NCBI RefSeq assembly: GCF_020735465.1
Contig: NZ_CP085935.1
Span: 2,356,001 to 2,420,000, forward strand
Source of the DNA: Collinsella stercoris DSM 13279
GTDB taxonomy: Bacteria; Actinomycetota; Coriobacteriia; Coriobacteriales; Coriobacteriaceae
Reading direction: 5' to 3'
DNA: 64,000 nt
Position 1 is the stretch's first letter; every line of letters starts with the position of its first letter. A program made the position numbers and the translations under genes. A model generated the notes under the pieces. It saw nothing but the letters and a program-made list of their open reading frames with translations. It was not told the origin of the DNA and ran no database searches. Shown here piece after piece: positions 1 to 64,000 of the stretch.

Positions 1-229
1 TGGTGTGGAGAAGGTGAGCGTTGGCCACATTCCGACGTTCTATAAGGGCATGATCGAGCAGCAGTATGCATCTGAAAAATGCCTGGTAGAGGGTGCGATT
101 GAGGGGTCATATCAGAAAGTTCTCATGGCATTCTCTCTCAACAAGACTGTTAAGTCCTCAACTCAGGCTCAGGCTATTCTTGATGAGATGATTGATGCGA
201 ACAAGGGTTATTGGCCTGAACTTGCCTAG
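1..229 (+). CDS. GH4 family 6-phospho-glucosidase, C-terminal fragment (cut by window edge)
   Basis: The reading frame is open from base 2 and ends at a stop at 227-229, so only the last ~75 residues are visible. They match the C-terminal helical part of family 4 glycosidases (6-phospho-beta-glucosidase/alpha-galactosidase): a VEGAIEGSYQKVLMAF-type stretch followed by ILDEMIDANKGYWPEL. GH4 enzymes are NAD- and Mn-dependent and cleave phosphorylated disaccharides brought in by a PTS. The catalytic residues lie outside the window, so substrate cannot be judged. It fits the GH1/PTS genes found 11 kb further on. Confidence 0.65.
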   Translation, partial: GVEKVSVGHIPTFYKGMIEQQYASEKCLVEGAIEGSYQKVLMAFSLNKTVKSSTQAQAILDEMIDANKGYWPELA

Positions 230-321
230 TTGCTGCGCATGGGAAATTGCACGGGTGTGGGCCTGATCGATATCGCAGCATTTAAAGCGCGTGATTAGGT
301 AGGCCGCGATGGCCGGAGCTC

Positions 322-359
322 AATGAGGCCGGGAGGGCAGTGCCCCTCCGGCCTCATTT
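322..359 (+). terminator. Rho-independent terminator after the GH4 gene
   Basis: AATGAGGCCGG and the matching CCGGCCTCATT form a strong GC-rich hairpin followed by TTTCTT. It ends the GH4 transcript. Confidence 0.75.
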
Positions 360-469
360 CTTATGACGAGTACAGCCAGCTTGTGGTACGGAGGACTTTT
401 TTGCGGCATTTGGGGTGGAGTATTTCTTCGACGATTTTTATTTGATGCCAAGGTGGGGTGACTGTAAAC

Positions 470-597
470 GATTTGTTGCAGTGAAAAGCGTGCCTGTCGG
501 GTAATAACGGACTTGTGCGTGAAGAAACTGCAGGTAGCTTGGTTGATACTTCTATGGTGTATCCGGGGGGGGGGTGACGCTTTCACTGCAACAAATC
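470..597. repeat. Inverted repeat with a 10-G tract in the spacer
   Basis: GATTTGTTGCAGTGAAA at 470-486 is repeated in exact inverse complement at 581-597; the match continues a few more bases with one indel. The ~95-bp spacer ends in a run of ten G (565-574). No gene is seen between 230 and 721, so this is the only structure there besides the terminator. It could be a small degenerate mobile element or a regulatory hairpin for the gene starting near 722. Confidence 0.6.
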
Positions 598-721
598 AAT
601 CCGTCTTTCGTCACGACCTTGCGATAGGATGATTCGAGTGCTTGGGTGCCCCAGAAGCGGCGTTGGATGGGAGCCTGGGAGCATGGTGAATCGCTGCGGG
701 CGGGCGGTATGGATGCAAGAG

Positions 722-1266
722 ATGCGGGTGACGCGCCAAGGGTTTTTGGCCGGCGCGGCGAGCTTGGCTTTCTTACCTGCCATGCGAATGCTCACTGGAT
801 GCTCGGACGTGCAAGTGATTGACTCGTATTTGGAGCGTCATGCGGTTTCGCTTCATCTTGATTGGGAAGACGGTGCGTTTCCGCTTGAGAACATGGACAA
901 GTATCGAGTTCTTCTTGCTGGCGAAAGCCATGGGTTTGCAAAGAACTACGAGGCCAAACGAGCTCTTGTGACTTCACTGCATGAGCAAATGGGCATGAGC
1001 CACGTTCTTTTGGAGTGCGGTGTGGGGGCGGGCATGCTCCTTGATCGGTACCTTGAGACGGGTGACGAGGACGTGCTCGATGTCTTTGTGCAATAGGCGC
1101 AGGGAACGGCAGCAGGTTGCCGGGAGGAAATTGACTTTTGGCATTGGCTGCGTGAGTACAACCTTGGTCTTTAGGAGTCGCGCCGCATCCATGTTCACGG
1201 CGTGGATATTGACCATCAGACATACCTTGCGTTGTGGGCGCTTCGGCATATAGTGACGCTGGACGC
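722..1266 (+). pseudogene. Erythromycin-esterase-like lipoprotein, 5' part (two in-frame TAGs, then an IS insertion)
   Basis: The ATG at 722 starts a lipoprotein signal: RR-type N-terminus, hydrophobic core, lipobox LTGC. The domain that follows resembles erythromycin-esterase/Tiki-like hydrolases: LLAGESHG near residue 65, then HVLLECGV. The frame is interrupted by TAG at 1094-1096 and again at 1172-1174. The same frame carries recognisable family sequence straight through both stops (IDFWHWLREYN, then HVHGVDIDHQ), so no frameshift is involved. At 1266 the gene is cut by an IS21-family element. The remainder resumes at 5910. With one ACGC target copy removed, the two parts join in frame as ~410 codons. 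Confidence 0.7.
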
Positions 1267-2211
1267 TGTTAGCGTCGGAAAATATTAGCCAAGTATAGTC
1301 GGCCGAGATTGACCAATCCCAGCCGACCCATTCTAGCCAACACGCCCGCATCTATGACTTTCCTATCGCTTTCCTACATCCCCTCGGGCTGGATCCCCCT
1401 CACCTTCACCGCCTGGGGGACGGCCTCCACCGAGTACGTGTCGAGCCCCCTGCCGCGGTAGCTCGGGCCCCGCATCACGAACACCGACGCCTTGTCGAAC
1501 AGCCTGTCGAGGGCGCAGAGGAGCGTGTCGTCGCCCGTGAAGAACTCGTCCCACCCGCTCGGTGCGATGTTGCTCGTGAGGACCATCGCGTTCGGTCCCT
1601 CCTTCTCGTAGCGCCTGTCGACGACGTCGAAGAACAGGTCGGTGCACGGCCTGTCGTAGACGCATCTTCCCACCTCGTCCACGATGAGGCACGACGGCTT
1701 GACGAGCGAGGAGACGACCCGCGAGGTGTTTCCCCGCTGGACGGCCTTCTGGAACCTGTCCCTGAGCTCGGTCGCCTTGATGTAGTAGGTCTTGAGCCCC
1801 CGCATGCAGCACTCGCGCCCGTAGGCCTGCGCGAGGTGCGTCTTCCCTATGCCGCCGGGCCCGACGAAGGCGACGTTGCGGTGCGCGTAGAGGTCGGCCA
1901 GCGACGGGAGCTTGCCCAGCGCGGCCGCGTCCCGGCCCTGGATCCTGGAGAAATCGAAACCCTCGAAGGTCTTGGGCTCGCGCCTGGGCAGCCTGCTCAG
2001 CCTCAGCAGCGTCTCGATGGGGGCGAGCCTCCTCTTCTCCGCGAGGTAGGAGAATGTGGCGGCAACGGCGGCCATCTCCCCGTCGCCGAGGTCGAGGTCC
2101 GAGGCGAGGTGATACTGTCAATGAGAAATTACCCATCTACACCAACGAAACTTACCCGATCGCGCCAACGCCCGTTGGCCAGCGGCGCCAGCCGACCCTA
2201 CCCGGTTTCGG

Positions 2212-2991
2212 CTACTTCTGCTCCTCCTTCCTCTCCACCGGGACGTCCTTGAGCCTGTAGGAGCGCCCGGTTATCCTAACGATGTGGCAGTGGTGGCATA
2301 TCCTGTCCGCTATCGCGCTGGCGGCGACCTCGTCCCCGAAGACCTTCGCCCACCCGCCGATGCCGACGTTCGTGGTGATTATCGTCGAGCGCTGCTCGTA
2401 GCGCGTGCCGACCAGCTGGAACAGCAGGTCGGCGCCCCCTTCGTCGATGTCCAGGTAGCCGAGCTCGTCTATGATGAGGAGCTTGGAGTGCGCATAGTAC
2501 TTGAGCCTCTTCTTCAGGATGCCCCTCGCCTGGGCGTCCCTCAGGTCGTCGACGAGCCTCGCGCAGTCGATGAACTTGACCTCGCGACCCGCCCTCACGG
2601 CCTCGACCCCGATGGCGACCGCGAGGTGGGTCTTCCCGACGCCCGGGCTCCCCACCAGCAGGACGTTCTCCGCCCGTTCCATGAACCTGAGGGTGGAGAG
2701 CTCCTCGAGAAGCGGGCGCGGGACCGACGGCTGGAACGTCCAATCGAAGTCCGCCAGCGTCTTCACGCACGGGAGGCCGGAGGAGCGTATCCTCAGCCTC
2801 GTGATCCTCTCGGTCCTCGCCTCCACCTCGACCTGGGTCATCTCCGCGACCGCGCGGGCGAGGTCGGCGTCCCCCTCCGCCACCATCCTCATGTAGTCAG
2901 GCAGCATGGATGCCATCTCGTGGAGCCCGAGCGTGCACAGGTTCGCCTGCGCCCGGATGTAGGGGCTGGCCTCGCCCACCGCCGCCGTCAC
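2212..2991 (-). CDS. istB: IstB-like transposition helper ATPase (inner IS21)
   Basis: The GTG start at 2991 overlaps the istA stop as GTGA, the usual coupled istA-istB arrangement. The product is 259 residues, normal for IstB. It has the IS21 IstB signature: Walker A GSPGVGKTHLA, Walker B LLIIDELGYLD, and the conserved TNVGIGGW and DRICHHCHIV segments near the C-terminus. IstB assembles on target DNA and stimulates IstA. The frame stays open upstream of the start, but that extension is antisense-like shadow of istA and was not used. Confidence 0.9.
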   Translation of the reverse strand: MTAAVGEASPYIRAQANLCTLGLHEMASMLPDYMRMVAEGDADLARAVAEMTQVEVEARTERITRLRIRSSGLPCVKTLADFDWTFQPSVPRPLLEELSTLRFMERAENVLLVGSPGVGKTHLAVAIGVEAVRAGREVKFIDCARLVDDLRDAQARGILKKRLKYYAHSKLLIIDELGYLDIDEGGADLLFQLVGTRYEQRSTIITTNVGIGGWAKVFGDEVAASAIADRICHHCHIVRITGRSYRLKDVPVERKEEQK

Positions 2992-4223
2992 AGCCCGCCC
3001 CCGATCCCCTCGAGCAGCTCGAGGTTGGCCCGGGCCTGCTCGCGGATGTCGGCGTCGGCCGCCCACGCCTTCCCGGCCATGGCCTCGACGTAGTGGTCCT
3101 CGGTATAATTGATGCGCGCGGAGCCCCGCGAGGCATCGTGCACGGCGACGAGCCCACCCGCCACGGTGACCCGTATCTGCCCGCCCGGCATCGACACCAC
3201 CCTGGCCTTCCTGCCTATGCACCCGCGGGGCACCGACCACTGCCTGCCCGCCGCCCTGACCAGCATCGTCGGGGGCACGACCTGCTCGGTGACGTCGCCG
3301 ACCATCGACTCGAGCAGCGCGACGTTGCCGATCGGCCGCAGGTGCTCCTTTTCCCGCAGGAACAGCGCCGCCGGGGGCAGGCCGGTCGTCTCGTTGGGCT
3401 CGGAGTTGCTCCTCGACTCGATCCGCGCTATCGCCTCGAGCAGGCCCTCCAGCCCGACGAAGTCGCCGTCGTAGGCCAGAAGGCGCGACAGGAACCTGTT
3501 GGCCGACTCGTCCTTGCCCTTCGTCTGCGGCGTGCGGGTCCTGCAGAGCTGCAGCTCGAATCCCGCCTCCCTGGCGAAGCGGGACACCCGCCCGTTCTTC
3601 TCCCTTCGGCCCGACGATGCGCTCACGACCGCCGCCATGTTGTCGGTGAGGCACTCCTGCGGGACGCCGCCCATGAACCTGAACGCGCCGAGCAGGCACG
3701 CCAGCAGGTCGTCGGTCGTCCTGGTCGGGGAGTAGGTGAACTTGTGCAGCCTCGAGTACCCGAGCGTCGCCGTGAACACGTTGAACTCGAAGACCTCGCC
3801 GTTCGCGTCGACCATCCTGACGTCCTCCTTCCAGTCGAATTGCAGCTGGCGGCCCGGCGGGGTCTCGAAGCGCGGGTGCGCCTCGGAGTCGCGGGCGGCG
3901 CCGAACTCGATGCCGCGGCTGCGGCAGTACGCGGTGAAGGCGTTGTAGCCGGGCAGCCCCGCGCCTGCGTGGCGGTGGAGCAGGTACTCGTGCACGGCCC
4001 TCTTGGTGACGCCCGGCAGCCCCGCCTTCTCCTCGATCACCTCCCTCACCGCGTCGAACCCGCTCGGCCGCGGCGGCCTGTCGGCGGGCGCCTCCCCGAG
4101 GCGCCAGTACTTCGCCACGGTCTTCCGGTCCATCCCGTGCCTCCGCGCGACCTCGCTGAAGTTCGGCTTGGCGCCGGCCTGCCTGTACATATTCAGCTCT
4201 CCCATCACGTTCCTCTCCATCAA
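2988..4223 (-). CDS. istA: IstA-like DDE transposase (inner IS21)
   Basis: This 411-residue product starts with a helix-turn-helix (FSEVARRHGMDRKTVAKYW) and carries an rve-type integrase core. The catalytic acids are seen as QFDWKED (first D), LTDNMAAVV (second D) and TKGKDESANRF (E). The size is normal for IstA. It is the transposase of the intact inner element and overlaps istB by four bases. Confidence 0.9.
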   Translation of the reverse strand: MMERNVMGELNMYRQAGAKPNFSEVARRHGMDRKTVAKYWRLGEAPADRPPRPSGFDAVREVIEEKAGLPGVTKRAVHEYLLHRHAGAGLPGYNAFTAYCRSRGIEFGAARDSEAHPRFETPPGRQLQFDWKEDVRMVDANGEVFEFNVFTATLGYSRLHKFTYSPTRTTDDLLACLLGAFRFMGGVPQECLTDNMAAVVSASSGRREKNGRVSRFAREAGFELQLCRTRTPQTKGKDESANRFLSRLLAYDGDFVGLEGLLEAIARIESRSNSEPNETTGLPPAALFLREKEHLRPIGNVALLESMVGDVTEQVVPPTMLVRAAGRQWSVPRGCIGRKARVVSMPGGQIRVTVAGGLVAVHDASRGSARINYTEDHYVEAMAGKAWAADADIREQARANLELLEGIGGGL

Positions 4224-4460
4224 GGTCCTCCTTTCGAGCGGCGCTCGAGCGGAGGGTACTTCGTTGGTCTGGTTGGGTAAAGCCGATTGGCGCGAACGGC
4301 CGTTGCGAATTGGTGCGACCGGGATTCCCGCTTGGTGTGAATGGGGATTTTTATATTGGCAGTATCACGAGGGTCGCGAGCTCCTCCGCCCCGACGGCGA
4401 TCCCGAGCCTCGACGCGGCGTCGCTAGCGAGCTCGTAGGGGCTCGCCCCCGCGCCCGCCA

Positions 4461-5768
4461 TCATTCGGCCCTCCCGAAGTCGAACCTCTCGAAACCGGGC
4501 TTCGTCCGGGGCGGGGCGATCTGCTCGACCACGGTCCCGACCGGCTGGGTCGGCAGCTCCTCGGGCTGGACCGGCGATGCCTCCCACTGGCCCTCGCACC
4601 AGCTGTCGGCGCCGGTGCCGACAGCGTGGGCGACGAGCTTGCGGGAGAGGTCGTCGCTGTATATGTGCACCACGCGCCCCTCCCGGTTCACCCTGCACTC
4701 GCGGCGGCCGTACCAGTAGGGCACGCCGTAGCGGTGCCCCTCGAAGCTCACGAAGCCGTCGAAGGAGATCTTCCGGCGCGGGCACAGGTACCGCTCGATC
4801 TCGGCCGTGACCTCGAGCGGCCTGGTGTTCGCCGAGCACGCCGCCTCGTGCTCGCGCATCGGGACGCACGCCGCCGGGCGCCGCCAGCGGCCTCCCTGCT
4901 CGGCGCACCAGAGGGCGGCCTCCCGGTTGAGGGCGTCAAGGTCGCTGAAGGACCTTCCCGCGAGGAAGTTCCCCTTCACGAAGCGGACGAGCCTCTCCAC
5001 CTTGCCCTTCGTGTAGGGGTGGCGCGGCCTGCACAGCCTGGTGCGGAAGCCGACGGCGCCCATGAACTCGGCGTAGTCGGCCTGCCAGACGGGCCGGCCG
5101 TCGGCATCGCGGCGGACGACCACGCTCTTCATGTTGTCGGTGAGCACGGTCGCGGGCACGCCCAGCGCCGAGAACGCGTGCAGCATCCCGATGAGGAGGT
5201 TCTCCTGGCGCGCGTTCGGGAAGAACTCGACGTGGGCGCTCCCGCAATGGTGGCAGACCATGGCGAAGCAGGCCATCCGCGCCCGCTCGCCGCCGGGGCG
5301 CTCGACCGCGACGAAGCCCCAGTCCATCTGGTAGGCCTCCCCGGGCGCCGTCCTGAAGCGCTGCCCGCGGCAGCCCTGCGGGGCCGCCTGCCGCCTCTTC
5401 GCGGGCACAAGGTCCCGGTGCGCCGCGATGTAGGTCTTCACCGTGGTGAGGCCGCCGGCGTAGCCCTGGGCGACCAGCCGCTCGAATATCACCTGCGAGT
5501 TGGTGACGCCCTTCCGCAGGAGATCGTCCACCAGGCCGGTGTGTCCGGCGAGCACGCCCGGCGCGGCCCTCCTCCCGCTGTTCCCGTGGGGCAGGGCCCT
5601 GAACCCGTGGGCCCTGATCGTCCTCGCCCGGGAGCGGGTGAGCCCCGTCCTCCTGCAGAACTCCGCGAGGTTGCATGCCTGCGGGTCGAACCCGTCGCCC
5701 TCCTCCGCGGCCATCTCCCGGAGCGCCGCGTCTATAATCTCCTGTAGGTCATCGTGTCTCTCGTTCAC
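4461..5768 (-). CDS. istA: IstA-like DDE transposase (outer IS21)
   Basis: The 435-residue product has an N-terminal HTH (FCRRTGLTRSRARTIRAHG) and a DDE core seen as YQMDWGFVAV, VLTDNMKSVVV and YTKGKVERLVRFVKG. The C-terminal beta-barrel region (RYGVPYWYGRRECRVN) is typical of IstA. It is open and full length, but its partner istB is disrupted, so autonomous transposition is doubtful unless the inner IstB can substitute. Confidence 0.9.
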   Translation of the reverse strand: MNERHDDLQEIIDAALREMAAEEGDGFDPQACNLAEFCRRTGLTRSRARTIRAHGFRALPHGNSGRRAAPGVLAGHTGLVDDLLRKGVTNSQVIFERLVAQGYAGGLTTVKTYIAAHRDLVPAKRRQAAPQGCRGQRFRTAPGEAYQMDWGFVAVERPGGERARMACFAMVCHHCGSAHVEFFPNARQENLLIGMLHAFSALGVPATVLTDNMKSVVVRRDADGRPVWQADYAEFMGAVGFRTRLCRPRHPYTKGKVERLVRFVKGNFLAGRSFSDLDALNREAALWCAEQGGRWRRPAACVPMREHEAACSANTRPLEVTAEIERYLCPRRKISFDGFVSFEGHRYGVPYWYGRRECRVNREGRVVHIYSDDLSRKLVAHAVGTGADSWCEGQWEASPVQPEELPTQPVGTVVEQIAPPRTKPGFERFDFGRAE

Positions 5769-5909
5769 CTCAATGGTCCTCCTAACGCCGGCGTGTTGGC
5801 ACCGCCAGCGTAGTGGCGGCGGGGAGGCACGGTGGCTATTATTCGGTGACCGGAATTGGTCAAAATCGTTTGACTATTAGCGGCTAAAATCGCCCGGCGC
5901 TAACAACGC

Positions 5910-6597
5910 TGCCGTTTCTGAACCAGTCGCCGCGTTTGCGCAAACGCTGTCCAAAGAGCTTGACGAGCACGATCCCGCAGAAAGTCCTCGAGTACTTTTT
6001 GATTCGCAAACATTTGCGGCGTTGGACGAGCTTCTGCAAGACCACCAAGCAGATGCGCGCGCATGTTTTGCAAACGACTACGAGATGGTTGAGCTTCTTG
6101 TTCGTGGACATCGGGCACTTCGAGAGTATTACATGCTGCCGGAGTCAGAGCAAAATCTCACCGACATGCGAGACGAATATATGGCTCGGGTATTTGACGT
6201 GCTTGACCGGGGCTCGCAGGGCCGCGTGTATTTTGGTCAGTTTGGGTCGGCACATGTTCAGGGCGCGCCTACGGGAGACTATGCGAATGCCGAGGGCTAC
6301 GCCTCATTTGCCATGCGCCTTGCTGGGGAGGACTCGACCGCATGCGGATCAGTTTGCTTGTTGCTATATGCGTATTACGATGGCGAACGCGATATGTTTC
6401 GGTCAATCTCGAGCGATTTTCAGGAACGACTTTCCCCGTGGAAGGGTGAGGATGTGTTGATTGATTTGGCAGCTCCAAACAGCCCCTTCGATAACGCTGT
6501 CGTAGTCTTCGAGAATGGGGATATCTCTGCTTCGACTTGCTATCAACAGCTTGTGCTCCTCTCCAACATGAATATGGTGTCGACTTTGCCGCAGTGA
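5910..6597 (+). pseudogene. Erythromycin-esterase-like lipoprotein, 3' part
   Basis: The frame is open from the IS target duplication (ACGC 5906-5909) to a TGA at 6595-6597 and continues exactly the codon phase of the 722-1266 fragment. It carries the C-terminal half of the hydrolase: a helical DYEMVELLVRGHRALREYYML segment, then YFGQFGSAHVQG. The latter sits where erythromycin-esterase-like proteins have their conserved histidine loop. There is no start or ribosome site at the junction, so it is not expected to be expressed alone. Confidence 0.65.
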
Positions 6598-6639
6598 CCT
6601 TGCGGTAGGATTGTTCGGACACACGAATACGTCGTCCAC

Positions 6640-6670
6640 CCCGCCCGAAACGTTGTTTGGGCGGGCTTTT
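6640..6670 (+). terminator. Terminator before mfd
   Basis: CCCGCCC pairs with GGGCGGG, with an inner AAAC/GTTT extension, followed by CTTTT. The hairpin lies just upstream of the mfd ribosome site and insulates mfd from the pseudogene. Confidence 0.7.
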
Positions 6671-6690
6671 GGCGTTACGAAAGGTTGCCC

Positions 6691-9600
6691 ATGCTCATCC
6701 ATCGCATTGCCGCGCAGCTGTATACCGACGAATCACTCCAGGCCATCGAAGCGGCGCTGGCGGCTGGGGAGGATGCCACGCTGGCCGTTTCCCAGTCCGC
6801 GCGCACGCTCATGGTGGCGGCGCAGTTCGCCCGCCGCCCGCGCCCGACGGTCTACATCGTCTCGGGTGAGGAGGCCGCCGACCGCGCGGCTCGTGCGATT
6901 GCGGCGTATGTGGGCGCGGAGCACGTGGCGCGTTTCCCGGAGCGCAAGGATTATCCCTGGAAGAACACCGAGCCCGATGACGCCGTGGTCGCCGCGCGTT
7001 GCGCCGCCATCGCCCGGGTGGCGCAAGGCGAGCCGTGCGTTATGGTCGCCTCTGCGCGCTCGCTCTTGCGTTGCGTGCCCCCGGCATCGAGCCGTTATTG
7101 GGCATCGACGACGTTCAAAGTGGGGGAGGAGATCTCCTTTGAGCGCGTGCCCGAGCTGCTGGTTGGCATGGGCTACACGCGTGCGGATGCCGCCGACATG
7201 CCGGGACTCTTCCGCGTGCACGGCGACACGGTTGACGTGTGGGCCGCGCAGGCGACGGCGCCTGTGCGCATGGAGTTTTTCGGCGACGAGATCGACCGCA
7301 TCCGCCTCATGGTCGCCTCAACCGGGCAGACCATCGGCGACGAGGATGCCGTCGAGATCTCGCCCGTGCGCGAGCTCGCCCTCACCGACGATGCCGTAAA
7401 GCGCATCTCTGCGGCACTGTATCTGCCCGCGCAAAACGACACCGAGCTCGCCGCGCTGCTCGAGTTGGTGCAGGCGCGTGTGGTCACGCCGGAGCTCGAG
7501 CGATTCTTGCCGCTCATGTACGAGGGGACGGTCAGCCCGCTTGCGCACGTCCATAGCGATGCGCTGGTCATCCTGTCCGAGCCCCGTTCGCTGTTCGACG
7601 ACTGCACGCGTGCGTACGAGGACCTGGAGCGCCGGGCCGCCGAGGCCAAGATCGCGCGGCTGGACGGTTTGTACGTGCGCCCGCAGGAGCTCGACTTTGG
7701 CCGGCAACAGCGCCTGAACTACGTGAGCCTCATCCGCGCAGGCGGCACGGTGACCGCCGAGCTCAAGATCGAGCAGCCCGCGCTCTCCGGGTCGGATACG
7801 CGCTTCATGAACCGCATCCAAGAGGTGGTGAACAACCGTTTTGCCTGCGTGTTCGCCATTCCCGACCGCGGCGCGCGCGAGTCGATGGAGCTTTCCTTCA
7901 CCGACGAGAACATCCCTTTTGAGGAGTCCCTGCAAGCAGCGCCCGAGAACACGGGCGCGGTGGGCAGCTCCGATGTGCGCGTGACGCTGCTCAAGCGTGA
8001 TGCGGACAAACTCAACGAGCGCGGTATCGAGGATGGCGCCCCGATCACCGTCCCCACCATCACGCGTGGCCGGGTGACTTTTGTCGATGCCCCCATCCCC
8101 TCGGGCGTGGTGGTACCCAGCGCGCATGTGGCGGTGTTCAGCCTCGCCGACCTGAATAGCCGCATGGACGGCCGCCGCGGGCGCGCGCGGCATCGCGTGG
8201 ACATCACGGAGGTGACCTTCCCATTCAAACCGGGTGATTACGTGGTGCACAGCACGCACGGTGTGGCCCTCTTTGCCGAGATCGTTCGCCAGGAGGTTGG
8301 AGGCAAGGAGCGTGACTACTTCCTGCTCGAATACGCCGGCGGCGACAAGCTCTACGTGCCGCTTGAGCAGGTCGATCGCATTACGTGCTACGTGGGCCCC
8401 GATGGCGACAACCCGCGCCTTACCCGCCTGAACACCGCCGACTGGAGCCGCGCTACGGCAAAGGCGCGCAAGAGCGCCAAGAAGCTCGCCTTCGACCTCG
8501 TGGACCTCTACACGCGCCGCAGTTCGATCACGGGTTTTGCCTTTGGGCCGGATAGCGCCGCGCAGGTCGAGATGGAGGAGAGCTTCCCCTACGACGAGAC
8601 GCATGACCAGCTCGACGCCATCGCCGACATCAAGGCAGACATGGAGTCCACCAAGCCCATGGATCGCCTGCTGTGCGGCGACGTGGGATTCGGCAAGACC
8701 GAGGTGGCCCTGCGAGCGGCGTTCAAATGCGTGGACGGCGGCCGGCAGGTCATGGTGCTGTGCCCCACCACGATTTTGGCGCAGCAGCATTACGAGACGT
8801 TCTTCGAGCGCTTCGCCCCGTTCGGCGTGGAGGTCGAGGTGCTCTCGCGCTTCCGCACGCCGGGGCAGCAGCGCCGCGCGCTGGCCGCGTTCGCGGAAGG
8901 GAAGGTCGACGTGCTCATCGGCACGCACCGCCTGCTTTCCGCCGACGTGAACCCGCATGAGCTAGGCCTGGTGATCATCGACGAGGAGCAGCGCTTTGGC
9001 GTTCAGCACAAGGAGCAGCTCAAGAACATGCGCGAGCAAATCGACGTGCTCACGCTCTCGGCAACGCCCATTCCGCGCACCATGCAGATGGCGATGAGCG
9101 GCGTGCGCGACATGAGCCTCATCACCACGCCTCCCACCGGCCGCCGCGCGGTTGCGGTGCACGTGGGCGAGTACGACCCGGACGTGGTGAGCGCGGCCAT
9201 CCGCCTGGAGATCGGCCGCGGCGGGCAGGTGTACTACGTGTCCAACCGCGTCAAGACCATCGACGATGCGGTTGAGCGCGTGCTCGAGGCCGCCCCGGAG
9301 GCGCGTATCGGCGTGGCGCACGGCAAGATGAGCCCGCGCGAGGTCGAGGACGTGATGGTGCAGTTCGCCACCAAGAAGATTGACGTGCTCATCGCCACCA
9401 CCATTGTGGAGAGCGGTATCGACAACGCGAGCGCCAACACGCTCATCATCGAGGATTCGCAGCGCTTGGGCTTGGCGCAACTGTACCAGCTCAAGGGCCG
9501 CGTGGGCCGCTCCGCCACGCAGGCGTACGCGTACTTCATGTTCCCGGGCGAGCTGCCGCTCACCGAGGAGGCCACGGCGCGCCTCACCGCGCTTTCCGAG

Positions 9601-10278
9601 TTCCAGGACCTGGGCAGCGGCATGCGCATCGCCATGCGCGACCTCGAGATCCGCGGCGCGGGTTCTCTGGTTGGCGCCGAGCAGCACGGCAACCTGTCGA
9701 GCGTGGGTTTTGACCTGTTCACGCAGATGCTGGGCCAGGCGGTTGCCGAGGCGCGCGGCGAGTCGGGCGGCGCGGACGTTGAGCAGGCGGGCGTGGGCAT
9801 CAACCTGCCGGCGGACTTCTTCCTCTCCGAAGAGTACGTGCCCGCCGTGGACCGCCGCGTGCTCGTGTACCGCAAGCTTGCGGCGGCAGACATGCTCGAG
9901 GCCGTGGATGCGCTGCAGGAGGAGTGCGAGGAGACGTTCGGCGAGTTGCCCGAGGCCGCGCAGAACCTGTTCGACCGCACGCGCATCCGCATCCGTGCGG
10001 ATCGTTTGGGCTTGGAGAGCGTGTCGCTGGTTGCGGGCAAGCTCACGTACCAGGGCGTTGACGTGCCCAAGGACGTGGCGTTCGAGCTGCGCACCAAGCT
10101 GGGCGCGATCAGCTTCCCCAAGACGCGCAAGTTCACCGTGCCCTATAAAGCGGGTGCCGGCGCGGGCAGCGGCGTGGGCCGCGGCCTGAACGCCGATGTC
10201 TCGAACGGCGGCATGGGTCCCGTCCAAGCGGCGCTCGCGATCCTTACGCAGCTTGGTCCCAGTGGCGATGACGATTAG
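6691..10278 (+). CDS. mfd: Transcription-repair coupling factor Mfd
   Basis: Mfd removes RNA polymerase stalled at DNA lesions and recruits UvrA. The 1195-residue product has the full order of parts: a UvrB-like N-terminal module, the RNA-polymerase-interacting CarD-like domain (FKPGDYVVHSTHGVALFAEI near residue 515), a RecG-like helicase (Walker A GDVGFGKTE near 665, DEEQRFG box near 760, GRVGRS near 940), and the C-terminal TRCF domain. The ATG at 6691 is chosen because AAAGG lies 6 bases upstream; an in-frame TTG at 6685 is too close to it. Length is normal for the family. Confidence 0.97.
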   Translation: MLIHRIAAQLYTDESLQAIEAALAAGEDATLAVSQSARTLMVAAQFARRPRPTVYIVSGEEAADRAARAIAAYVGAEHVARFPERKDYPWKNTEPDDAVVAARCAAIARVAQGEPCVMVASARSLLRCVPPASSRYWASTTFKVGEEISFERVPELLVGMGYTRADAADMPGLFRVHGDTVDVWAAQATAPVRMEFFGDEIDRIRLMVASTGQTIGDEDAVEISPVRELALTDDAVKRISAALYLPAQNDTELAALLELVQARVVTPELERFLPLMYEGTVSPLAHVHSDALVILSEPRSLFDDCTRAYEDLERRAAEAKIARLDGLYVRPQELDFGRQQRLNYVSLIRAGGTVTAELKIEQPALSGSDTRFMNRIQEVVNNRFACVFAIPDRGARESMELSFTDENIPFEESLQAAPENTGAVGSSDVRVTLLKRDADKLNERGIEDGAPITVPTITRGRVTFVDAPIPSGVVVPSAHVAVFSLADLNSRMDGRRGRARHRVDITEVTFPFKPGDYVVHSTHGVALFAEIVRQEVGGKERDYFLLEYAGGDKLYVPLEQVDRITCYVGPDGDNPRLTRLNTADWSRATAKARKSAKKLAFDLVDLYTRRSSITGFAFGPDSAAQVEMEESFPYDETHDQLDAIADIKADMESTKPMDRLLCGDVGFGKTEVALRAAFKCVDGGRQVMVLCPTTILAQQHYETFFERFAPFGVEVEVLSRFRTPGQQRRALAAFAEGKVDVLIGTHRLLSADVNPHELGLVIIDEEQRFGVQHKEQLKNMREQIDVLTLSATPIPRTMQMAMSGVRDMSLITTPPTGRRAVAVHVGEYDPDVVSAAIRLEIGRGGQVYYVSNRVKTIDDAVERVLEAAPEARIGVAHGKMSPREVEDVMVQFATKKIDVLIATTIVESGIDNASANTLIIEDSQRLGLAQLYQLKGRVGRSATQAYAYFMFPGELPLTEEATARLTALSEFQDLGSGMRIAMRDLEIRGAGSLVGAEQHGNLSSVGFDLFTQMLGQAVAEARGESGGADVEQAGVGINLPADFFLSEEYVPAVDRRVLVYRKLAAADMLEAVDALQEECEETFGELPEAAQNLFDRTRIRIRADRLGLESVSLVAGKLTYQGVDVPKDVAFELRTKLGAISFPKTRKFTVPYKAGAGAGSGVGRGLNADVSNGGMGPVQAALAILTQLGPSGDDD

Positions 10279-10380
10279 GTGCGTATGGGGGGCGGCGAGG
10301 GCGCGCAGCTTGAGCCGCGTTCGGACCTCCCTATTTCTTGTCAGATTTCGGGAGCGTCGGTCAGAATGAGGGGATTAAAT

Positions 10381-11220
10381 TCACTCGATGATTTCAGGCC
10401 AAGAAACTGCTGGTCCGAAGAGGGGATTTCCTGGCGTTTTATATCGTGTGATATAGCGCGAAGAGAGAAGATCGAACAGGTACGTGATGGCGTACTTTGA
10501 ATAAACGCCTAGTTCGTCGATACCGTTTCCACGATCACTCAGGTAGTATGCCTTGTCAAAATGAGAAGCGGTATCTTTGCTGGAGAACGCGGTGATGAGC
10601 ACCTTCTTCGCAGTTCTCGTCCACATGCGTTCGTCAAGCTCTCGGGCAAACATACCGGAAACCGATACCACGATAACCAAAGAGTCATGGTACGTTTCAA
10701 CGTGCATGGGTGGCTTTCCGTTCTCTTGCGTGTTGAGGCGTATGACTTTGCCTGCAAAGAACATTTCCTGCTGGAAGCGCGTAAGATTGCCGCTCACATT
10801 GTTGGTGCAGAGCAGTTCGACGTTACGGTGCTGCACGATTTCGTTTGCGAGTTCGTCGAGTAGGGTGTCGGAAATCCTGCTTTCCACTTCCGCATACATC
10901 TCCATCATACGGACGTCGAGTTCGGCGCGGTATTCGCTGAAGCTGAGATTAGGATCACGGTGCCTGAAGTCCGAGGGAAAGACCAGCTGCGAGAAAGAGT
11001 TTTTCAATTCGCTCAGGCTCTGATATCCCAGGCGGTTGCAGAAGCGGCGAACAGCCGATCTCGTCACATGGGCCTTCTCAGTTATGGTGCTTACATTGAT
11101 AGCCTCGGAATTACGCAGGTTGGAAATAAGGTATCGAGCAATTGCGACGTCGTTGCCGTCGCGCTCTTCGTTGATTATTGAACTGATGATGTTTAGCAGG
11201 CCAAAGCTGTGGTTGCTCAA
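10381..11220 (-). CDS. RpiR/MurR-family transcriptional regulator (HTH-SIS)
   Basis: The 279-residue product has an N-terminal HTH_6 domain (VSTITEKAHVTRSAVRRFCNRLGY near residues 42-66) and a C-terminal SIS sugar-phosphate-binding domain (residues ~120-240, including SLVIVVSVSG). Translation seems to begin at TTG 11220 with GAGGG about 7 bases upstream. It is divergent from the GH1/PTS operon, and an operator-like palindrome lies between them. It therefore probably senses the phosphorylated beta-glucoside and controls that operon. It converges on mfd across a 100-bp gap with no clear terminator. Confidence 0.85.
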   Translation of the reverse strand: MSNHSFGLLNIISSIINEERDGNDVAIARYLISNLRNSEAINVSTITEKAHVTRSAVRRFCNRLGYQSLSELKNSFSQLVFPSDFRHRDPNLSFSEYRAELDVRMMEMYAEVESRISDTLLDELANEIVQHRNVELLCTNNVSGNLTRFQQEMFFAGKVIRLNTQENGKPPMHVETYHDSLVIVVSVSGMFARELDERMWTRTAKKVLITAFSSKDTASHFDKAYYLSDRGNGIDELGVYSKYAITYLFDLLSSRYITRYKTPGNPLFGPAVSWPEIIE

Positions 11221-11249
11221 AATGATCCCTCGCGAACGGTCTCCGAACG

Positions 11250-11270
11250 ATGGTTCATTTAATGAATCAT
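11250..11270. promoter_or_regulatory. Operator-like palindrome between the RpiR regulator and the GH1 operon
   Basis: TTCATT-T-AATGAA is a perfect inverted repeat, extended imperfectly to ATG...CAT on both sides. Its position in the divergent gap suggests it is the regulator's binding site. Confidence 0.5.
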
Positions 11271-11272
11271 AG

Positions 11273-12799
<1,527 letters not shown>

Positions 12800-12809
12800 G
12801 AGGCATGAG

Positions 12810-14198
12810 ATGAAATACGAGAAGATGTCGCAATCTATTCTTGCCGCAGTTGGTGGTGTGGAGAACATCACGTCTGTCACACATTGCGCCACCCGTTTGA
12901 GGATCGACGTAAAAAAGCTGGATGCAGTAGACCTCGATGCAGTCAAGAAGGCGCAATATGCGCTTGGTGCCGTGGTGAACGGCGGCCAGCTGCAGGTCAT
13001 TATCGGCCCGAACGTGACTGAGGCCTATAACGATTTTCTCGAGGTCGCGGGAATCGATTTTGGCGCGGGTGTCGTTGCTGACGATGAGGGTACGATTGCC
13101 GACATGGCGGCTTCGATGAAAAACAACGGTGCGGTCGGTTTGGTCGAGAGGCTCGGCAACATTACCGCTCAGATTTTCATGCCCATCGTCCCAGCGCTCA
13201 TCGTGGGCGGTCTTATTCTCGCTATCAAGAATCTCTTGGTGAATTATTGCGGGTTTAGCACCGATAGCGGTACTGCGCAGGTGCTGCTGGCGATTTTCGA
13301 TGCAGCCTTCACGTTCCTGCCGGTTTGGATCGGATACCAGCTCGCTTCGATTCTCAAGATGCAGCCAATTATGGGAGCTCTCCTTGGCGCAATCATAGTG
13401 AGCCCGTCGATAAGCGGGGTAGAGGGCCTCGATTTCCTCGGGATGCCCATTCCGGCCATTGGCTACGGCGGAACTGTTGTGCCCATCGTCCTCGGCGTTG
13501 TGTTCATGTCGGCGGTGGATCGCGTTCTGCAGAAGATCATTCCAGATGTCGTGAAGTTGTTCATCAAGCCGCTGTTGACCATGTTCATTGTCGTTCCCGT
13601 GACCCTTTTGGCTCTCGGCCCCGTCGGTTCCATGATGGGTTACGCGTTGAGCGATGCCGTTACGTGGCTTATGCAGCATGTCGCAGTGATCGCCACCCCG
13701 ATCTTCGCAGCAATCAATCCGTATCTTGTCATGTTGGGTCTCGATAAAGCCTTTATTGCCATTGAAGTGAACAGTCTGGCGCAGCTTGGGTATGCGCCCA
13801 TCATCTTTGGCTTCATTTCGAATTTGTGCATCGGTGCGACTTGTTTGGCGCTTGCGAGCACCATCAAAGGAGACGCTGCCCGTAAGGGTATGGTGACCTC
13901 TTTTGGCATTACTGCGCTGTGCGGCGTTACCGAGCCTGGATTCTACGGTGCCCTCGTCGAGCGTCCCCGTCTGCTGCTGGGTACGGCTATCGGCGCCCTG
14001 TCGGGCGGCCTCATCGCCGGCATCTTTGGGCTCGTTGAGTATGTCGCCGGTGCCTGCCCTGGCTTGCTGTCCGCCCTCATTTTCATCGCTCCCGATGGAG
14101 GCATGGGCAACTTCTTCCTTGCCTGCGTGGTTGCTGCGGTGAGCATTACGGTGAGCTTCATCGCAACGCGTGTGATTATCGCTAAGTTTGAGAAATAG
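12810..14198 (+). CDS. PTS beta-glucoside/sucrose-type EIIBC permease
   Basis: The 462-residue product imports and phosphorylates a beta-glucoside at the membrane. The EIIB domain is N-terminal, with the phosphorylation cysteine at Cys26 in SVTHCATRLR. The EIIC domain from ~110 on has about ten membrane segments and the GITEP-like ALCGVTEPGFYG motif near residue 375. No EIIA domain is fused, so EIIA must come from elsewhere. The ATG at 12810 has AGGAGG six bases upstream; the frame is also open from GTG 12792, which would overlap the GH1 stop. It is co-transcribed with GH1. Confidence 0.93.
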   Translation: MKYEKMSQSILAAVGGVENITSVTHCATRLRIDVKKLDAVDLDAVKKAQYALGAVVNGGQLQVIIGPNVTEAYNDFLEVAGIDFGAGVVADDEGTIADMAASMKNNGAVGLVERLGNITAQIFMPIVPALIVGGLILAIKNLLVNYCGFSTDSGTAQVLLAIFDAAFTFLPVWIGYQLASILKMQPIMGALLGAIIVSPSISGVEGLDFLGMPIPAIGYGGTVVPIVLGVVFMSAVDRVLQKIIPDVVKLFIKPLLTMFIVVPVTLLALGPVGSMMGYALSDAVTWLMQHVAVIATPIFAAINPYLVMLGLDKAFIAIEVNSLAQLGYAPIIFGFISNLCIGATCLALASTIKGDAARKGMVTSFGITALCGVTEPGFYGALVERPRLLLGTAIGALSGGLIAGIFGLVEYVAGACPGLLSALIFIAPDGGMGNFFLACVVAAVSITVSFIATRVIIAKFEK

Positions 14199-14234
14199 TT
14201 TGCTCGAGTTCACTTGAGTTCGCGCGAGGGACTT

Positions 14235-14272
14235 GCTCCGTCTTTGATATTCATATCGAGGACGGAGCTTTT
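14235..14272 (+). terminator. Terminator of the GH1-PTS operon
   Basis: GCTCCGTC pairs with GACGGAGC across an 18-base loop, followed by TTTT. Confidence 0.7.
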
Positions 14273-14347
14273 CTATAGCTGGACTATTGGATGGCTATTT
14301 TTGTCGGGCTTTTGTTGGGCTTTCTCATTTGTAGAAAGGGGTTGTGA

Positions 14348-15352
14348 ATGCGCGTTCGATATGGGTACTTTCTCGTCTTGCTGGGTGCCCTGTTATGGGG
14401 AAGTGTGGGTGTCTTTTCGCGTGCATTGGGTCAAATGGGTTTGACGGCGATGGAGATTGCGGCGCTTAGGATGCTCATCGCCAGTGTGTTTCTCGTGCCC
14501 GTTTTGTTTGCGATGGGTATGGGCAAGAGGTTCGAGGAAGGGGCTGGGAGGAATTCTCTGCGATTTTTTCGGATCTCGCGTCGAGGGCTGTTTTGGAGCG
14601 CGCTCGTCGGTTTCTTTGGTCTCGCTTTGGCCAGCGCTACATATTACGCGGCTATAGAGCATATTGGTATGTCGACTTCTTCGGTGCTTATGTGCACGTC
14701 TCCCATGTTTGGGGTTGTGCTCGGGCGCCTGCTATATGGAGAGGGAATCACCTCTCAGAAGATCATTTCTTTGGTATTCAACGTCATGGGCTGTGCGTTT
14801 GCCGTTACAGGTGGAGTGTTCGAAATTGGGTCGATTTCCCCTATCGGAGTTGGAATGGGTATTTGTTCCGGTTTGATGGGTTGCCTGCTTACCATGTTCA
14901 GCAAGGCGGCAACACGATATGCCCATCCGCTCACTGTTGTGTTTTATGGATTTACGGCGGGTGCGGTCTTATTGTTTTGTTTTGCGAACCCGTTTACGGC
15001 AGTCGCCAGAGGCGTGCCGTCGGAGTTCTATTGGGTTGCGGCCGCATTCGGATTACTTCCGACGGTTCTAGCATACCTGTTTTACATGACGGGGCTCTCA
15101 AAGGGGCTCGAAGCGTCCGAGGTTCCCGTAATTGCATCGTTCGAAACGGTGACGGCTGTCGTATTGGGAGTTGTTTTATTTAAGGAGCCGTTCGGCATGG
15201 GAAAGCTGATTGGCGTCTGCCTTGCGTTGGTGTCAATAGACATAATGAGCTTTGACATGGCGGAGCAGCGTAGGAAACTTATGAAAAGAGCGCGACCAAT
15301 GCAAAGGTTGTGCGAGGTTAGCGCAACAAGACAAAAGACGGCGCAGGGTTAG
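14348..15352 (+). CDS. EamA-family (DMT superfamily) transporter
   Basis: The 334-residue protein has ten predicted membrane helices arranged as two EamA repeats. The first begins at LVLLGALLWGSVGVFSRAL and the second near SPIGVGMGICSGLMGC. A conserved helix 9-10 segment, FETVTAVVLGVVLFKEPF, is present. Such proteins export metabolites or drugs; the substrate cannot be told from sequence. The ATG follows GAAAGGGG. The final ~35 residues are basic and cytosolic and somewhat longer than usual. Confidence 0.85.
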   Translation: MRVRYGYFLVLLGALLWGSVGVFSRALGQMGLTAMEIAALRMLIASVFLVPVLFAMGMGKRFEEGAGRNSLRFFRISRRGLFWSALVGFFGLALASATYYAAIEHIGMSTSSVLMCTSPMFGVVLGRLLYGEGITSQKIISLVFNVMGCAFAVTGGVFEIGSISPIGVGMGICSGLMGCLLTMFSKAATRYAHPLTVVFYGFTAGAVLLFCFANPFTAVARGVPSEFYWVAAAFGLLPTVLAYLFYMTGLSKGLEASEVPVIASFETVTAVVLGVVLFKEPFGMGKLIGVCLALVSIDIMSFDMAEQRRKLMKRARPMQRLCEVSATRQKTAQG

Positions 15353-15363
15353 CGCAATAAAGC

Positions 15364-15397
15364 AAAAGGTCCAACTCCAAGTGGAGTTGGACCTTTT
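15364..15397. terminator. Bidirectional terminator between the EamA gene and ferredoxin
   Basis: A perfect 15-bp stem, AAAAGGTCCAACTCC with GGAGTTGGACCTTTT and a 4-base loop, has a T-run on either strand. It serves two convergent genes. Confidence 0.85.
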
Positions 15398-15434
15398 CCA
15401 TGCCATGTATCGACACGAGGATTAATGCGAAGAA

Positions 15435-15620
15435 CTAGTCCTCGGCGATCTCGGTGATGGCACCGGCGGGGCAGGCGTCCTGGCAGGCGCCGCAGGCCAC
15501 GCAGGAATCCTCGTCGGTGACGGTGGCGACGTCGTTCAGCTCCAGAACGCCGGCCGGGCAAGCGTCAACGCAAACGCCGCAAGCGATGCACTCGTCAGCT
15601 TCAATAATCGGATGAGCCAT
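15435..15620 (-). CDS. 2[4Fe-4S] ferredoxin
   Basis: This 61-residue electron carrier has two clostridial-type cluster motifs, CIACGVCVDACP and CVACGACQDACP, each with the C-x2-C-x2-C-x3-C-P spacing. The ATG at 15620 is preceded by AGAGAGG. The frame is open 60 bases further upstream, but that adds only non-conserved residues. It is monocistronic, with its own promoter and terminator. Confidence 0.95.
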   Translation of the reverse strand: MAHPIIEADECIACGVCVDACPAGVLELNDVATVTDEDSCVACGACQDACPAGAITEIAED

Positions 15621-15681
15621 GGTAGTTCCTCTCTGTTGTGCCCGATGCGAATAGGATGATGAGCACTGGGCTTTCGGCAAA

Positions 15682-15709
15682 AATATACCGTGTCGCCCAT
15701 TGATTGCAA
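15682..15709 (-). promoter_or_regulatory. Probable ferredoxin promoter
   Basis: On the minus strand TTGCAA (15709-15704) and TATATT (15687-15682) are separated by 16 bases, about 60 bases before the start codon. Confidence 0.5.
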
Positions 15710-15942
15710 CCCCTTGAGATGTTCTTCCTTATACCGCTCGCCGGGTTGGCTCGTCTGTCCACGAATGCCCCGCTTCTCTTTGATGTGGTGGTTGCTGGAA
15801 AGCCGTTTGCCGTTTGATATCGGCCTTTTAACCCTTTGCGAAGCACGTTAGAACGGGTTGAGTGGTTGGAGATGCTACTCTCGGACCGTTTTGACGATAT
15901 CCGATATCGGTGTGTCGCCGAGTCGGCGGAACCTATTTGGAG

Positions 15943-18900
15943 ATGCACGTGAGAAGGAAGATGTGCACGCTTGTCATGGCGGCTGTGACGCTGATGTCGG
16001 CCACTTTGGCTCCCTATTCGGAGGCGGTCGCCTTGGAGTCGGGATCTCGCGCCGGTGCCGTAGCCGCGCCAAGCGTTGAGGGCGCGGCATTGAAAGATCA
16101 AAACGAGCTCCGTATGTGGTACACCGAGCCCGGTTCGTTTGATGACTGGGAGAACGATGCCCTAGTGATCGGAAATGGCAAGACCGGGGCGATTCTTTTT
16201 GGTCAGGTGGCCCAAGACAAGGTCCACTTCAATGAAAAGACGCTTTGGACCGGAGGTCCGAGCAAGAGCCGCCCCAATTATGACGGCGGCAATAAAGACC
16301 AAGCGGTCACCAAGCATCAGCTCGATGCCCTCCGTGCAAAGATGGACGATCACTCCAAGGACGTTTTTCCCATGGGAACCCAGATCCCTACCGAGGTGTG
16401 GGGCGACGGCAATGGAATGGGAGCATATCAGGATTTCGGCGATCTCGAGTTCGATTTCTCCCCTATGGGCGCCACGAACTCGAACATCCAAAACTACGAG
16501 CGCGATCTTGATATGAGGACCGCGGTCTCGACGGTGTCTTATGACTTCAATGGGGTTCATTATACGCGTGAGTACCTGGCAAGCCATCCGGCGGGTGTTG
16601 TGGCGGTGCGGCTCGACGCTTCCAAGGACGGTGAAATCTCGTTTGACTTGGGAGTCGGGTCCGCTAAGGGTTTGAACGTGCGGGCATCTGCGGATGCGGG
16701 AGATTTGGTGCTTGCCGGCAACGTTGCCGATAACGGCATGCTGTGTGAGATGCGAGCTCGCGTGCTGCCCGAAGGCGGCAGCATAAAGGCAAGCGAAAGC
16801 GGTGGCTTCTCTGTCCGTGATGCGGATGCGGTAACGGTGCTTTACGCCACCGAGACGGACTACGAGAATGCGTATCCCTCGTATAGGAGCGGGCAGACAT
16901 TGGAGCAAGTCGATGCCGCTCTGAAGGAAAAGCTGGACGTTGCGGCGGGAATCTCATACGACGAATTGAAAAAACAGCACATCGACGATCATCGCTCGCT
17001 ATTTGAAAGGGTTGAGATCGACCTTGGCGGCGTGCCCGCCCAGAAGCCGACCGACCAGATGATGAAAGACTATCGTGCAGGGAATAACGACCCGTTTATC
17101 GAGGAGATGCTGTTCCAGTTCGGCCGCTACCTCACCATCGCCTCATCACGCGAGGGGGACGAGCTTCCCAGCAACCTGTGCGGAATCTGGATGATGGGCG
17201 ATGCCGGCAGGTTCTGGGGCGGAGACTTCCACTTCAATGTGAACGTGCAGATGAACTATTGGCCGGCTTATATGACAAACCTGTCCGAATGCGGTTCGGT
17301 ATTCACCGACTATATGGAGTCTCTCGTGGTGCCCGGGCGCGTTACCGCGGAGCGTTCCGCGGCGATGAAGACGGAGAATCACGCCACGACGCCGGTTGGT
17401 CAGGGCAAGGGCTTTCTGGTGAACACACAGAACAATCCGTTTGGCTGCACCGCGCCGTTTGGGTCCCAGGAGTACGGCTGGAACGTGACCGGTTCATCAT
17501 GGGCGCTCCAGAACGTGTACGACGAGTACCTCTTCACTCGTGATGAAAACCTGCTGCGCACGCGAATTTATCCGATGCTCAAGGAGATGACGACATTCTG
17601 GGACGGATTCCTGTGGTGGAGCGATTATCAGAAGCGCTTGGTCGTGGGCCCATCGTTCTCGGCGGAGCAGGGTCCCACCGTCAATGGTTCGACGTACGAT
17701 CAGTCGTTGGTGTGGGAGCTCTACACCATGGCGATTGATGCGTCCGAGCGCCTGGGCGTGGATGAAGACCTGCGTGCGGAGTGGAAGAAAACCCGCGATA
17801 AACTCAACCCCATCATCATCGGCGAGGAGGGCCAAGTCAAAGAGTGGTTTGAAGAGACCTCTACCGGCAAGGCCCAAGCGGGAAGCCTGCCCGAGGTTGC
17901 AATTCCCAATTTCGGTGCCGGCGGCGGTGCGAACCAAGGAGCCCTGCATCGCCATACCTCGCAGCTCATCGGCCTGTATCCCGGAACGTTGGTGAACAAG
18001 GACAATAAGGCGTGGATGGATGCGGCCATCAAGACGCTCGAGATTCGCGGCCTCGGTGGAACCGGTTGGTCGAAGGCGCATAAGATCAACATGTGGGCGC
18101 GAACCGGTAAAGCTGAGACAACCTATGAGTTGATTCGCGCGATGATCGCGGGCAACAAGAACGGCATCCTTGATAATCTCCTCGATTCCCATCCTCCGTT
18201 CCAGATCGATGGCAACTTCGGCCTTACCGCCGGTATAGCGGAATGCCTGCTGCAGAGCCAACTCGGGTACGCGCAGCTCCTGCCCGCGCTTCCCGAGGCA
18301 TGGGGATATGGCTCTGTTGAGGGTATCGTGGCGCGCGGTAACTTCGTTATCGATATGGATTGGAGCGCCGGAACACTCGATGGCGTCAATGTGGAATCTC
18401 GCAGCGGAGGGGAGTTCATCGCAGAATATCCGGGGATCGCGGCATGTAAGGTGGTGGACGAGAACGGCAGGGAGGTGCAACCCAAGAAGTTGTCGGACGA
18501 CCGCATTTCGTTCGAGACGCGCCTTGGAGCCACGTATACGCTAACCTTCCCCTCGGCGCCGGAAAAGCTCGAGGTGGCCGCTCATCCGGCGGCAGGTATT
18601 GTGCCCGAGGGGACTTGTGTTTCGCTTCGCGGTGCAAAGGGGGTTGAGATCCGCTACACCCTCGATGGATCAGATCCCGATATCTCTTCTTCTTTGTATG
18701 AGCGCCCCATTCCGCTTACAGGCGATCGCGTGACGCTCAAGGTTGCTGCTTTTAAAGATGGTCAGAAGCTGGGGCCGGTCAAGTCGTTCACGTATATCGT
18801 GGTGTCCGATGACGTGAACGTGGCCCCCCTTGCGAGCGAGGTTCGAGAATCGAACCGCTATAACGATGACCAGGCCTGGGGAGGGAGAAAGGCGGTCGAC

Positions 18901-19554
18901 CGAGACAACTCGACGCGGTGGGCCACAAAGGATGGAACGACTGCCGAGATGTTGGAGTTGGAGTTTGATGAGCCTAGGACAATCCATGCGACGGGGGTTA
19001 AGCAGTACTATCTCAAGGACAAGAACGATATCGGATCCTTCTCGATAGAGTATTGGGACGAGGCTATGGATGCGTGGATTCCTGTCTTGGGGCATGCGAG
19101 CATGCAGCATGACGATGAAGGATCCTTTGCTTTCGATGAGCCCGCAACTTCAAATAAGTGGCGCCTCAATATTGAAAAGGGGATCAATCCTTCAATTTGG
19201 GAGTTCAAGCTCTACGAGTGCGCTGATGCTTCCGGCCCGCAACCCCCGGTCGACCCCGAGCCCGAGCCGGAGCCGGAGCCGCAGCCCCCGGTCGAGCCCG
19301 AGCCCGAGCCTGAGCCTGAGCCCGGCCCGCAGCCTCCAGTCGACCCCGAGCCCGACCCGCAGCAAAAGCCCGGTGCAGGCGCCGGATCCGAGTCGCAGGA
19401 GAGGCCCAATCACCATGCTGGGCTTGCGCAGACAGGCGATGTCTCGCTCCTTGCGGTCGCAGGAGTTGGTTTTGCAGGCTTGGTTCTCGGCACCGTTGGG
19501 ATGAGGATGCGCTGGCATGGTTTGAGGATGCGTCGAAACGCAAAAACTAAGTAA
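15943..19554 (+). CDS. Secreted GH95 alpha-L-fucosidase with CBM32-like domain and LAQTG anchor
   Basis: The 1203-residue protein should release alpha-1,2-linked fucose from mucin glycans or milk oligosaccharides at the cell surface. It has a signal peptide (~1-35), then the GH95 domain (~50-870) with family marks: ALVIGNGKTGAILFG, FNEKTLWTGGP, NVNVQMNYWPAY and DGNFGLTAGIAECLLQS, the last around the catalytic aspartate. A chitobiase-like C-terminal module (YTLDGSDPD) follows, then an F5/8 type C (CBM32-like) domain (NRYNDDQAWGGRKAVDRDNSTRW), a Pro-Glu-rich stalk and LAQTG with a membrane helix and basic tail. The start is uncertain (15910, 15943 or 15961); 15943 gives a clean signal peptide. 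CCGATATCGG at 15903-15912 and a related GATATCGG upstream may be operator sites. No gene lies in the 320-bp gap before it. Confidence 0.9.
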   Translation: MHVRRKMCTLVMAAVTLMSATLAPYSEAVALESGSRAGAVAAPSVEGAALKDQNELRMWYTEPGSFDDWENDALVIGNGKTGAILFGQVAQDKVHFNEKTLWTGGPSKSRPNYDGGNKDQAVTKHQLDALRAKMDDHSKDVFPMGTQIPTEVWGDGNGMGAYQDFGDLEFDFSPMGATNSNIQNYERDLDMRTAVSTVSYDFNGVHYTREYLASHPAGVVAVRLDASKDGEISFDLGVGSAKGLNVRASADAGDLVLAGNVADNGMLCEMRARVLPEGGSIKASESGGFSVRDADAVTVLYATETDYENAYPSYRSGQTLEQVDAALKEKLDVAAGISYDELKKQHIDDHRSLFERVEIDLGGVPAQKPTDQMMKDYRAGNNDPFIEEMLFQFGRYLTIASSREGDELPSNLCGIWMMGDAGRFWGGDFHFNVNVQMNYWPAYMTNLSECGSVFTDYMESLVVPGRVTAERSAAMKTENHATTPVGQGKGFLVNTQNNPFGCTAPFGSQEYGWNVTGSSWALQNVYDEYLFTRDENLLRTRIYPMLKEMTTFWDGFLWWSDYQKRLVVGPSFSAEQGPTVNGSTYDQSLVWELYTMAIDASERLGVDEDLRAEWKKTRDKLNPIIIGEEGQVKEWFEETSTGKAQAGSLPEVAIPNFGAGGGANQGALHRHTSQLIGLYPGTLVNKDNKAWMDAAIKTLEIRGLGGTGWSKAHKINMWARTGKAETTYELIRAMIAGNKNGILDNLLDSHPPFQIDGNFGLTAGIAECLLQSQLGYAQLLPALPEAWGYGSVEGIVARGNFVIDMDWSAGTLDGVNVESRSGGEFIAEYPGIAACKVVDENGREVQPKKLSDDRISFETRLGATYTLTFPSAPEKLEVAAHPAAGIVPEGTCVSLRGAKGVEIRYTLDGSDPDISSSLYERPIPLTGDRVTLKVAAFKDGQKLGPVKSFTYIVVSDDVNVAPLASEVRESNRYNDDQAWGGRKAVDRDNSTRWATKDGTTAEMLELEFDEPRTIHATGVKQYYLKDKNDIGSFSIEYWDEAMDAWIPVLGHASMQHDDEGSFAFDEPATSNKWRLNIEKGINPSIWEFKLYECADASGPQPPVDPEPEPEPEPQPPVEPEPEPEPEPGPQPPVDPEPDPQQKPGAGAGSESQERPNHHAGLAQTGDVSLLAVAGVGFAGLVLGTVGMRMRWHGLRMRRNAKTK

Positions 19555-19569
19555 CGCATGATGCAATGC

Positions 19570-19605
19570 AAAAGGGAGGCCGTTTCTGAACTGCCTCCCT
19601 TTTTT
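19570..19605 (+). terminator. Terminator of the GH95 gene
   Basis: AAAAGGGAGGC pairs with GCCTCCCTTTT, followed by more T. Confidence 0.85.
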
Positions 19606-19710
19606 GCGATATATAGCTTCATATGAGTGAGGATCTGTGAGAAGTGAACATGGACGGCTGTGGATAACTGCACATTGCCCGTCGATCGCCCTGTTGTTCT
19701 TGAAGTTAGG

Positions 19711-19745
19711 AAATCTTATATGAATTGACTTAGATTTTGTATAAG
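19711..19745 (+). promoter_or_regulatory. dnaK promoter with shared 27-bp stress element (likely HspR operator)
   Basis: AAATCTTATAT-N5-GACTTAGATTT at 19711-19737 carries inverted ends AAATCT/AGATTT 15 bases apart. It is followed two bases later by TATAAG, a candidate -10 box. The same arrangement occurs before clpB (28055-28090). HspR, encoded downstream, is the expected repressor of both genes. No gene is seen in the ~290 bases before dnaK. Confidence 0.7.
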
Positions 19746-19776
19746 CGAGCACATAAGGGGATACACTATGCCTTGA

Positions 19777-21732
<1,956 letters not shown>

Positions 21733-21775
21733 GCCTTTCACGAACGGGCCGTACCCGTGCATGATGTGATTGTTT

Positions 21776-21813
21776 AAGGCGGCCGGTCTGCCAGCTGGCG
21801 AGCCGGCCGCCTT
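21776..21813 (+). other. Strong hairpin between dnaK and grpE
   Basis: AAGGCGGCCGG and CCGGCCGCCTT form a perfect 11-bp stem but no T-run follows. It is better explained as an mRNA processing or stabilising hairpin, or an attenuator lowering grpE output, than as a full terminator. Confidence 0.55.
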
Positions 21814-21831
21814 GGTAGTGAGGAGACGGAC

Positions 21832-22599
21832 GTGAAGATACCCGTGGAGGACGCCGCCGAGGTGTCCGCGCAGGCACCTGAGCCCGCCGATGAGGTTGTT
21901 GAGAAGGAGGAGGCCGCCATGGCCGAGGAACCTGCTGAGATGACCGAGGAAGAGATGGTCGAGGCTGCTATTCGCGCCGGCGAAGAGGCCGCGGACAACG
22001 ATTTCAAGCTCAAGTTCGAGAAGGTCGAGGCGGAGCTCGCCGAGGCGCGCGAGCAGCTCGCTGCCGCCGAGGACGCCAAGACTGCCGCCGAGGCCAAGGC
22101 GGCCGATGCCGTGAATCGTCACGCGCGTCTGCAGGCCGACTGGGAGAACTACCGCCGCCGCACCGCACAGGAGCGCTTGGATGAGCGCGCACGTGCAACC
22201 GAGAAGCTGGTCGAGGCTTTGTTGCCGGTCGTTGACGATATGGAGCGCGCGCTCGATCACGCGCGTAGCCAGGAGATGGCCGAGGACTTCAAGCAGTTCG
22301 TCGACGGCGTCGATGCTGTGCGTTCAAAGCTGCTCGGTGTGTTCGATCGCGAGGGCGTCGAGCCAATCGACCCCAAGGGCGAGGCGTTTGATTGCAATAT
22401 CCACCAAGCGGTGGGTCGCGTTGAGGATGCGTCTCAGTACGATGAGACCGTGAACGACGTGTATCAGAAGGGCTATCGCATGGGCGGCAAGGTTCTGCGT
22501 CCCGCCATGGTCACCGTGACCTATGGCGGCGACAAGCGTCCCGCGCCGGAGCCTGAGACAGACGCCGCGGAAGATCAGGCAGAGGAATCGGCCGAGTAG
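21832..22599 (+). CDS. grpE: Nucleotide exchange factor GrpE
   Basis: GrpE releases ADP from DnaK. The 255-residue protein has a long acidic N-terminus (~1-50), a coiled coil (~55-140, including LQADWENYRRRTAQE), and the C-terminal beta domain with the GrpE signature (INPKGE-like IDPKGEAFDCNIHQAV, then VYQKGYRMGGKVLRPAMVTV). Translation begins at GTG 21832 after GAGGAG. The acidic extension at both ends is longer than in E. coli GrpE. Confidence 0.95.
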   Translation: MKIPVEDAAEVSAQAPEPADEVVEKEEAAMAEEPAEMTEEEMVEAAIRAGEEAADNDFKLKFEKVEAELAEAREQLAAAEDAKTAAEAKAADAVNRHARLQADWENYRRRTAQERLDERARATEKLVEALLPVVDDMERALDHARSQEMAEDFKQFVDGVDAVRSKLLGVFDREGVEPIDPKGEAFDCNIHQAVGRVEDASQYDETVNDVYQKGYRMGGKVLRPAMVTVTYGGDKRPAPEPETDAAEDQAEESAE

Positions 22600-22667
22600 C
22601 GTATGACTTGCTTGTTCCGCCGGCCTTCAAGGTGCGCCGTGCGGCATGCGTTTTCGATTGATCAGGC

Positions 22668-22700
22668 GGGGCCCTGGGATGATAGCCCGGGGCCCTTTTT
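22668..22700 (+). terminator. Terminator between grpE and dnaJ
   Basis: GGGCCC...GGGCCC hairpin with inner GGG/CCC pairing, followed by TTTTT. It suggests that dnaJ-hspR is reached by partial read-through or from its own promoter. Confidence 0.75.
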
Positions 22701-22717
22701 AGGAAGGGAGGGTTCAC

Positions 22718-23656
22718 ATGCCTTCATCTAAGAGTTTTTACGATGTCCTTGGCGTATCGAAGAACGCCTCCGACAAGGACATCAAGTCGGCCTTCCGCAA
22801 GCTCGCTCAGAAGTACCACCCCGACCGCGGAGGCGACGAGGCCAAGTTCAAGGAGATCTCCGAGGCGTACGAGACGCTCTCGAACCCCGAGAAGCGCAAA
22901 GAGTACGACATGATGCTGCAGTTCGGCGGCATTCCAGGTCAAGGCGGCTATACCTATTCCGGCGGTGCGGGCGGTCCGTCCATGGCCGACATCTTCGGCA
23001 GCATGTTCAGGGGCGAGGGCGTGAGCGGCGCGTATGGCGGCGACGCGTCGGGCTTCGATTTTGGCGACATGTTCGGCGGGGGAGCACGCCGCGCGCGGAA
23101 GGGCAGCGACCTCAAGGCCACCATCGACGTGACGTTCGACGAGGCGCTGCACGGCGCGCGCCGCAGCGTGACGCATCGCATCCCCTCGACGGGGGAGAGC
23201 GATACCATCGAGGTCACCATACCTGCCGGTTGCTACGATGGCATGAAAGTGCGCTACAAGAACCATGGCGAGTATGGGATGAACGGCGGGCCGCGCGGCA
23301 GTATGCTCATCGAGTTCCGCGTTGCGGAGCATCCGGTGTTCAAGCGTCGCGGCAAGACCGCGGACGTGGCGGTCGACGTACCGATTTCGATATTCGAGGC
23401 GGCGCTCGGCTGTACCGTCGACATCCCCGCCCCTTCGGGCAAGAAGTTGCGTCTCAAGGTGCCTGCGGGTACCCAAACGGGGAAGAGCTTCAGATTCAAG
23501 GGGATGGGCATGCCCGACGTGAAGCGCGGTGGCCACATGGGCGCGCTGCTCGCCACCGTGACCGTTAAGGTCCCGACGAGCCTGACCGATCAGGAGCGTG
23601 CGGCCCTCGAGAAGCTGCGCGACGCCGATGCGCGCGATTACCGGCCCAAGCTCTAA
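22718..23656 (+). CDS. dnaJ: DnaJ-family co-chaperone without zinc finger (CbpA-like)
   Basis: The 312-residue protein has an N-terminal J domain (~5-70) with the HPD motif in YHPDRGGD that stimulates DnaK ATPase. A Gly/Phe-rich linker (~72-130) and two C-terminal beta domains (~135-300) follow. The CxxCxGxG zinc-finger repeats of canonical DnaJ are absent, so this is a type II (CbpA-like) J protein despite its place in the dnaK locus. The ATG follows AGGAAGGGAGG. Confidence 0.92.
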   Translation: MPSSKSFYDVLGVSKNASDKDIKSAFRKLAQKYHPDRGGDEAKFKEISEAYETLSNPEKRKEYDMMLQFGGIPGQGGYTYSGGAGGPSMADIFGSMFRGEGVSGAYGGDASGFDFGDMFGGGARRARKGSDLKATIDVTFDEALHGARRSVTHRIPSTGESDTIEVTIPAGCYDGMKVRYKNHGEYGMNGGPRGSMLIEFRVAEHPVFKRRGKTADVAVDVPISIFEAALGCTVDIPAPSGKKLRLKVPAGTQTGKSFRFKGMGMPDVKRGGHMGALLATVTVKVPTSLTDQERAALEKLRDADARDYRPKL

Positions 23657-23736
23657 TGCGCGTTTTGAGAGCGCGCGCGAAGATGGGCATTTACAATGAG
23701 ATGCGAATGCAAGACGCATGAGGTGATGGGGGAAGC

Positions 23737-24150
23737 ATGACCGAGGAGAGCCGCAACAAACCGCTATACATGATTTCCGTGGCCGCGGAGCTCACGGGCA
23801 TGCATCCCCAGACCCTGCGCGTGTACGAGTCCAAAGGCCTGGTCAACCCCAAGCGCTCCGGCGGCAACACGCGCCTGTACTCGCAGGCGGACATCGAACG
23901 CCTCGAGCTCATCAACCAGCTCACCGACGAGGGCATCAACCTTGCCGGCGTGGTACGCATCCTCGATATGAAGGAGCGTGCCGAAGAGCGCGAGCACGAG
24001 GCGGAACAGCTCCGTGCGCGCGTGCGCCAGCTCGAGGACGAGCTGCACGAGCTCAAGATGCAAAAGAAGATCACCGCGCTCGCCCCGCGCGACGGCTCTG
24101 CCGACCCCGAGAAGGTTCTGCGCGGCTTGCTCTCCGGCGGCGACCTGTAA
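23737..24150 (+). CDS. hspR: MerR-family heat-shock repressor HspR
   Basis: The 137-residue protein has an N-terminal winged HTH of MerR type (YMISVAAELTGMHPQTLRVYESKGLVNPKRSGGNTRLYS) and a coiled coil (~75-115). In actinobacteria HspR represses dnaK and clpB by binding HAIR sites, with DnaK as co-repressor. Its position at the end of the dnaK locus, plus a shared element before dnaK and clpB, supports that role. Confidence 0.93.
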   Translation: MTEESRNKPLYMISVAAELTGMHPQTLRVYESKGLVNPKRSGGNTRLYSQADIERLELINQLTDEGINLAGVVRILDMKERAEEREHEAEQLRARVRQLEDELHELKMQKKITALAPRDGSADPEKVLRGLLSGGDL

Positions 24151-24183
24151 ACCTCAATTCAGGGACTGTCCCTCAATTGAGGT
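24151..24183. repeat. REP-like palindrome after hspR
   Basis: ACCTCAATT and AATTGAGGT flank an inner AGGGA/TCCCT stem with a 3-base loop; a single C:C mismatch interrupts a 15-bp stem. It may also terminate hspR, but no T-run follows. Confidence 0.6.
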
Positions 24184-24249
24184 TCCCGGCGCGGGGCGAA
24201 AGGAGTGCGGGCGAGAAAGAGAGCTGCGATGGTTGGGGAGAACGGTGAC

Positions 24250-24513
24250 ATGAGCGATGCGCCCTCGGGTGAGAATTATCGGTTCTTCAATCACAGCGCC
24301 TGTGAGTTCTACCCGTGTCACGACATGCCGGCCGAGGATTTGAACTGCCTGTTCTGCTTTTGCCCGCTGTATCGCTTGGGCGAGGACTGCGGCGGGAACT
24401 TTACCTATGTAAACGGTGCCGATGGCGCGCGCATCAAGGACTGCAGCGCCTGCACCGTGCCGCACCGGCGCGAGAATTACGACTACATCATCGGCCGCCT
24501 CGCCTCGAGATAA
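24250..24513 (+). CDS. Cysteine-rich small domain protein (PF04071-like)
   Basis: The ~87-residue protein has ordered cysteines in the pattern of the cysteine-rich small domain family: FFNHSACEFYPCH, LNCLFCFCPLYRLGEDCGGN, then IKDCSACTVPHRRENYDYII. Members bind metal and often accompany corrinoid or anaerobic metabolism genes; the biochemical role is unknown. The ATG at 24250 has GGGGAG nine bases upstream; ATG 24229 is an alternative. It is followed by a degenerate gene. Confidence 0.75.
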   Translation: MSDAPSGENYRFFNHSACEFYPCHDMPAEDLNCLFCFCPLYRLGEDCGGNFTYVNGADGARIKDCSACTVPHRRENYDYIIGRLASR

Positions 24514-24559
24514 GAGTTTGATTAAGAAGAGCCTCCGATGGGGGCTTCGGCTCATGGCG

Positions 24560-25063
24560 GCTCCGGCCTTGCGGGATCATGCTGCTCATCCTGCGGGCGC
24601 CGTGGGCGGCACCATCAACGAGGACGACCACGTCTTTGGCCTTTCCGCGCCCCGGCGTCGGCCCGCACGACGTGGCGCTCGCCATCATCCACGCCGTCTT
24701 TGCCAAGGGCTACGTTAAGAACAAGGTCATGGAGTTTGTGGGCCCCGGCATTGCGAGTATGACGACCGACTACCGTAGCGGCGTCGACGTCATGACCACC
24801 GAGACCACCTGCCTCTCTTCCATTTGGGCCACCGACGAGGACACGCACGCGTTTTTGACCATGCGTGGCCGCGGCGACGACTATCGCGAGCTCAAGGGCG
24901 CCAACACCGGCTGTGGCTCAAGGTGTGCTCCAAGATCATGGACCCGGTCACCACGACCGACAAGCTCATTCCCTCGTGCTCACGCGCTTCGCGATGGTCG
25001 CCCGGGGGAAAGGTGTGTCCGGGGCTGCCGCGATGTTCTCGTTGGGTCTTGAGGGACGCTAAT
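24560..25063 (+). pseudogene. Aconitase/LeuC-family hydratase remnant
   Basis: Pieces of one aconitase-superfamily protein appear in several frames. [17 protein letters not shown] is at 24602-24655. [12 protein letters not shown] through [13 protein letters not shown] and [19 protein letters not shown] follows in another frame. Near 24940, [10 protein letters not shown] and [20 protein letters not shown] are in further frames. The N-terminal half and the iron-sulfur ligands are missing. It is a decayed gene. Confidence 0.65.
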
Positions 25064-25077
25064 AAATAGACTTGCTT

Positions 25078-25110
25078 GAAGCCGCCCCTGTTATCGGGGC
25101 GGCTTCTTTT
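25078..25110 (+). terminator. Terminator of the hydratase remnant
   Basis: GAAGCCGCCCC pairs with GGGGCGGCTTC, followed by TTTT. Confidence 0.8.
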
Positions 25111-25117
25111 GTCGAAG

Positions 25118-25152
25118 ACCACCACAAAGGTGCCTGCCCCCTTTGTGGTGGT
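25118..25152. repeat. REP-like palindrome after oleate hydratase
   Basis: ACCACCACAAAGG and CCTTTGTGGTGGT are perfect 13-bp arms around a 9-base spacer. A related CACCTTTGTGG occurs at 27916-27926, suggesting a dispersed family. It may act as the terminator for the minus-strand gene. Confidence 0.6.
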
Positions 25153-25161
25153 TCTTGTGTG

Positions 25162-27033
25162 CTAGATTGCGCCGTACTCCTTGAGGAGTTTGGCGATGTC
25201 GGTTCCCTCGACCTTCTTGAGCACTTCTTTGAGAGCAATCCGCTCAACCATAGGCAGCTTCATGCTGGTGATGGGCTCACCGTCGCGTAGTTTAACGCTG
25301 CTCATAAGGAGGTCACGCACGTCAAAGACCGAACCCCAGACCTCGGGTACGCCGCGGTCGACATCGCAGAGCGTGTAGACGGCTTCCATGCCGGTGCGCA
25401 TGGAGTACTCAGTCGTAAAGATCGTGTCGCGCGGCGTCTCGGCAAACTGGCCCAGGAACGCGAAGTTCACGGCGCCATCGGGCACCACGTCGGGGCGGTC
25501 GCCTGCTTCACGCGGCATAAAGAAGGCGGTGATGTAGGGCATCATGACGGGCACGGTGTTGGCGTGATTTGCCGCCAGCTCAACAATCTTATCCTCGGGA
25601 ACGCCCAGGTGATACAGCCATTCCTGGCAAATCTCCTCGCCGGTGCAGTCGCGCATGGCCTTCTTAACGTAGTCGCCGGGCTTGTCGGTAAACAGGCCAT
25701 ACACCCACACGCAAAGCTGGTCTTTGGGCTGATCGCGGAACTGCTGTTGGCGGTTGATCGTCCAGCTCATAAGCCAGCCCGAGTCCTCGCAGGTCACAAT
25801 GCCACCGGTCACGACGTGCCCGGTAAAGGGATCGCGATGGCAGATCTTTTGGATATAGGGCACAATCTCGCCGTCGAGCGTGGTGACCGTGGCGCTCATC
25901 CAGTTGCTCTTCTCGGGGTCACCGCAGAACTTATCGGGATGACCAAAGCTCGGATCTTGCGCTGCGATACGACGCCACATGTCCCAACCGCCACCGGGGC
26001 GAATCGTCGGATCCCATGCGGCGGGCTTATCCTGCGCGCCGATCGTCGAGTTTTCCACACAGCCGCCGTTGGTGATAAAGACCAGGTCATCCTCAGTGAG
26101 GTCGATGTTCGAAATCTCACCTGCATGCGTCACGGTGATGCGACGCGCGACCTTCTTGGTGCTCGTACTGTAGGGGTTGCGCGCAAAGGCGGCCTGCTGG
26201 ATGCGCTGAATCGTGTCTTGGCCGGTGCCAGTGACGGCACGGTGCGGACCCTCGCCGCCACCCACCTCAAACACCACGTTTTCGACCTTGGTGTCAAAGT
26301 GGAACTGCACGCCGTGCGCCTCGAGATAGCGCTGCATGGGCAGAATCATCGACTCGTACTGGTTGTAGCGGGTGAAGCGCAGGGCGCTAAAGTCGGGCAG
26401 ACCCGCGATGTGGTGGATGTAGCGGCGGATATAGAGCTTCATCTCGAGCGCCGAGTGCCAGTTCTCAAAGGCGAACATGGTGCGCCAGTACATCCAGAAA
26501 TTCGAGTTGAGCACCTCGTCGTCAAAGAAATCGGTGATGGGACGGTTCGCCAGCTCCTTGTCGGGCGTAAAGAACAGGTCCATGATCTCGGTCGCCGCCT
26601 TATCCGACAGGCCGAACTTGCCATCGGTGCCGCCGTCTTGGCCACGGTTCTTAGTCGAGCGGCACAGCGAGTAGTTGGGATCCTCCTTATTGAGCCAGTA
26701 GTACTCGTCGAGCACGGAGATGTCCGGATCTTCAATCGAGGGAATGGAGCGGAAAAGATCCCACATGACCTCAAAGTGGTTGTCCATCTCGCGGCCGCCG
26801 CGCATGACATAGCCCACGCCGGGGATGTCGGCACCATCGCAGGCGCCGCCCGCAACGGGGTCCTTTTCAAGGATATGGATGTGGCTTCCGGGCATTTGCG
26901 CATCGCGCACCAGATAGCAGGCTGCGGTAAGCGCGCCCAGGCCGGTGCCGATGATGTAGGCGCTCTTGTGGTCGATGCCCGCAGGCTTCTTGGGACGAGC
27001 AAAGGCTTCGTAGTTTCCGCTTGAATAGTACAT
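25162..27033 (-). CDS. ohyA: Oleate hydratase (MCRA family)
   Basis: The 623-residue FAD protein adds water to the cis-9 double bond of oleate, giving 10-hydroxystearate, and is thought to detoxify unsaturated fatty acids. The FAD-binding glycine motif AYIIGTGLGALTAACYLV is near residue 30, the conserved GGREMDNHFEVMWDL near 80, and MCRA-typical segments run to the end. Length fits oleate hydratases. The ATG at 27033 follows AAGGAGGAG. A TetR gene lies upstream on the same strand. Confidence 0.95.
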   Translation of the reverse strand: MYYSSGNYEAFARPKKPAGIDHKSAYIIGTGLGALTAACYLVRDAQMPGSHIHILEKDPVAGGACDGADIPGVGYVMRGGREMDNHFEVMWDLFRSIPSIEDPDISVLDEYYWLNKEDPNYSLCRSTKNRGQDGGTDGKFGLSDKAATEIMDLFFTPDKELANRPITDFFDDEVLNSNFWMYWRTMFAFENWHSALEMKLYIRRYIHHIAGLPDFSALRFTRYNQYESMILPMQRYLEAHGVQFHFDTKVENVVFEVGGGEGPHRAVTGTGQDTIQRIQQAAFARNPYSTSTKKVARRITVTHAGEISNIDLTEDDLVFITNGGCVENSTIGAQDKPAAWDPTIRPGGGWDMWRRIAAQDPSFGHPDKFCGDPEKSNWMSATVTTLDGEIVPYIQKICHRDPFTGHVVTGGIVTCEDSGWLMSWTINRQQQFRDQPKDQLCVWVYGLFTDKPGDYVKKAMRDCTGEEICQEWLYHLGVPEDKIVELAANHANTVPVMMPYITAFFMPREAGDRPDVVPDGAVNFAFLGQFAETPRDTIFTTEYSMRTGMEAVYTLCDVDRGVPEVWGSVFDVRDLLMSSVKLRDGEPITSMKLPMVERIALKEVLKKVEGTDIAKLLKEYGAI

Positions 27034-27173
27034 GGCTCCTCCTTGCCAACGAAGTTCGTTAACAAGCTTTTGCCCTGATCAACGCGGCCTAACCGATACA
27101 AGATCGTCACCTTGTACGATTTTTAATCAACGGGGGCGGATTGTACAAATCTGCTTGGCTTTGGTCTCCCAAG

Positions 27174-27248
27174 GTCACGCCGGGCCGGGTTTCGGTTTGG
27201 GAAGTGGGTTTTGCTAACTTCCCAAACCGAAACCCGGCCCGGCGTGAC
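27174..27248. repeat. Perfect 32-bp inverted repeat between the TetR gene and ohyA
   Basis: The left arm 27174-27205 (beginning GTCACGCCGGGCCGGG) is the exact reverse complement of 27217-27248, with an 11-base loop. No T-run follows on either strand. It could be a REP/MITE-like element, a transcript-stabilising hairpin, or a block to read-through into ohyA. Confidence 0.8.
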
Positions 27249-27282
27249 GCACTTGGCCGCTTTGCGCTCCAACGTGTAATAG

Positions 27283-27834
27283 TCAAAATCTCGCCAGCGC
27301 TGCGTCAATCTGGCCTTCGCATATTTTGGAAACGTGCTCGGCTACTGCGCTCGGGTCCTCGGCCATGCCTGCGGCAATCCAGTCGAGCATTACACCGATA
27401 AATGCATGTGCGAAAAAGCGGGACAGAAAGTCCTTGTTGCTTTGTGAGACGCTCTTGCCTGCGGCGTGCTCTTCGACCACGCCTTCGATCAGGTCGAATG
27501 TCACGGGCTGCAGAAAACGCTGGATGCGCTCGGCGCTCACACAGTGATAGACGTTCATGATAAAGGGCTTGTTGTCGCGCACCGCGAGCATGATGTTTTC
27601 CAGGCCCACCTGCCAGGTATCGGCCGTCTTGTTGTTGGCGAGCGCGCGGCCGGCGTCGTCCTCACATGCCCATTCAACCAGGTCGTAGATGTCCTGAAAG
27701 TGATAGTAGAACGTCATGCGGCTGACCCCGCAGTCCTCAGTGAGGTCCGCGATGGTGATCTTAGTCAGTGGCTTTTGAAGCAGTAGTCGCTTAAGAGAAT
27801 CTTCCAACGCGCGCTTTGTCAGTTGTCCAGCCAT
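27283..27834 (-). CDS. TetR-family transcriptional regulator
   Basis: The 183-residue protein has an N-terminal TetR HTH (ITIADLTEDCGVSRMTFYYHFQDIYDLVEW near residues 24-53) and an all-helical ligand domain of the short type seen in DhaS-like regulators (FFAHAFIGVMLDWI near residue 145). Its place directly upstream of ohyA on the same strand suggests a fatty-acid-responsive regulator of the hydratase; this is inferred from position only. Confidence 0.85.
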   Translation of the reverse strand: MAGQLTKRALEDSLKRLLLQKPLTKITIADLTEDCGVSRMTFYYHFQDIYDLVEWACEDDAGRALANNKTADTWQVGLENIMLAVRDNKPFIMNVYHCVSAERIQRFLQPVTFDLIEGVVEEHAAGKSVSQSNKDFLSRFFAHAFIGVMLDWIAAGMAEDPSAVAEHVSKICEGQIDAALARF

Positions 27835-27937
27835 TGCTCTCCCGCCATCGAAGTTGAATCATGAAATATTCCCATGGTACCCCGCATGCAATCACCCTCC
27901 ACGAAGGGAGCAGACACCTTTGTGGCGGCTCGATTCG

Positions 27938-27992
27938 TCTCAATCTGTAACATCTAGAGCCAGAAACAGCCGCTAGATGTTACAGCTTGAGA
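27938..27992. repeat. Inverted repeat upstream of clpB
   Basis: TCTCAATCTGTAACATCTAG (27938-27957) pairs with CTAGATGTTACAGCTTGAGA (27973-27992) with one mismatch across a 15-base loop. It is REP-like and lies in the 336-bp gap between the divergent TetR and clpB genes. Confidence 0.7.
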
Positions 27993-28054
27993 TAGTAAGG
28001 GGACGAGGCCGTAGCGGGTGAGCGTGCCTGCTCTCTATCTCTCAATCACTCAGA

Positions 28055-28090
28055 AAATCTTATATATGGAGACTTAGATTTGTGTATAAG
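28055..28090 (+). promoter_or_regulatory. clpB promoter with the 27-bp stress element shared with dnaK
   Basis: AAATCTTATAT-N5-GACTTAGATTT at 28055-28081 has exactly the spacing found before dnaK, and TATAAG follows three bases later. The conservation of both arms and spacing at two heat-shock genes marks it as a common operator, most likely for HspR. Confidence 0.7.
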
Positions 28091-28170
28091 ATCGTACAAA
28101 GCTGGCAACAATACTTCTCGAACAACGTGAAGCCGCCCCGTAGGGCGGCCGCCCCAAGAGAGGTGATTCC

Positions 28171-30747
<2,577 letters not shown>

Positions 30748-30919
30748 CGTACACACCACACGGCACGTGGGGGAGAGGGCACCGCGCCGCGCGCGAGGGG
30801 CATCTCGCCGCGGGCGCTAACGGCGGGGGAAGAGGAGTCGCCCCTTCCTTCGCGCGGCGCCCCGCCTCCACTCGCGGAGCGTTCGCTCGTCCTCCTTGCG
30901 TACACATATCTTGGTACGG

Positions 30920-30958
30920 TCGCGGCCGTTGGCAATTCCGCCAACGGCCGCGATTTTT
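30920..30958 (+). terminator. Terminator of clpB
   Basis: TCGCGGCCGTTGGC pairs perfectly with GCCAACGGCCGCGA, followed by TTTTT. Confidence 0.9.
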
Positions 30959-31053
30959 CGCCCAGTGGTGACTGAGCGCGTGCGCATCTGCCGCGCGCAC
31001 GTAAAAAATGGGGCAAAAATCGTCCGTCATCAACCGGTTGTTGATCGGACGAT

Positions 31054-31133
31054 TGTTAACGATAGCATAGGCATCTACCTGCAAAAACAATGACCCCAAC
31101 CAAGCGGTCCCACAAAAATGTTAGCGCTAACAT
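31054..31133 (+). promoter_or_regulatory. cre/LacI-type operator sites upstream of GH101
   Basis: ATGTTAGCGCTAACAT at 31118-31133 is a perfect 16-bp palindrome and fits the TGWNANCGNTNWCA consensus. TGTTAACGATAGCA at 31054-31067 fits with one mismatch. A third weaker GTAAACGTTT lies near 31242. A LacI-family regulator or carbon catabolite control is inferred. Confidence 0.55.
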
Positions 31134-31391
31134 AAGACCAACCAAAAATATGGGAGAAAAATAAATTGACCTTTCGCACTCCCAATTCTGCCGTTGGACA
31201 GGAACGTTCCGCGCCGCGCGCCTCATCTCAAAGAAAATAGGTAAACGTTTTTGTGGGTTAGTCTGGCGACACGACGGCCAGGCGCCAGCCAGGCGTCGTG
31301 CGGCGCCTGGCAACACGGGGACGGGGTACGTCAATCCGCCCGGCATGCGCGGGCGGCCCGCGCGTGCGGGAACGGTAGAGAGAGGAGCTCT

Positions 31392-34300
31392 ATGCAGCGT
31401 GGAAAAGGATTAAAACGCCTGTTTGCATCTCTGCTTGTCGTCGTTGCGACGGCAGGGGCGCTGCTGGGGCCTGCGGGTTCTGCTATGGCTGCACCTTCGG
31501 TGTCCAAGCAGACCGTGGGCCATTTGGTTTCCGGTTCCGGCAACGGAAACGGCCACTTTGGCGGCGACAAGCCGGAGGCCTTCGTCCTGAGCGATACCAC
31601 TCAGGGCGACAAGCCCATGGGCGTCGAGTTTACCTTGGCGAGCGAGCCCGCCAAGTCGCGCGCACGCGTTGTCGCGAAGTACGTTGACGACAACAACTGG
31701 GCCTACGTCGGCTACGACGCGGGCAACAGCTGGTTCATCGAGTGGAAGAACAACGGCTCTTCCAGCTACGCCGGCCTCACCGGCCTGCCCAACGTCGGCA
31801 AGGGCCAGGCCGCCACGGTCACCATCTCGCACGAGGGCGAGCGCATCGACGTGACCGTCAATGACAAGAAGGCCTCCGCCACGAGCGCGGATTTTGCCGC
31901 CGTGATGCAAAAGGAGGGCAAGGTCGGCATGGGCGCCGGTACGTTCGGCGACGCCATCACCGACGTCACCTTCCGCAACGTCCAGATGGGCGATACCACG
32001 GTGAACGACTTTGCCAAGTGGACGCTTTATCGCGACAAGGTGGAGGGCCAGAGCTGGAACCCCGCCGAGGAGGTCACGCTCGGCCGCAAGTGGATCCAGA
32101 TCGCCGGCGGCAAGAACAACGGCGGCGGTCATGAGTACGGAGACCCCAACTCGGCGGCTCCGGCGCTGCTGCTCAATAAGACCACCAAGGTCGAGGCGGC
32201 CAAGTCGGTCGATCTTGCCATCGTCCCGGTGACGGACGACGTCAACTTCGGCGTGTTCTACACCTATGTGGACAACGACAACTGGGTCTACATCGGCTAC
32301 GACAAGAGCAGCGGCTGGTATTGCCAGTGGGAGGTCAACGGCGCGGGCCAGTACCCGGCCTTCGACGGCAACCTGCCCAAGCCCGTCAAGGGCGAGGAGC
32401 TCAAGCTCTCCCTCAACGTGAGCAACGAGAACGTGAGCATCACCGTCAACGGCCGGAAGGCCCAAAAGTCCCTCCAGGAGGTTGGCAACTTCGTCGCCGC
32501 GCAGAGCGGCAAGGGCATGATGGGCGTCAAGGTCAACGGCCAGACGTCCCTCAAGTTCGCCGATGCCGCCATCGGCGGGCAGGATGTCATGGAGGACACC
32601 TGGGGCTGGGCCGCTGAGCGCGAGGGCCAGCAGATGAGCGTGAGCTACGTCAACCTCGCCGCCGTCCGCGGCATCGTGACGGACGTCGCGGGTGCCCCGA
32701 TTTCCGGTGCGACCGTCCGCATTGGCTCGGTTGCGGCCAAGACCGACGAACAGGGAGCCTACCTGATGGACGAGGTCGAGGTCGGTACCAAGAGCGCCAC
32801 GGTCATGGCTGCCGGCTACCAGGCCGTCAACCAGGAGGTCGACGTTGAGAACCTCGGCGACGAGGCCAACGTCTTTGACTTCAAGCTTGAGAAGAAGGCC
32901 GAGATCGACCTTTCCAAGTACCAGACCATCGCGTCCGACAAGATGAAGGTCTACGTCTCCGAGACGTTCCCACAGCCGGTTCGCTACGAGCTGAAGGGCA
33001 ACCTGGCGGGTAAGTTCTTCCGCGGCCAGGAGAGCGACCTGTCCAAGCTCAAGATCAACGGCAAGGAGATCACGCCCAAGGTGACGAGCAAGCTCGCGGG
33101 CGACACCGCGACCTACGTGCTCGACATCGATCCCGTCGAGGGCATGGCCGTCGACGCGAACGTGACCGTCGAGCTCAAGGTCGAGGGCACCACCCTTTCC
33201 TGGAAGGTGACCAAGATCGAGAAGGCGGACAACAGCGCCGCCCTCGAGTCGATCGACCTGTCCGGCATGAACCTGCTGTCCCTCGACATGGTCGATGGCG
33301 GCCAGGGCTTCGCGGGTGCCAAGATGTCCACCAACGTGGCGCTTTCCGGCGATTCCTTTTACAGCTTCGACGGCACCTTTAACCCTGACAGCCAGCAGGG
33401 CTTCATGTACGGCATCCTGAGCAACAAGGACCTGTCTGCTGGCATCTTCTCCAACTCGGAGAAGGAGAAGGACGAGCGCATCACGCTGAACAGCGGCCTG
33501 GATACCATGGGCCTTGCCAGCTCCGTGTGGTACTACGAGCACGGCGACGCCGAGGCGCAGAAGTACGTCGCCTCCCACGACGACGTGCAGCTGCCCACGA
33601 GCGAGCTGCCGTGGGTTAAGGTCGCCATCTCCGAGGGCGATACCAACGACGACCAGGTCATCGACTGGAACGACGGCGCCAACGCCATCCGCCCGAGCCT
33701 GAACGTGCCGTACGGCTCCGAGGCCATCAAGGACCTGGTGTCCTACCGCATCGTCATGAACTTTGGCTCCGAGGTGACCAACCCCTACGCGCTGACCGCC
33801 GACAACGTCAAGAAGGTCGCGCTGATCACCGACGGCCTGCCCCAGGCGCTGCTGCTGAAGGGCTACGGCAACGAGGGCCACGACTCCGCCAACTCCGAGT
33901 ACGCCGACATCTCCTCCAAAGAGGGCGGCACTCAGGGCTTCCGCGATCTGATCGAGATCGCCCATCAGTACAACACCGAGGTCGGCATCCACGTGAACGC
34001 CCAGGAGGCGTACGCCGAGTCCAAGTCGTTCAACGAGCGCATGATTCAGGGCCAAGGCACCGGCTGGGGCTGGATGGACCAGTCCATCGTCATCGACAAG
34101 CTGTGGGACCTGGGCTCCAACGCCCGGTGGAACCGCTTTGTGCAGCTCTACGACCGCATCAACGGCACGAGCTTTGCAAACAAGAACTTCGAGAAGGGCG
34201 AGTACGTCGGCGACCCCGCGGTGACGGGCGCCTCCGCCGCCTCGCTGGACGAGCTCCGCAAGGACGCCGCCACGTGCGATAACAACATGGACTTCATCTA

Positions 34301-36443
34301 CCTCGACGTGTGGTACGAGGATGCATGGGAGACCCGTCGCATCGCTGAGCAGATCAACGCACTCGGCTGGCGCTTCTCCACCGAGTTCCCCAACGAGGGC
34401 GAGTACAACTCCACGTGGAGCCACTGGGCGACCGAGGTCCAGTACGGCGGCAGCACGCTCAAGGGCATCAACTCCGACATCGTGCGCTTCCTGCGCAACG
34501 ACCAGCGCGACATCTCTCCCAACAACGCTCCCTCCAAGGGCGGCGTGATGGACAACCCGCTGCTGGGCGGCTGGAGCGAGGAAGGCTTTGAGGGCTGGGG
34601 CAACGAGAACGACTTCAACGCCTACATCAACACCACGTTCACCGAGAACCTCCCCACGCGCTTCCTGCAGCATTACCAGGTTGTCGATTGGGACGTCTAC
34701 ACCGGCGCCGAGGGCGACAAGTCTCCGGTTGCCAACCACGAGAAGCAGATCGTTCTCACCAATGAGGCCGGCGACAAGGTCGTGGTGACGCGCAAGACGG
34801 AGCAGCGCGATGACTCCATCTGCGAGCGCGTGATCACCCTCAACGGCGCGAAGGTGCTCGAGGACGGTGCCTACCTGCTGCCTTGGGAGCAGGATGGCGA
34901 GAAGAAGCTCTACCACTACAACGTCGACGGCGGCTCCACCACGTGGGACCTCCCGGCTGAGTTCAACGGCGGCGTGCTCTACAAGCTCACCGACCAGGGC
35001 CGCGAGAAGGTCCAGGACGTTGCCGGCGGCACCGTGACGATTGACGCGGAGGCCAAGACCCCCTACATCATCGTCAAGGCTGATTCCTCCGCCAAGACCG
35101 CCGACGAGATGAACTTTGGCGAGGGCACCGGCGTGGTCGACCCCGGCTTCAACACGTATGCCGAGGGCGAGCAGCTCAACGCCGAGGCCTGGTCCGGCGA
35201 CATCGAGGATGCTTCCGTGACGGTGAAGCATGCCCCCACCGGTGACCAGCGCCTCACCATTGCCGACCCGGCCAAGGACGTTGCGGTGACCACGCAGCTC
35301 AGCGGCCTGGAGCCCGGCAAGACCTATGTGGCCGAGCTCTACATCGCCAACGAGAGCGATGCCAAGGCGACGGTTACGGTTGCGTCCGGTAAGAGCAAGG
35401 CGGCCCGCTCCATGACGCGCTCGGTGTCCCAGAACTACACCGCCAGCGACCAGCGTCAGTCGAGCAACCTGGGCGATTCCTACATGACGCGCATGTACGT
35501 GAAGTTCACGGCGGACGCCAAGACCGCCGACCTCACCATCAGCCGTGCTGGCGGCGAGGGCTCGACCTACGTGGACAACATCCGCTTTGTCGAGAACGAC
35601 AAGTTCCCGGTCCAGGACGAGCAGGGCAACTACATGCAGGACTTTGAGAACGCGGTGTCCGGCCTGTATCCGTTCGTGATCGGCCCCTCCTCCCACGGTG
35701 GCGACGCGGTGGCGCATCTCTCTGAGCGCAACGGCGAGTTTACGCAGACCGGTTGGAAAAACAAGGAGGTCGACGACGCGATCGACGGTAACTGGTCGCT
35801 CAAGTACCACGACGGCCGCAAGGGCCTGCTGTACCAGACCACGCCGCAGAACATCCTGTTCGAGCCCGGCAAGAAGTACATCGTCGAGTTTGACTACCAG
35901 GCCGGCTCTGCCGCCACGGGCTACCAGATGATCGTGGGCGACGGTGACGTCGCGGACAAGACCAGCTACACGGTGCCCACCGAGTTCCTGCCCGTCACGT
36001 TCAAGGACGGCGTACAGACGACCGCCCACATCAAGATGGAGGTCACGGGCGCCGAGAGCGGCCAGACCTGGATCGGTCTGTACTCCGCCGGCAACAAGGG
36101 CGACACCAAGGTTGGCGCGGGCGACTTTGTCCTGGACAACTTCAAGGTCACGTCCGTCGATAACGGTGGCGACAACGGCGGCGACAACCAGGGCGGCAAC
36201 GGCGACAACCAGGGCGGCAACGGCGACAACCAGGGCGGCAATGGCAACGGCCAGAACGGCAATGGCAACGGCCAGGGCGGCAACGGCGACAACCAGGGTG
36301 GCTCCGCTCAGAAGCCGAGTAAGCCCCAGGGCGGCCTGCCCCAGACTGGGGACACCGCGCTGCTGCCCGTCGTTGGCGTGGCGATCGTTGGCGTGGCGCT
36401 GATTGCGGGAGGCGTCTACGCGGCCCGCAAGCGTCGCTCATAG
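31392..36443 (+). CDS. GH101 endo-alpha-N-acetylgalactosaminidase, sortase-anchored
   Basis: The 1683-residue surface enzyme should release core-1 Gal-beta-1,3-GalNAc from serine/threonine of mucins. After a signal peptide (~1-34) come two related beta-sandwich modules, each with a DDNNWAYVGYD/DNDNWVYIGYD motif. A carboxypeptidase-regulatory-like repeat (RGIVTDVAGAPISGATV) follows, then the GH101 region. The nucleophile is about D972 in FIYLDVWYEDAW and the acid/base about E998 in FSTEFPNEG. C-terminal carbohydrate-binding-like domains, a Gly-Asn-Gln repeat stalk, LPQTGD, a membrane helix and RKRRS close the protein. ATG 31392 has AGAGGAG upstream; the longer open frame lacks a signal peptide. 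Confidence 0.93.
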   Translation: MQRGKGLKRLFASLLVVVATAGALLGPAGSAMAAPSVSKQTVGHLVSGSGNGNGHFGGDKPEAFVLSDTTQGDKPMGVEFTLASEPAKSRARVVAKYVDDNNWAYVGYDAGNSWFIEWKNNGSSSYAGLTGLPNVGKGQAATVTISHEGERIDVTVNDKKASATSADFAAVMQKEGKVGMGAGTFGDAITDVTFRNVQMGDTTVNDFAKWTLYRDKVEGQSWNPAEEVTLGRKWIQIAGGKNNGGGHEYGDPNSAAPALLLNKTTKVEAAKSVDLAIVPVTDDVNFGVFYTYVDNDNWVYIGYDKSSGWYCQWEVNGAGQYPAFDGNLPKPVKGEELKLSLNVSNENVSITVNGRKAQKSLQEVGNFVAAQSGKGMMGVKVNGQTSLKFADAAIGGQDVMEDTWGWAAEREGQQMSVSYVNLAAVRGIVTDVAGAPISGATVRIGSVAAKTDEQGAYLMDEVEVGTKSATVMAAGYQAVNQEVDVENLGDEANVFDFKLEKKAEIDLSKYQTIASDKMKVYVSETFPQPVRYELKGNLAGKFFRGQESDLSKLKINGKEITPKVTSKLAGDTATYVLDIDPVEGMAVDANVTVELKVEGTTLSWKVTKIEKADNSAALESIDLSGMNLLSLDMVDGGQGFAGAKMSTNVALSGDSFYSFDGTFNPDSQQGFMYGILSNKDLSAGIFSNSEKEKDERITLNSGLDTMGLASSVWYYEHGDAEAQKYVASHDDVQLPTSELPWVKVAISEGDTNDDQVIDWNDGANAIRPSLNVPYGSEAIKDLVSYRIVMNFGSEVTNPYALTADNVKKVALITDGLPQALLLKGYGNEGHDSANSEYADISSKEGGTQGFRDLIEIAHQYNTEVGIHVNAQEAYAESKSFNERMIQGQGTGWGWMDQSIVIDKLWDLGSNARWNRFVQLYDRINGTSFANKNFEKGEYVGDPAVTGASAASLDELRKDAATCDNNMDFIYLDVWYEDAWETRRIAEQINALGWRFSTEFPNEGEYNSTWSHWATEVQYGGSTLKGINSDIVRFLRNDQRDISPNNAPSKGGVMDNPLLGGWSEEGFEGWGNENDFNAYINTTFTENLPTRFLQHYQVVDWDVYTGAEGDKSPVANHEKQIVLTNEAGDKVVVTRKTEQRDDSICERVITLNGAKVLEDGAYLLPWEQDGEKKLYHYNVDGGSTTWDLPAEFNGGVLYKLTDQGREKVQDVAGGTVTIDAEAKTPYIIVKADSSAKTADEMNFGEGTGVVDPGFNTYAEGEQLNAEAWSGDIEDASVTVKHAPTGDQRLTIADPAKDVAVTTQLSGLEPGKTYVAELYIANESDAKATVTVASGKSKAARSMTRSVSQNYTASDQRQSSNLGDSYMTRMYVKFTADAKTADLTISRAGGEGSTYVDNIRFVENDKFPVQDEQGNYMQDFENAVSGLYPFVIGPSSHGGDAVAHLSERNGEFTQTGWKNKEVDDAIDGNWSLKYHDGRKGLLYQTTPQNILFEPGKKYIVEFDYQAGSAATGYQMIVGDGDVADKTSYTVPTEFLPVTFKDGVQTTAHIKMEVTGAESGQTWIGLYSAGNKGDTKVGAGDFVLDNFKVTSVDNGGDNGGDNQGGNGDNQGGNGDNQGGNGNGQNGNGNGQGGNGDNQGGSAQKPSKPQGGLPQTGDTALLPVVGVAIVGVALIAGGVYAARKRRS

Positions 36444-36496
36444 CCAATGTAAAGAGCGTCGGTAATCGCTCTGCGCCATAGCAAGTGGCATGCAAG

Positions 36497-36531
36497 GGAC
36501 CTCGCAGTTCATTGGGCTGCGAGGTCCTTTT
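36497..36531 (+). terminator. Terminator of GH101
   Basis: GGACCTCGCAG pairs with CTGCGAGGTCC, followed by TTTT. Confidence 0.85.
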
Positions 36532-36540
36532 GCGTGTAAG

Positions 36541-37293
36541 GCTTTAGCCTGTGCGGCGCGCAGCGCCGCATCTAAACCCACCTGCTAGGCGGGTGGAGTT
36601 AACCGGCTTTACAAAACCACCCTCCCGCCGGACACTTGCGATTGTTCAGGCCGCAGGGATTCCGAGATGGAAGGGTGGCGGGGCGTATGGCCGAGAAGGC
36701 CTACAGCCTGTCGCACACGAAGTGGATGTGCAAGTGCCACATCGTGTTCACGCCGAAGTATAGAAGGAAAGTGATCTACAACCAAATCAGGTCCGACCTC
36801 GGGGAGATCTTCAGGAAGCTCTGCCGGTACAAGGGGATAGAGATAACCGAGGGGCACCTGATGCCCGGCCACGTCCACATGCTGCTCGCGATGCCGCCGA
36901 AGCACGCCGCCGCCGGCGCGACGGGCTGTCTGGAGGGCAAGAGCTCGCTGATGATCTTCGACCGGCACGCGAACATGAAGTACAAGTTCGGCAACCGGAA
37001 GTTCTGGTCGGCCGGCTACTACGTGTCGACCGTCGGCCTGAACGAGGCGACGATGGCCAAGTACATACGCGAGCGGGAGAAGGCGGACATCGCGCTGGAC
37101 CGGCTGAGCGTGAAGGAGTACGAGGACCCGTTCTCGCGCGGGAGCCGGCCGAAGCGCTGGCGCCGGTTCGACCGGCCCGCCGCGGGTCAAAACGCAATGC
37201 GGCCTGAACACCGTGAGGGCCGGCGTCTTTAGGCGCGGGCCGGCGACCCGAGGGTTACACCCTAAGAGCAAACCACCCCTTTTAGGGGTGGTT
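36541..37293 (+). mobile_element. IS200/IS605-type insertion sequence (tnpA only; ends approximate)
   Basis: A Y1 transposase gene is flanked by subterminal hairpins instead of inverted repeats, as in IS200. The left hairpin is CCACCTGC/GCGGGTGG with a TAG loop (36578-36596). The right is AACCACCCC/GGGGTGGTT (37271-37292). A second hairpin GCGGCGC/GCGCCGC lies at 36553-36569. It sits between the GH101 and GH20 genes. No tnpB is present. Confidence 0.75.
36687..37232 (+). CDS. tnpA: IS200-family Y1 (HUH) transposase TnpA, possibly inactive
   Basis: The ~181-residue single-strand transposase shows the family marks: HIVFTPKYRRKV near residue 20, the HUH pair in GHVHMLL, and the catalytic tyrosine segment STVGLNEATMAKYIREREKAD. 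Family members normally read YIxxQ here, where the glutamine four residues after the tyrosine helps hold the metal; this copy has arginine. The ATG at 36687 follows GGCGGGG. The C-terminus is longer and more basic than usual. Confidence 0.8.
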   Translation: MAEKAYSLSHTKWMCKCHIVFTPKYRRKVIYNQIRSDLGEIFRKLCRYKGIEITEGHLMPGHVHMLLAMPPKHAAAGATGCLEGKSSLMIFDRHANMKYKFGNRKFWSAGYYVSTVGLNEATMAKYIREREKADIALDRLSVKEYEDPFSRGSRPKRWRRFDRPAAGQNAMRPEHREGRRL

Positions 37294-37458
37294 CTGATTT
37301 CATTTTGAACGCGATTGGCGCAGCTGCAAGGCGCTTGATTTGCTATGATGGACCGGTGGTAAATGCGCAGGTAGAACCCATAACCTGGTTTTTATTCCCA
37401 AACTGGGTGTCTGTTAATTTGCCACGTTGAACGGTCATCCTTTTTGGGAGGGAAAACA

Positions 37459-39413
37459 ATGATGTTAAAACGTCGTACTTTGATGCGCGGTGCGTGCGCT
37501 GCGGGCCTTGCGCTCACGATGAGCGGGGGGGGGGGTCATCCCGTGCGTATGCCGACGAGGCCGCGGACACGCTTGCCGAGGGCTCTCTCACCGATGTCGA
37601 GCTCGCATCGAAGATTTGCCCCCAGGTCCACTCGTACGCGCAGGCTGGGGATGCGGGCATGTGGAAGCTCTCTGCGGATTCCCGTATCGTCGTCGACGCC
37701 GCGCTGGAGGGCAACGAGCGCCTGAAGACGGTCGTCAAGCTCGTGAATGCCGAGCTTGCGGCAAAGAAGCTGGTTGAGTCCCCGCTGCCGATGGTGTGGG
37801 GTGCCGCCTCGGACGCCAAGCCCGCCGACGTGTTCGTGACGCTGGTCGAGGCTATGAACGGGGTGGAGGGCAAGGATGCCTACACCGTTGATATCGCACC
37901 TGAGCACGTGACGGTGACCGCCGTTTCCGAGAACGCCGCCATGTACGCCCTTCGCACCATCATGGCGTACCATATCGCGTTGGCCGGCATGCCCTTCGGC
38001 TTGATCGAGGACCACTCAGACCTCGCCGAGCGCCGTTTGTTCGTCGATTGCGGCCGCAAGTACTTCACCAAGGACTGGCTGATCGCCCAGATCAAGGACC
38101 TGTCCTACATGCGCATGAACGCGCTCGAGCTCCACTTCTCCGAGAACCTGGGCTTTAGGCTCGAGTGCACGACCGACCCGGGCATCCTGAGCGACGAGTA
38201 CCTCACCAAGGCGGAGATGTGCGAGGTCCTGGATGCGGCCCGTCTGTACGGCATCGAGGTCATCCCCTCCATCGACAGCCCCGGCCACGTCACGCAGATC
38301 CTCAAGGCCCATCCCGAGTACGGCCAGATTGCGAACGACGGCACGCATTTCGAGCACGGCTTGGACATCACCAACCCCGAGGCCGTTGCGTACATGAAGT
38401 CGATCTACGCTGAGTACTGCGACTTCTTCAAGGCCTATCCGGATGTCTGCACCGACTTCAACATCGGCGGCGACGAGTACATGGAGTTCGACCGCGACCC
38501 CTTCTTGAGCAAGTACCGCTCCGTGCTGGACGCGCACTCGGTCAAGACGCTGGGCGAGGGCCACGACTGGCGCGACGCGATGACCGCCTATTTGAACGAG
38601 ATCGCCGACCTGGTTCACGGCAAGGGCTATAACGTCCGCATGTACAACGACGGCATGTACTACGGCGAGGAGTCGCACAACTACGAGCCGCAAAAGGTTG
38701 CGCTGCACAAGTGGATCGAGGTCGACCACTGGAGCCAGATGGGCTGGAACGGGGACATCGCAAAGCTGCAGTCCATCCTCGACCGCGGCCATGAGGTGAT
38801 CTACAACGTTAACTGCACGTTCGGTTACTACGTGCTGCGCAACGACGTTCCCACCGACGGCCGTCCTCAGGCGTCGTTCGATCACAAGGATCCCGACAAG
38901 CACATCTTCGAGAATTGGTCCCCCGCCCAGTTCCAGGCGAATGAGAACGTGCTGCAGGATGACGATCCCAGGATCAAGGGTGCCGCCATGCACATTTGGT
39001 GTGACAACCCGAGCATCGTCACCGAGCAGACCGTCGCCGCGGACATCCAGAGCCCGATGCGTGCCTTCGCTTCCCGTATGTGGAAGGCAAAGGGCAATTC
39101 GGAGATCAGCTTCGCCGAGTTCAAGGCCGTGTACGATGCACTGGGTCACAACGCCGGCTACGACGGTGCCCCGCTGCCCGAGGTGGGCGACATCGTAAAG
39201 CCCGTGGCTCCGAACCCCGACCCCGAGCAGCCCGGCAAGCCCGAGCAGCCCGAGAAGCCCGGCAAGCCCGAGGCCCCGAACGGCGGCTCTCATGGCCAGA
39301 CTGCGGGCAAGCTGCCCCAGACCGGCGACCCTGTGACGATGGGCGTTGCAGCCACCGCCGTCGCTGGTGCCGCGCTTTCCGGTGCTGCGCTCTATGCGCG
39401 CAGCCAGGAGTAG
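37459..39413 (+). CDS. GH20 beta-N-acetylhexosaminidase, sortase-anchored; reading frame broken at an 11-G tract (probably phase-variable)
   Basis: The ATG at 37459 (GGGAGG 7 bases upstream) begins a signal peptide, MMLKRRTLMRGACAAGLA, and runs into eleven G at 37525-37535. There the frame is lost. The rest of the protein is open in the frame starting upstream of SSRAYADEAADT. Twelve or nine G would join the two, giving ~651 residues with a cleavage site after AYA. The mature part has a GH20b-like domain, then the GH20 barrel with the Asp-Glu pair in NIGGDEYMEF (about D339-E340), a Pro-rich stalk and LPQTGDP with a C-terminal helix. It removes terminal GlcNAc/GalNAc from glycans, matching the GH101 upstream. 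Sequencing error in the homopolymer is the alternative. Confidence 0.85.
37525..37535 (+). repeat. Poly-G tract (11 G) inside the GH20 signal peptide
   Basis: The tract follows ATGAGC and precedes TCATCCCG. With 12 or 9 G the flanking frames join; with 11 they do not. Its location at the start of a surface enzyme gene is typical of slipped-strand phase variation. Confidence 0.8.
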
Positions 39414-39476
39414 CCTCATCGCTGCTCACGCGTCGATAGCGGAGTGACGCCGCGACATGGCATCTAAGCACCGGAG

Positions 39477-39513
39477 ATGGGGCGGTACGCGATGTGCGTG
39501 CCACCCCATTTGT
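39477..39513 (+). terminator. Terminator of the GH20 gene
   Basis: ATGGGG-C-GG-T-ACGC pairs with the complementary GCGT...CCCCAT arm across a short loop, followed by TTTG. Confidence 0.6.
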
Positions 39514-39543
39514 CGTTCAAATAGAAGTGGCAGTCAGCAAACA

Positions 39544-39580
39544 ACAGGCTGCTGCGCATGCTAAATGTGCAGCAGCCTGT
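39544..39580 (-). terminator. Terminator of the methyltransferase gene (minus strand)
   Basis: ACAGGCTGCTGC and GCAGCAGCCTGT form a 12-bp stem; on the minus strand it is followed by TGTTTGC. It lies between convergent GH20 and methyltransferase genes. Confidence 0.55.
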
Positions 39581-39654
39581 TCGATAGATGGACCGGCAAC
39601 TCGTCCGTCTCGAAATGACGGGATTCTATGCCGCTTGAGTACGGAATGGTTGTC

Positions 39655-40833
39655 CTATGATTCCGAGAGGGCGCGTGTGTGTTGTGCAAACTCAAGATAA
39701 AGCTTGGCAGCTCGTTTAAGATGTGATCGTACCGATGGGGACTGACTTGCGAAGGCATCAATTCTTCCGAGCCGCATGCTGTATAAATCAATATCAGCAT
39801 CATCAGATAATTCGAGAAATTGATTGACGCGCTTAAGGCGAGAGATGACATCCGAAATTGAGCGGGATGCAAGCTTTTTTTCTTGTTTGAGCCACGAGCG
39901 GAATGATTCGATGTTCGCAATCTGCTCATTATCTATTGAGCCATTGAGATAATCGAGCAGGGCCTCTGCAACATATTTTCCAAGATTGACAGGCACGGCA
40001 TTGCCAATCATCTGTTCTTGGTCGGTTTTCGAGCCAATCCATCTATAATCGGCCGGGAATGTTTGAATCCGGGCCCTTTCATATGTTGACAAAGGTCTAA
40101 CGCTGTCATTGACGGAACACGCGTCTTTTGGATGGCCCGGATAGCCCTTGGGAATCGGGCGGTTGACGCCGCGCATGGTCGGGGCCGGTTCATCGATGGA
40201 ATAGATGGCCCTTCTGCTGTAGTTGCGAGGGTGGCGATAATAGTACTCCGTTCCCAGTTCATCGCCGAGATAGTCGCGTATCGTCATTTCTCGATCGCTC
40301 AGCTTGCCTAGAAGACGGGAGTCTAGGAATCCGTCCGGTTCGCCGAGCGCTCCAATACAAAAGAAGCGTTTGCGACTTTGAGGTACACCACAAAAGCTTG
40401 CGGTCAAAACTTGTTCGGTCAGCCCATAGCCCGCTGTTTTGAAGATTTCTCTTGCCACCGCATAGGCGTGGCTGCTTTGGGCGCGTGCGACGTTCTCCAT
40501 AACGAAGCAACGGGGCCTGATTTGCTGAATGATGTTTGCATAGGACTCCGTTAAACCGGCGCGGCCTGCCTCGATCCGTTTGCCAGCATGCGAAAAATCC
40601 TGGCATGGAGGCCCGCCGATGATAGCTGTTGGCTTCATGGGCGCAATCTCTTGGACAGCGGCATCCACATCGTTTAAGTCGAGTTGTTTGGCTGAGTGGT
40701 TGAAGTTTAAGTTGTAACAGGCAATTGCCGAATCCCAGTTTTCGTATGCGGCAACAACGTCGAAGCCTGCAAGTTCGAAACCTTTGGAAAGGCCGCCGCA
40801 CCCGGCAAATAGGTCGACAATTGTATGGCTCAT
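39655..40833 (-). CDS. DNA (cytosine-5) methyltransferase of a type II restriction-modification system
   Basis: The 392-residue enzyme carries the C5-methylase motifs in order: I (DLFAGCGGLSKGF), IV with the catalytic cysteine (GGPPCQDFS), VI (FVMENV), VIII (QSRKRFF) and X (MIGNAVPVNLGKYV). A C-terminal ~100-residue helical extension follows motif X. ATG 40833 has GGGAG nine bases upstream. The restriction gene lies 72 bases upstream on the same strand, and a 30-bp palindrome sits at the promoter between them. The pair is visibly lower in GC than its neighbours, suggesting transfer. Confidence 0.93.
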   Translation of the reverse strand: MSHTIVDLFAGCGGLSKGFELAGFDVVAAYENWDSAIACYNLNFNHSAKQLDLNDVDAAVQEIAPMKPTAIIGGPPCQDFSHAGKRIEAGRAGLTESYANIIQQIRPRCFVMENVARAQSSHAYAVAREIFKTAGYGLTEQVLTASFCGVPQSRKRFFCIGALGEPDGFLDSRLLGKLSDREMTIRDYLGDELGTEYYYRHPRNYSRRAIYSIDEPAPTMRGVNRPIPKGYPGHPKDACSVNDSVRPLSTYERARIQTFPADYRWIGSKTDQEQMIGNAVPVNLGKYVAEALLDYLNGSIDNEQIANIESFRSWLKQEKKLASRSISDVISRLKRVNQFLELSDDADIDLYSMRLGRIDAFASQSPSVRSHLKRAAKLYLEFAQHTRALSES

Positions 40834-40869
40834 GTTTCGCTCCCTTACTTGAGAAAACATGAGTATATA

Positions 40870-40899
40870 CCAATGACGTCAATTAATTGACGTCATTGG
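40870..40899. promoter_or_regulatory. Perfect 30-bp palindrome with two GACGTC sites at the methyltransferase promoter
   Basis: CCAATGACGTCAATT is followed directly by its reverse complement. It contains GACGTC at 40875-40880 and 40889-40894. TATACT just downstream on the minus strand (40867-40862) is a candidate -10 box, so the palindrome covers the promoter spacer and -35 region. GACGTC fits GRCGYC, the site cut by HindVP-type enzymes. Confidence 0.75.
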
Positions 40900-40905
40900 A
40901 GGTAA

Positions 40906-42006
40906 TCATTGGCTAATGCTTATGTAGGACCCCAGCGTCTTGGCGCTTACTAAGGCACCATCAAGCCGGCGCTCGGGTTTAAGCAGGTCAATTCCACTTG
41001 GGTCGACAATTTTGCTGTAATCGACATCGGGGATACGGGGATGGAGGAAAGTGTTTCCCTGTAGGAACGGGGAGAGGCTTTCACCGCTGAAGGAGCCGGC
41101 TTTGTCGGTTTGCGCCCCATAGGTTATTTCGGAGCGGGTTTTCTCAAACGTGACGATTCCCTGTGCTGAGTAATCAAATAGCGCTTTGATAAGCCAGATG
41201 AGGGATCGGCTTGGCCTGCTGATGGGGGGCTTATCATTTCGTCGCGCAGCATCGATGAAGAGCTGGACGAACGCCATGTCGCTCCAAACGAAAGCATCGA
41301 AGCACTCTGTATCCAAGATGGAAGCCTGCCCTTTGGTTCTCCAGATGGCGGTGAGTGCAAAGGGAGCTTGACTCGGGATGCCTTTGAGGGCGATTTCCTC
41401 TGCAGCAGAAATAACACACTGAAGGTGCTTAAGCATAAAGGTCTCATTTTTCCATTCATAGTCCATAGGAAATGAAAGGTGAGATGAGATGATGTCGCCG
41501 AGTTCGTGACGCCGTTTAGGGCCGTACGTATTGGCGATTGAGAAACAAAGCTGTTCAATTGACGGAGGACGAACAACGATTTCGCAAGATTGCTGATCCT
41601 TAGCACGATGCGCGGTTGCCGAGTTGGGGATAGTGACAAGTTTTATTTCGAGTGCCCCCAGTTGCCGGTTGCTATTGATATCGCGAATGACGACATCGGA
41701 GCGAGCTGGCAAGCCGTTGGAGAAGTGCCGGTATTTGTCAAAACTTGACTCAAAAAGCCATTCAACATCATGTGCATTGCAATTAAGCAGTTGATGAAGT
41801 GGCGTTTCTGACTGGGTGGTGTGCAGTCGATTCGACGAATCTGCAGCGGCCTCGATGTACATGGGTCCATAGCCAAGGTCATCCATGTAAACGATCAGGG
41901 CCAGAGGAAATGCGTTTGTAAAAATATTCTTGCCAAACGCCTTTGGGTCGCTGCCGTCAAATCGGTGATTGGCATGTTCCAGACCATACAAATACGTGTT
42001 TGCCAC
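40906..42006 (-). CDS. HindVP-like type II restriction endonuclease
   Basis: The 366-residue protein pairs with the adjacent C5 methylase. It resembles the HindVP/HgiDI family: YGLEHANHRF, then FGKNIFTNAFPLALIVYMDD, and a PD-(D/E)xK-like core with SDVVIRD and LGALEIKLVTIP. Family members recognise GRCGYC. The start is taken as GTG 42006 because GGAG lies six bases upstream; a TTG at 42018 is also in frame. It is divergent from the lipoprotein gene. Family assignment is from remembered conserved motifs and is less sure than the methylase. Confidence 0.7.
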   Translation of the reverse strand: MANTYLYGLEHANHRFDGSDPKAFGKNIFTNAFPLALIVYMDDLGYGPMYIEAAADSSNRLHTTQSETPLHQLLNCNAHDVEWLFESSFDKYRHFSNGLPARSDVVIRDINSNRQLGALEIKLVTIPNSATAHRAKDQQSCEIVVRPPSIEQLCFSIANTYGPKRRHELGDIISSHLSFPMDYEWKNETFMLKHLQCVISAAEEIALKGIPSQAPFALTAIWRTKGQASILDTECFDAFVWSDMAFVQLFIDAARRNDKPPISRPSRSLIWLIKALFDYSAQGIVTFEKTRSEITYGAQTDKAGSFSGESLSPFLQGNTFLHPRIPDVDYSKIVDPSGIDLLKPERRLDGALVSAKTLGSYISISQ

Positions 42007-42128
42007 GGTGCGCTCCAATCAACTGTGTCCGTTAACTATAGCAGTCCCGCATGTGTTCTGAGATGGCGGAATGGTTCTCATTCGGGGAGGGGGTACACTC
42101 CGTGTAAGTCGAGGGAACGGAGGATCCC

Positions 42129-43241
42129 ATGGAAGTGAAGCGCGCAGTGCACGTGGCGGTCGTGGTGGGAATGGCCGCGGTGTTGGGGCTGGCGGGGTGC
42201 ACGGGCGCCCCGGCGCCCGATCAGGGCTCACAGGCTGGTCCGGCGCAAAGCGAGCCGGCCAAGAAAACGGTCGAGCAGAAGGCGGCGGAGCTGTACCGCG
42301 GGGTGCTTGCCGACCCTATGGCGTATTTTGGCCATCTTGAGGAACAGGGGCTGGCCGAGGGCGTGTCGTTTGAATACGCGCTTGTCGAGGCGACGGGGGA
42401 CGATGTTCCCGAGTTGCTTGTGCGTGCCAGCGGGACTTCCGACCTGTGGAACGGAATCATGGAGATCATGCCGTTTGCCGTGAGCGATGACGGCAGCGAG
42501 CTCGTGGTTCCGTCGGTGTGGCTGAATGAGGGCGTAGCCGGCGCTGGCGGATTCAGGGGATCGGTTTCCGCGTCCGCGTATGGGGACGGCCTGCTGGTGA
42601 GTGAGACGTCCTCCGGAAGCGGCGAGGGCACCGTGTGGCGCTACACGTGGGATGACGCCGCGCGCCCGCAGCGAATCGTGTGCGATACGCAGATCGGCAG
42701 CGACTCGATGGCGGCGCGGCTGGTGGAAAACGAGCTCGTTACCATCGACTGGGTGAGCTACGCCCCGGGCAAGACCGATCTTGATGAGCTTGAGGATGTG
42801 GCCGCGCTGGAGGCTGGCGAGTGGAAGCCGACCGAGGACCTCCTCGAAAAAGATCCTGCCGATGCCGCACGCGAGTTGGGTCTCATCGTGCTTACGGGAT
42901 CCGTGCACCAGCTGGACAATCAGGGCATTGCCGATTTGCAGGGTGTCGAGAACCCCAATCCCGGCTCGACTGGCCTTGGCATGAGCGCTGTGTTACAGCT
43001 TGACGGGCCTACCACTGTTACCGCCATGAGTGGCGATGGCATGGGGTCGCGCGAGGGTGAGGCTAAGCTCGTGATGCTCGACCGCGAGGCGAGTGAACTC
43101 GACTGGGGCGGATACCAGGGCCAGCATATGACTGTTGCGATCGACCCGACGCTCTTGCGGTGGCCGTCCGATACGAGCTTGCCGCTGGGCGAGCCGAGCG
43201 TTGCCCGTGGCGGCGTTGCCGTGCTTGCGGTGGGCGAGTAA
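42129..43241 (+). CDS. Predicted lipoprotein of unknown function
   Basis: The 370-residue protein has a lipoprotein signal with lipobox GLAGC (cysteine at ~24), then a Pro/Gln/Ser-rich linker (~25-45) and a mostly beta extracellular part with no motif that I can name. A VSFEYALVEATGDDVPELLVRA segment resembles the calcium-type repeats of surface lipoproteins in Firmicutes and Actinobacteria, weakly. The ATG follows CGGAGG. Confidence 0.75.
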   Translation: MEVKRAVHVAVVVGMAAVLGLAGCTGAPAPDQGSQAGPAQSEPAKKTVEQKAAELYRGVLADPMAYFGHLEEQGLAEGVSFEYALVEATGDDVPELLVRASGTSDLWNGIMEIMPFAVSDDGSELVVPSVWLNEGVAGAGGFRGSVSASAYGDGLLVSETSSGSGEGTVWRYTWDDAARPQRIVCDTQIGSDSMAARLVENELVTIDWVSYAPGKTDLDELEDVAALEAGEWKPTEDLLEKDPADAARELGLIVLTGSVHQLDNQGIADLQGVENPNPGSTGLGMSAVLQLDGPTTVTAMSGDGMGSREGEAKLVMLDREASELDWGGYQGQHMTVAIDPTLLRWPSDTSLPLGEPSVARGGVAVLAVGE

Positions 43242-43292
43242 GGGTGCCCCTGTTTGTATAATGTCGGCGCAAGGTACTGAGAGGGGGCCTGT

Positions 43293-43448
43293 ATGGCAGA
43301 TGAATGCAAGCACGTGACGGACGCGGACGATCCGCTGCATCGGGATCCGTGCATCCGTGCGGAGAATGAGGACGATGACGGCTACGACCCGTATTCCGAC
43401 CGTCGCCCCGACCCCGAACCCCTCTTTGAGCGTGACCCGTGGGCATAG
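43293..43448 (+). CDS. Small acidic protein (51 aa), unknown
   Basis: GAGAGGGGG lies just before the ATG, and a TATAAT box is at 43256-43261. The product is rich in Asp, Glu and Pro (ENEDDDGYDPYSDRRPDPEP) with two cysteines, and its last bases overlap the start region of gluQRS. The ribosome site and promoter support it as real; the function is unknown. Confidence 0.55.
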   Translation: MADECKHVTDADDPLHRDPCIRAENEDDDGYDPYSDRRPDPEPLFERDPWA

Positions 43449-44728
43449 GGACCGTGAGGGCTGCCGACCCGACTGACGAGAGCGCTGGCTGCGTGGATGC
43501 CGTGGGCCCTGGCTACGTGGATGCCGCGGACTCCGTGGGTGCAGTCAACGTCACTGACGCTACCGACACGGTGGTGTCTTCGAGCGCTGCCAGCGCCCCC
43601 TCTCTTCACAGCAATGTGGCCCAGGTGGTGGGGCGTTTTGCCCCGTCTCCCACGGGCCGCATGCACTTGGGCAACATCCTTGCCTCCCTGCTGGCGTGGC
43701 TGTCGGTTCGCAGTCAGGGTGGCAAGCTCGTGCTGCGTATCGAGGATCTGGACGATCGGGCCCGCAGCGGACCGTGGGACGCACTGCTCATGGACGATTT
43801 GCGCTGGTTGGGCCTTGACTGGGATGAGGGTCCATATTATCAGACCGATCGGATCGATCTGTATGCCGACGCGGTGAGGCGGCTCGACGACATGGGCCTT
43901 GTGTACCCGTGCTTTTGCACGCGGGCGGAGCTCCATGCCGCCAGCGCTCCTCATGCGAGCGACGGGACACCTGTGTATGCGGGGACATGTCGTGGACTCA
44001 CGGCGGCCGAAGTCGTCGCTCGTTCCAAAGCGCGCCCACCGGCGCTGCGGCTAAAGGTTCCGCCGGTGCAGGGGATCGCGTCTTCTCGAGGACCCTTTGA
44101 ATCTTTTGCGTCCGAGAGTAAACACTCGAAGACCGAATTGACCGATTTTGGCAATTCAATGCCGCGAGAGTTAACTTTCGGGGATTGCAGCGAGCGAGGC
44201 ACCCGTGGCGCGGCGGCATCGAGGGGCGCAGCAGGTGGCGATGCGGGCGTGATGCACTTTGAGGATCGTACGTATGGCCCGCAGCGCGAGGTGCTGGCAG
44301 AGGAATGCGGCGATTTCCTCGTCCGCAGAAGCGATGGCGTGTACGCCTACCAGCTGGCCGTGGTGGTTGACGATGCCGACATGGGTGTGAACGAGGTCGT
44401 GCGCGGTTGCGACCTGCTGGGTTCGACGGCTCGCCAGATGTATCTGCAAGACCTGCTCGGCTACGCCCATCCCAGCTACGCACACGTGCCACTGCTCGTT
44501 GCCCCCGACGGTCGCCGCCTGTCCAAGCGCGATCGCGACTGTGATATGGGCGTGCTGCGCGAGCATTTTGGAACGCCCGGGGCGCTGCTGGGCCGGCTTG
44601 CGTACGTGGCGGGCTTGGTGTCCAGTCCCGAGCCGCGCACGGCCGATCAGCTCGCCGACGGGTTCAGTTGGAGCGCCGTGTGCGAGCATCGCGACAACAT
44701 CGCGGTTGAAGAGTGCTTCTTCGCCTAG
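43439..44728 (+). CDS. gluQ: Glutamyl-Q tRNA(Asp) synthetase, with an unusual internal insert
   Basis: GluQRS loads glutamate on queuosine-34 of tRNA(Asp). The catalytic domain starts near residue 65 with VGRFAPSPTGRMHLGN (HIGH-type motif). It has the zinc ligands in YPCFCTRAEL and YAGTCRG, and LSKRDRD as the KMSKS equivalent. It lacks an anticodon-binding domain, as expected. Two oddities: an N-terminal extension of ~60 low-complexity residues, and a ~60-residue insert (about 215-275) of lower GC between LRLKVP and MHFEDRTYGP. The start is uncertain (GTG 43439 or 43454). Confidence 0.85.
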   Translation: MGIGTVRAADPTDESAGCVDAVGPGYVDAADSVGAVNVTDATDTVVSSSAASAPSLHSNVAQVVGRFAPSPTGRMHLGNILASLLAWLSVRSQGGKLVLRIEDLDDRARSGPWDALLMDDLRWLGLDWDEGPYYQTDRIDLYADAVRRLDDMGLVYPCFCTRAELHAASAPHASDGTPVYAGTCRGLTAAEVVARSKARPPALRLKVPPVQGIASSRGPFESFASESKHSKTELTDFGNSMPRELTFGDCSERGTRGAAASRGAAGGDAGVMHFEDRTYGPQREVLAEECGDFLVRRSDGVYAYQLAVVVDDADMGVNEVVRGCDLLGSTARQMYLQDLLGYAHPSYAHVPLLVAPDGRRLSKRDRDCDMGVLREHFGTPGALLGRLAYVAGLVSSPEPRTADQLADGFSWSAVCEHRDNIAVEECFFA

Positions 44729-44794
44729 TTTTTGAATCTTGCACGCGCCCCTGTTCAAGGAGCGGAAAGTGCGTTATTATCGACTGGCTGTCAC

Positions 44795-44886
44795 GGAGAG
44801 CTGACCGAGAGGCCGAAGGTGCTCGCCTGCTAAGCGAGTAAGGGCCCCAAAGCCCTTCTGGGGTTCGAATCCCCAGCTCTCCGCCA
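44795..44886 (+). tRNA. tRNA-Ser (GCU)
   Basis: A 92-base class II tRNA with acceptor stem GGAGAGC/GCTCTCC, anticodon loop CTGCTAA (anticodon GCT), a long variable arm, TTCGAAT in the T loop, and encoded CCA at 44884-44886. The prophage begins directly downstream, so its 3' end is the likely attachment site. Confidence 0.95.
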
Positions 44887-44898
44887 GTGTGAATGATG

Positions 44899-44935
44899 CG
44901 TCCCCTGAGTTATCGCAGCTCAGGGGACGTTTTCT
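44899..44935 (+). terminator. Terminator downstream of tRNA-Ser
   Basis: CGTCCCCTGAG pairs with CTCAGGGGACG, followed by TTTTCT. Confidence 0.85.
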
Positions 44936-44969
44936 GTTTCCTGTAACGTCCCGTAAGTTGCCGTAACTT

Positions 44970-45015
44970 ATGCGAAAAAGTGCGAATCGCGCACCGGAAT
45001 GCGAAAAAATGCGAA
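44970..45015. repeat. Direct repeats near the attachment site (possible integrase arm sites)
   Basis: ATGCGAAAAAGTGCGAA (44970-44986) and ATGCGAAAAAATGCGAA (44999-45015) are 29 bases apart with one mismatch, close to the tRNA 3' end. Confidence 0.5.
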
Positions 45016-45040
45016 CGGAACCCGCCCTCCCGCGGCATGG

Positions 45041-45063
45041 AAAAGCCCCTCCGGGGAGGGGCT
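45041..45063 (-). terminator. Terminator of the late operon
   Basis: AGCCCCTCC/GGAGGGGCT hairpin just after the endolysin stop, with TTTT on the minus strand. Confidence 0.85.
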
Positions 45064-45068
45064 CCGTG

Positions 45069-46253
45069 CTAGTAGTAGATCTTCTGGCCCGGGTAGATGC
45101 GGCTCGGGTTTGCGATGCCGTTCTTGTTCGCGAGACCCGCCCAGTTGCCGCCCCAGCCCACCTTCTGGGCGATGCCGGACAGCGTGTCGCCGGACTTCAC
45201 GACGTAGCAGCGCGCGGTGGACGCGGTGACGCCGAGCTTCGCGTTGACCTTCGCCTGCACGGCGTCCGGGTCGTAGCCCGCGGCGGAGAGCCTGTTACGT
45301 CTGTCCTGCCCTTTGCCCCACTTGCCGGCGATGACCTCGTCGGCCACCGTGTCGACGGACTTGCCGCCGAGGCCCGCGCGGCGGTTGATCTCGGCCTGCA
45401 CCTCGTCGTAGCGCGTGCCCAGCGCGCGCTTGCGCTCGTCGCCGTTGCCCCACTTGCCCGCCTGCGCCTCGTCGGCGAGGACGGAGGTCTTGGCGGAGCA
45501 GACGTGGTTCACGGCGCCCTGAACCTCGTCGTAGCGGGCGCCGAGGTTCGCCTTGCGCGCGTCGCCGTCGCCGTACATGCCCGCCAGGGTGTTGCCCACG
45601 AGGACGTGCAGCGGCAGGGACTGGTCGGCGGGCCCGGAGGGCGCGGGCTCGACGGGCTTCGCGCCGGCGGTGAAGGACGCGAGATCGCGCTTGCCGTTCA
45701 GGGCGTTGCAGTCGACGTTGCCGCCGATGCCGGGCACGCGGCCCGTGGAGGTGAACTGCCACAGGTCGCAGTAGTGGCGGGGCGGCGTGTGGGCGGCCCC
45801 GTCGTTCACCCCGTAGGTGGGGATCCAGGTCCACTTCACCCACGGCTGGGACGCCACGGAGGCGTACTGGCCGTACAGGTGGTTGGCGATGTACACGCCG
45901 TTGTCCCCGGCCGACTGGGCGAGCGTGTTGCCCGCGGACAGGATGCCAGCGACGGACTGGCCTCCCACCTCCACGTCGAGCACGTAGCCGCGGCACGACT
46001 TCGCCCCGGCGGCCTTGGCGCGCGAGACGAGTCGGGCCGCCTCGACGGCGCCGCCGTTGCGGTAGAAGCCGTAGCAGTAGTAAGGGATGCCCAGGCGCTC
46101 GACCGCCGCGATGTTCTCGGCGAGGCGGACGTCGTGGTACGTGCCGTCCTGGACTCGGATGATCGCGAAATGGACGTTCTGCTTCACCGCGTCCCAGTCG
46201 ATGCGGCCCTGGTGCTCGGAGACGTCGATGATGGTCGGTAGGATGCCTGCCAT
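45069..46253 (-). CDS. Endolysin: GH25 muramidase with three CW_7 repeats and a LysM
   Basis: The 394-residue enzyme cleaves peptidoglycan at the end of the lytic cycle. The GH25 domain (~1-195) begins IIDVSEHQGRIDW and includes YVLDVEVGG with the catalytic acids. Three CW_7-type repeats (~205-335) follow, each with a GxxGNGxxRxxxLxxRYDEVQ-like core (AGMYGDGDARKANLGARYD, AGKWGNGDERKRALGTRYD, AGKWGKGQDRRNRL). A C-terminal LysM (YVVKSGDTLSGIAQKVGW) ends the protein. The ATG at 46253 overlaps the preceding small ORF's stop by one base. Confidence 0.93.
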   Translation of the reverse strand: MAGILPTIIDVSEHQGRIDWDAVKQNVHFAIIRVQDGTYHDVRLAENIAAVERLGIPYYCYGFYRNGGAVEAARLVSRAKAAGAKSCRGYVLDVEVGGQSVAGILSAGNTLAQSAGDNGVYIANHLYGQYASVASQPWVKWTWIPTYGVNDGAAHTPPRHYCDLWQFTSTGRVPGIGGNVDCNALNGKRDLASFTAGAKPVEPAPSGPADQSLPLHVLVGNTLAGMYGDGDARKANLGARYDEVQGAVNHVCSAKTSVLADEAQAGKWGNGDERKRALGTRYDEVQAEINRRAGLGGKSVDTVADEVIAGKWGKGQDRRNRLSAAGYDPDAVQAKVNAKLGVTASTARCYVVKSGDTLSGIAQKVGWGGNWAGLANKNGIANPSRIYPGQKIYY

Positions 46254-46354
46254 TACTCGGACGCCTCCTCGCACTTGGAGCCCATCGCGGAGTTCTCCGG
46301 CTCCTGCTCGCCCTCGCCGGGCTCGTCGAACATGGTCTTGATTTCCTCTTCCAT
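46253..46354 (-). CDS. Very small acidic phage ORF (33 aa), unknown
   Basis: ATG 46354 to TAA 46253-46255, fitted exactly between the C39-like gene stop and the endolysin start and overlapping the latter by one base. About a third of residues are Glu. It may serve only to couple translation. Confidence 0.45.
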   Translation of the reverse strand: MEEEIKTMFDEPGEGEQEPENSAMGSKCEEASE

Positions 46355-47023
46355 CTAAAACTCCTTCCAAACGGAGATGGAATACGTCCAGTAGCCGCCC
46401 GCGCCCAGGATCTCCTCCTCGGTCCAGGCGCGGGTGTTCCCGCTCGACGCGGGGTCGTTGATCCGGAGCGCGCCGCCCTCGTCCTGCCACAGCAGCACGA
46501 GGTGCCCGCCGTAGCTTGAGTCGCCCAGCCGCCCGCCACCCGCGCACCAGACCGTCCTTCCGGAGCGGGCGTCCGCTATCGCGCGCCGGATGTCCCAGTA
46601 CTGCCCGGTGGCCGAGAGCCCGAGCGACCGGGCGAAGTCGGCGAAGGCCGGCATGTAGTTGAGCCCGCCGACGGTGCACGAGTCGCCGACCTCGGCGGCG
46701 AGCCGGGCGGGCGTCCACTGCTCCCTGGTCCACCACTCGAGGCTCATGGCCGCGACCGTGAGGCCGCAGCCGTTGCCCGCGATGGTGCCGCCGTGCGCGT
46801 AGGGGGTGGACGCCCATGCGGGGTCGTCTTGGTAGTAGGAGGGCATCGAGCGCGGGCCGTACCGCTCGTGCCACAGCTCCCGCTCCCGCTCGAACTCCTC
46901 GGTCTCCTCCGCGAGGCGCTCCTCGGCCATGACCGCCGGTAGCTCCCAGGCGGCGGGAGCGGGCGCGGGCTGCGGGAAGATCGCCGCGGACAGCGCGGCC
47001 GCGAGGCTAAGCGGCGTCGCCAC
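46355..47023 (-). CDS. C39-like cysteine peptidase of the lysis module
   Basis: The 222-residue protein starts with a hydrophobic segment, then a Glu-rich helix (~30-55), then a Peptidase_C39_2-like domain: the cysteine in GTIAGNGCGLTVAAMSLEW, the histidine in GGHLVLLWQ, then INDPASS. Phage proteins of this type may be second lytic enzymes or processing peptidases. GTG 47023 lies within the end of the holin gene (17-base overlap). Confidence 0.75.
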   Translation of the reverse strand: MATPLSLAAALSAAIFPQPAPAPAAWELPAVMAEERLAEETEEFERERELWHERYGPRSMPSYYQDDPAWASTPYAHGGTIAGNGCGLTVAAMSLEWWTREQWTPARLAAEVGDSCTVGGLNYMPAFADFARSLGLSATGQYWDIRRAIADARSGRTVWCAGGGRLGDSSYGGHLVLLWQDEGGALRINDPASSGNTRAWTEEEILGAGGYWTYSISVWKEF

Positions 47024-47294
47024 GCTTCTTGGTGGCCTCCGCCGCGCCGAGGAGCACGCCGACGCCGGTGGACACGATAGCCGCCGTCTGCGCGACCTCG
47101 CCGGCGAATGGCCAGCCCCATACGGACGCGAGCCCGGTGTAGATCGCCGCGCACGCCGGGATGGCGAGCAGGCCGGCCCACTTCAGGACATCGTAGAGCC
47201 AGCCGGGCAGCCAGTATTTGACGTAGTCCTCCACCGGTGTGTCGTCCGGGATGTCGACGGGCTCGTCGCCCATCTCGATGGTCTTCTCATCCAT
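47007..47294 (-). CDS. Phage holin (LL-H type)
   Basis: The 95-residue protein has an acidic N-terminus and two membrane segments (VLKWAGLLAIPACAAIYTGLASVWG and IVSTGVGVLLGAAE), matching the LL-H/phage_holin_5 pattern in which YDVLKW precedes the first helix. It forms the membrane lesion that lets the endolysin through. Confidence 0.82.
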   Translation of the reverse strand: MDEKTIEMGDEPVDIPDDTPVEDYVKYWLPGWLYDVLKWAGLLAIPACAAIYTGLASVWGWPFAGEVAQTAAIVSTGVGVLLGAAEATKKRGDAA

Positions 47295-47308
47295 ATCCGT
47301 TGCTCCTC

Positions 47309-47650
47309 TCACGCAACGTGGAGCTCCATGAGCTCCTTGTACATGTGGGTTCCCTGGCCGTTGCCGCCGAGGGAGTGGTAGAGCTCGTAGACCTCCTGTA
47401 TGCCCTGCTTGACCTCGACGGGGCAGGGGCGCCCGCCGAGGACGTAGTGCTCGTGGAGGTCCTGGAGGCGGTAGCGCAGCAGCAGTCGGAAGATGCGCCT
47501 GTTCAGGTCGCGTTCCTCCTGCTGCTGGCTCTCGCGCCGCTCGCGCTCCTCCTTGGAGCCGCTGATCTTTCCGCCGAGCCAGCTCGCAACGCCGGTGATG
47601 CAGAGCATCGCGAGTTGCAGGACGAGCTGCCATAAAAAGTTCTCAGGCAT
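47309..47650 (-). CDS. Small membrane-anchored phage protein next to the holin
   Basis: 113 residues: one N-terminal membrane helix (LWQLVLQLAMLCITGVASWLGG), then a charged coiled coil (EERERRESQQQEERDLNRR) and a helical C-terminus. Position before the holin suggests a holin partner or antiholin; the sequence alone does not prove it. Confidence 0.6.
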   Translation of the reverse strand: MPENFLWQLVLQLAMLCITGVASWLGGKISGSKEERERRESQQQEERDLNRRIFRLLLRYRLQDLHEHYVLGGRPCPVEVKQGIQEVYELYHSLGGNGQGTHMYKELMELHVA

Positions 47651-47707
47651 GTCTCACCTCCCCCGATGTCCCGTTCGAGCGCATTGTTTCGAAGGTGTCG
47701 CCGCCTG

Positions 47708-47758
47708 AAATCCCAGACCGTTTGGGCGCGTTTTGGCGTAAAACGGTCTGGGATTTTT
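47708..47758. terminator. Bidirectional terminator before the shufflon recombinase
   Basis: AAATCCCAGACCGTTT and its exact complement AAACGGTCTGGGATTT (47741-47756) form a 16-bp stem with T-rich ends on both strands. It separates the recombinase from the lysis genes and would stop antisense transcripts from the shufflon. Confidence 0.8.
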
Positions 47759-47779
47759 CTCGTGAGAAAGGACTCGAAA

Positions 47780-48688
47780 ATGCTGCTGTCAGACGCCTGC
47801 TCCGCCTACATGGAGGCCAAGTCGAAGAAGCTCCGCCGGACCACGTTGGAGGGCTACGCCTCCGGGCTGCGGTGCCACGTGCTGCCCGCGTGGGGCGGCC
47901 GGGAGCTGGAGTCGATACGCCGCCGCGAGGTGCAGGAGTGGGTGGACTCCATCCCCACGCCCGGCGCGGCCGAGAAGGCGCTCAAGTGCCTGCGGCAGGT
48001 CATGCGCTGGGCCATCCGCTCGCTCGACCTGGAGATCTTCGACCCGACGCAGGGCGTGGAGCTGCCGCCCAAGCCCGTGTACAGGCGCGAGTCGATGGAC
48101 GCGCGCGAGGAGGCTTGCGTTCTCAGGGCGGCGGTGGGCCAGCCGTGGGAGGCCGTGGTGCTCTGCGCGGCGGCGCTCGGCCTGCGCCCGTCGGAGGCGG
48201 CGGGGCTGGACTGGGGCGACGTCGACTGGCGGAGCGGATGGGTGCACGTGCAGAGGGGCGCGCACAGCACGCAGGGCGGCACCGTGGAGTACGGCTGCAA
48301 GACGCGCCTCTCCGACCGCCACCTCAAGCTGCCCCGCTTCGCGTTGGAGCGCCTTCGCCAGCTGCGCGGGCAGCGCCGCAAGGGCCGGATGCGCGGCGAG
48401 CTGTCCCCGCGCCAGATCTACAGCAGGTTCAAGCGTTTCCTCCGCCGCATGGGGCTGGGGCGCTGCTCGATGGAGTGCCTGCGCCACACGTGGGCCACGC
48501 TCACCATCGAGGGCGGCGCGGCCCTCGCCGACGTGTCGGTCGCGCTCGGCCACACGAGCGTGAGCACGTGCCTGCAGCACTACCTCATGAGCACCAAGGC
48601 GGTGGTGCAGAGGGCGCAGGACTGCTTCGCGGACGCCATGCGGAAGGGCATGGCGGAGGTCGGCGACGCGCTACTCGATGCTGTATGA
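47780..48688 (+). CDS. Tyrosine site-specific recombinase of the tail shufflon (Rci-like)
   Basis: The 302-residue phage-integrase-family protein has a SAM-like N-terminal core-binding domain (LLSDACSAYMEAKSKKLRRTT) and a catalytic domain. Arg I is in LGLRPSEAAGL, the lysine in YGCKTRLSD, Arg II in CLRHTWATL, histidine III in LGHTSVS and nucleophile Tyr in LQHYL. The usual histidine three residues before Arg II is a glutamate here. ATG 47780 has AAAGGA upstream. The gene is on the strand opposite to the late genes, and its stop lies inside a shufflon crossover site, as with Rci next to the R64 shufflon. It is not next to the attachment site, so it is unlikely to be the prophage integrase. Confidence 0.85.
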   Translation: MLLSDACSAYMEAKSKKLRRTTLEGYASGLRCHVLPAWGGRELESIRRREVQEWVDSIPTPGAAEKALKCLRQVMRWAIRSLDLEIFDPTQGVELPPKPVYRRESMDAREEACVLRAAVGQPWEAVVLCAAALGLRPSEAAGLDWGDVDWRSGWVHVQRGAHSTQGGTVEYGCKTRLSDRHLKLPRFALERLRQLRGQRRKGRMRGELSPRQIYSRFKRFLRRMGLGRCSMECLRHTWATLTIEGGAALADVSVALGHTSVSTCLQHYLMSTKAVVQRAQDCFADAMRKGMAEVGDALLDAV

Positions 48689-48700
48689 CGGCCTTCCGTA

Positions 48701-48961
48701 TCCCAAAGACTTCTCACCGATTTGAAGGCGAACGAGGAAAAGATCTCGCTGAACGACCTGACCAAGACGGGGCTGTACGTGGCCTTCTCGCCCGACAACG
48801 CCCCGTCAACGGTCGAGGGCTCGTGGGTGACCGTCATCAACGTCATCCTGGCCAACAACGTCAACTACAGGTCGCAGATTCTCTGGAGCAATAACGCGTC
48901 TTACGGCGCTTGGCTGCGCAACTGCACAAGCGGCTCATGGGGCGAGTGGGCGAGGCTGTAG
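48701..48961 (+). CDS. Silent shufflon cassette D (inverted orientation)
   Basis: 86 codons, no start codon of its own, read on the plus strand from site 4. It encodes SQRLLTDLKANEEKISLNDL, then a pyocin-knob-like fold pattern (TKTGLYVAFSPDNAP, GSWVTVINVI, YGAWLRNCTSGSWGEWARL). A 4-by-1 inversion would fuse it directly to the constant N-terminus. Its stop faces that of cassette C across 19 bases, so C and D form one back-to-back invertible unit. Confidence 0.75.
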   Translation, partial: SQRLLTDLKANEEKISLNDLTKTGLYVAFSPDNAPSTVEGSWVTVINVILANNVNYRSQILWSNNASYGAWLRNCTSGSWGEWARL

Positions 48962-48980
48962 CGCGCATCGCGCATGGCCC

Positions 48981-49265
48981 CTATCCGCGCGTCAGCGTGA
49001 AATCGCGGAACGAGAAGACAGCAAGGGTTCCGTTCATGCCGGTCACCGATACGTCTATCGATGTATCGGCGTCCTTCTTCACGGTTATGTTGGTGCCGGA
49101 CAGCCTGCTTACGTTCGGCTCACCAGCGCCCCTGTGCTCGATTAGTGCGCAGACGCTGGACGACCCGAACAGGAGGTAAGTCTGCCATTCAGATCCGTTG
49201 ATGTGCAGCGTCTGCCCCGGGCCGAGCGGCGATGTGCGGATATGAACGCCGGGGTCGATGTGGGA
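48981..49265 (-). CDS. Silent shufflon cassette C
   Basis: 94 codons read on the minus strand from site 3, with no start codon. It encodes a beta-rich tip (SPLGPGQTLHINGSEWQTYL, then NITVKKDADTSIDVSVTG and FSFRDFTLTRG) unrelated to cassettes A, B or D. It needs two inversions (3 by 4, then 4 by 1) to be expressed by inversion alone. Confidence 0.72.
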   Translation of the reverse strand, partial: SHIDPGVHIRTSPLGPGQTLHINGSEWQTYLLFGSSSVCALIEHRGAGEPNVSRLSGTNITVKKDADTSIDVSVTGMNGTLAVFSFRDFTLTRG

Positions 49266-49277
49266 TACGGAAGGCCG

Positions 49278-49523
49278 TCATGCCCTGCTCCACACCGTTA
49301 CCTTGAGTCCGCTGACCGTGGCCCCCGGCTGACCTATCAGCCAGTACCTGAATACGGCAAAGGGCGTGACGGGCCTGACGTAGTCATACGTGGAAAGGTC
49401 GATCCTGACGACGTTCCCGAGCGAACCGCCGACGGCGCTCATGAAGGCCGGGACGGTCGCGAACGAGAAGAAGCCCTGGTCTCCAATGAGGGCGTCCCCG
49501 ATCTCGACCACGACGGGCTGGCC
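49278..49523 (-). CDS. Silent shufflon cassette B (homologue of expressed cassette A)
   Basis: 81 codons plus stop, exactly the length of cassette A, starting GQPVVVEIGDALIGDQGFF after site 2. By eye, 43 of 73 residues match cassette A across GDxLIGDQG to the C-terminus. It lies between direct repeats (sites 2 and 3). There is no ribosome site at the cassette start. Confidence 0.78.
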   Translation of the reverse strand, partial: GQPVVVEIGDALIGDQGFFSFATVPAFMSAVGGSLGNVVRIDLSTYDYVRPVTPFAVFRYWLIGQPGATVSGLKVTVWSRA

Positions 49524-49535
49524 TACGGAAGGCCC

Positions 49536-50060
49536 TTATGGTTTAACCCACACCATGAGCCTGAGGCCACTCACGGTCGTATTCGCCTGACCAATCACCC
49601 AGTAGTTAAGAATGCTGAAAGGCGAGACTGGGGTCACAGACGAGTAAGTCTCTAGGTCGATTCTGATTATGTTTTCAACCGAGCCTCCGATGGCCGTCAT
49701 GAACGCCGGGACGGTGAAAAGCTGGAAGTAGCCCTGGTCTCCGATCAGAACGTCTCCAACATCAACGCTGACGGGCTGGCCTACGGAATCCCGGAGCGCG
49801 TTCACCGCGTTGGTCAGGTCGACGAGGCGCTGCTCCACGCGCGTCATGACCTCCGCCGTCACGGGGGTCGCGGTGCTCGGCTTGTTCTTCCAAGTGGTCG
49901 TCACGTAGGCGGGCAGCTTGGAGGGCACCGCCGCGAGCGCGGAGTCAAGCTCCGGGATGATCGTCGGCACGTCCACAAGGCCCGCCTCTGGGACGACGGA
50001 CATGCCGGGGTCGACCTCGACCGCCTCGGCGCCCTGCTGCTCGCTCTTCTGCTCGTCCAT
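49536..50060 (-). CDS. Phage tail-tip/receptor-binding protein with shufflon-switched C-terminus (cassette A expressed)
   Basis: The 174-residue protein has a constant N-terminal ~92 residues (MDEQKSEQQGAEAVEVD, then a helical EVMTRVEQRLVDLTNAVNALRDSV). It crosses site 1 at the codons for Ser-Val and ends with cassette A (residues ~93-174). ATG 50060 follows GAGAGGAG. It lies directly after the baseplate-upper-like gene, where siphophages encode receptor-binding proteins. Switching the C-terminal half would change host recognition. Receptor binding is inferred from position and from the shufflon. Confidence 0.8.
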   Translation of the reverse strand: MDEQKSEQQGAEAVEVDPGMSVVPEAGLVDVPTIIPELDSALAAVPSKLPAYVTTTWKNKPSTATPVTAEVMTRVEQRLVDLTNAVNALRDSVGQPVSVDVGDVLIGDQGYFQLFTVPAFMTAIGGSVENIIRIDLETYSSVTPVSPFSILNYWVIGQANTTVSGLRLMVWVKP

Positions 50061-50073
50061 GGTTGTCTCCTCT

Positions 50074-50859
50074 CTAGAAGGTGTACTTACGCCAGTCCCC
50101 GGCCTTGCCCGGGAAGGTGTCCGCGCCGGGGTACGTGTCCGCCCCGGGGTACAGGCCGAGGCCCGGCAGGGTCGAGTCCCACTTGTTGGCGCTCTCGACG
50201 CGGTCGCCCTCGGTCTTGAGCCACATCGCGCCGTCCACGCGCTCGTCGTAGGGCGGCTCGGCGTCCTGTATGTGGTAGGGCTTGGCCAGCTTGGCGGCGG
50301 CGTTGGCCTGCTGCGCGGCGGACCTCGCGGCCGCGGCCTGTTTGGACGCCTCTGCCGCGTTGGCGTTGGCGGACTGGGCCGCGCTGTTCGCGGCGGACGC
50401 GGCGGAGTTCGCGGCGTCCCTGGACGCGAGCGTGGACCTCTTGACCGCCTGCAGCTCCTCGATGATCTCCTCGATGCGGGAGACGAACGGGCCGGACGCC
50501 CCATCGGAGCCGGTCTCCGCGTCCGCTATGACCGTGATCCAGATGTCGGGGGTGGTCTCCGTGCCCGTGCCCGCCTCGATCCGGAAGTAGGCCGTCTTGA
50601 TGACCCCGGGCACGGCGAGCGCGCGGGGGTCGAGCGTGACCGTGGCGGTGCCGCCCGAGATCGTGGCGGCCTGCTCGATGTACGTGTGGTCCGGGCGGAC
50701 GGCCAGGAAGCGCGCCGACGTCGCGCCGCTGATCGGCGCGCCGTCCTTGAGGATCGCGGCCTTTATGACGGTCCCGGTGTCCCCTGTGCGCGCGGTCACG
50801 ACCTCCGCCGCCAGAGCGACCGACTTGTCGACGTCCAGCGTCATCTCATGCGTTGCCAT
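50074..50859 (-). CDS. Phage baseplate upper protein/tail-fibre N-terminal (BppU-like)
   Basis: The 261-residue protein starts with a BppU-type beta domain (~1-120: LILKDGAP-like AAILKDGAPISGATSARFLAVRPD, then FRIEAGTGTETTPDIWITV). It continues with an Ala-rich coiled coil (~135-190, DAANSAASAANSAAQ) and ends in a Gly/Pro-rich tail with two PGADT repeats. It probably links the baseplate to the switched tip protein. Confidence 0.7.
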   Translation of the reverse strand: MATHEMTLDVDKSVALAAEVVTARTGDTGTVIKAAILKDGAPISGATSARFLAVRPDHTYIEQAATISGGTATVTLDPRALAVPGVIKTAYFRIEAGTGTETTPDIWITVIADAETGSDGASGPFVSRIEEIIEELQAVKRSTLASRDAANSAASAANSAAQSANANAAEASKQAAAARSAAQQANAAAKLAKPYHIQDAEPPYDERVDGAMWLKTEGDRVESANKWDSTLPGLGLYPGADTYPGADTFPGKAGDWRKYTF

Positions 50860-51073
50860 CTTCCGCTCCCTTCATGAGGTCCGCAGCGGCCTCGCGCAGG
50901 GTCGCGGCGGATGCCGGGTCCACGAGCTCCGAGACGGCCGAGGCGATGGCGGCGACGGTGCGCGCGAGCGCGGGGTCTTCCGCCCTCGCGCGCACGGCCA
51001 TGACACCCTCCTCGGCCCTCGGCTGTTCCTCGTGGGCTGGCTCGGGCGTCCGTTTCGGTTCCTTTTGTTCCAT
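50846..51073 (-). CDS. Small phage protein, unknown
   Basis: 75 residues, Glu/Pro-rich N-terminus and an Ala-rich helical C-terminus (LARTVAAIASAVSELVDPASAATLREAA). It overlaps the start of the BppU-like gene by 14 bases. Its location suggests a baseplate accessory role; no motif is recognised. Confidence 0.5.
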   Translation of the reverse strand: MEQKEPKRTPEPAHEEQPRAEEGVMAVRARAEDPALARTVAAIASAVSELVDPASAATLREAAADLMKGAEDGNA

Positions 51074-51081
51074 TCCTCCTC

Positions 51082-53634
51082 CTAATCTGTCGGCCAGCTG
51101 GTGCAGATGCCGTTGATGAAGTTCACGGTTCCGAACGTCCAGTGGAGTCGGCCGTCGCTGCCGTTGTAGACGGATGTCACGACTTTTCTCGAGCCGGTTA
51201 TCCCGTAGGTCCCGCCTTTGTTCGGATCGGTCCCGACGGCGAATTGCGGTGCCCTGATGCGGGCCGTCCCGGTGCTGTCTATGTCGAGCCTGTCATCGTC
51301 TATGTAGATCTGGTCATCCGGGCTGTCCCGAAGGGCCACGAAGCCCGATCCGCCGTCTTCGCTCCCGGCGGCGCGCAGGTAGAGCTCCTGCGGGGGATGG
51401 CTCATGAAGCCCTTGTAGACGGGCGGCGTGAGCCATGCCTGCCGGTAGTACCGGTTGGCGGTGAGGAACCCGTAGTCCAGCACCGAGAGTCCGCACGCCT
51501 TGGTCGCCTTCGAGGGATCGTCCGATGCGTGCAGCGCCTCCACCTCGAAGTAGTTCGCGTCCCCGTTGATGAACGACGCGCCGGGCCGCCCGTTTGCGGT
51601 CGTGCCCGTCGTGATGTAGTTGGTCGAGGACGTGCCCACCATGTTGCAGCGGAACATCGCCGTGCCGTCGGCCATGATGACGGTGCCGGCGATGATGGCG
51701 TTGTTCTTGTCGCGCACCTGGAAGCCGCTGGTCGCGTTGATGTAGACCTTGTTTCCGTTGCTGTCGGTGATGAGGATGTTGCCGCTGCGCAGGTAGACCG
51801 TGCCGCTCTCGAGGTCGAGGTAGCTGTTGTCCCCGACGAGGATGCGCCCGGTCAGCCTGTTCGCCACGATGCCGTCGCCGTTTATGGCGGTGCTGAACAC
51901 CCAGTTGCCGGACGAGTCCTTGGTGTTCGCCACGCCGATGGCACCGCCGCCGATCTTCACGCATTTCGTCGCCGAGGCGGGCTTCCTGTCGTAGACCATG
52001 ATGCCCTTGCCGGGCTCCTCGTACACCCAGCCGCCGGTCGTGTTGAGCTCGGCGTTGAGCATCCCGATGATCTGCTCCTGGATGTCGGTCGGCACCTTGT
52101 CGAGCTGCGCCTGCAGCGCGTCGATGGCGCCGGTCGCCGCGTCGAGGGACTTGTCGAGCGCGTCGGTGATGCTCAGGAGGTACTTCTTGTTCGCCTCGTC
52201 GATCGCCTTGAGCGCGGCCTCGCTCTGCTCGATGGAGGTCTGCGTGTAGAGGCGCAGCACCTCGTCGAGATTGAGGATGCCGTCGTCGGTGTACTTCTTC
52301 AGCAGCTCCTCGAGCGTCTTGTCCCCGTTCGCGGCGTACTCCTTGAGGGCGGCGTCGAGCTCCCCGGCGATCTGCTCGGTGTAGTCCTTCGCGCCCGCCA
52401 CGCCGTCGCTGGTGAACGCCTCGAGGTACTTCTTGGCGTCGGCGAGGTTCTCGCCCCACTTGGTGGAGGACGCGGCGTTCGACGCGTTGACGGCCTCGGT
52501 GATGGTCTGGCGCAGGCTGGAGGTCGCCTTGGAGATGCTCGACCTCTGCGCGGCCATGACCTCGCCGACGGTCTGGAAGTTGCCGATGGTGTAGGTCGCC
52601 CCGCCCTCGGTCAGCTGGTCCTCCTCGACCTTCGTGATGCGGGCCTGCACGCGCAGCGGCGGGTCGTACACCTTGTCGATCACGAGGACGGTGTCGCCCT
52701 CGTCCGCGCCCTCGAAGCCCTCGCCGGCGCGGGCGAGCGAGACGGCGTCCACCTCGTAGGAGGCCTTCGGCGTGCAGCGGCCCTTCAGCTCCCCCCTGGT
52801 GAGCGAGAGCAGCTCGCGCGCGTCCTCGCAGTCCTCGAACTCGACGTCGCCGAAGACATGGGTCCTGCCGCCCCTGCCGTCCGGCCTGCCCCATCGGGCG
52901 AGCGCGTCGGCGTCGCCGACCCAGTTCTTCCCGCCGTTGACGTCGCCGAAGGTCAGCTTGCGCTGGTAGCCCCCGGTGAGGTTCCCGTCCTCGTCGGTGC
53001 TCTCCGGCGCCTTGCCGTAACCGTAGAGCGCGGTCACGACGTTTCCCTCGTCCACCTCGCGCGTCACGCTCGCGAGGTCCTTGGTGTAGGTGAACCGCTT
53101 GCCGGTGTCCGCGCCCACTCGCTCGCGCAGGTGGACGCGGCGGGAGGTCACCTCGCTGCCCGACACGCCGACCTCGAACTCGAGCTCCCCGCCCCATGTG
53201 TCCGCCACGTCGTGGACGGCCTGCCACGCGTTGGTGTGGTAGAAGTTCGTCCCGCCCTGCCCGAGGTCCGCGACGGACCCGACCGTCCAGCGGCTCTCGG
53301 ACAGCGCGGACGCCATGGCCACGCTCGCCGTGGTGTTCAGCGGGCGCTTGTCCTCGAGGTAGTCGCCGGACAGCTCGACCTGCGCCGAGCTGGGGCAGTA
53401 GTAGCTGTAGACGATGCCGGCGCGTGCGCGGGTCTCGGTCACGCCGTCCACGATGTTCTCGCGCCAGCGGCCCTTCTTGTCCTGCCACACGATGCGGTCG
53501 CCCTTGTCGAGCGCGGCGAGGCACGAGATGGACAGCGCGTTCTCGCCGTTCACCTCGCGCGTGTCCACGCACTCGAAGAGCGTCTTGATGGGGCCTTTGA
53601 AGTTCTCCCATCTGTCCGTCACCCAGAGCCGCAT
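51082..53634 (-). CDS. Phage tail-associated structural protein (Tal/prophage endopeptidase tail family)
   Basis: The 850-residue protein follows the distal tail gene, as Tal does in siphophages. The N-terminal ~330 residues have the gp44/Tal-like layout (VTDRWENFKGPIKTLFECVDTREVNGEN, then WQAVHDVADTWGGELEFEV and the VTREVDEGNVVTALYGYGK segment). A long helical region (~390-520, ITEAVNASNAASSTKWGENL) and a beta-rich C-terminal region with phage-fibre repeats follow. The start overlaps the Dit stop by one base (TGATG). Confidence 0.8.
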   Translation of the reverse strand: MRLWVTDRWENFKGPIKTLFECVDTREVNGENALSISCLAALDKGDRIVWQDKKGRWRENIVDGVTETRARAGIVYSYYCPSSAQVELSGDYLEDKRPLNTTASVAMASALSESRWTVGSVADLGQGGTNFYHTNAWQAVHDVADTWGGELEFEVGVSGSEVTSRRVHLRERVGADTGKRFTYTKDLASVTREVDEGNVVTALYGYGKAPESTDEDGNLTGGYQRKLTFGDVNGGKNWVGDADALARWGRPDGRGGRTHVFGDVEFEDCEDARELLSLTRGELKGRCTPKASYEVDAVSLARAGEGFEGADEGDTVLVIDKVYDPPLRVQARITKVEEDQLTEGGATYTIGNFQTVGEVMAAQRSSISKATSSLRQTITEAVNASNAASSTKWGENLADAKKYLEAFTSDGVAGAKDYTEQIAGELDAALKEYAANGDKTLEELLKKYTDDGILNLDEVLRLYTQTSIEQSEAALKAIDEANKKYLLSITDALDKSLDAATGAIDALQAQLDKVPTDIQEQIIGMLNAELNTTGGWVYEEPGKGIMVYDRKPASATKCVKIGGGAIGVANTKDSSGNWVFSTAINGDGIVANRLTGRILVGDNSYLDLESGTVYLRSGNILITDSNGNKVYINATSGFQVRDKNNAIIAGTVIMADGTAMFRCNMVGTSSTNYITTGTTANGRPGASFINGDANYFEVEALHASDDPSKATKACGLSVLDYGFLTANRYYRQAWLTPPVYKGFMSHPPQELYLRAAGSEDGGSGFVALRDSPDDQIYIDDDRLDIDSTGTARIRAPQFAVGTDPNKGGTYGITGSRKVVTSVYNGSDGRLHWTFGTVNFINGICTSWPTD

Positions 53635-54347
53635 CAGCCTATGTGCCTTTCAGTCCATTCGATGGTTCCCGTGCCGCTGGATAGCCGCAGGTTGTTGCGC
53701 CCGGGCTGCAGCGCGAAGAAGTCGCTCTCGTAGGTCACGGCGTGGTTCTGCCCTCCGACCGTCACCTGCTCCTTGGTCATGTCGATGACCACTTCCGAGG
53801 AGGAGGTGAGCGATTCGTTGATCTGCACGAACTCTCCCGTGTCCATGTTTGTGAGCTTGAGGAAGCTCGCGGAGCCGCCCGGCTTGCACGCGATGACCGG
53901 GCGCGTCTCGCTCGTGCCGCCCACGGACAGCGCGGTGCTGTACCCCACGGCGCCGCGTCTCGTCGCGCCGTACGCTATGGGGTCGTAGGCCGTGAACTCA
54001 AGCTCCGCGCCGCCCGTGTGCCAGAGGTTGTCCAGCTCCCCGGGGGATGTCAGCACGGCCATGTAGTAGAGCCCGAGGTGCCGCTCGTCGTCCAGGTGGA
54101 GCGGGGCCTCCTTGAGGCATAGCAGCCTGGCGGCCATCGTGCGGCGGAGTGCGGCCATGTCGTCGGAGGGGCGCGCCCTCCACTCCGCCCGCACCTTGAT
54201 GACGAGCGGCTTGAGCTTGGCGCGCATGAACCGCTCGCCCGCCCGGTAGGGGATGTCCTGCGTCTCGATCGCGTACCCGGGCAGCAGCGAGCGCGTCATG
54301 AGCCTCGTGGTGAACCACGGCGAGAAGTCGAAGCCGTTGTATATCAC
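53634..54347 (-). CDS. Phage distal tail protein (Dit, siphovirus tail component)
   Basis: The 237-residue product begins VIYNGFDFSPWFTTRLMTRSLLPGYAIE and has the Dit pattern: an N-terminal belt domain (RAKLKPLVIKVRAEWRARP) and a C-terminal galectin-like half (VGGTSETRPVIACKPGGSASFLKLTN). GTG 54347 overlaps the tape-measure stop as GTGA. Confidence 0.82.
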   Translation of the reverse strand: MIYNGFDFSPWFTTRLMTRSLLPGYAIETQDIPYRAGERFMRAKLKPLVIKVRAEWRARPSDDMAALRRTMAARLLCLKEAPLHLDDERHLGLYYMAVLTSPGELDNLWHTGGAELEFTAYDPIAYGATRRGAVGYSTALSVGGTSETRPVIACKPGGSASFLKLTNMDTGEFVQINESLTSSSEVVIDMTKEQVTVGGQNHAVTYESDFFALQPGRNNLRLSSGTGTIEWTERHIG

Positions 54348-56821
54348 GCGTACGCCCCCTGCCTCAGCTGCGTCCTCTTGATCTCCTTGGCGATCTCGCG
54401 CGAGAGCTTGCGGATGTCCGCCTCCTCCCGCACGGTCGCGTACACGTTGATGGTCACATGCGTGTCGCCGCCAGCTCCGCCGCCCAGCTTCTCGAGCTGC
54501 TCCGCGATGCCCTCTGCGAGCGGCGCGGCCCCTCGCTTGTTGAACGGCACGACGCCCTCGGGGCCGTCCTCGCCGACGCCGATGACGCTCGGCCCGTTGA
54601 AGACGCCGCCCTTGGCGTACCAGCTGATGGACAGGGTCGCCGGGTTCGGTATCTTGCCGAGGAGCGGCACCTCTATGAGCGAATACCTGATATGGGGCAG
54701 CGGGATGTGCGGCCACGAGAACTTGAAGTTGAAGAACCCCTTGATTGCGTTGATGACGTTCGAGACGGTGTCCTTCGCGCCGTTTATCGCGTTGCCGATG
54801 GTGTCCCTGATGCCGTTCCAGATGTTGGACGCCGTGTTCCTGATGGAGCTGAACACGCTCGAGACCGTGTCCTTGACCCTGTTGAAGACCCCGGACACCT
54901 TGCTGAAGATTCCGTCGAGCACCCCGCCGATCGTGCTGCTTATCGCGTTCCACACCGTGGAGACCACGCCGGAGATGGTGCCGAGCACGCCGGACACGAT
55001 GCCGCTGATGGCGTTCCAGATTCCGGAGATGACGCCCTGTATGCCGCTCATGACCGAGCTGATGCCGTCCTGCATCATCGAGAAGTCGCCGGTGACGATG
55101 CCTATGATGAGTCCGAGCACGGTCTGGAATATCCCGCTGATGACGTTCCACGCGCCGTTGATGACCTCGGACACCGCGTTCATGACCGCGGTCACCGTCG
55201 TGAGGATCCCGGTGAACACGGTGGTGGCGACCTGCAGGAGCGTCGTGAGGATGGGTACCACGACGGGCAGCACCGCCTCGACCACTTGAGCCACGACCTG
55301 CGCCACGGCGCTGAAGATGCCCATGAGGCCGTCCACGAACCCCTGGAGCACGGGCTGGATGGCCGCCCAGCACTCTCCGAGCACCGCCGCGATCTGGTTC
55401 CATGCCTCGGTGACCGCGCTGCGGAAGCCCTCGTTCGTGTCCCACAGGCACTTGAACAGCGCGGCGAGCGCGCCGATGATGGCGACCACGGGCGCGGCCG
55501 CGGCGAGCACGCCGCCGAATCCGGCGGCCGCGCCGGTGCCGATGCCGCCGAGCGCGGCGGTGATCGCGGGGATGACTCCCACTAGGTTGCCGGCCACGGA
55601 CAGCACCGGGCCGATGGCGGCGAGGATGCCGGCGATGGCGAGCACGGCCATCTGGCCGCCCTCCCCGATGCCGTCGAACCACTCGCCAAACGACTTCACC
55701 ACACCCGCCACGTTGGTTGCGATGTTGAGGAGGGGCTGCCCCAGCGGCTCTATGGCGCCCTGCAGCTCGCGCATGGCGGACGCCGCCTTGCCCGCGAAGC
55801 TGTCTGAGGCGCTGTCTGCCGCCTCCTGCGCCGCCCCGGCGACGTCCCCGTACTTGTTCTCGACGCCCGCGAGGCTCGTTATCATGCCCAGCGCGTTGTC
55901 CTCGCCGAGACTCGACCACAGCGTCGATGCGAGGTTCGCCTTGTCGAACCCGTCGGGCATCTTCGCGAGTTCGCCCAGCACGGCCTCGAACACCTGCTGC
56001 CCGGTCGCGCCTCCGGTCTTCCACGCCTCGAAGAGCTGCTGGGTGGATTCGCTGAACCGCCCGATGCTCTCGTCCATGCGACCGTCAACGAGCGAGGTCT
56101 GGAACTCGTTGAGGAAGTCGTTCACCTTGTCGAGGTTGTATGCGCCGCTCTCGGTGCCCGCCTTGAGGATGGAGAAGTATTCCTGCGCCGAGAAGCCCAT
56201 CTGGGCGAAGCGCGGCCCGTATTCCGCGAGGTTGTCTCCCAGCTCGTCAGTGTAGTTGAGGCCGTCCTGCGCGCCGGCCACGAACAGGTCCATGGCGTCG
56301 GTCGCGGACAGCCCGAAGCCGTCCATGAGGGCGTTGACGCCGCGCACGCTCTCGCCGACGTCCATGTCCAGGGTGTCGGAGAGCGTGAGCACGGACTGCG
56401 TGATGTAGGAGAGGTCGGCGTCGTCAAGGTCCCCGATACTCTGCCTGACCTTGACGAGGGCGTCGTCGACCAGGTCGAGCGACTCGCCGAACCCGTCCTC
56501 GTAGATTGCCTCGCCCACGTCGCCCAGGCGCTCCGCCTCCTCGGCGGTGAGCCCGAGGGCGGACTGTATGCGCGCGGTGGCCTGCTCGTAGCTCGACGCG
56601 GTGCCGAACGCGGCCGTCCCAGCCGCCACGATCGGCGCGGTGAGGCCGACGGTGCAGGCGGTGCCCGCCGACTTGAGGGAGCCGGACAGCTTCTGCGCCG
56701 CCGCGTCCCCCTCCTTGATGCCCTCCCAGGTGACCTCCTTGAGGGAGCTGTTGAGCTTCCCGACCTGCTTCGGGATGTTCGCGGTGTCGAGCACCGCCTT
56801 GATGACTACGGAGCCGTCCAT
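54344..56821 (-). CDS. Phage tail tape measure protein
   Basis: The 825-residue protein sets tail length. The N-terminal TMP core (TAAFGTASSYEQATARIQSALGLT, then ALMDGFGLSATDAMDLFVAGAQDG) is followed by a hydrophobic middle (~380-520). A repeat-rich C-terminal half follows in which VxNAISGIxxxVLGxISGV-like units alternate, and GGVFNGPSVIGVGEDGPEGVVPF closes it, as in many TMPs. ATG 56821 with GAGG five bases upstream is preferred to GTG 56827. Confidence 0.9.
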   Translation of the reverse strand: MDGSVVIKAVLDTANIPKQVGKLNSSLKEVTWEGIKEGDAAAQKLSGSLKSAGTACTVGLTAPIVAAGTAAFGTASSYEQATARIQSALGLTAEEAERLGDVGEAIYEDGFGESLDLVDDALVKVRQSIGDLDDADLSYITQSVLTLSDTLDMDVGESVRGVNALMDGFGLSATDAMDLFVAGAQDGLNYTDELGDNLAEYGPRFAQMGFSAQEYFSILKAGTESGAYNLDKVNDFLNEFQTSLVDGRMDESIGRFSESTQQLFEAWKTGGATGQQVFEAVLGELAKMPDGFDKANLASTLWSSLGEDNALGMITSLAGVENKYGDVAGAAQEAADSASDSFAGKAASAMRELQGAIEPLGQPLLNIATNVAGVVKSFGEWFDGIGEGGQMAVLAIAGILAAIGPVLSVAGNLVGVIPAITAALGGIGTGAAAGFGGVLAAAAPVVAIIGALAALFKCLWDTNEGFRSAVTEAWNQIAAVLGECWAAIQPVLQGFVDGLMGIFSAVAQVVAQVVEAVLPVVVPILTTLLQVATTVFTGILTTVTAVMNAVSEVINGAWNVISGIFQTVLGLIIGIVTGDFSMMQDGISSVMSGIQGVISGIWNAISGIVSGVLGTISGVVSTVWNAISSTIGGVLDGIFSKVSGVFNRVKDTVSSVFSSIRNTASNIWNGIRDTIGNAINGAKDTVSNVINAIKGFFNFKFSWPHIPLPHIRYSLIEVPLLGKIPNPATLSISWYAKGGVFNGPSVIGVGEDGPEGVVPFNKRGAAPLAEGIAEQLEKLGGGAGGDTHVTINVYATVREEADIRKLSREIAKEIKRTQLRQGAYA

Positions 56822-56823
56822 GC

Positions 56824-57480
56824 TCACCTCGCTGCACGCTTGAGGGCGGCGAACGCGTCCCGCATCGCCGCATCTGTCCCTTCGTTCGCGCCGCGTGAGC
56901 TACGGCCTTGTTTGAGGGCGAACGCCCTGTGCAGGCGCTCCCACTCCTCGATCTCCTTCTTGTTGTGCTTCGTCGGCTTGGGCTTGGTCTTGGGGTTGCG
57001 GTAGTGGATGGCGCGCCCGAGGGGCGTGTCCATGGAGCAGCCGCCGACGAGCGCCACGAACTCGGCGAATCCTATCTCCCCGCGGACGGCGTCCCAGTCG
57101 ATGCCGTACTCCGCGCGGAAGCTGATGCGGATGTACGCCGCGTCCTCCACGGGGTCCCACAGCGGGTCCTCGTGGGGCTTGTCCCCCCTGAGGTCGAGCC
57201 CGCACACGTCCCACACGGCGGCCTCTATGAGCCTGCCGAGGTCGGCCGGGTCGTAGTCGCAAGCCGTGAAGGCGTCTCCCGGGTCGGCGAAGAAGAGCGG
57301 GATGAACTCCCCGCTCTTCTCTTCCGGCGCGGCGCGCTCGTCCTGCAGCAGCGCGATGCAGCGCAGCACGGTGAGCGCGTCGTCGCGCACCAGCACCTCC
57401 TCGCCGTTCCACGGGTAGGGGGTCGCGCTGCCGCCCCCGTCGAGGGCGACGCGCCGCGATGTCAGGCCGCAGGCGTTCAC
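56824..57480 (-). CDS. Phage Gp15-like protein (tail assembly chaperone position)
   Basis: The 218-residue protein lies immediately before the tape measure, the place of the second tail chaperone. It matches the Gp15 pattern: VLRCIALLQDE, a central LFFADPGDAFTACDYD and C-terminal AEYGIDWDAVRGEIGFAEFVALVGG. GTG 57480 overlaps the upstream gene's stop as GTGA, where a programmed frameshift often occurs in other phages. Confidence 0.72.
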   Translation of the reverse strand: MNACGLTSRRVALDGGGSATPYPWNGEEVLVRDDALTVLRCIALLQDERAAPEEKSGEFIPLFFADPGDAFTACDYDPADLGRLIEAAVWDVCGLDLRGDKPHEDPLWDPVEDAAYIRISFRAEYGIDWDAVRGEIGFAEFVALVGGCSMDTPLGRAIHYRNPKTKPKPTKHNKKEIEEWERLHRAFALKQGRSSRGANEGTDAAMRDAFAALKRAAR

Positions 57481-58013
57481 TTCCGGCGCTTCTTGCCGGA
57501 CTTGCCGCCCTGCGCCTCGCTGAACTGCCCGCCCCGCTTGGGCTGCTGCTTGCGCTGCTCCTGCAGGAACGCCTTGGTTTGCGCGCTCTCCTGCGAGAAG
57601 TACAGGCCGCATCGGCGCAGCTGCTCGTTGGTCGCCTTGCGGCCGAGGAGCATCAGGAACGATGCCATGACCTCGCCGAGCACGCTCGTGTGCTTCGCCG
57701 GGTCTATGGGTTCGCCGTCGCCCATCCACGAGAGCAGGCGGTCGTAGCCGTCCGTGCCGATGAAGGTGACGATGACGCGCTTCTCTAGGTGCACCATCGT
57801 CTGAGTGATCTCGGCGCGCTGCTCGTCGGTCTGCGCCTGGTCGAGCTTGCGATTAAGCGATTGCGCGCGGTCGATGGCGTTCGACACCTTGGCGAGCATC
57901 GCCTCGATGCTCGCGTCGTCGAAGTAGACGCGGAACCGCGGGGTGTCCGGGTTGTCCTCGGGGTCCTCGAAGTAGACGTCCTCAAAGGGCCTCGCCAGCC
58001 GCAGGATCTCCAT
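57477..58013 (-). CDS. Tail assembly chaperone
   Basis: 178 residues, between the major tail protein and the Gp15-like gene. It is mostly helical (MLAKVSNAIDRAQSLNRKLDQAQ) with a very basic C-terminus (GGKSGKKRRK). Position and size fit the gpG-type chaperone that coats the tape measure. Confidence 0.65.
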   Translation of the reverse strand: MEILRLARPFEDVYFEDPEDNPDTPRFRVYFDDASIEAMLAKVSNAIDRAQSLNRKLDQAQTDEQRAEITQTMVHLEKRVIVTFIGTDGYDRLLSWMGDGEPIDPAKHTSVLGEVMASFLMLLGRKATNEQLRRCGLYFSQESAQTKAFLQEQRKQQPKRGGQFSEAQGGKSGKKRRK

Positions 58014-58049
58014 TTCGCTTTCCTTTCTCCGCCCGTGAGCTAGGCATGG

Positions 58050-58084
58050 AAAAGGGGCGCGGGCCGCTCACTTGCCCGCGCCCC
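58050..58084 (-). terminator. Terminator after the major tail protein gene
   Basis: GGGGCGCGGGC/GCCCGCGCCCC hairpin with TTTT on the minus strand. It should reduce expression of the tail genes beyond it relative to the major tail protein. Confidence 0.8.
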
Positions 58085-58115
58085 CTCGATGGAGGTTATG
58101 GGAGGTGTCGCCCGG

Positions 58116-58826
58116 CTAGGCGGCGCTCACGGTCACCTCGACCTCGCACATGACCGACGGCTTGGAGGCGGCTCGCACGGTCACCTTGCAGGACCCGTCC
58201 TTGACGCCGTGCACCGTGCCGTCGGAGTCGACGGTGGCGACGTCGGTGTCGCCGGACGCGTAGAAGCACTTCCCGTTCGCCTCCGCCGGGGTGACCTCCG
58301 CCGCGATGGCCTTGGTCCCGCCGACATTCACGGTGACCGCCTCGGCGGTCACCTGCTCGGGCAGCTTCAGCTTGCCGCCCGGCTTGAAGGCGGGCGCTCC
58401 CGCGGTCGCGATGGTGCAGGAGAAGGCGCCGAGCGCGGACGCCTCGCCCTGGCCGGAGTTCGGCGTGAGGTTGAGCAGCGTGCAGTCGCCCTCGATGACG
58501 TCGCCGTTGGCGGCGGTGTGGCGGAACTGCGTCCTGCGCCCCTCGCCGGTCTCCAGGGCGCAGGACGCGATGTAGTCCTGGGCCGGGTCTCCGTAGCAGC
58601 GGTCGCCCTCGACCTCGTACTGGATCTGGGTGCTCGTCACGTCCGTGGTGGGCGTGCCGTACCCGTCGTAGTAGTCCTTGTCCTCGGTGCCCTCGTTCGG
58701 GGACGGGGTGATGGAGGTGATGCCGCGCGAGAGGATGGCCCACGTGGGGGCCGCCGCCTCGGGGGTCGTGTTCACCTCGAGGGCGTTCGCGTAGTTGCGC
58801 GCGAAGCCCAGGTCGCTCTTTGCCAT
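58116..58826 (-). CDS. Major tail protein with C-terminal Ig-like (BIG2) domain
   Basis: The 236-residue tube protein has a tail-tube body (~1-155, NYANALEVNTTPEAAAPTWAILSRGITSI) and a C-terminal BIG2-type domain (~160-236: VTVNVGGTKAIAAEVTPAEANGK, then SGDTDVATVDSDGTVHGV and GSCKVTV). Such domains decorate tail surfaces and may bind glycans. A strong terminator follows. Confidence 0.82.
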   Translation of the reverse strand: MAKSDLGFARNYANALEVNTTPEAAAPTWAILSRGITSITPSPNEGTEDKDYYDGYGTPTTDVTSTQIQYEVEGDRCYGDPAQDYIASCALETGEGRRTQFRHTAANGDVIEGDCTLLNLTPNSGQGEASALGAFSCTIATAGAPAFKPGGKLKLPEQVTAEAVTVNVGGTKAIAAEVTPAEANGKCFYASGDTDVATVDSDGTVHGVKDGSCKVTVRAASKPSVMCEVEVTVSAA

Positions 58827-58839
58827 GTCTGGCTCCCTT

Positions 58840-59235
58840 CTATTGCCTGATGATCTTGGCCACGATGCGGACGGCCCACACGTGGCGCATGTCGGTGCCT
58901 ATGGCGACCCGCTCGATGTCGCCGTCCTGCTCGGCGAGCCCGACGATCTCGTACGAGCCGTTCCCGCTCGACAAGTCGGCGGCCTCGAGGATGCGCGCGG
59001 CCCGCTCGCAGGTGCCCATGGGCTCGTACTCGTCGAGCGCCTTGGACACCACCTGCAGGTAGCAGTCGAGCAGGCGGGTGCCGTCCATGTAGGTGCGCCG
59101 CGTCACGGACGGCATGAGGCGCACCACCGTGCCGTCCTTCTTGTCGATGGCGGACAGGGGCCGCGCCTTGGCGTCGATGCCGCCGTCGCGCAGCGCCCGC
59201 GCCGCCACCTCGCAGATGTCCAGCGCCTCGCTCAT
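58840..59235 (-). CDS. Phage minor capsid/tail terminator protein
   Basis: 131 residues, in the tail-terminator position just before the major tail protein. The layout fits the minor capsid protein family found in Firmicutes and Actinobacteria phages (TRRTYMDGTRLLDCYLQVVSKAL). Confidence 0.65.
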   Translation of the reverse strand: MSEALDICEVAARALRDGGIDAKARPLSAIDKKDGTVVRLMPSVTRRTYMDGTRLLDCYLQVVSKALDEYEPMGTCERAARILEAADLSSGNGSYEIVGLAEQDGDIERVAIGTDMRHVWAVRIVAKIIRQ

Positions 59236-59236
59236 G

Positions 59237-59590
59237 TCATTCCTCCATCAGCTTCTCGGCGAACTGCTGCCATGCCCCCAGCCGTTCCTTCTTGGCCTCC
59301 TCGGGCCAGTGGGAGCGGGCGTTGGGGTTCTTCGCCTTGCGGATGCTCGATTGCGGCAGGTCGTGGACGCGCTGGGCGTACGGGGCCTGCCACTCGATGC
59401 GGCCGTTCTCGTAGTCGCTCGCCAGCGGCTCGGAGTCGCGCAGCGTCCCCTCGTCCAACGGCACGTAGTCGCGCATCTCGAACGCGACGCGCTTGGCGAA
59501 CGCGGCCTGCTTGGCCTCGAGCTGGGCGGCGGAGAACCGTCGCTCGATGCCGAACAGGTCCACCTTGACCTCGCACCCCGCCTTGCTCAC
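59237..59590 (-). CDS. Phage minor capsid protein (Minor_capsid_2-like)
   Basis: 117 residues. Typical segments are FAKRVAFEMRDYVPLDEGTLRDSEPLASDYENGRIEW split around the YVPLDEGTLR core, and a closing HWPEEAKKERL. It is a head-tail connector component. GTG 59590 overlaps the previous stop as GTGA. Confidence 0.7.
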   Translation of the reverse strand: MSKAGCEVKVDLFGIERRFSAAQLEAKQAAFAKRVAFEMRDYVPLDEGTLRDSEPLASDYENGRIEWQAPYAQRVHDLPQSSIRKAKNPNARSHWPEEAKKERLGAWQQFAEKLMEE

Positions 59591-59910
59591 TGCACGTCCA
59601 CCTCCCAGTGGTGCGGCGTGCCGTCCGGGTGGTCGCACCGCTGCACGCGGGCCGCCGCGTGGCGCTCGCCGTCGAAGCCGATGATGTCTCCCTCGGCGAT
59701 GCCGCCAGCGTACTCGGTCGCGTCGATGAAGACGCGCGCCGAGCACCCGGCGGTCAGCTGGTAGTCGTTGGGCGCGAGCGCCGCGCCGCGGTCGATGCGG
59801 CAGCGCGGCACGTCCACGGGGGCGGCGAGCCCCTCCTCGGTCTGCCGCTCGATGGTCAGCGCCTCGCGGCGCATGAACGCGGGGATGGGCGGTATGCGCA
59901 CGGCTCTCAC
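59587..59910 (-). CDS. Phage putative minor capsid protein (Minor_capsid_1-like)
   Basis: 107 residues, beta-rich, with RREALTIERQTEEG and AEGDIIGFDGERHAAARVQR. It lies in the connector cluster. GTG 59910 overlaps the previous stop as GTGA. Confidence 0.6.
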   Translation of the reverse strand: MRAVRIPPIPAFMRREALTIERQTEEGLAAPVDVPRCRIDRGAALAPNDYQLTAGCSARVFIDATEYAGGIAEGDIIGFDGERHAAARVQRCDHPDGTPHHWEVDVQ

Positions 59911-60248
59911 CCCAGCCCCTTGAACGCGAGCGGCGTGCCCGCCAGCTCGGCATCGACCGCGCGGACCATGTCGGAACGCCGCGAGGAGCCGTCCCCGAAG
60001 CCCATGGAGACGGTGCCCGTGGTGACCGACGCGATCGCCGCGGCGCTCCCGCCGTAGGCCGCGTCGACGTCCACCGCCGCGCACGCGGCGCGGCTGTAGG
60101 CGTCTGGGTCTTCGGCGGGGTCTGCCGGGAGCACGCGGTCGCGCACGACGGCGAGCGCCCTCGGCAGGGACGCGCCGAACGCGTCCTCGCCGAGGGTCCC
60201 GTGCCACTCGTCGCGGTAGAAGGCGTATGTGACCTCCGGCGCGGCCAC
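59907..60248 (-). CDS. Phage head-tail connector-region protein
   Basis: 113 residues directly after the capsid gene, the place of the head completion (gp6-like) adaptor. Helical with YSRAACAAVDVDAA; no diagnostic motif. Starts at GTG 60248, two bases before the capsid stop codon region. Confidence 0.55.
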   Translation of the reverse strand: MAAPEVTYAFYRDEWHGTLGEDAFGASLPRALAVVRDRVLPADPAEDPDAYSRAACAAVDVDAAYGGSAAAIASVTTGTVSMGFGDGSSRRSDMVRAVDAELAGTPLAFKGLG

Positions 60249-60249
60249 G

Positions 60250-61161
60250 CTAGGCCTTCTTGGCGCGCGCCGCCGCGGCCGCCTTGGTGTGCGCGTAGAT
60301 GAGCGGCTTGCGGTTGTCCAGCACGAGCAGGTCGTGGTGCACGCGGTACTGCCACTTGTGCGCGTCCTTCTCCTGGTTGGTGTCGGGGGCGAAGTAGCGC
60401 AGCTTCTCGTGCTTCTGGATGGCCTGCGCGGCGGAGGGGTGCACGACGAGGAAGTTGAGGTCCTTGCCCGTGGAGTCGGTTTTCTTGTAGCCGCCGTCGC
60501 CCTCGGTCTGGAGGGTGATGGAGTCGTAGAAGCGGCCCTGCGGGACGGTGCGCATCTTCATGCCGTCGAAGGTCTGGATGTCCGTGGACACGTTGCCCGT
60601 GCCGTTGTCGATGCGCCAGCTCTGCGCCTTGCGCAGGAGCGTCTTCATCGCCGGGGTGAGGTAGAGCACGCACTCGGAGAGGGCCACGCCCATGTTCTCC
60701 ATGTGCTCCTCCGCCGCGAGCACGGCTTCGAGCGCGGCCTCCGGGGTGTCGAGGTTCGCGGACGCCTTCTGGCCGGCCTTCTGCGCCAGGCGCGCGAAGC
60801 GGATGGCGTCGATCTCGGGCACGACCTTGGTGCGGGCGAACTCGTTCATGACGTTCGCGGACACGAGCAGCATGTGCTCCTCGTCGTCGAGGTAGTCGAT
60901 GGAGAACTCGCGGCCGCGGTCGTACTCCAGCTTCAGGGTCTCCCAGTCGAGCGTCACGTCTCCGGCGGTGAAGCCCTTGGCGCGGTCGTAGTTGGCGAGG
61001 CCCTGCATGGCGATCTTCGCGATCTTCACCTCGCCGGTGCGGGAGACCTCGCCGACGAGGTCGCCGTTGACGCTCAGGTCGTTGGTGAGCGTGGCCTGCT
61101 CGATGACCTTGTCGAGTCGGGTCGTGAACTTGGTGATGGTGCTGCCGAGGTTGTTGGGCAT
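60250..61161 (-). CDS. Major capsid protein
   Basis: The 303-residue protein lies right after the scaffold gene and has the layout of an HK97-like capsid of the coat-protein family: N-arm, FTAGDVTLDWETLKLEYDRG, EEHMLLVSANVMNEFART, and LNFLVVHPSAAQAIQKHEKLRYFAPD. ATG 61161 follows AAGGAG. Confidence 0.85.
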   Translation of the reverse strand: MPNNLGSTITKFTTRLDKVIEQATLTNDLSVNGDLVGEVSRTGEVKIAKIAMQGLANYDRAKGFTAGDVTLDWETLKLEYDRGREFSIDYLDDEEHMLLVSANVMNEFARTKVVPEIDAIRFARLAQKAGQKASANLDTPEAALEAVLAAEEHMENMGVALSECVLYLTPAMKTLLRKAQSWRIDNGTGNVSTDIQTFDGMKMRTVPQGRFYDSITLQTEGDGGYKKTDSTGKDLNFLVVHPSAAQAIQKHEKLRYFAPDTNQEKDAHKWQYRVHHDLLVLDNRKPLIYAHTKAAAAARAKKA

Positions 61162-61170
61162 GTCGTCTCC

Positions 61171-61707
61171 TTACTTCTTGATGCCGAACGCCTTGTCCAG
61201 CTTGTCGTCGAGGTCGCCGGCGCCGCCCTCGGGCTTGAGCCCGGTGGAGCCGGTCTTCTTCTCGGTGCCGAACAGATAGGGGCAGGCATCCTTGAGCTTG
61301 GCCACGTCGCCGTCGTAATCGCCGAGCAGGGCCTTGGCCGCCTTCGCGTTGAGGCAGCCCGCGAGCTCGAGCTTGTGGTCGGTGCGCTCGTCGGCCATGT
61401 CGGCCTTGAGCTTGTCCAGCTCCGCCTTGAGCGCCGCGCGGCCCTCCTCGGTCTTGGACTTCTCGTCGAGCTGCGCCTGCAGCTCCGCGATCTGCTTGTC
61501 CTTGGCCTCGATGTCGCGCTGGTACTTCTCGCGGTTGATGCCGGGCTGGCCGTGCTTGTCCTCGACCTCGCCCTCGCCGCCGCCTTGGCCTTCGGCTGCG
61601 GGCTTCGGGTCGCCCTCGGTGCCGCCCTGCGCGCCCTCTCCCTGCTTGGGGTCGGTCTGCGGGTCGGTGCCCTGGGGTTCGGTCTGGGTGTTGCTCTCGT
61701 TTGCCAT
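61171..61707 (-). CDS. Capsid scaffolding protein
   Basis: The 178-residue protein has a disordered Gly/Glu/Gln N-terminus (~1-55), a coiled coil (~60-115, AKDKQIAELQAQLDEKSKTEE) and a C-terminal region ending DDKLDKAFGIKK, as in DUF4355-type scaffolds. It guides capsid assembly. Confidence 0.82.
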   Translation of the reverse strand: MANESNTQTEPQGTDPQTDPKQGEGAQGGTEGDPKPAAEGQGGGEGEVEDKHGQPGINREKYQRDIEAKDKQIAELQAQLDEKSKTEEGRAALKAELDKLKADMADERTDHKLELAGCLNAKAAKALLGDYDGDVAKLKDACPYLFGTEKKTGSTGLKPEGGAGDLDDKLDKAFGIKK

Positions 61708-61871
61708 GTCCTTCTCCTTACCTAGCGTTTGTTTGCGCCCTTCACTGGGCGGGACAGGTGGGCCTTTTGCGCATGCCCGGGCGACATGGAGAAGGTACCG
61801 ATGGTGTCGCCGGGCGGGGCCATGGCGCGGTTTTCCTGTGCTACTGGCGATGGCGCAGGAAACGCGCCATG

Positions 61872-61894
61872 AAAAAGCCGCCCCGTGGGGCGGC
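61872..61894 (-). terminator. Terminator between the immunity-side genes and the scaffold
   Basis: GCCGCCCC/GGGGCGGC hairpin followed by TTTTT on the minus strand, in the 200-bp gap 61708-61910 that otherwise shows no gene. Confidence 0.85.
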
Positions 61895-61910
61895 TCTCCT
61901 CCATATCGCT

Positions 61911-62093
61911 TTATCGCTCGCACTCCTCGAGCATCATCGCCGCGCGGTGGAGCTCGGCGGCGATGATCGCCTGGGCCTGCTCCTCGTAGGCGTGGACGCT
62001 CGATTCGAGCGAGGCGGAGGCGTGCGCGGCGAGGCACGCGCAGCCCTTCACGATGTCGATGGCGTCGCGGCGCCTGAGCGCCGCCTCGTCCAT
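61911..62093 (-). CDS. Small phage protein (60 aa), unknown
   Basis: Helical, with CACLAAHASASLESSVHAYE. Its ATG overlaps the antirepressor stop by one base (TGATG), so it is translated with it. Confidence 0.5.
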   Translation of the reverse strand: MDEAALRRRDAIDIVKGCACLAAHASASLESSVHAYEEQAQAIIAAELHRAAMMLEECER

Positions 62094-62848
62094 CACGCCG
62101 CCTCCCCGCAGTAGCGCGCCATGAAGTAGGCCTGGCCCTTGCCCGTAACCTTCGTGGTGCGGGTGAGGGTCACGTGGCCGTCCGAGTGGGTGATGGCCGT
62201 CTCCTTGATGCGGAACAGCCCCTGCTCGACGTACCGCTGTATCGGCACGTTGCGGTTGCTGCCCGACTTGCCGAGGTAGCCCTCCTCCCGCAGCAGCGCG
62301 AAAAGCCGGTTCTGCCCGATCTGGAAACCGGACTGGGTGAGCATCTTGGCGAGCTCGCCCACGAGGCACGTCCCGTCCGAGGCGGCCACCGCGTCCGCGA
62401 ACAGTGCCTTGGGGCGCAGCTCGTCTATCTCGCGCTTCTGGCGGTCCATGGTGTCCTTGGCGAGCATGAGTGCACGCGCCATGATCTGCTCGGGCGTCTC
62501 GTCCTCGCGCGCGGCCATGTAGCCGCCCCGCTTGCGGATGGAGGGGAGCACCTCGTCGAAGACCCAGGACTCGAATTGCTGGGCGCTTGGGAGCTTCGAG
62601 GACGCGATCAGACGGTAAAGGTCTCCCTCGGTGATGAAACGCGCTTGCTGCTCGCGCCCGAGGTTGTCGGTGATACCCCGAATCAGGGCATCACCCTTGC
62701 AGTGCGCGTTCAGGGCGTTATTCGGCTTTGCATAGCCGAGCGCGGCGGCAACGTCCTTGCCGCAGAATATGACCCTGCCGTCTTCTTCGATGGTGCGGAC
62801 GGTGCCGAACTGCTCGCTGGTAAATGGTATGATGTCGGAGGTATCCAT
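62093..62848 (-). CDS. Phage antirepressor (Bro-N and KilA C-terminal domains)
   Basis: The 251-residue protein has an N-terminal Bro-N domain (~8-115: VRTIEEDGRVIFCGKDVAAALGYAKP, then FITEGDLYRLIASSKLPSAQ and FESWVFDEVLPSIRKRGGYM) and a C-terminal KilAC domain (~150-245: GELAKMLTQSGFQIGQNRLFALLREEGYL). Such proteins counteract the lysogenic repressor. Confidence 0.9.
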   Translation of the reverse strand: MDTSDIIPFTSEQFGTVRTIEEDGRVIFCGKDVAAALGYAKPNNALNAHCKGDALIRGITDNLGREQQARFITEGDLYRLIASSKLPSAQQFESWVFDEVLPSIRKRGGYMAAREDETPEQIMARALMLAKDTMDRQKREIDELRPKALFADAVAASDGTCLVGELAKMLTQSGFQIGQNRLFALLREEGYLGKSGSNRNVPIQRYVEQGLFRIKETAITHSDGHVTLTRTTKVTGKGQAYFMARYCGEAA

Positions 62849-62920
62849 CTGGATACTCCTTTCTGGGGCATCGCCCCGGTCGATGGGGCACCTGGCTGAT
62901 TTGGTCGTCTTACAGGTGCC

Positions 62921-63124
62921 CTACTTCTTTCCAATTAACTCGAAATACAATTCCGAGCGTATGCGCCTCTCGCTCATGGTGGGAAGCACCACGGTCATGT
63001 CCGGCCTGCTGTTCACGATGTGCATCGCCTGCGTTCGGGAGACCCCGAGCAGCTTGGCGAAGGCGCTGAGGTTCAGGTACGCGGGTATCCCGTCAGGGAA
63101 AAGCTTCTGCTCTACGGTTGGCAT
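62921..63124 (-). CDS. Small HTH protein (Cro/excisionase-like)
   Basis: 67 residues with a single HTH: LNLSAFAKLLGVSRTQAMHIVNSRP. Divergent from the repressor gene, in the position of a Cro or excisionase. The start is preceded by AGGAGG. Confidence 0.65.
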   Translation of the reverse strand: MPTVEQKLFPDGIPAYLNLSAFAKLLGVSRTQAMHIVNSRPDMTVVLPTMSERRIRSELYFELIGKK

Positions 63125-63251
63125 GATTCACCTCCTATTTGTCTAAACAATCCAATATATGACTAATTCGTAGAATACACTTCTGTAAGTGTATGTCAAT
63201 AGATAACGGAGATGTTGTATATTTGTCTTAACGAGACAATGGAGGACGGTC
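63125..63251. promoter_or_regulatory. Phage immunity-type divergent operator region
   Basis: AT-rich gap with two palindromes: TACACTT-ctgt-AAGTGTA (63176-63193) and TTGTCT-taacg-AGACAA (63223-63239). TTTGTCTAAACAA near 63139 resembles half of the second. They are likely repressor and Cro-like operators. Confidence 0.6.
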
Positions 63252-63647
63252 ATGCCAGAGAAGAACGACAGGGAGATCATAGACTTCGGCTTGCTCGGCG
63301 CGCTTATTCGCCATAAGCGGCAGCAGGCGGGGTTCAGGCGCGCAGAAGACCTCGCCGCTGTGATAACCGAGCTGGTCGGATATCCCGTCTCAAAGGAGAC
63401 GCTCTATAAAGTAGAGAGCGGGAGGCAGAAGCCGAGCCTGGAGCTGTACGTTTCGATAATGCGTGCCTTGGAACCTGATGGCGATTACAAGTTCGACGGT
63501 CTCGTCGACATGGCGCTCCCGAACTCGTGGAGCTGTTTCCTCGGTGAGGAGGATTACGATCGGTACGCAGAACTCTATCCAGATGACCGCGAGGACCTGG
63601 CATACGTAAAGGAAGCCGCTCGGAAGAAAAAGGGACTTATTGCCTAA
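63252..63647 (+). CDS. Phage XRE-family repressor-like protein
   Basis: The 131-residue protein has an N-terminal XRE HTH (GALIRHKRQQAGFRRAEDLAAVI, then SKETLYKVESGRQKPSLELYVSIMRAL) and an acidic C-terminus. ATG 63252 lies 6 bases downstream of GGAGGA. It faces the small HTH gene across paired operators, the usual arrangement for a lysogeny repressor. No peptidase S24 domain is present. Confidence 0.75.
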   Translation: MPEKNDREIIDFGLLGALIRHKRQQAGFRRAEDLAAVITELVGYPVSKETLYKVESGRQKPSLELYVSIMRALEPDGDYKFDGLVDMALPNSWSCFLGEEDYDRYAELYPDDREDLAYVKEAARKKKGLIA

Positions 63648-63657
63648 TGGAAGAAGA

Positions 63658-63683
63658 AAGGCCGCCCGGTGGGGCGGCCTTCG
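63658..63683 (+). terminator. Terminator after the repressor gene
   Basis: AAGGCCGCCC pairs with GGGCGGCCTT right after the repressor stop. Confidence 0.7.
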
Positions 63684-63708
63684 CAGTCGTTTCGCAGTCG
63701 TTTCGCAG

Positions 63709-63981
63709 CTACGAGAACAGCTCGTCGACCTCTCGGCGCTGGCGTTCGAGCGTCTCACGGTAGCGCCGCGCACAGCCCTCGCACAGGATGCGCCCGTTCG
63801 CCACGCGGTCGTCGGTCACGGGCTGGCCGTCGCGGCCGAGCAGCTGCCAGTGGGGGAACTCCCGGACGAGCGACGGAGCGTCGGAAGAGAGCCTGCCGTG
63901 CCTCATGGACTCGCGCAGCGGGCGCTCCTCGGTGCGGCCGCACATGTCGCAGGTGATCTTGGCGGTGATATCGAGTGCCAT
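63709..63981 (-). CDS. Small phage protein with two CxxC pairs (zinc-ribbon-like), unknown
   Basis: 90 residues with CDMCGR near the N-terminus and CEGCARRY near residue 70, together a possible zinc site, and a basic/acidic helix at the end (ETLERQRREVDELF). The sequence ends shortly before the window edge; role unknown. Confidence 0.6.
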   Translation of the reverse strand: MALDITAKITCDMCGRTEERPLRESMRHGRLSSDAPSLVREFPHWQLLGRDGQPVTDDRVANGRILCEGCARRYRETLERQRREVDELFS

Positions 63982-64000
63982 TTATTTCCCCCTGAGGTCA

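Follow-up and report, generated by a model that had tools for sequence, protein, structure and literature searches.

A likely Rin-type shufflon with four alternative heads for a predicted prophage tail-tip protein in Collinsella stercoris

Organisation of the locus

The stretch of DNA analysed here (‘the window’; 64,000 nucleotides of Collinsella stercoris DSM 13279) corresponds to positions 2,356,001–2,420,000 of one 2,460,750-bp contig, and from about 45 kb onward it carries the late genes of a prophage. On the minus strand these run from a tape measure protein, through a Tal-like tail endopeptidase (51082..53634; Pfam PF06605) and a minor tail protein (50074..50859; phrog_3639, E 1.8e-12), to the gene for a predicted tail-tip protein of 174 amino acids (49536..50060), itself a weak match (E 5e-5) for a family of minor tail proteins in PHROG. 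An att-like 35-bp repeat lies at the 3′ end of a tRNA-Ser gene (44860..44894, plus strand) and recurs at 82278–82312 on the window’s scale, where it adjoins another integrase gene; the two repeats and the integrase suggest a prophage of about 37.4 kb. A third copy is found 190 bp past the second (window-scale 82468–82528; L049 18468–18528), together with a further shared stretch of 22 bp; perhaps the trace of another insertion. Outside the prophage, at 39655–42018, we see an ORF that by eye resembles a DNA cytosine methyltransferase and an adjoining ORF of 370 amino acids, perhaps a restriction-modification pair.

Following the tail-tip gene from its start, we see a constant part of 91 residues (49789..50060, minus strand) that ends in a predicted helix (residues 69–93 of the form carrying cassette A), then the heptamer TTCCGTA (the ‘core’; 49782–49788, minus strand), and then cassette A (49536..49787, minus strand; 83 codons plus stop), a predicted beta domain (residues 95–172) that is the one expressed in the window’s state. 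Two further cores face the same way, one leading into cassette B (core 49524–49530; cassette 49278..49529; 83 codons plus stop) and one into cassette C (core 49266–49272; cassette 48981..49271; 96 codons plus stop), all on the minus strand; a fourth, on the recombinase side of the array, faces the other way and leads into cassette D (core 48694–48700; cassette 48695..48961, plus strand; 88 codons plus stop). Cassettes B, C and D are silent in the window. From all four cores it is the frame offset by one base (core + 1) that is open, each cassette having its own stop, and the lengths that follow the two codons of the core are 261 (D), 285 (C), 246 (B) and 246 bp (A). Four cores delimit three segments, one of which is occupied by C and D in tail-to-tail arrangement.

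These observations bear out the original prediction, made from the letters of the window, as to the positions of the four cores (three one way, one the other), the common codon phase of the cassettes, their separate stops and their lengths; its estimate of about 59% identity between A and B is likewise recovered (48 of 81 residues). Its description of C and D as unrelated folds is supported in part: clustering of C-termini puts them in separate sequence families.

Counted alone, the heptamer is unexceptional: the window holds five copies against 3.45 expected, the fifth lying distant from the array at 39640–39646, and at least five occurred in 29 of 100 shuffles, which is not significant. Unlike this count, the arrangement of the cores is not chance. 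To the right of the core, the C and D sites, which have 21 bp in common, carry the arm TCCCA, and the A and B sites carry GGCCAGCCC.

An inversion bounded by the cores

The IMG/VR contig IMGVR_UViG_642979321_000003 (12,206 bp; L023 and L066 in our numbering) is identical over its full length to window positions 43293–55498, with zero mismatches, save that the segment 48694..49788 (1,095 bp, the array with both its outermost cores) is inverted. The lack of mismatches suggests a single strain as the source of both sequences. At the two breakpoints, the core beside D and the core ending the constant part, identity is confined to the 7 bp of the core and stops at its edges, thus placing strand exchange inside the 7 bp; exchange within so short a core is as expected of a tyrosine recombinase. 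The constant part is fused to cassette A in the window and to cassette D in the contig, in which A is found behind the recombinase gene. As a separate point, the A site recombined in this contig despite its right arm reading GGCCAGCCC rather than the usual NCCC; the arm of the B site is the same.

Because the codon phase is common to all cores, any inversion between two that face opposite ways leaves the fused gene open, with predicted protein lengths of 179 (D), 187 (C), 174 (B) and 174 residues (A). Simulated inversions between opposite cores reached 12 arrangements, in which A is expressed in four, B in four, C in two and D in two. Direct orientation, in which deletion would be expected, is found for three pairs of the window’s cores. 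The possibility that no sibling would be rearranged at the cores is countered by one sibling, the IMG/VR contig, rearranged at exactly those sites; the further claim that serial inversions could place any cassette on the constant part stands for A and D as states seen and for all four in simulation, states B and C probably also being reached at this locus. Among 81 database proteins retrieved with the tail-tip protein (see below), from which records very close to the window may have been left out, none joins the window’s exact constant part to another head.

Could the difference between window and contig reflect faulty assembly or a rearrangement by chance, with the cassettes being tail-gene copies in decay? 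Only a single rearranged sibling is available for the window’s locus, and misassembly is possible in draft contigs; nevertheless, we consider this explanation remote in the extreme, because breakpoints that share 7 bp alone offer too little to mislead an assembler, because all four cassettes are open in phase, and because three further close pairs of loci also differ by core-bounded inversions (L086/L087, flanks 99.8–100% identical; L110/L111, 100%; L113/L114, 97.8–99.2%). Pairs with more distant flanks, such as L065/L117 and L116/L121, differ in the same manner.

Two smaller observations concern the contigs themselves. L113 and L114 are two array loci on one 83.7-kb contig (IMGVR_UViG_2877182016_000001), and a segment that both have between cores is reversed in one relative to the other; the draft contigs of L054 (1–14) and L060 (1–12) begin within a few bases of a core beside the recombinase, as if assembly had broken on mixed orientations.

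The neighbouring recombinase

The array’s key neighbour, absent from the original prediction, is a gene for a tyrosine recombinase of 302 amino acids, likely a Rin-type invertase (47780..48688, plus strand; Pfam PF00589 and Phage_int_SAM_3), which ends 5 bp before the outermost core, that of D. An alternative in-frame start at 47666 would give a protein of 340 amino acids, and a 16-bp inverted repeat, perhaps a terminator, lies upstream (47708..47756). The match to the integrase family phrog_1 begins at residue 2 of the protein and at position 165 of the 611 in the profile, indicating that the protein lacks the region in which an arm-binding domain would be expected. Residues R136, K174, R235, H258 and Y268, which we take to be the catalytic positions, are invariant across 14 aligned recombinase sequences. 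The prophage’s own integrase, beside the att-like repeat, is a separate gene and 28–29% identical.

In a tree of 52 recombinases, the window’s enzyme groups with 33 others associated with arrays, these 34 being separated by one branch (SH-aLRT 91, not starred) from 18 controls, the prophage’s other integrase among them; the tree was quickly built, its control branches are long, and the controls include ordinary integrases without an array check of their own. Within it, 25 recombinases of coriobacterial type make up one side of a further branch (92), and the nine that resemble the enzyme of Bifidobacterium phage PMBT6 do not. One control, the recombinase of L063 (31% identity), had no array in view and served the tree only.

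The neighbouring enzyme is most likely the one that makes the flip. A rival account would have the inversion real and the neighbour a mere passenger, the work being done in trans by the prophage integrase, host Xer or some other recombinase; the genome does hold five further tyrosine recombinase matches, and a second inversion locus in bifidophages is reported to lie without a recombinase beside it (PMC6109161). We judge this very improbable, given that recombinases of this kind adjoin repeated cores in 48 loci examined and cluster in the tree apart from the 18 controls, prophage integrase included.

Related proteins and loci

A protein search with the tail-tip protein returned 81 proteins, the first being the window’s own, and the junction motif, by the pattern used, is present in all 81. 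Clustering 79 of their C-termini (two of under 25 residues were left out) with the four cassettes of the window at 30% identity and 60% coverage gave 26 C-terminal families, distributed over three N-terminal groups (64, 14 and 3). Because the 81 were retrieved through a common N-terminus, shared N-termini follow from the search design, and what the search reveals is how diverse the heads are. Heads like A/B, like C and like D are three of the 26 families, so that C-like heads are found in database proteins as well as silent in the window; the remaining 23 include families with only one member. Three of the 81 carry an organism name, two from Collinsella stercoris and one from Collinsella intestinalis.

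Of 197 genomes searched with the recombinase sequence, 14, the window’s own included, have a match with E ≤ 1e-30. A scan of named genomes yielded 16 loci, 11 of them at 35–46% identity, of which 10 are coriobacterial by title; viral contigs yielded 60 loci, the weakest being ordinary recombinases. We examined 64 sequences and retained 48 loci. Six were set aside for having no core by the pattern used (L067, from Collinsella aerofaciens, L090, L106, L107, L127 and L129; other cores are possible there), and ten more were dropped: L023 as the window’s second state, L061, L101 and L104 as duplicates, L068, L072, L076 and L096 as cut by a contig end, and L108 and L112 for a single stray core.

The one-base offset of the reading frame extends across these 48 loci. 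Among 248 cores, 241 have at least 40 open codons in frame core + 1, compared with 102 for frame 0 and 42 for frame 2, and with 3,583 of 9,400 positions picked at random within these arrays; close kin and a few stray cores are among the loci and sites counted, and the counts are not independent. Both core orientations occur in 47 of the 48. The core is TTCCGTA in 39 loci, TTCGCTG in three, TTCCTTG in two, TTCCTTA in two, and TTCCATA and TTCGGTA in one each, and it is regularly uniform within an array. At the presumed constant site, 42 of the 48 have the left arm GGGA, mirroring the common right arm TCCC; that site was chosen as the core preceded by the longest open frame, a choice that seems mistaken in some loci (e.g. 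L050, L085, L070 and L099).

The number of cores varies between some loci, with six in L116 and two in L118. The array at L077 6938–9278 (identical to L061 9510–11850) has 12 cores reading TTCCTTG, one facing the other eleven, and frames of 44–87 codons in one phase.

Core identity and the sharing of heads

Loci L097 and L102 have recombinases that share 96.5% identity over 283 residues and yet stand beside different cores (TTCGCTG and TTCCGTA, respectively), each uniform within its array; the core is seemingly not read by the enzyme, and need only match between partners. Head sequences, in turn, are common to phages whose recombinases have diverged. Between loci with recombinases 60–80% identical there are 110 full-length head matches, 62 at 90% DNA identity or above, matches that are not independent of one another; L102 and L103, with recombinases 68% identical, share four heads at 100%. 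No head matches were found between loci with recombinases less than 60% identical, so that head sharing, if real, stays within groups.

A bolder reading, which we put forward as rather doubtful, is that the locus is one outlet of a library of phage heads shared among gut actinobacteria, in which, since each head opens at a core in a single fixed phase, the recombinase would both flip heads and move them in frame between phages in the manner of an integron; the enzyme would read the arms, and the core would act as a matching ‘password’ that splits the library into exchange groups. The pattern in L102 and L103 would be equally explained by replacement of the recombinase gene.

In these two loci, the arrays and downstream DNA (L102 6884–11749 and L103 7978–12843) are 99.9% identical, L103 having three more cores on the recombinase side.

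Predicted function of the array

In the A form, the core falls where a predicted helical stem gives way to the predicted head domain, so that whole heads would be exchanged. Gene position and weak fold matches point to receptor binding by these heads; in the fold search with the D head, the 11 best matches of a second look, though weak, are all phage or pyocin fibre, tailspike or receptor-binding chains. The flip would then be expected to change host attachment, and the predicted dormant virus could likely alter which cells it attaches to. Alternatively, the array might switch a part of the tail that does not decide attachment to the host, and act for instance in binding gut glycans or in escape from antibodies or host defences; this we regard as unlikely, the gene following those for a tail endopeptidase and a minor tail protein and the D head having the fold matches just described.

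Our preferred reading, which we hold with a probability of roughly 0.93, is that the locus is a Rin-type shufflon: the 1,095-bp block, seen in both orientations, joins either A or D in frame to the constant part of the predicted tail-tip gene, the adjoining tyrosine recombinase would most likely flip it, and the host-binding head would change. A tail-tip shufflon with four swappable cassettes, as originally proposed, is supported by the A-to-D inversion, by the A/B-, C- and D-like fusions of relatives and by the simulation.

Relationship to known systems

Shufflons of the R64 type have a tyrosine recombinase, several segments, a constant N-terminus with swappable C-termini and a short core; they are plasmid-borne, vary the adhesin at the tip of a conjugative pilus and have a core different from the window’s. 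By contrast, the window’s neighbours are phage tail genes. The phage inversion systems Min, Cin and Gin employ serine recombinases, whereas the window’s enzyme is a PF00589 tyrosine recombinase. What these phage systems swap by inversion, as PMC6109161 also describes, is the C-terminal part of a tail fibre, with a change in host range. The closest relative of the window’s locus is Rin rather than R64: an arm-less tyrosine recombinase distinct from the integrase lies beside the array, a constant N-terminus is followed by alternative C-terminal cassettes, a repeat precedes each cassette, and inversion occurs at the repeat. The original prediction had presented use in a phage as a departure from the R64 design, a claim overtaken by published Rin shufflons in prophages (PMC6109161, PMC8778435); the design is already known in phage, and the locus is an addition to the Rin shufflons. 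In the open-licence literature we found no paper joining Collinsella and shufflon, and none on inversion of phage tail genes by a recombinase in Collinsella or Coriobacteria.

Rin shufflons in prophages of Eggerthella lenta, also of the Coriobacteriia, are reported to have the repeat ttccgtat, and H-type lectin domains are frequent in their small genes (PMC8778435, 2022). The clade 1 Rin is of the same bacterial class as the window’s locus, and there too a tyrosine recombinase adjoins a constant gene and small variable ones; in both cases the recombinase is distinct from the integrase. The repeat is matched exactly at the window’s C and D sites (TTCCGTAT), whilst the A and B sites read TTCCGTAG, with G as the eighth base. 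In PMC8778435, the E. lenta constant gene is described as much larger than the window’s constant part; at the window’s locus, moreover, inversion is seen between otherwise identical sequences.

New here are this core-exact flip, the single codon phase and the GGGA arm at the constant part across 48 loci, and the occurrence of near-identical recombinases beside different cores and of common heads in phages with diverged recombinases. As a compact Rin shufflon with four heads, the locus offers one small system in which to ask why directly oriented cores keep their heads, whether heads move between phages and what each of them binds.

The Rin shufflons of Bifidobacterium prophages (Mavrich et al. 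2018; PMC6109161) resemble the window’s locus in having, in B. breve and B. longum, an arm-less tyrosine invertase, a constant N-terminus, variable C-terminal receptor-binding cassettes and a short asymmetric repeat before each; their inversions are described both between genomes and in virion reads. The printed 11-bp repeat, TTCCCTAACCC, differs from the window’s core, TTCCGTA, at one core base, and in that form it was found in none of the 141 loci fetched; it defines the Bifidobacterium loci and not the wider Rin kind. The repeat of Bifidobacterium phage PMBT6 is TTCCGTAACCC, and the array recombinases of this phage and of phage ctl617 are 33–34% identical to the window’s. A bifidophage-type array at L119 5588–6860 has cassettes that are mostly short in the usual phase (30–64 codons in five of six), and is perhaps decaying or error-ridden.
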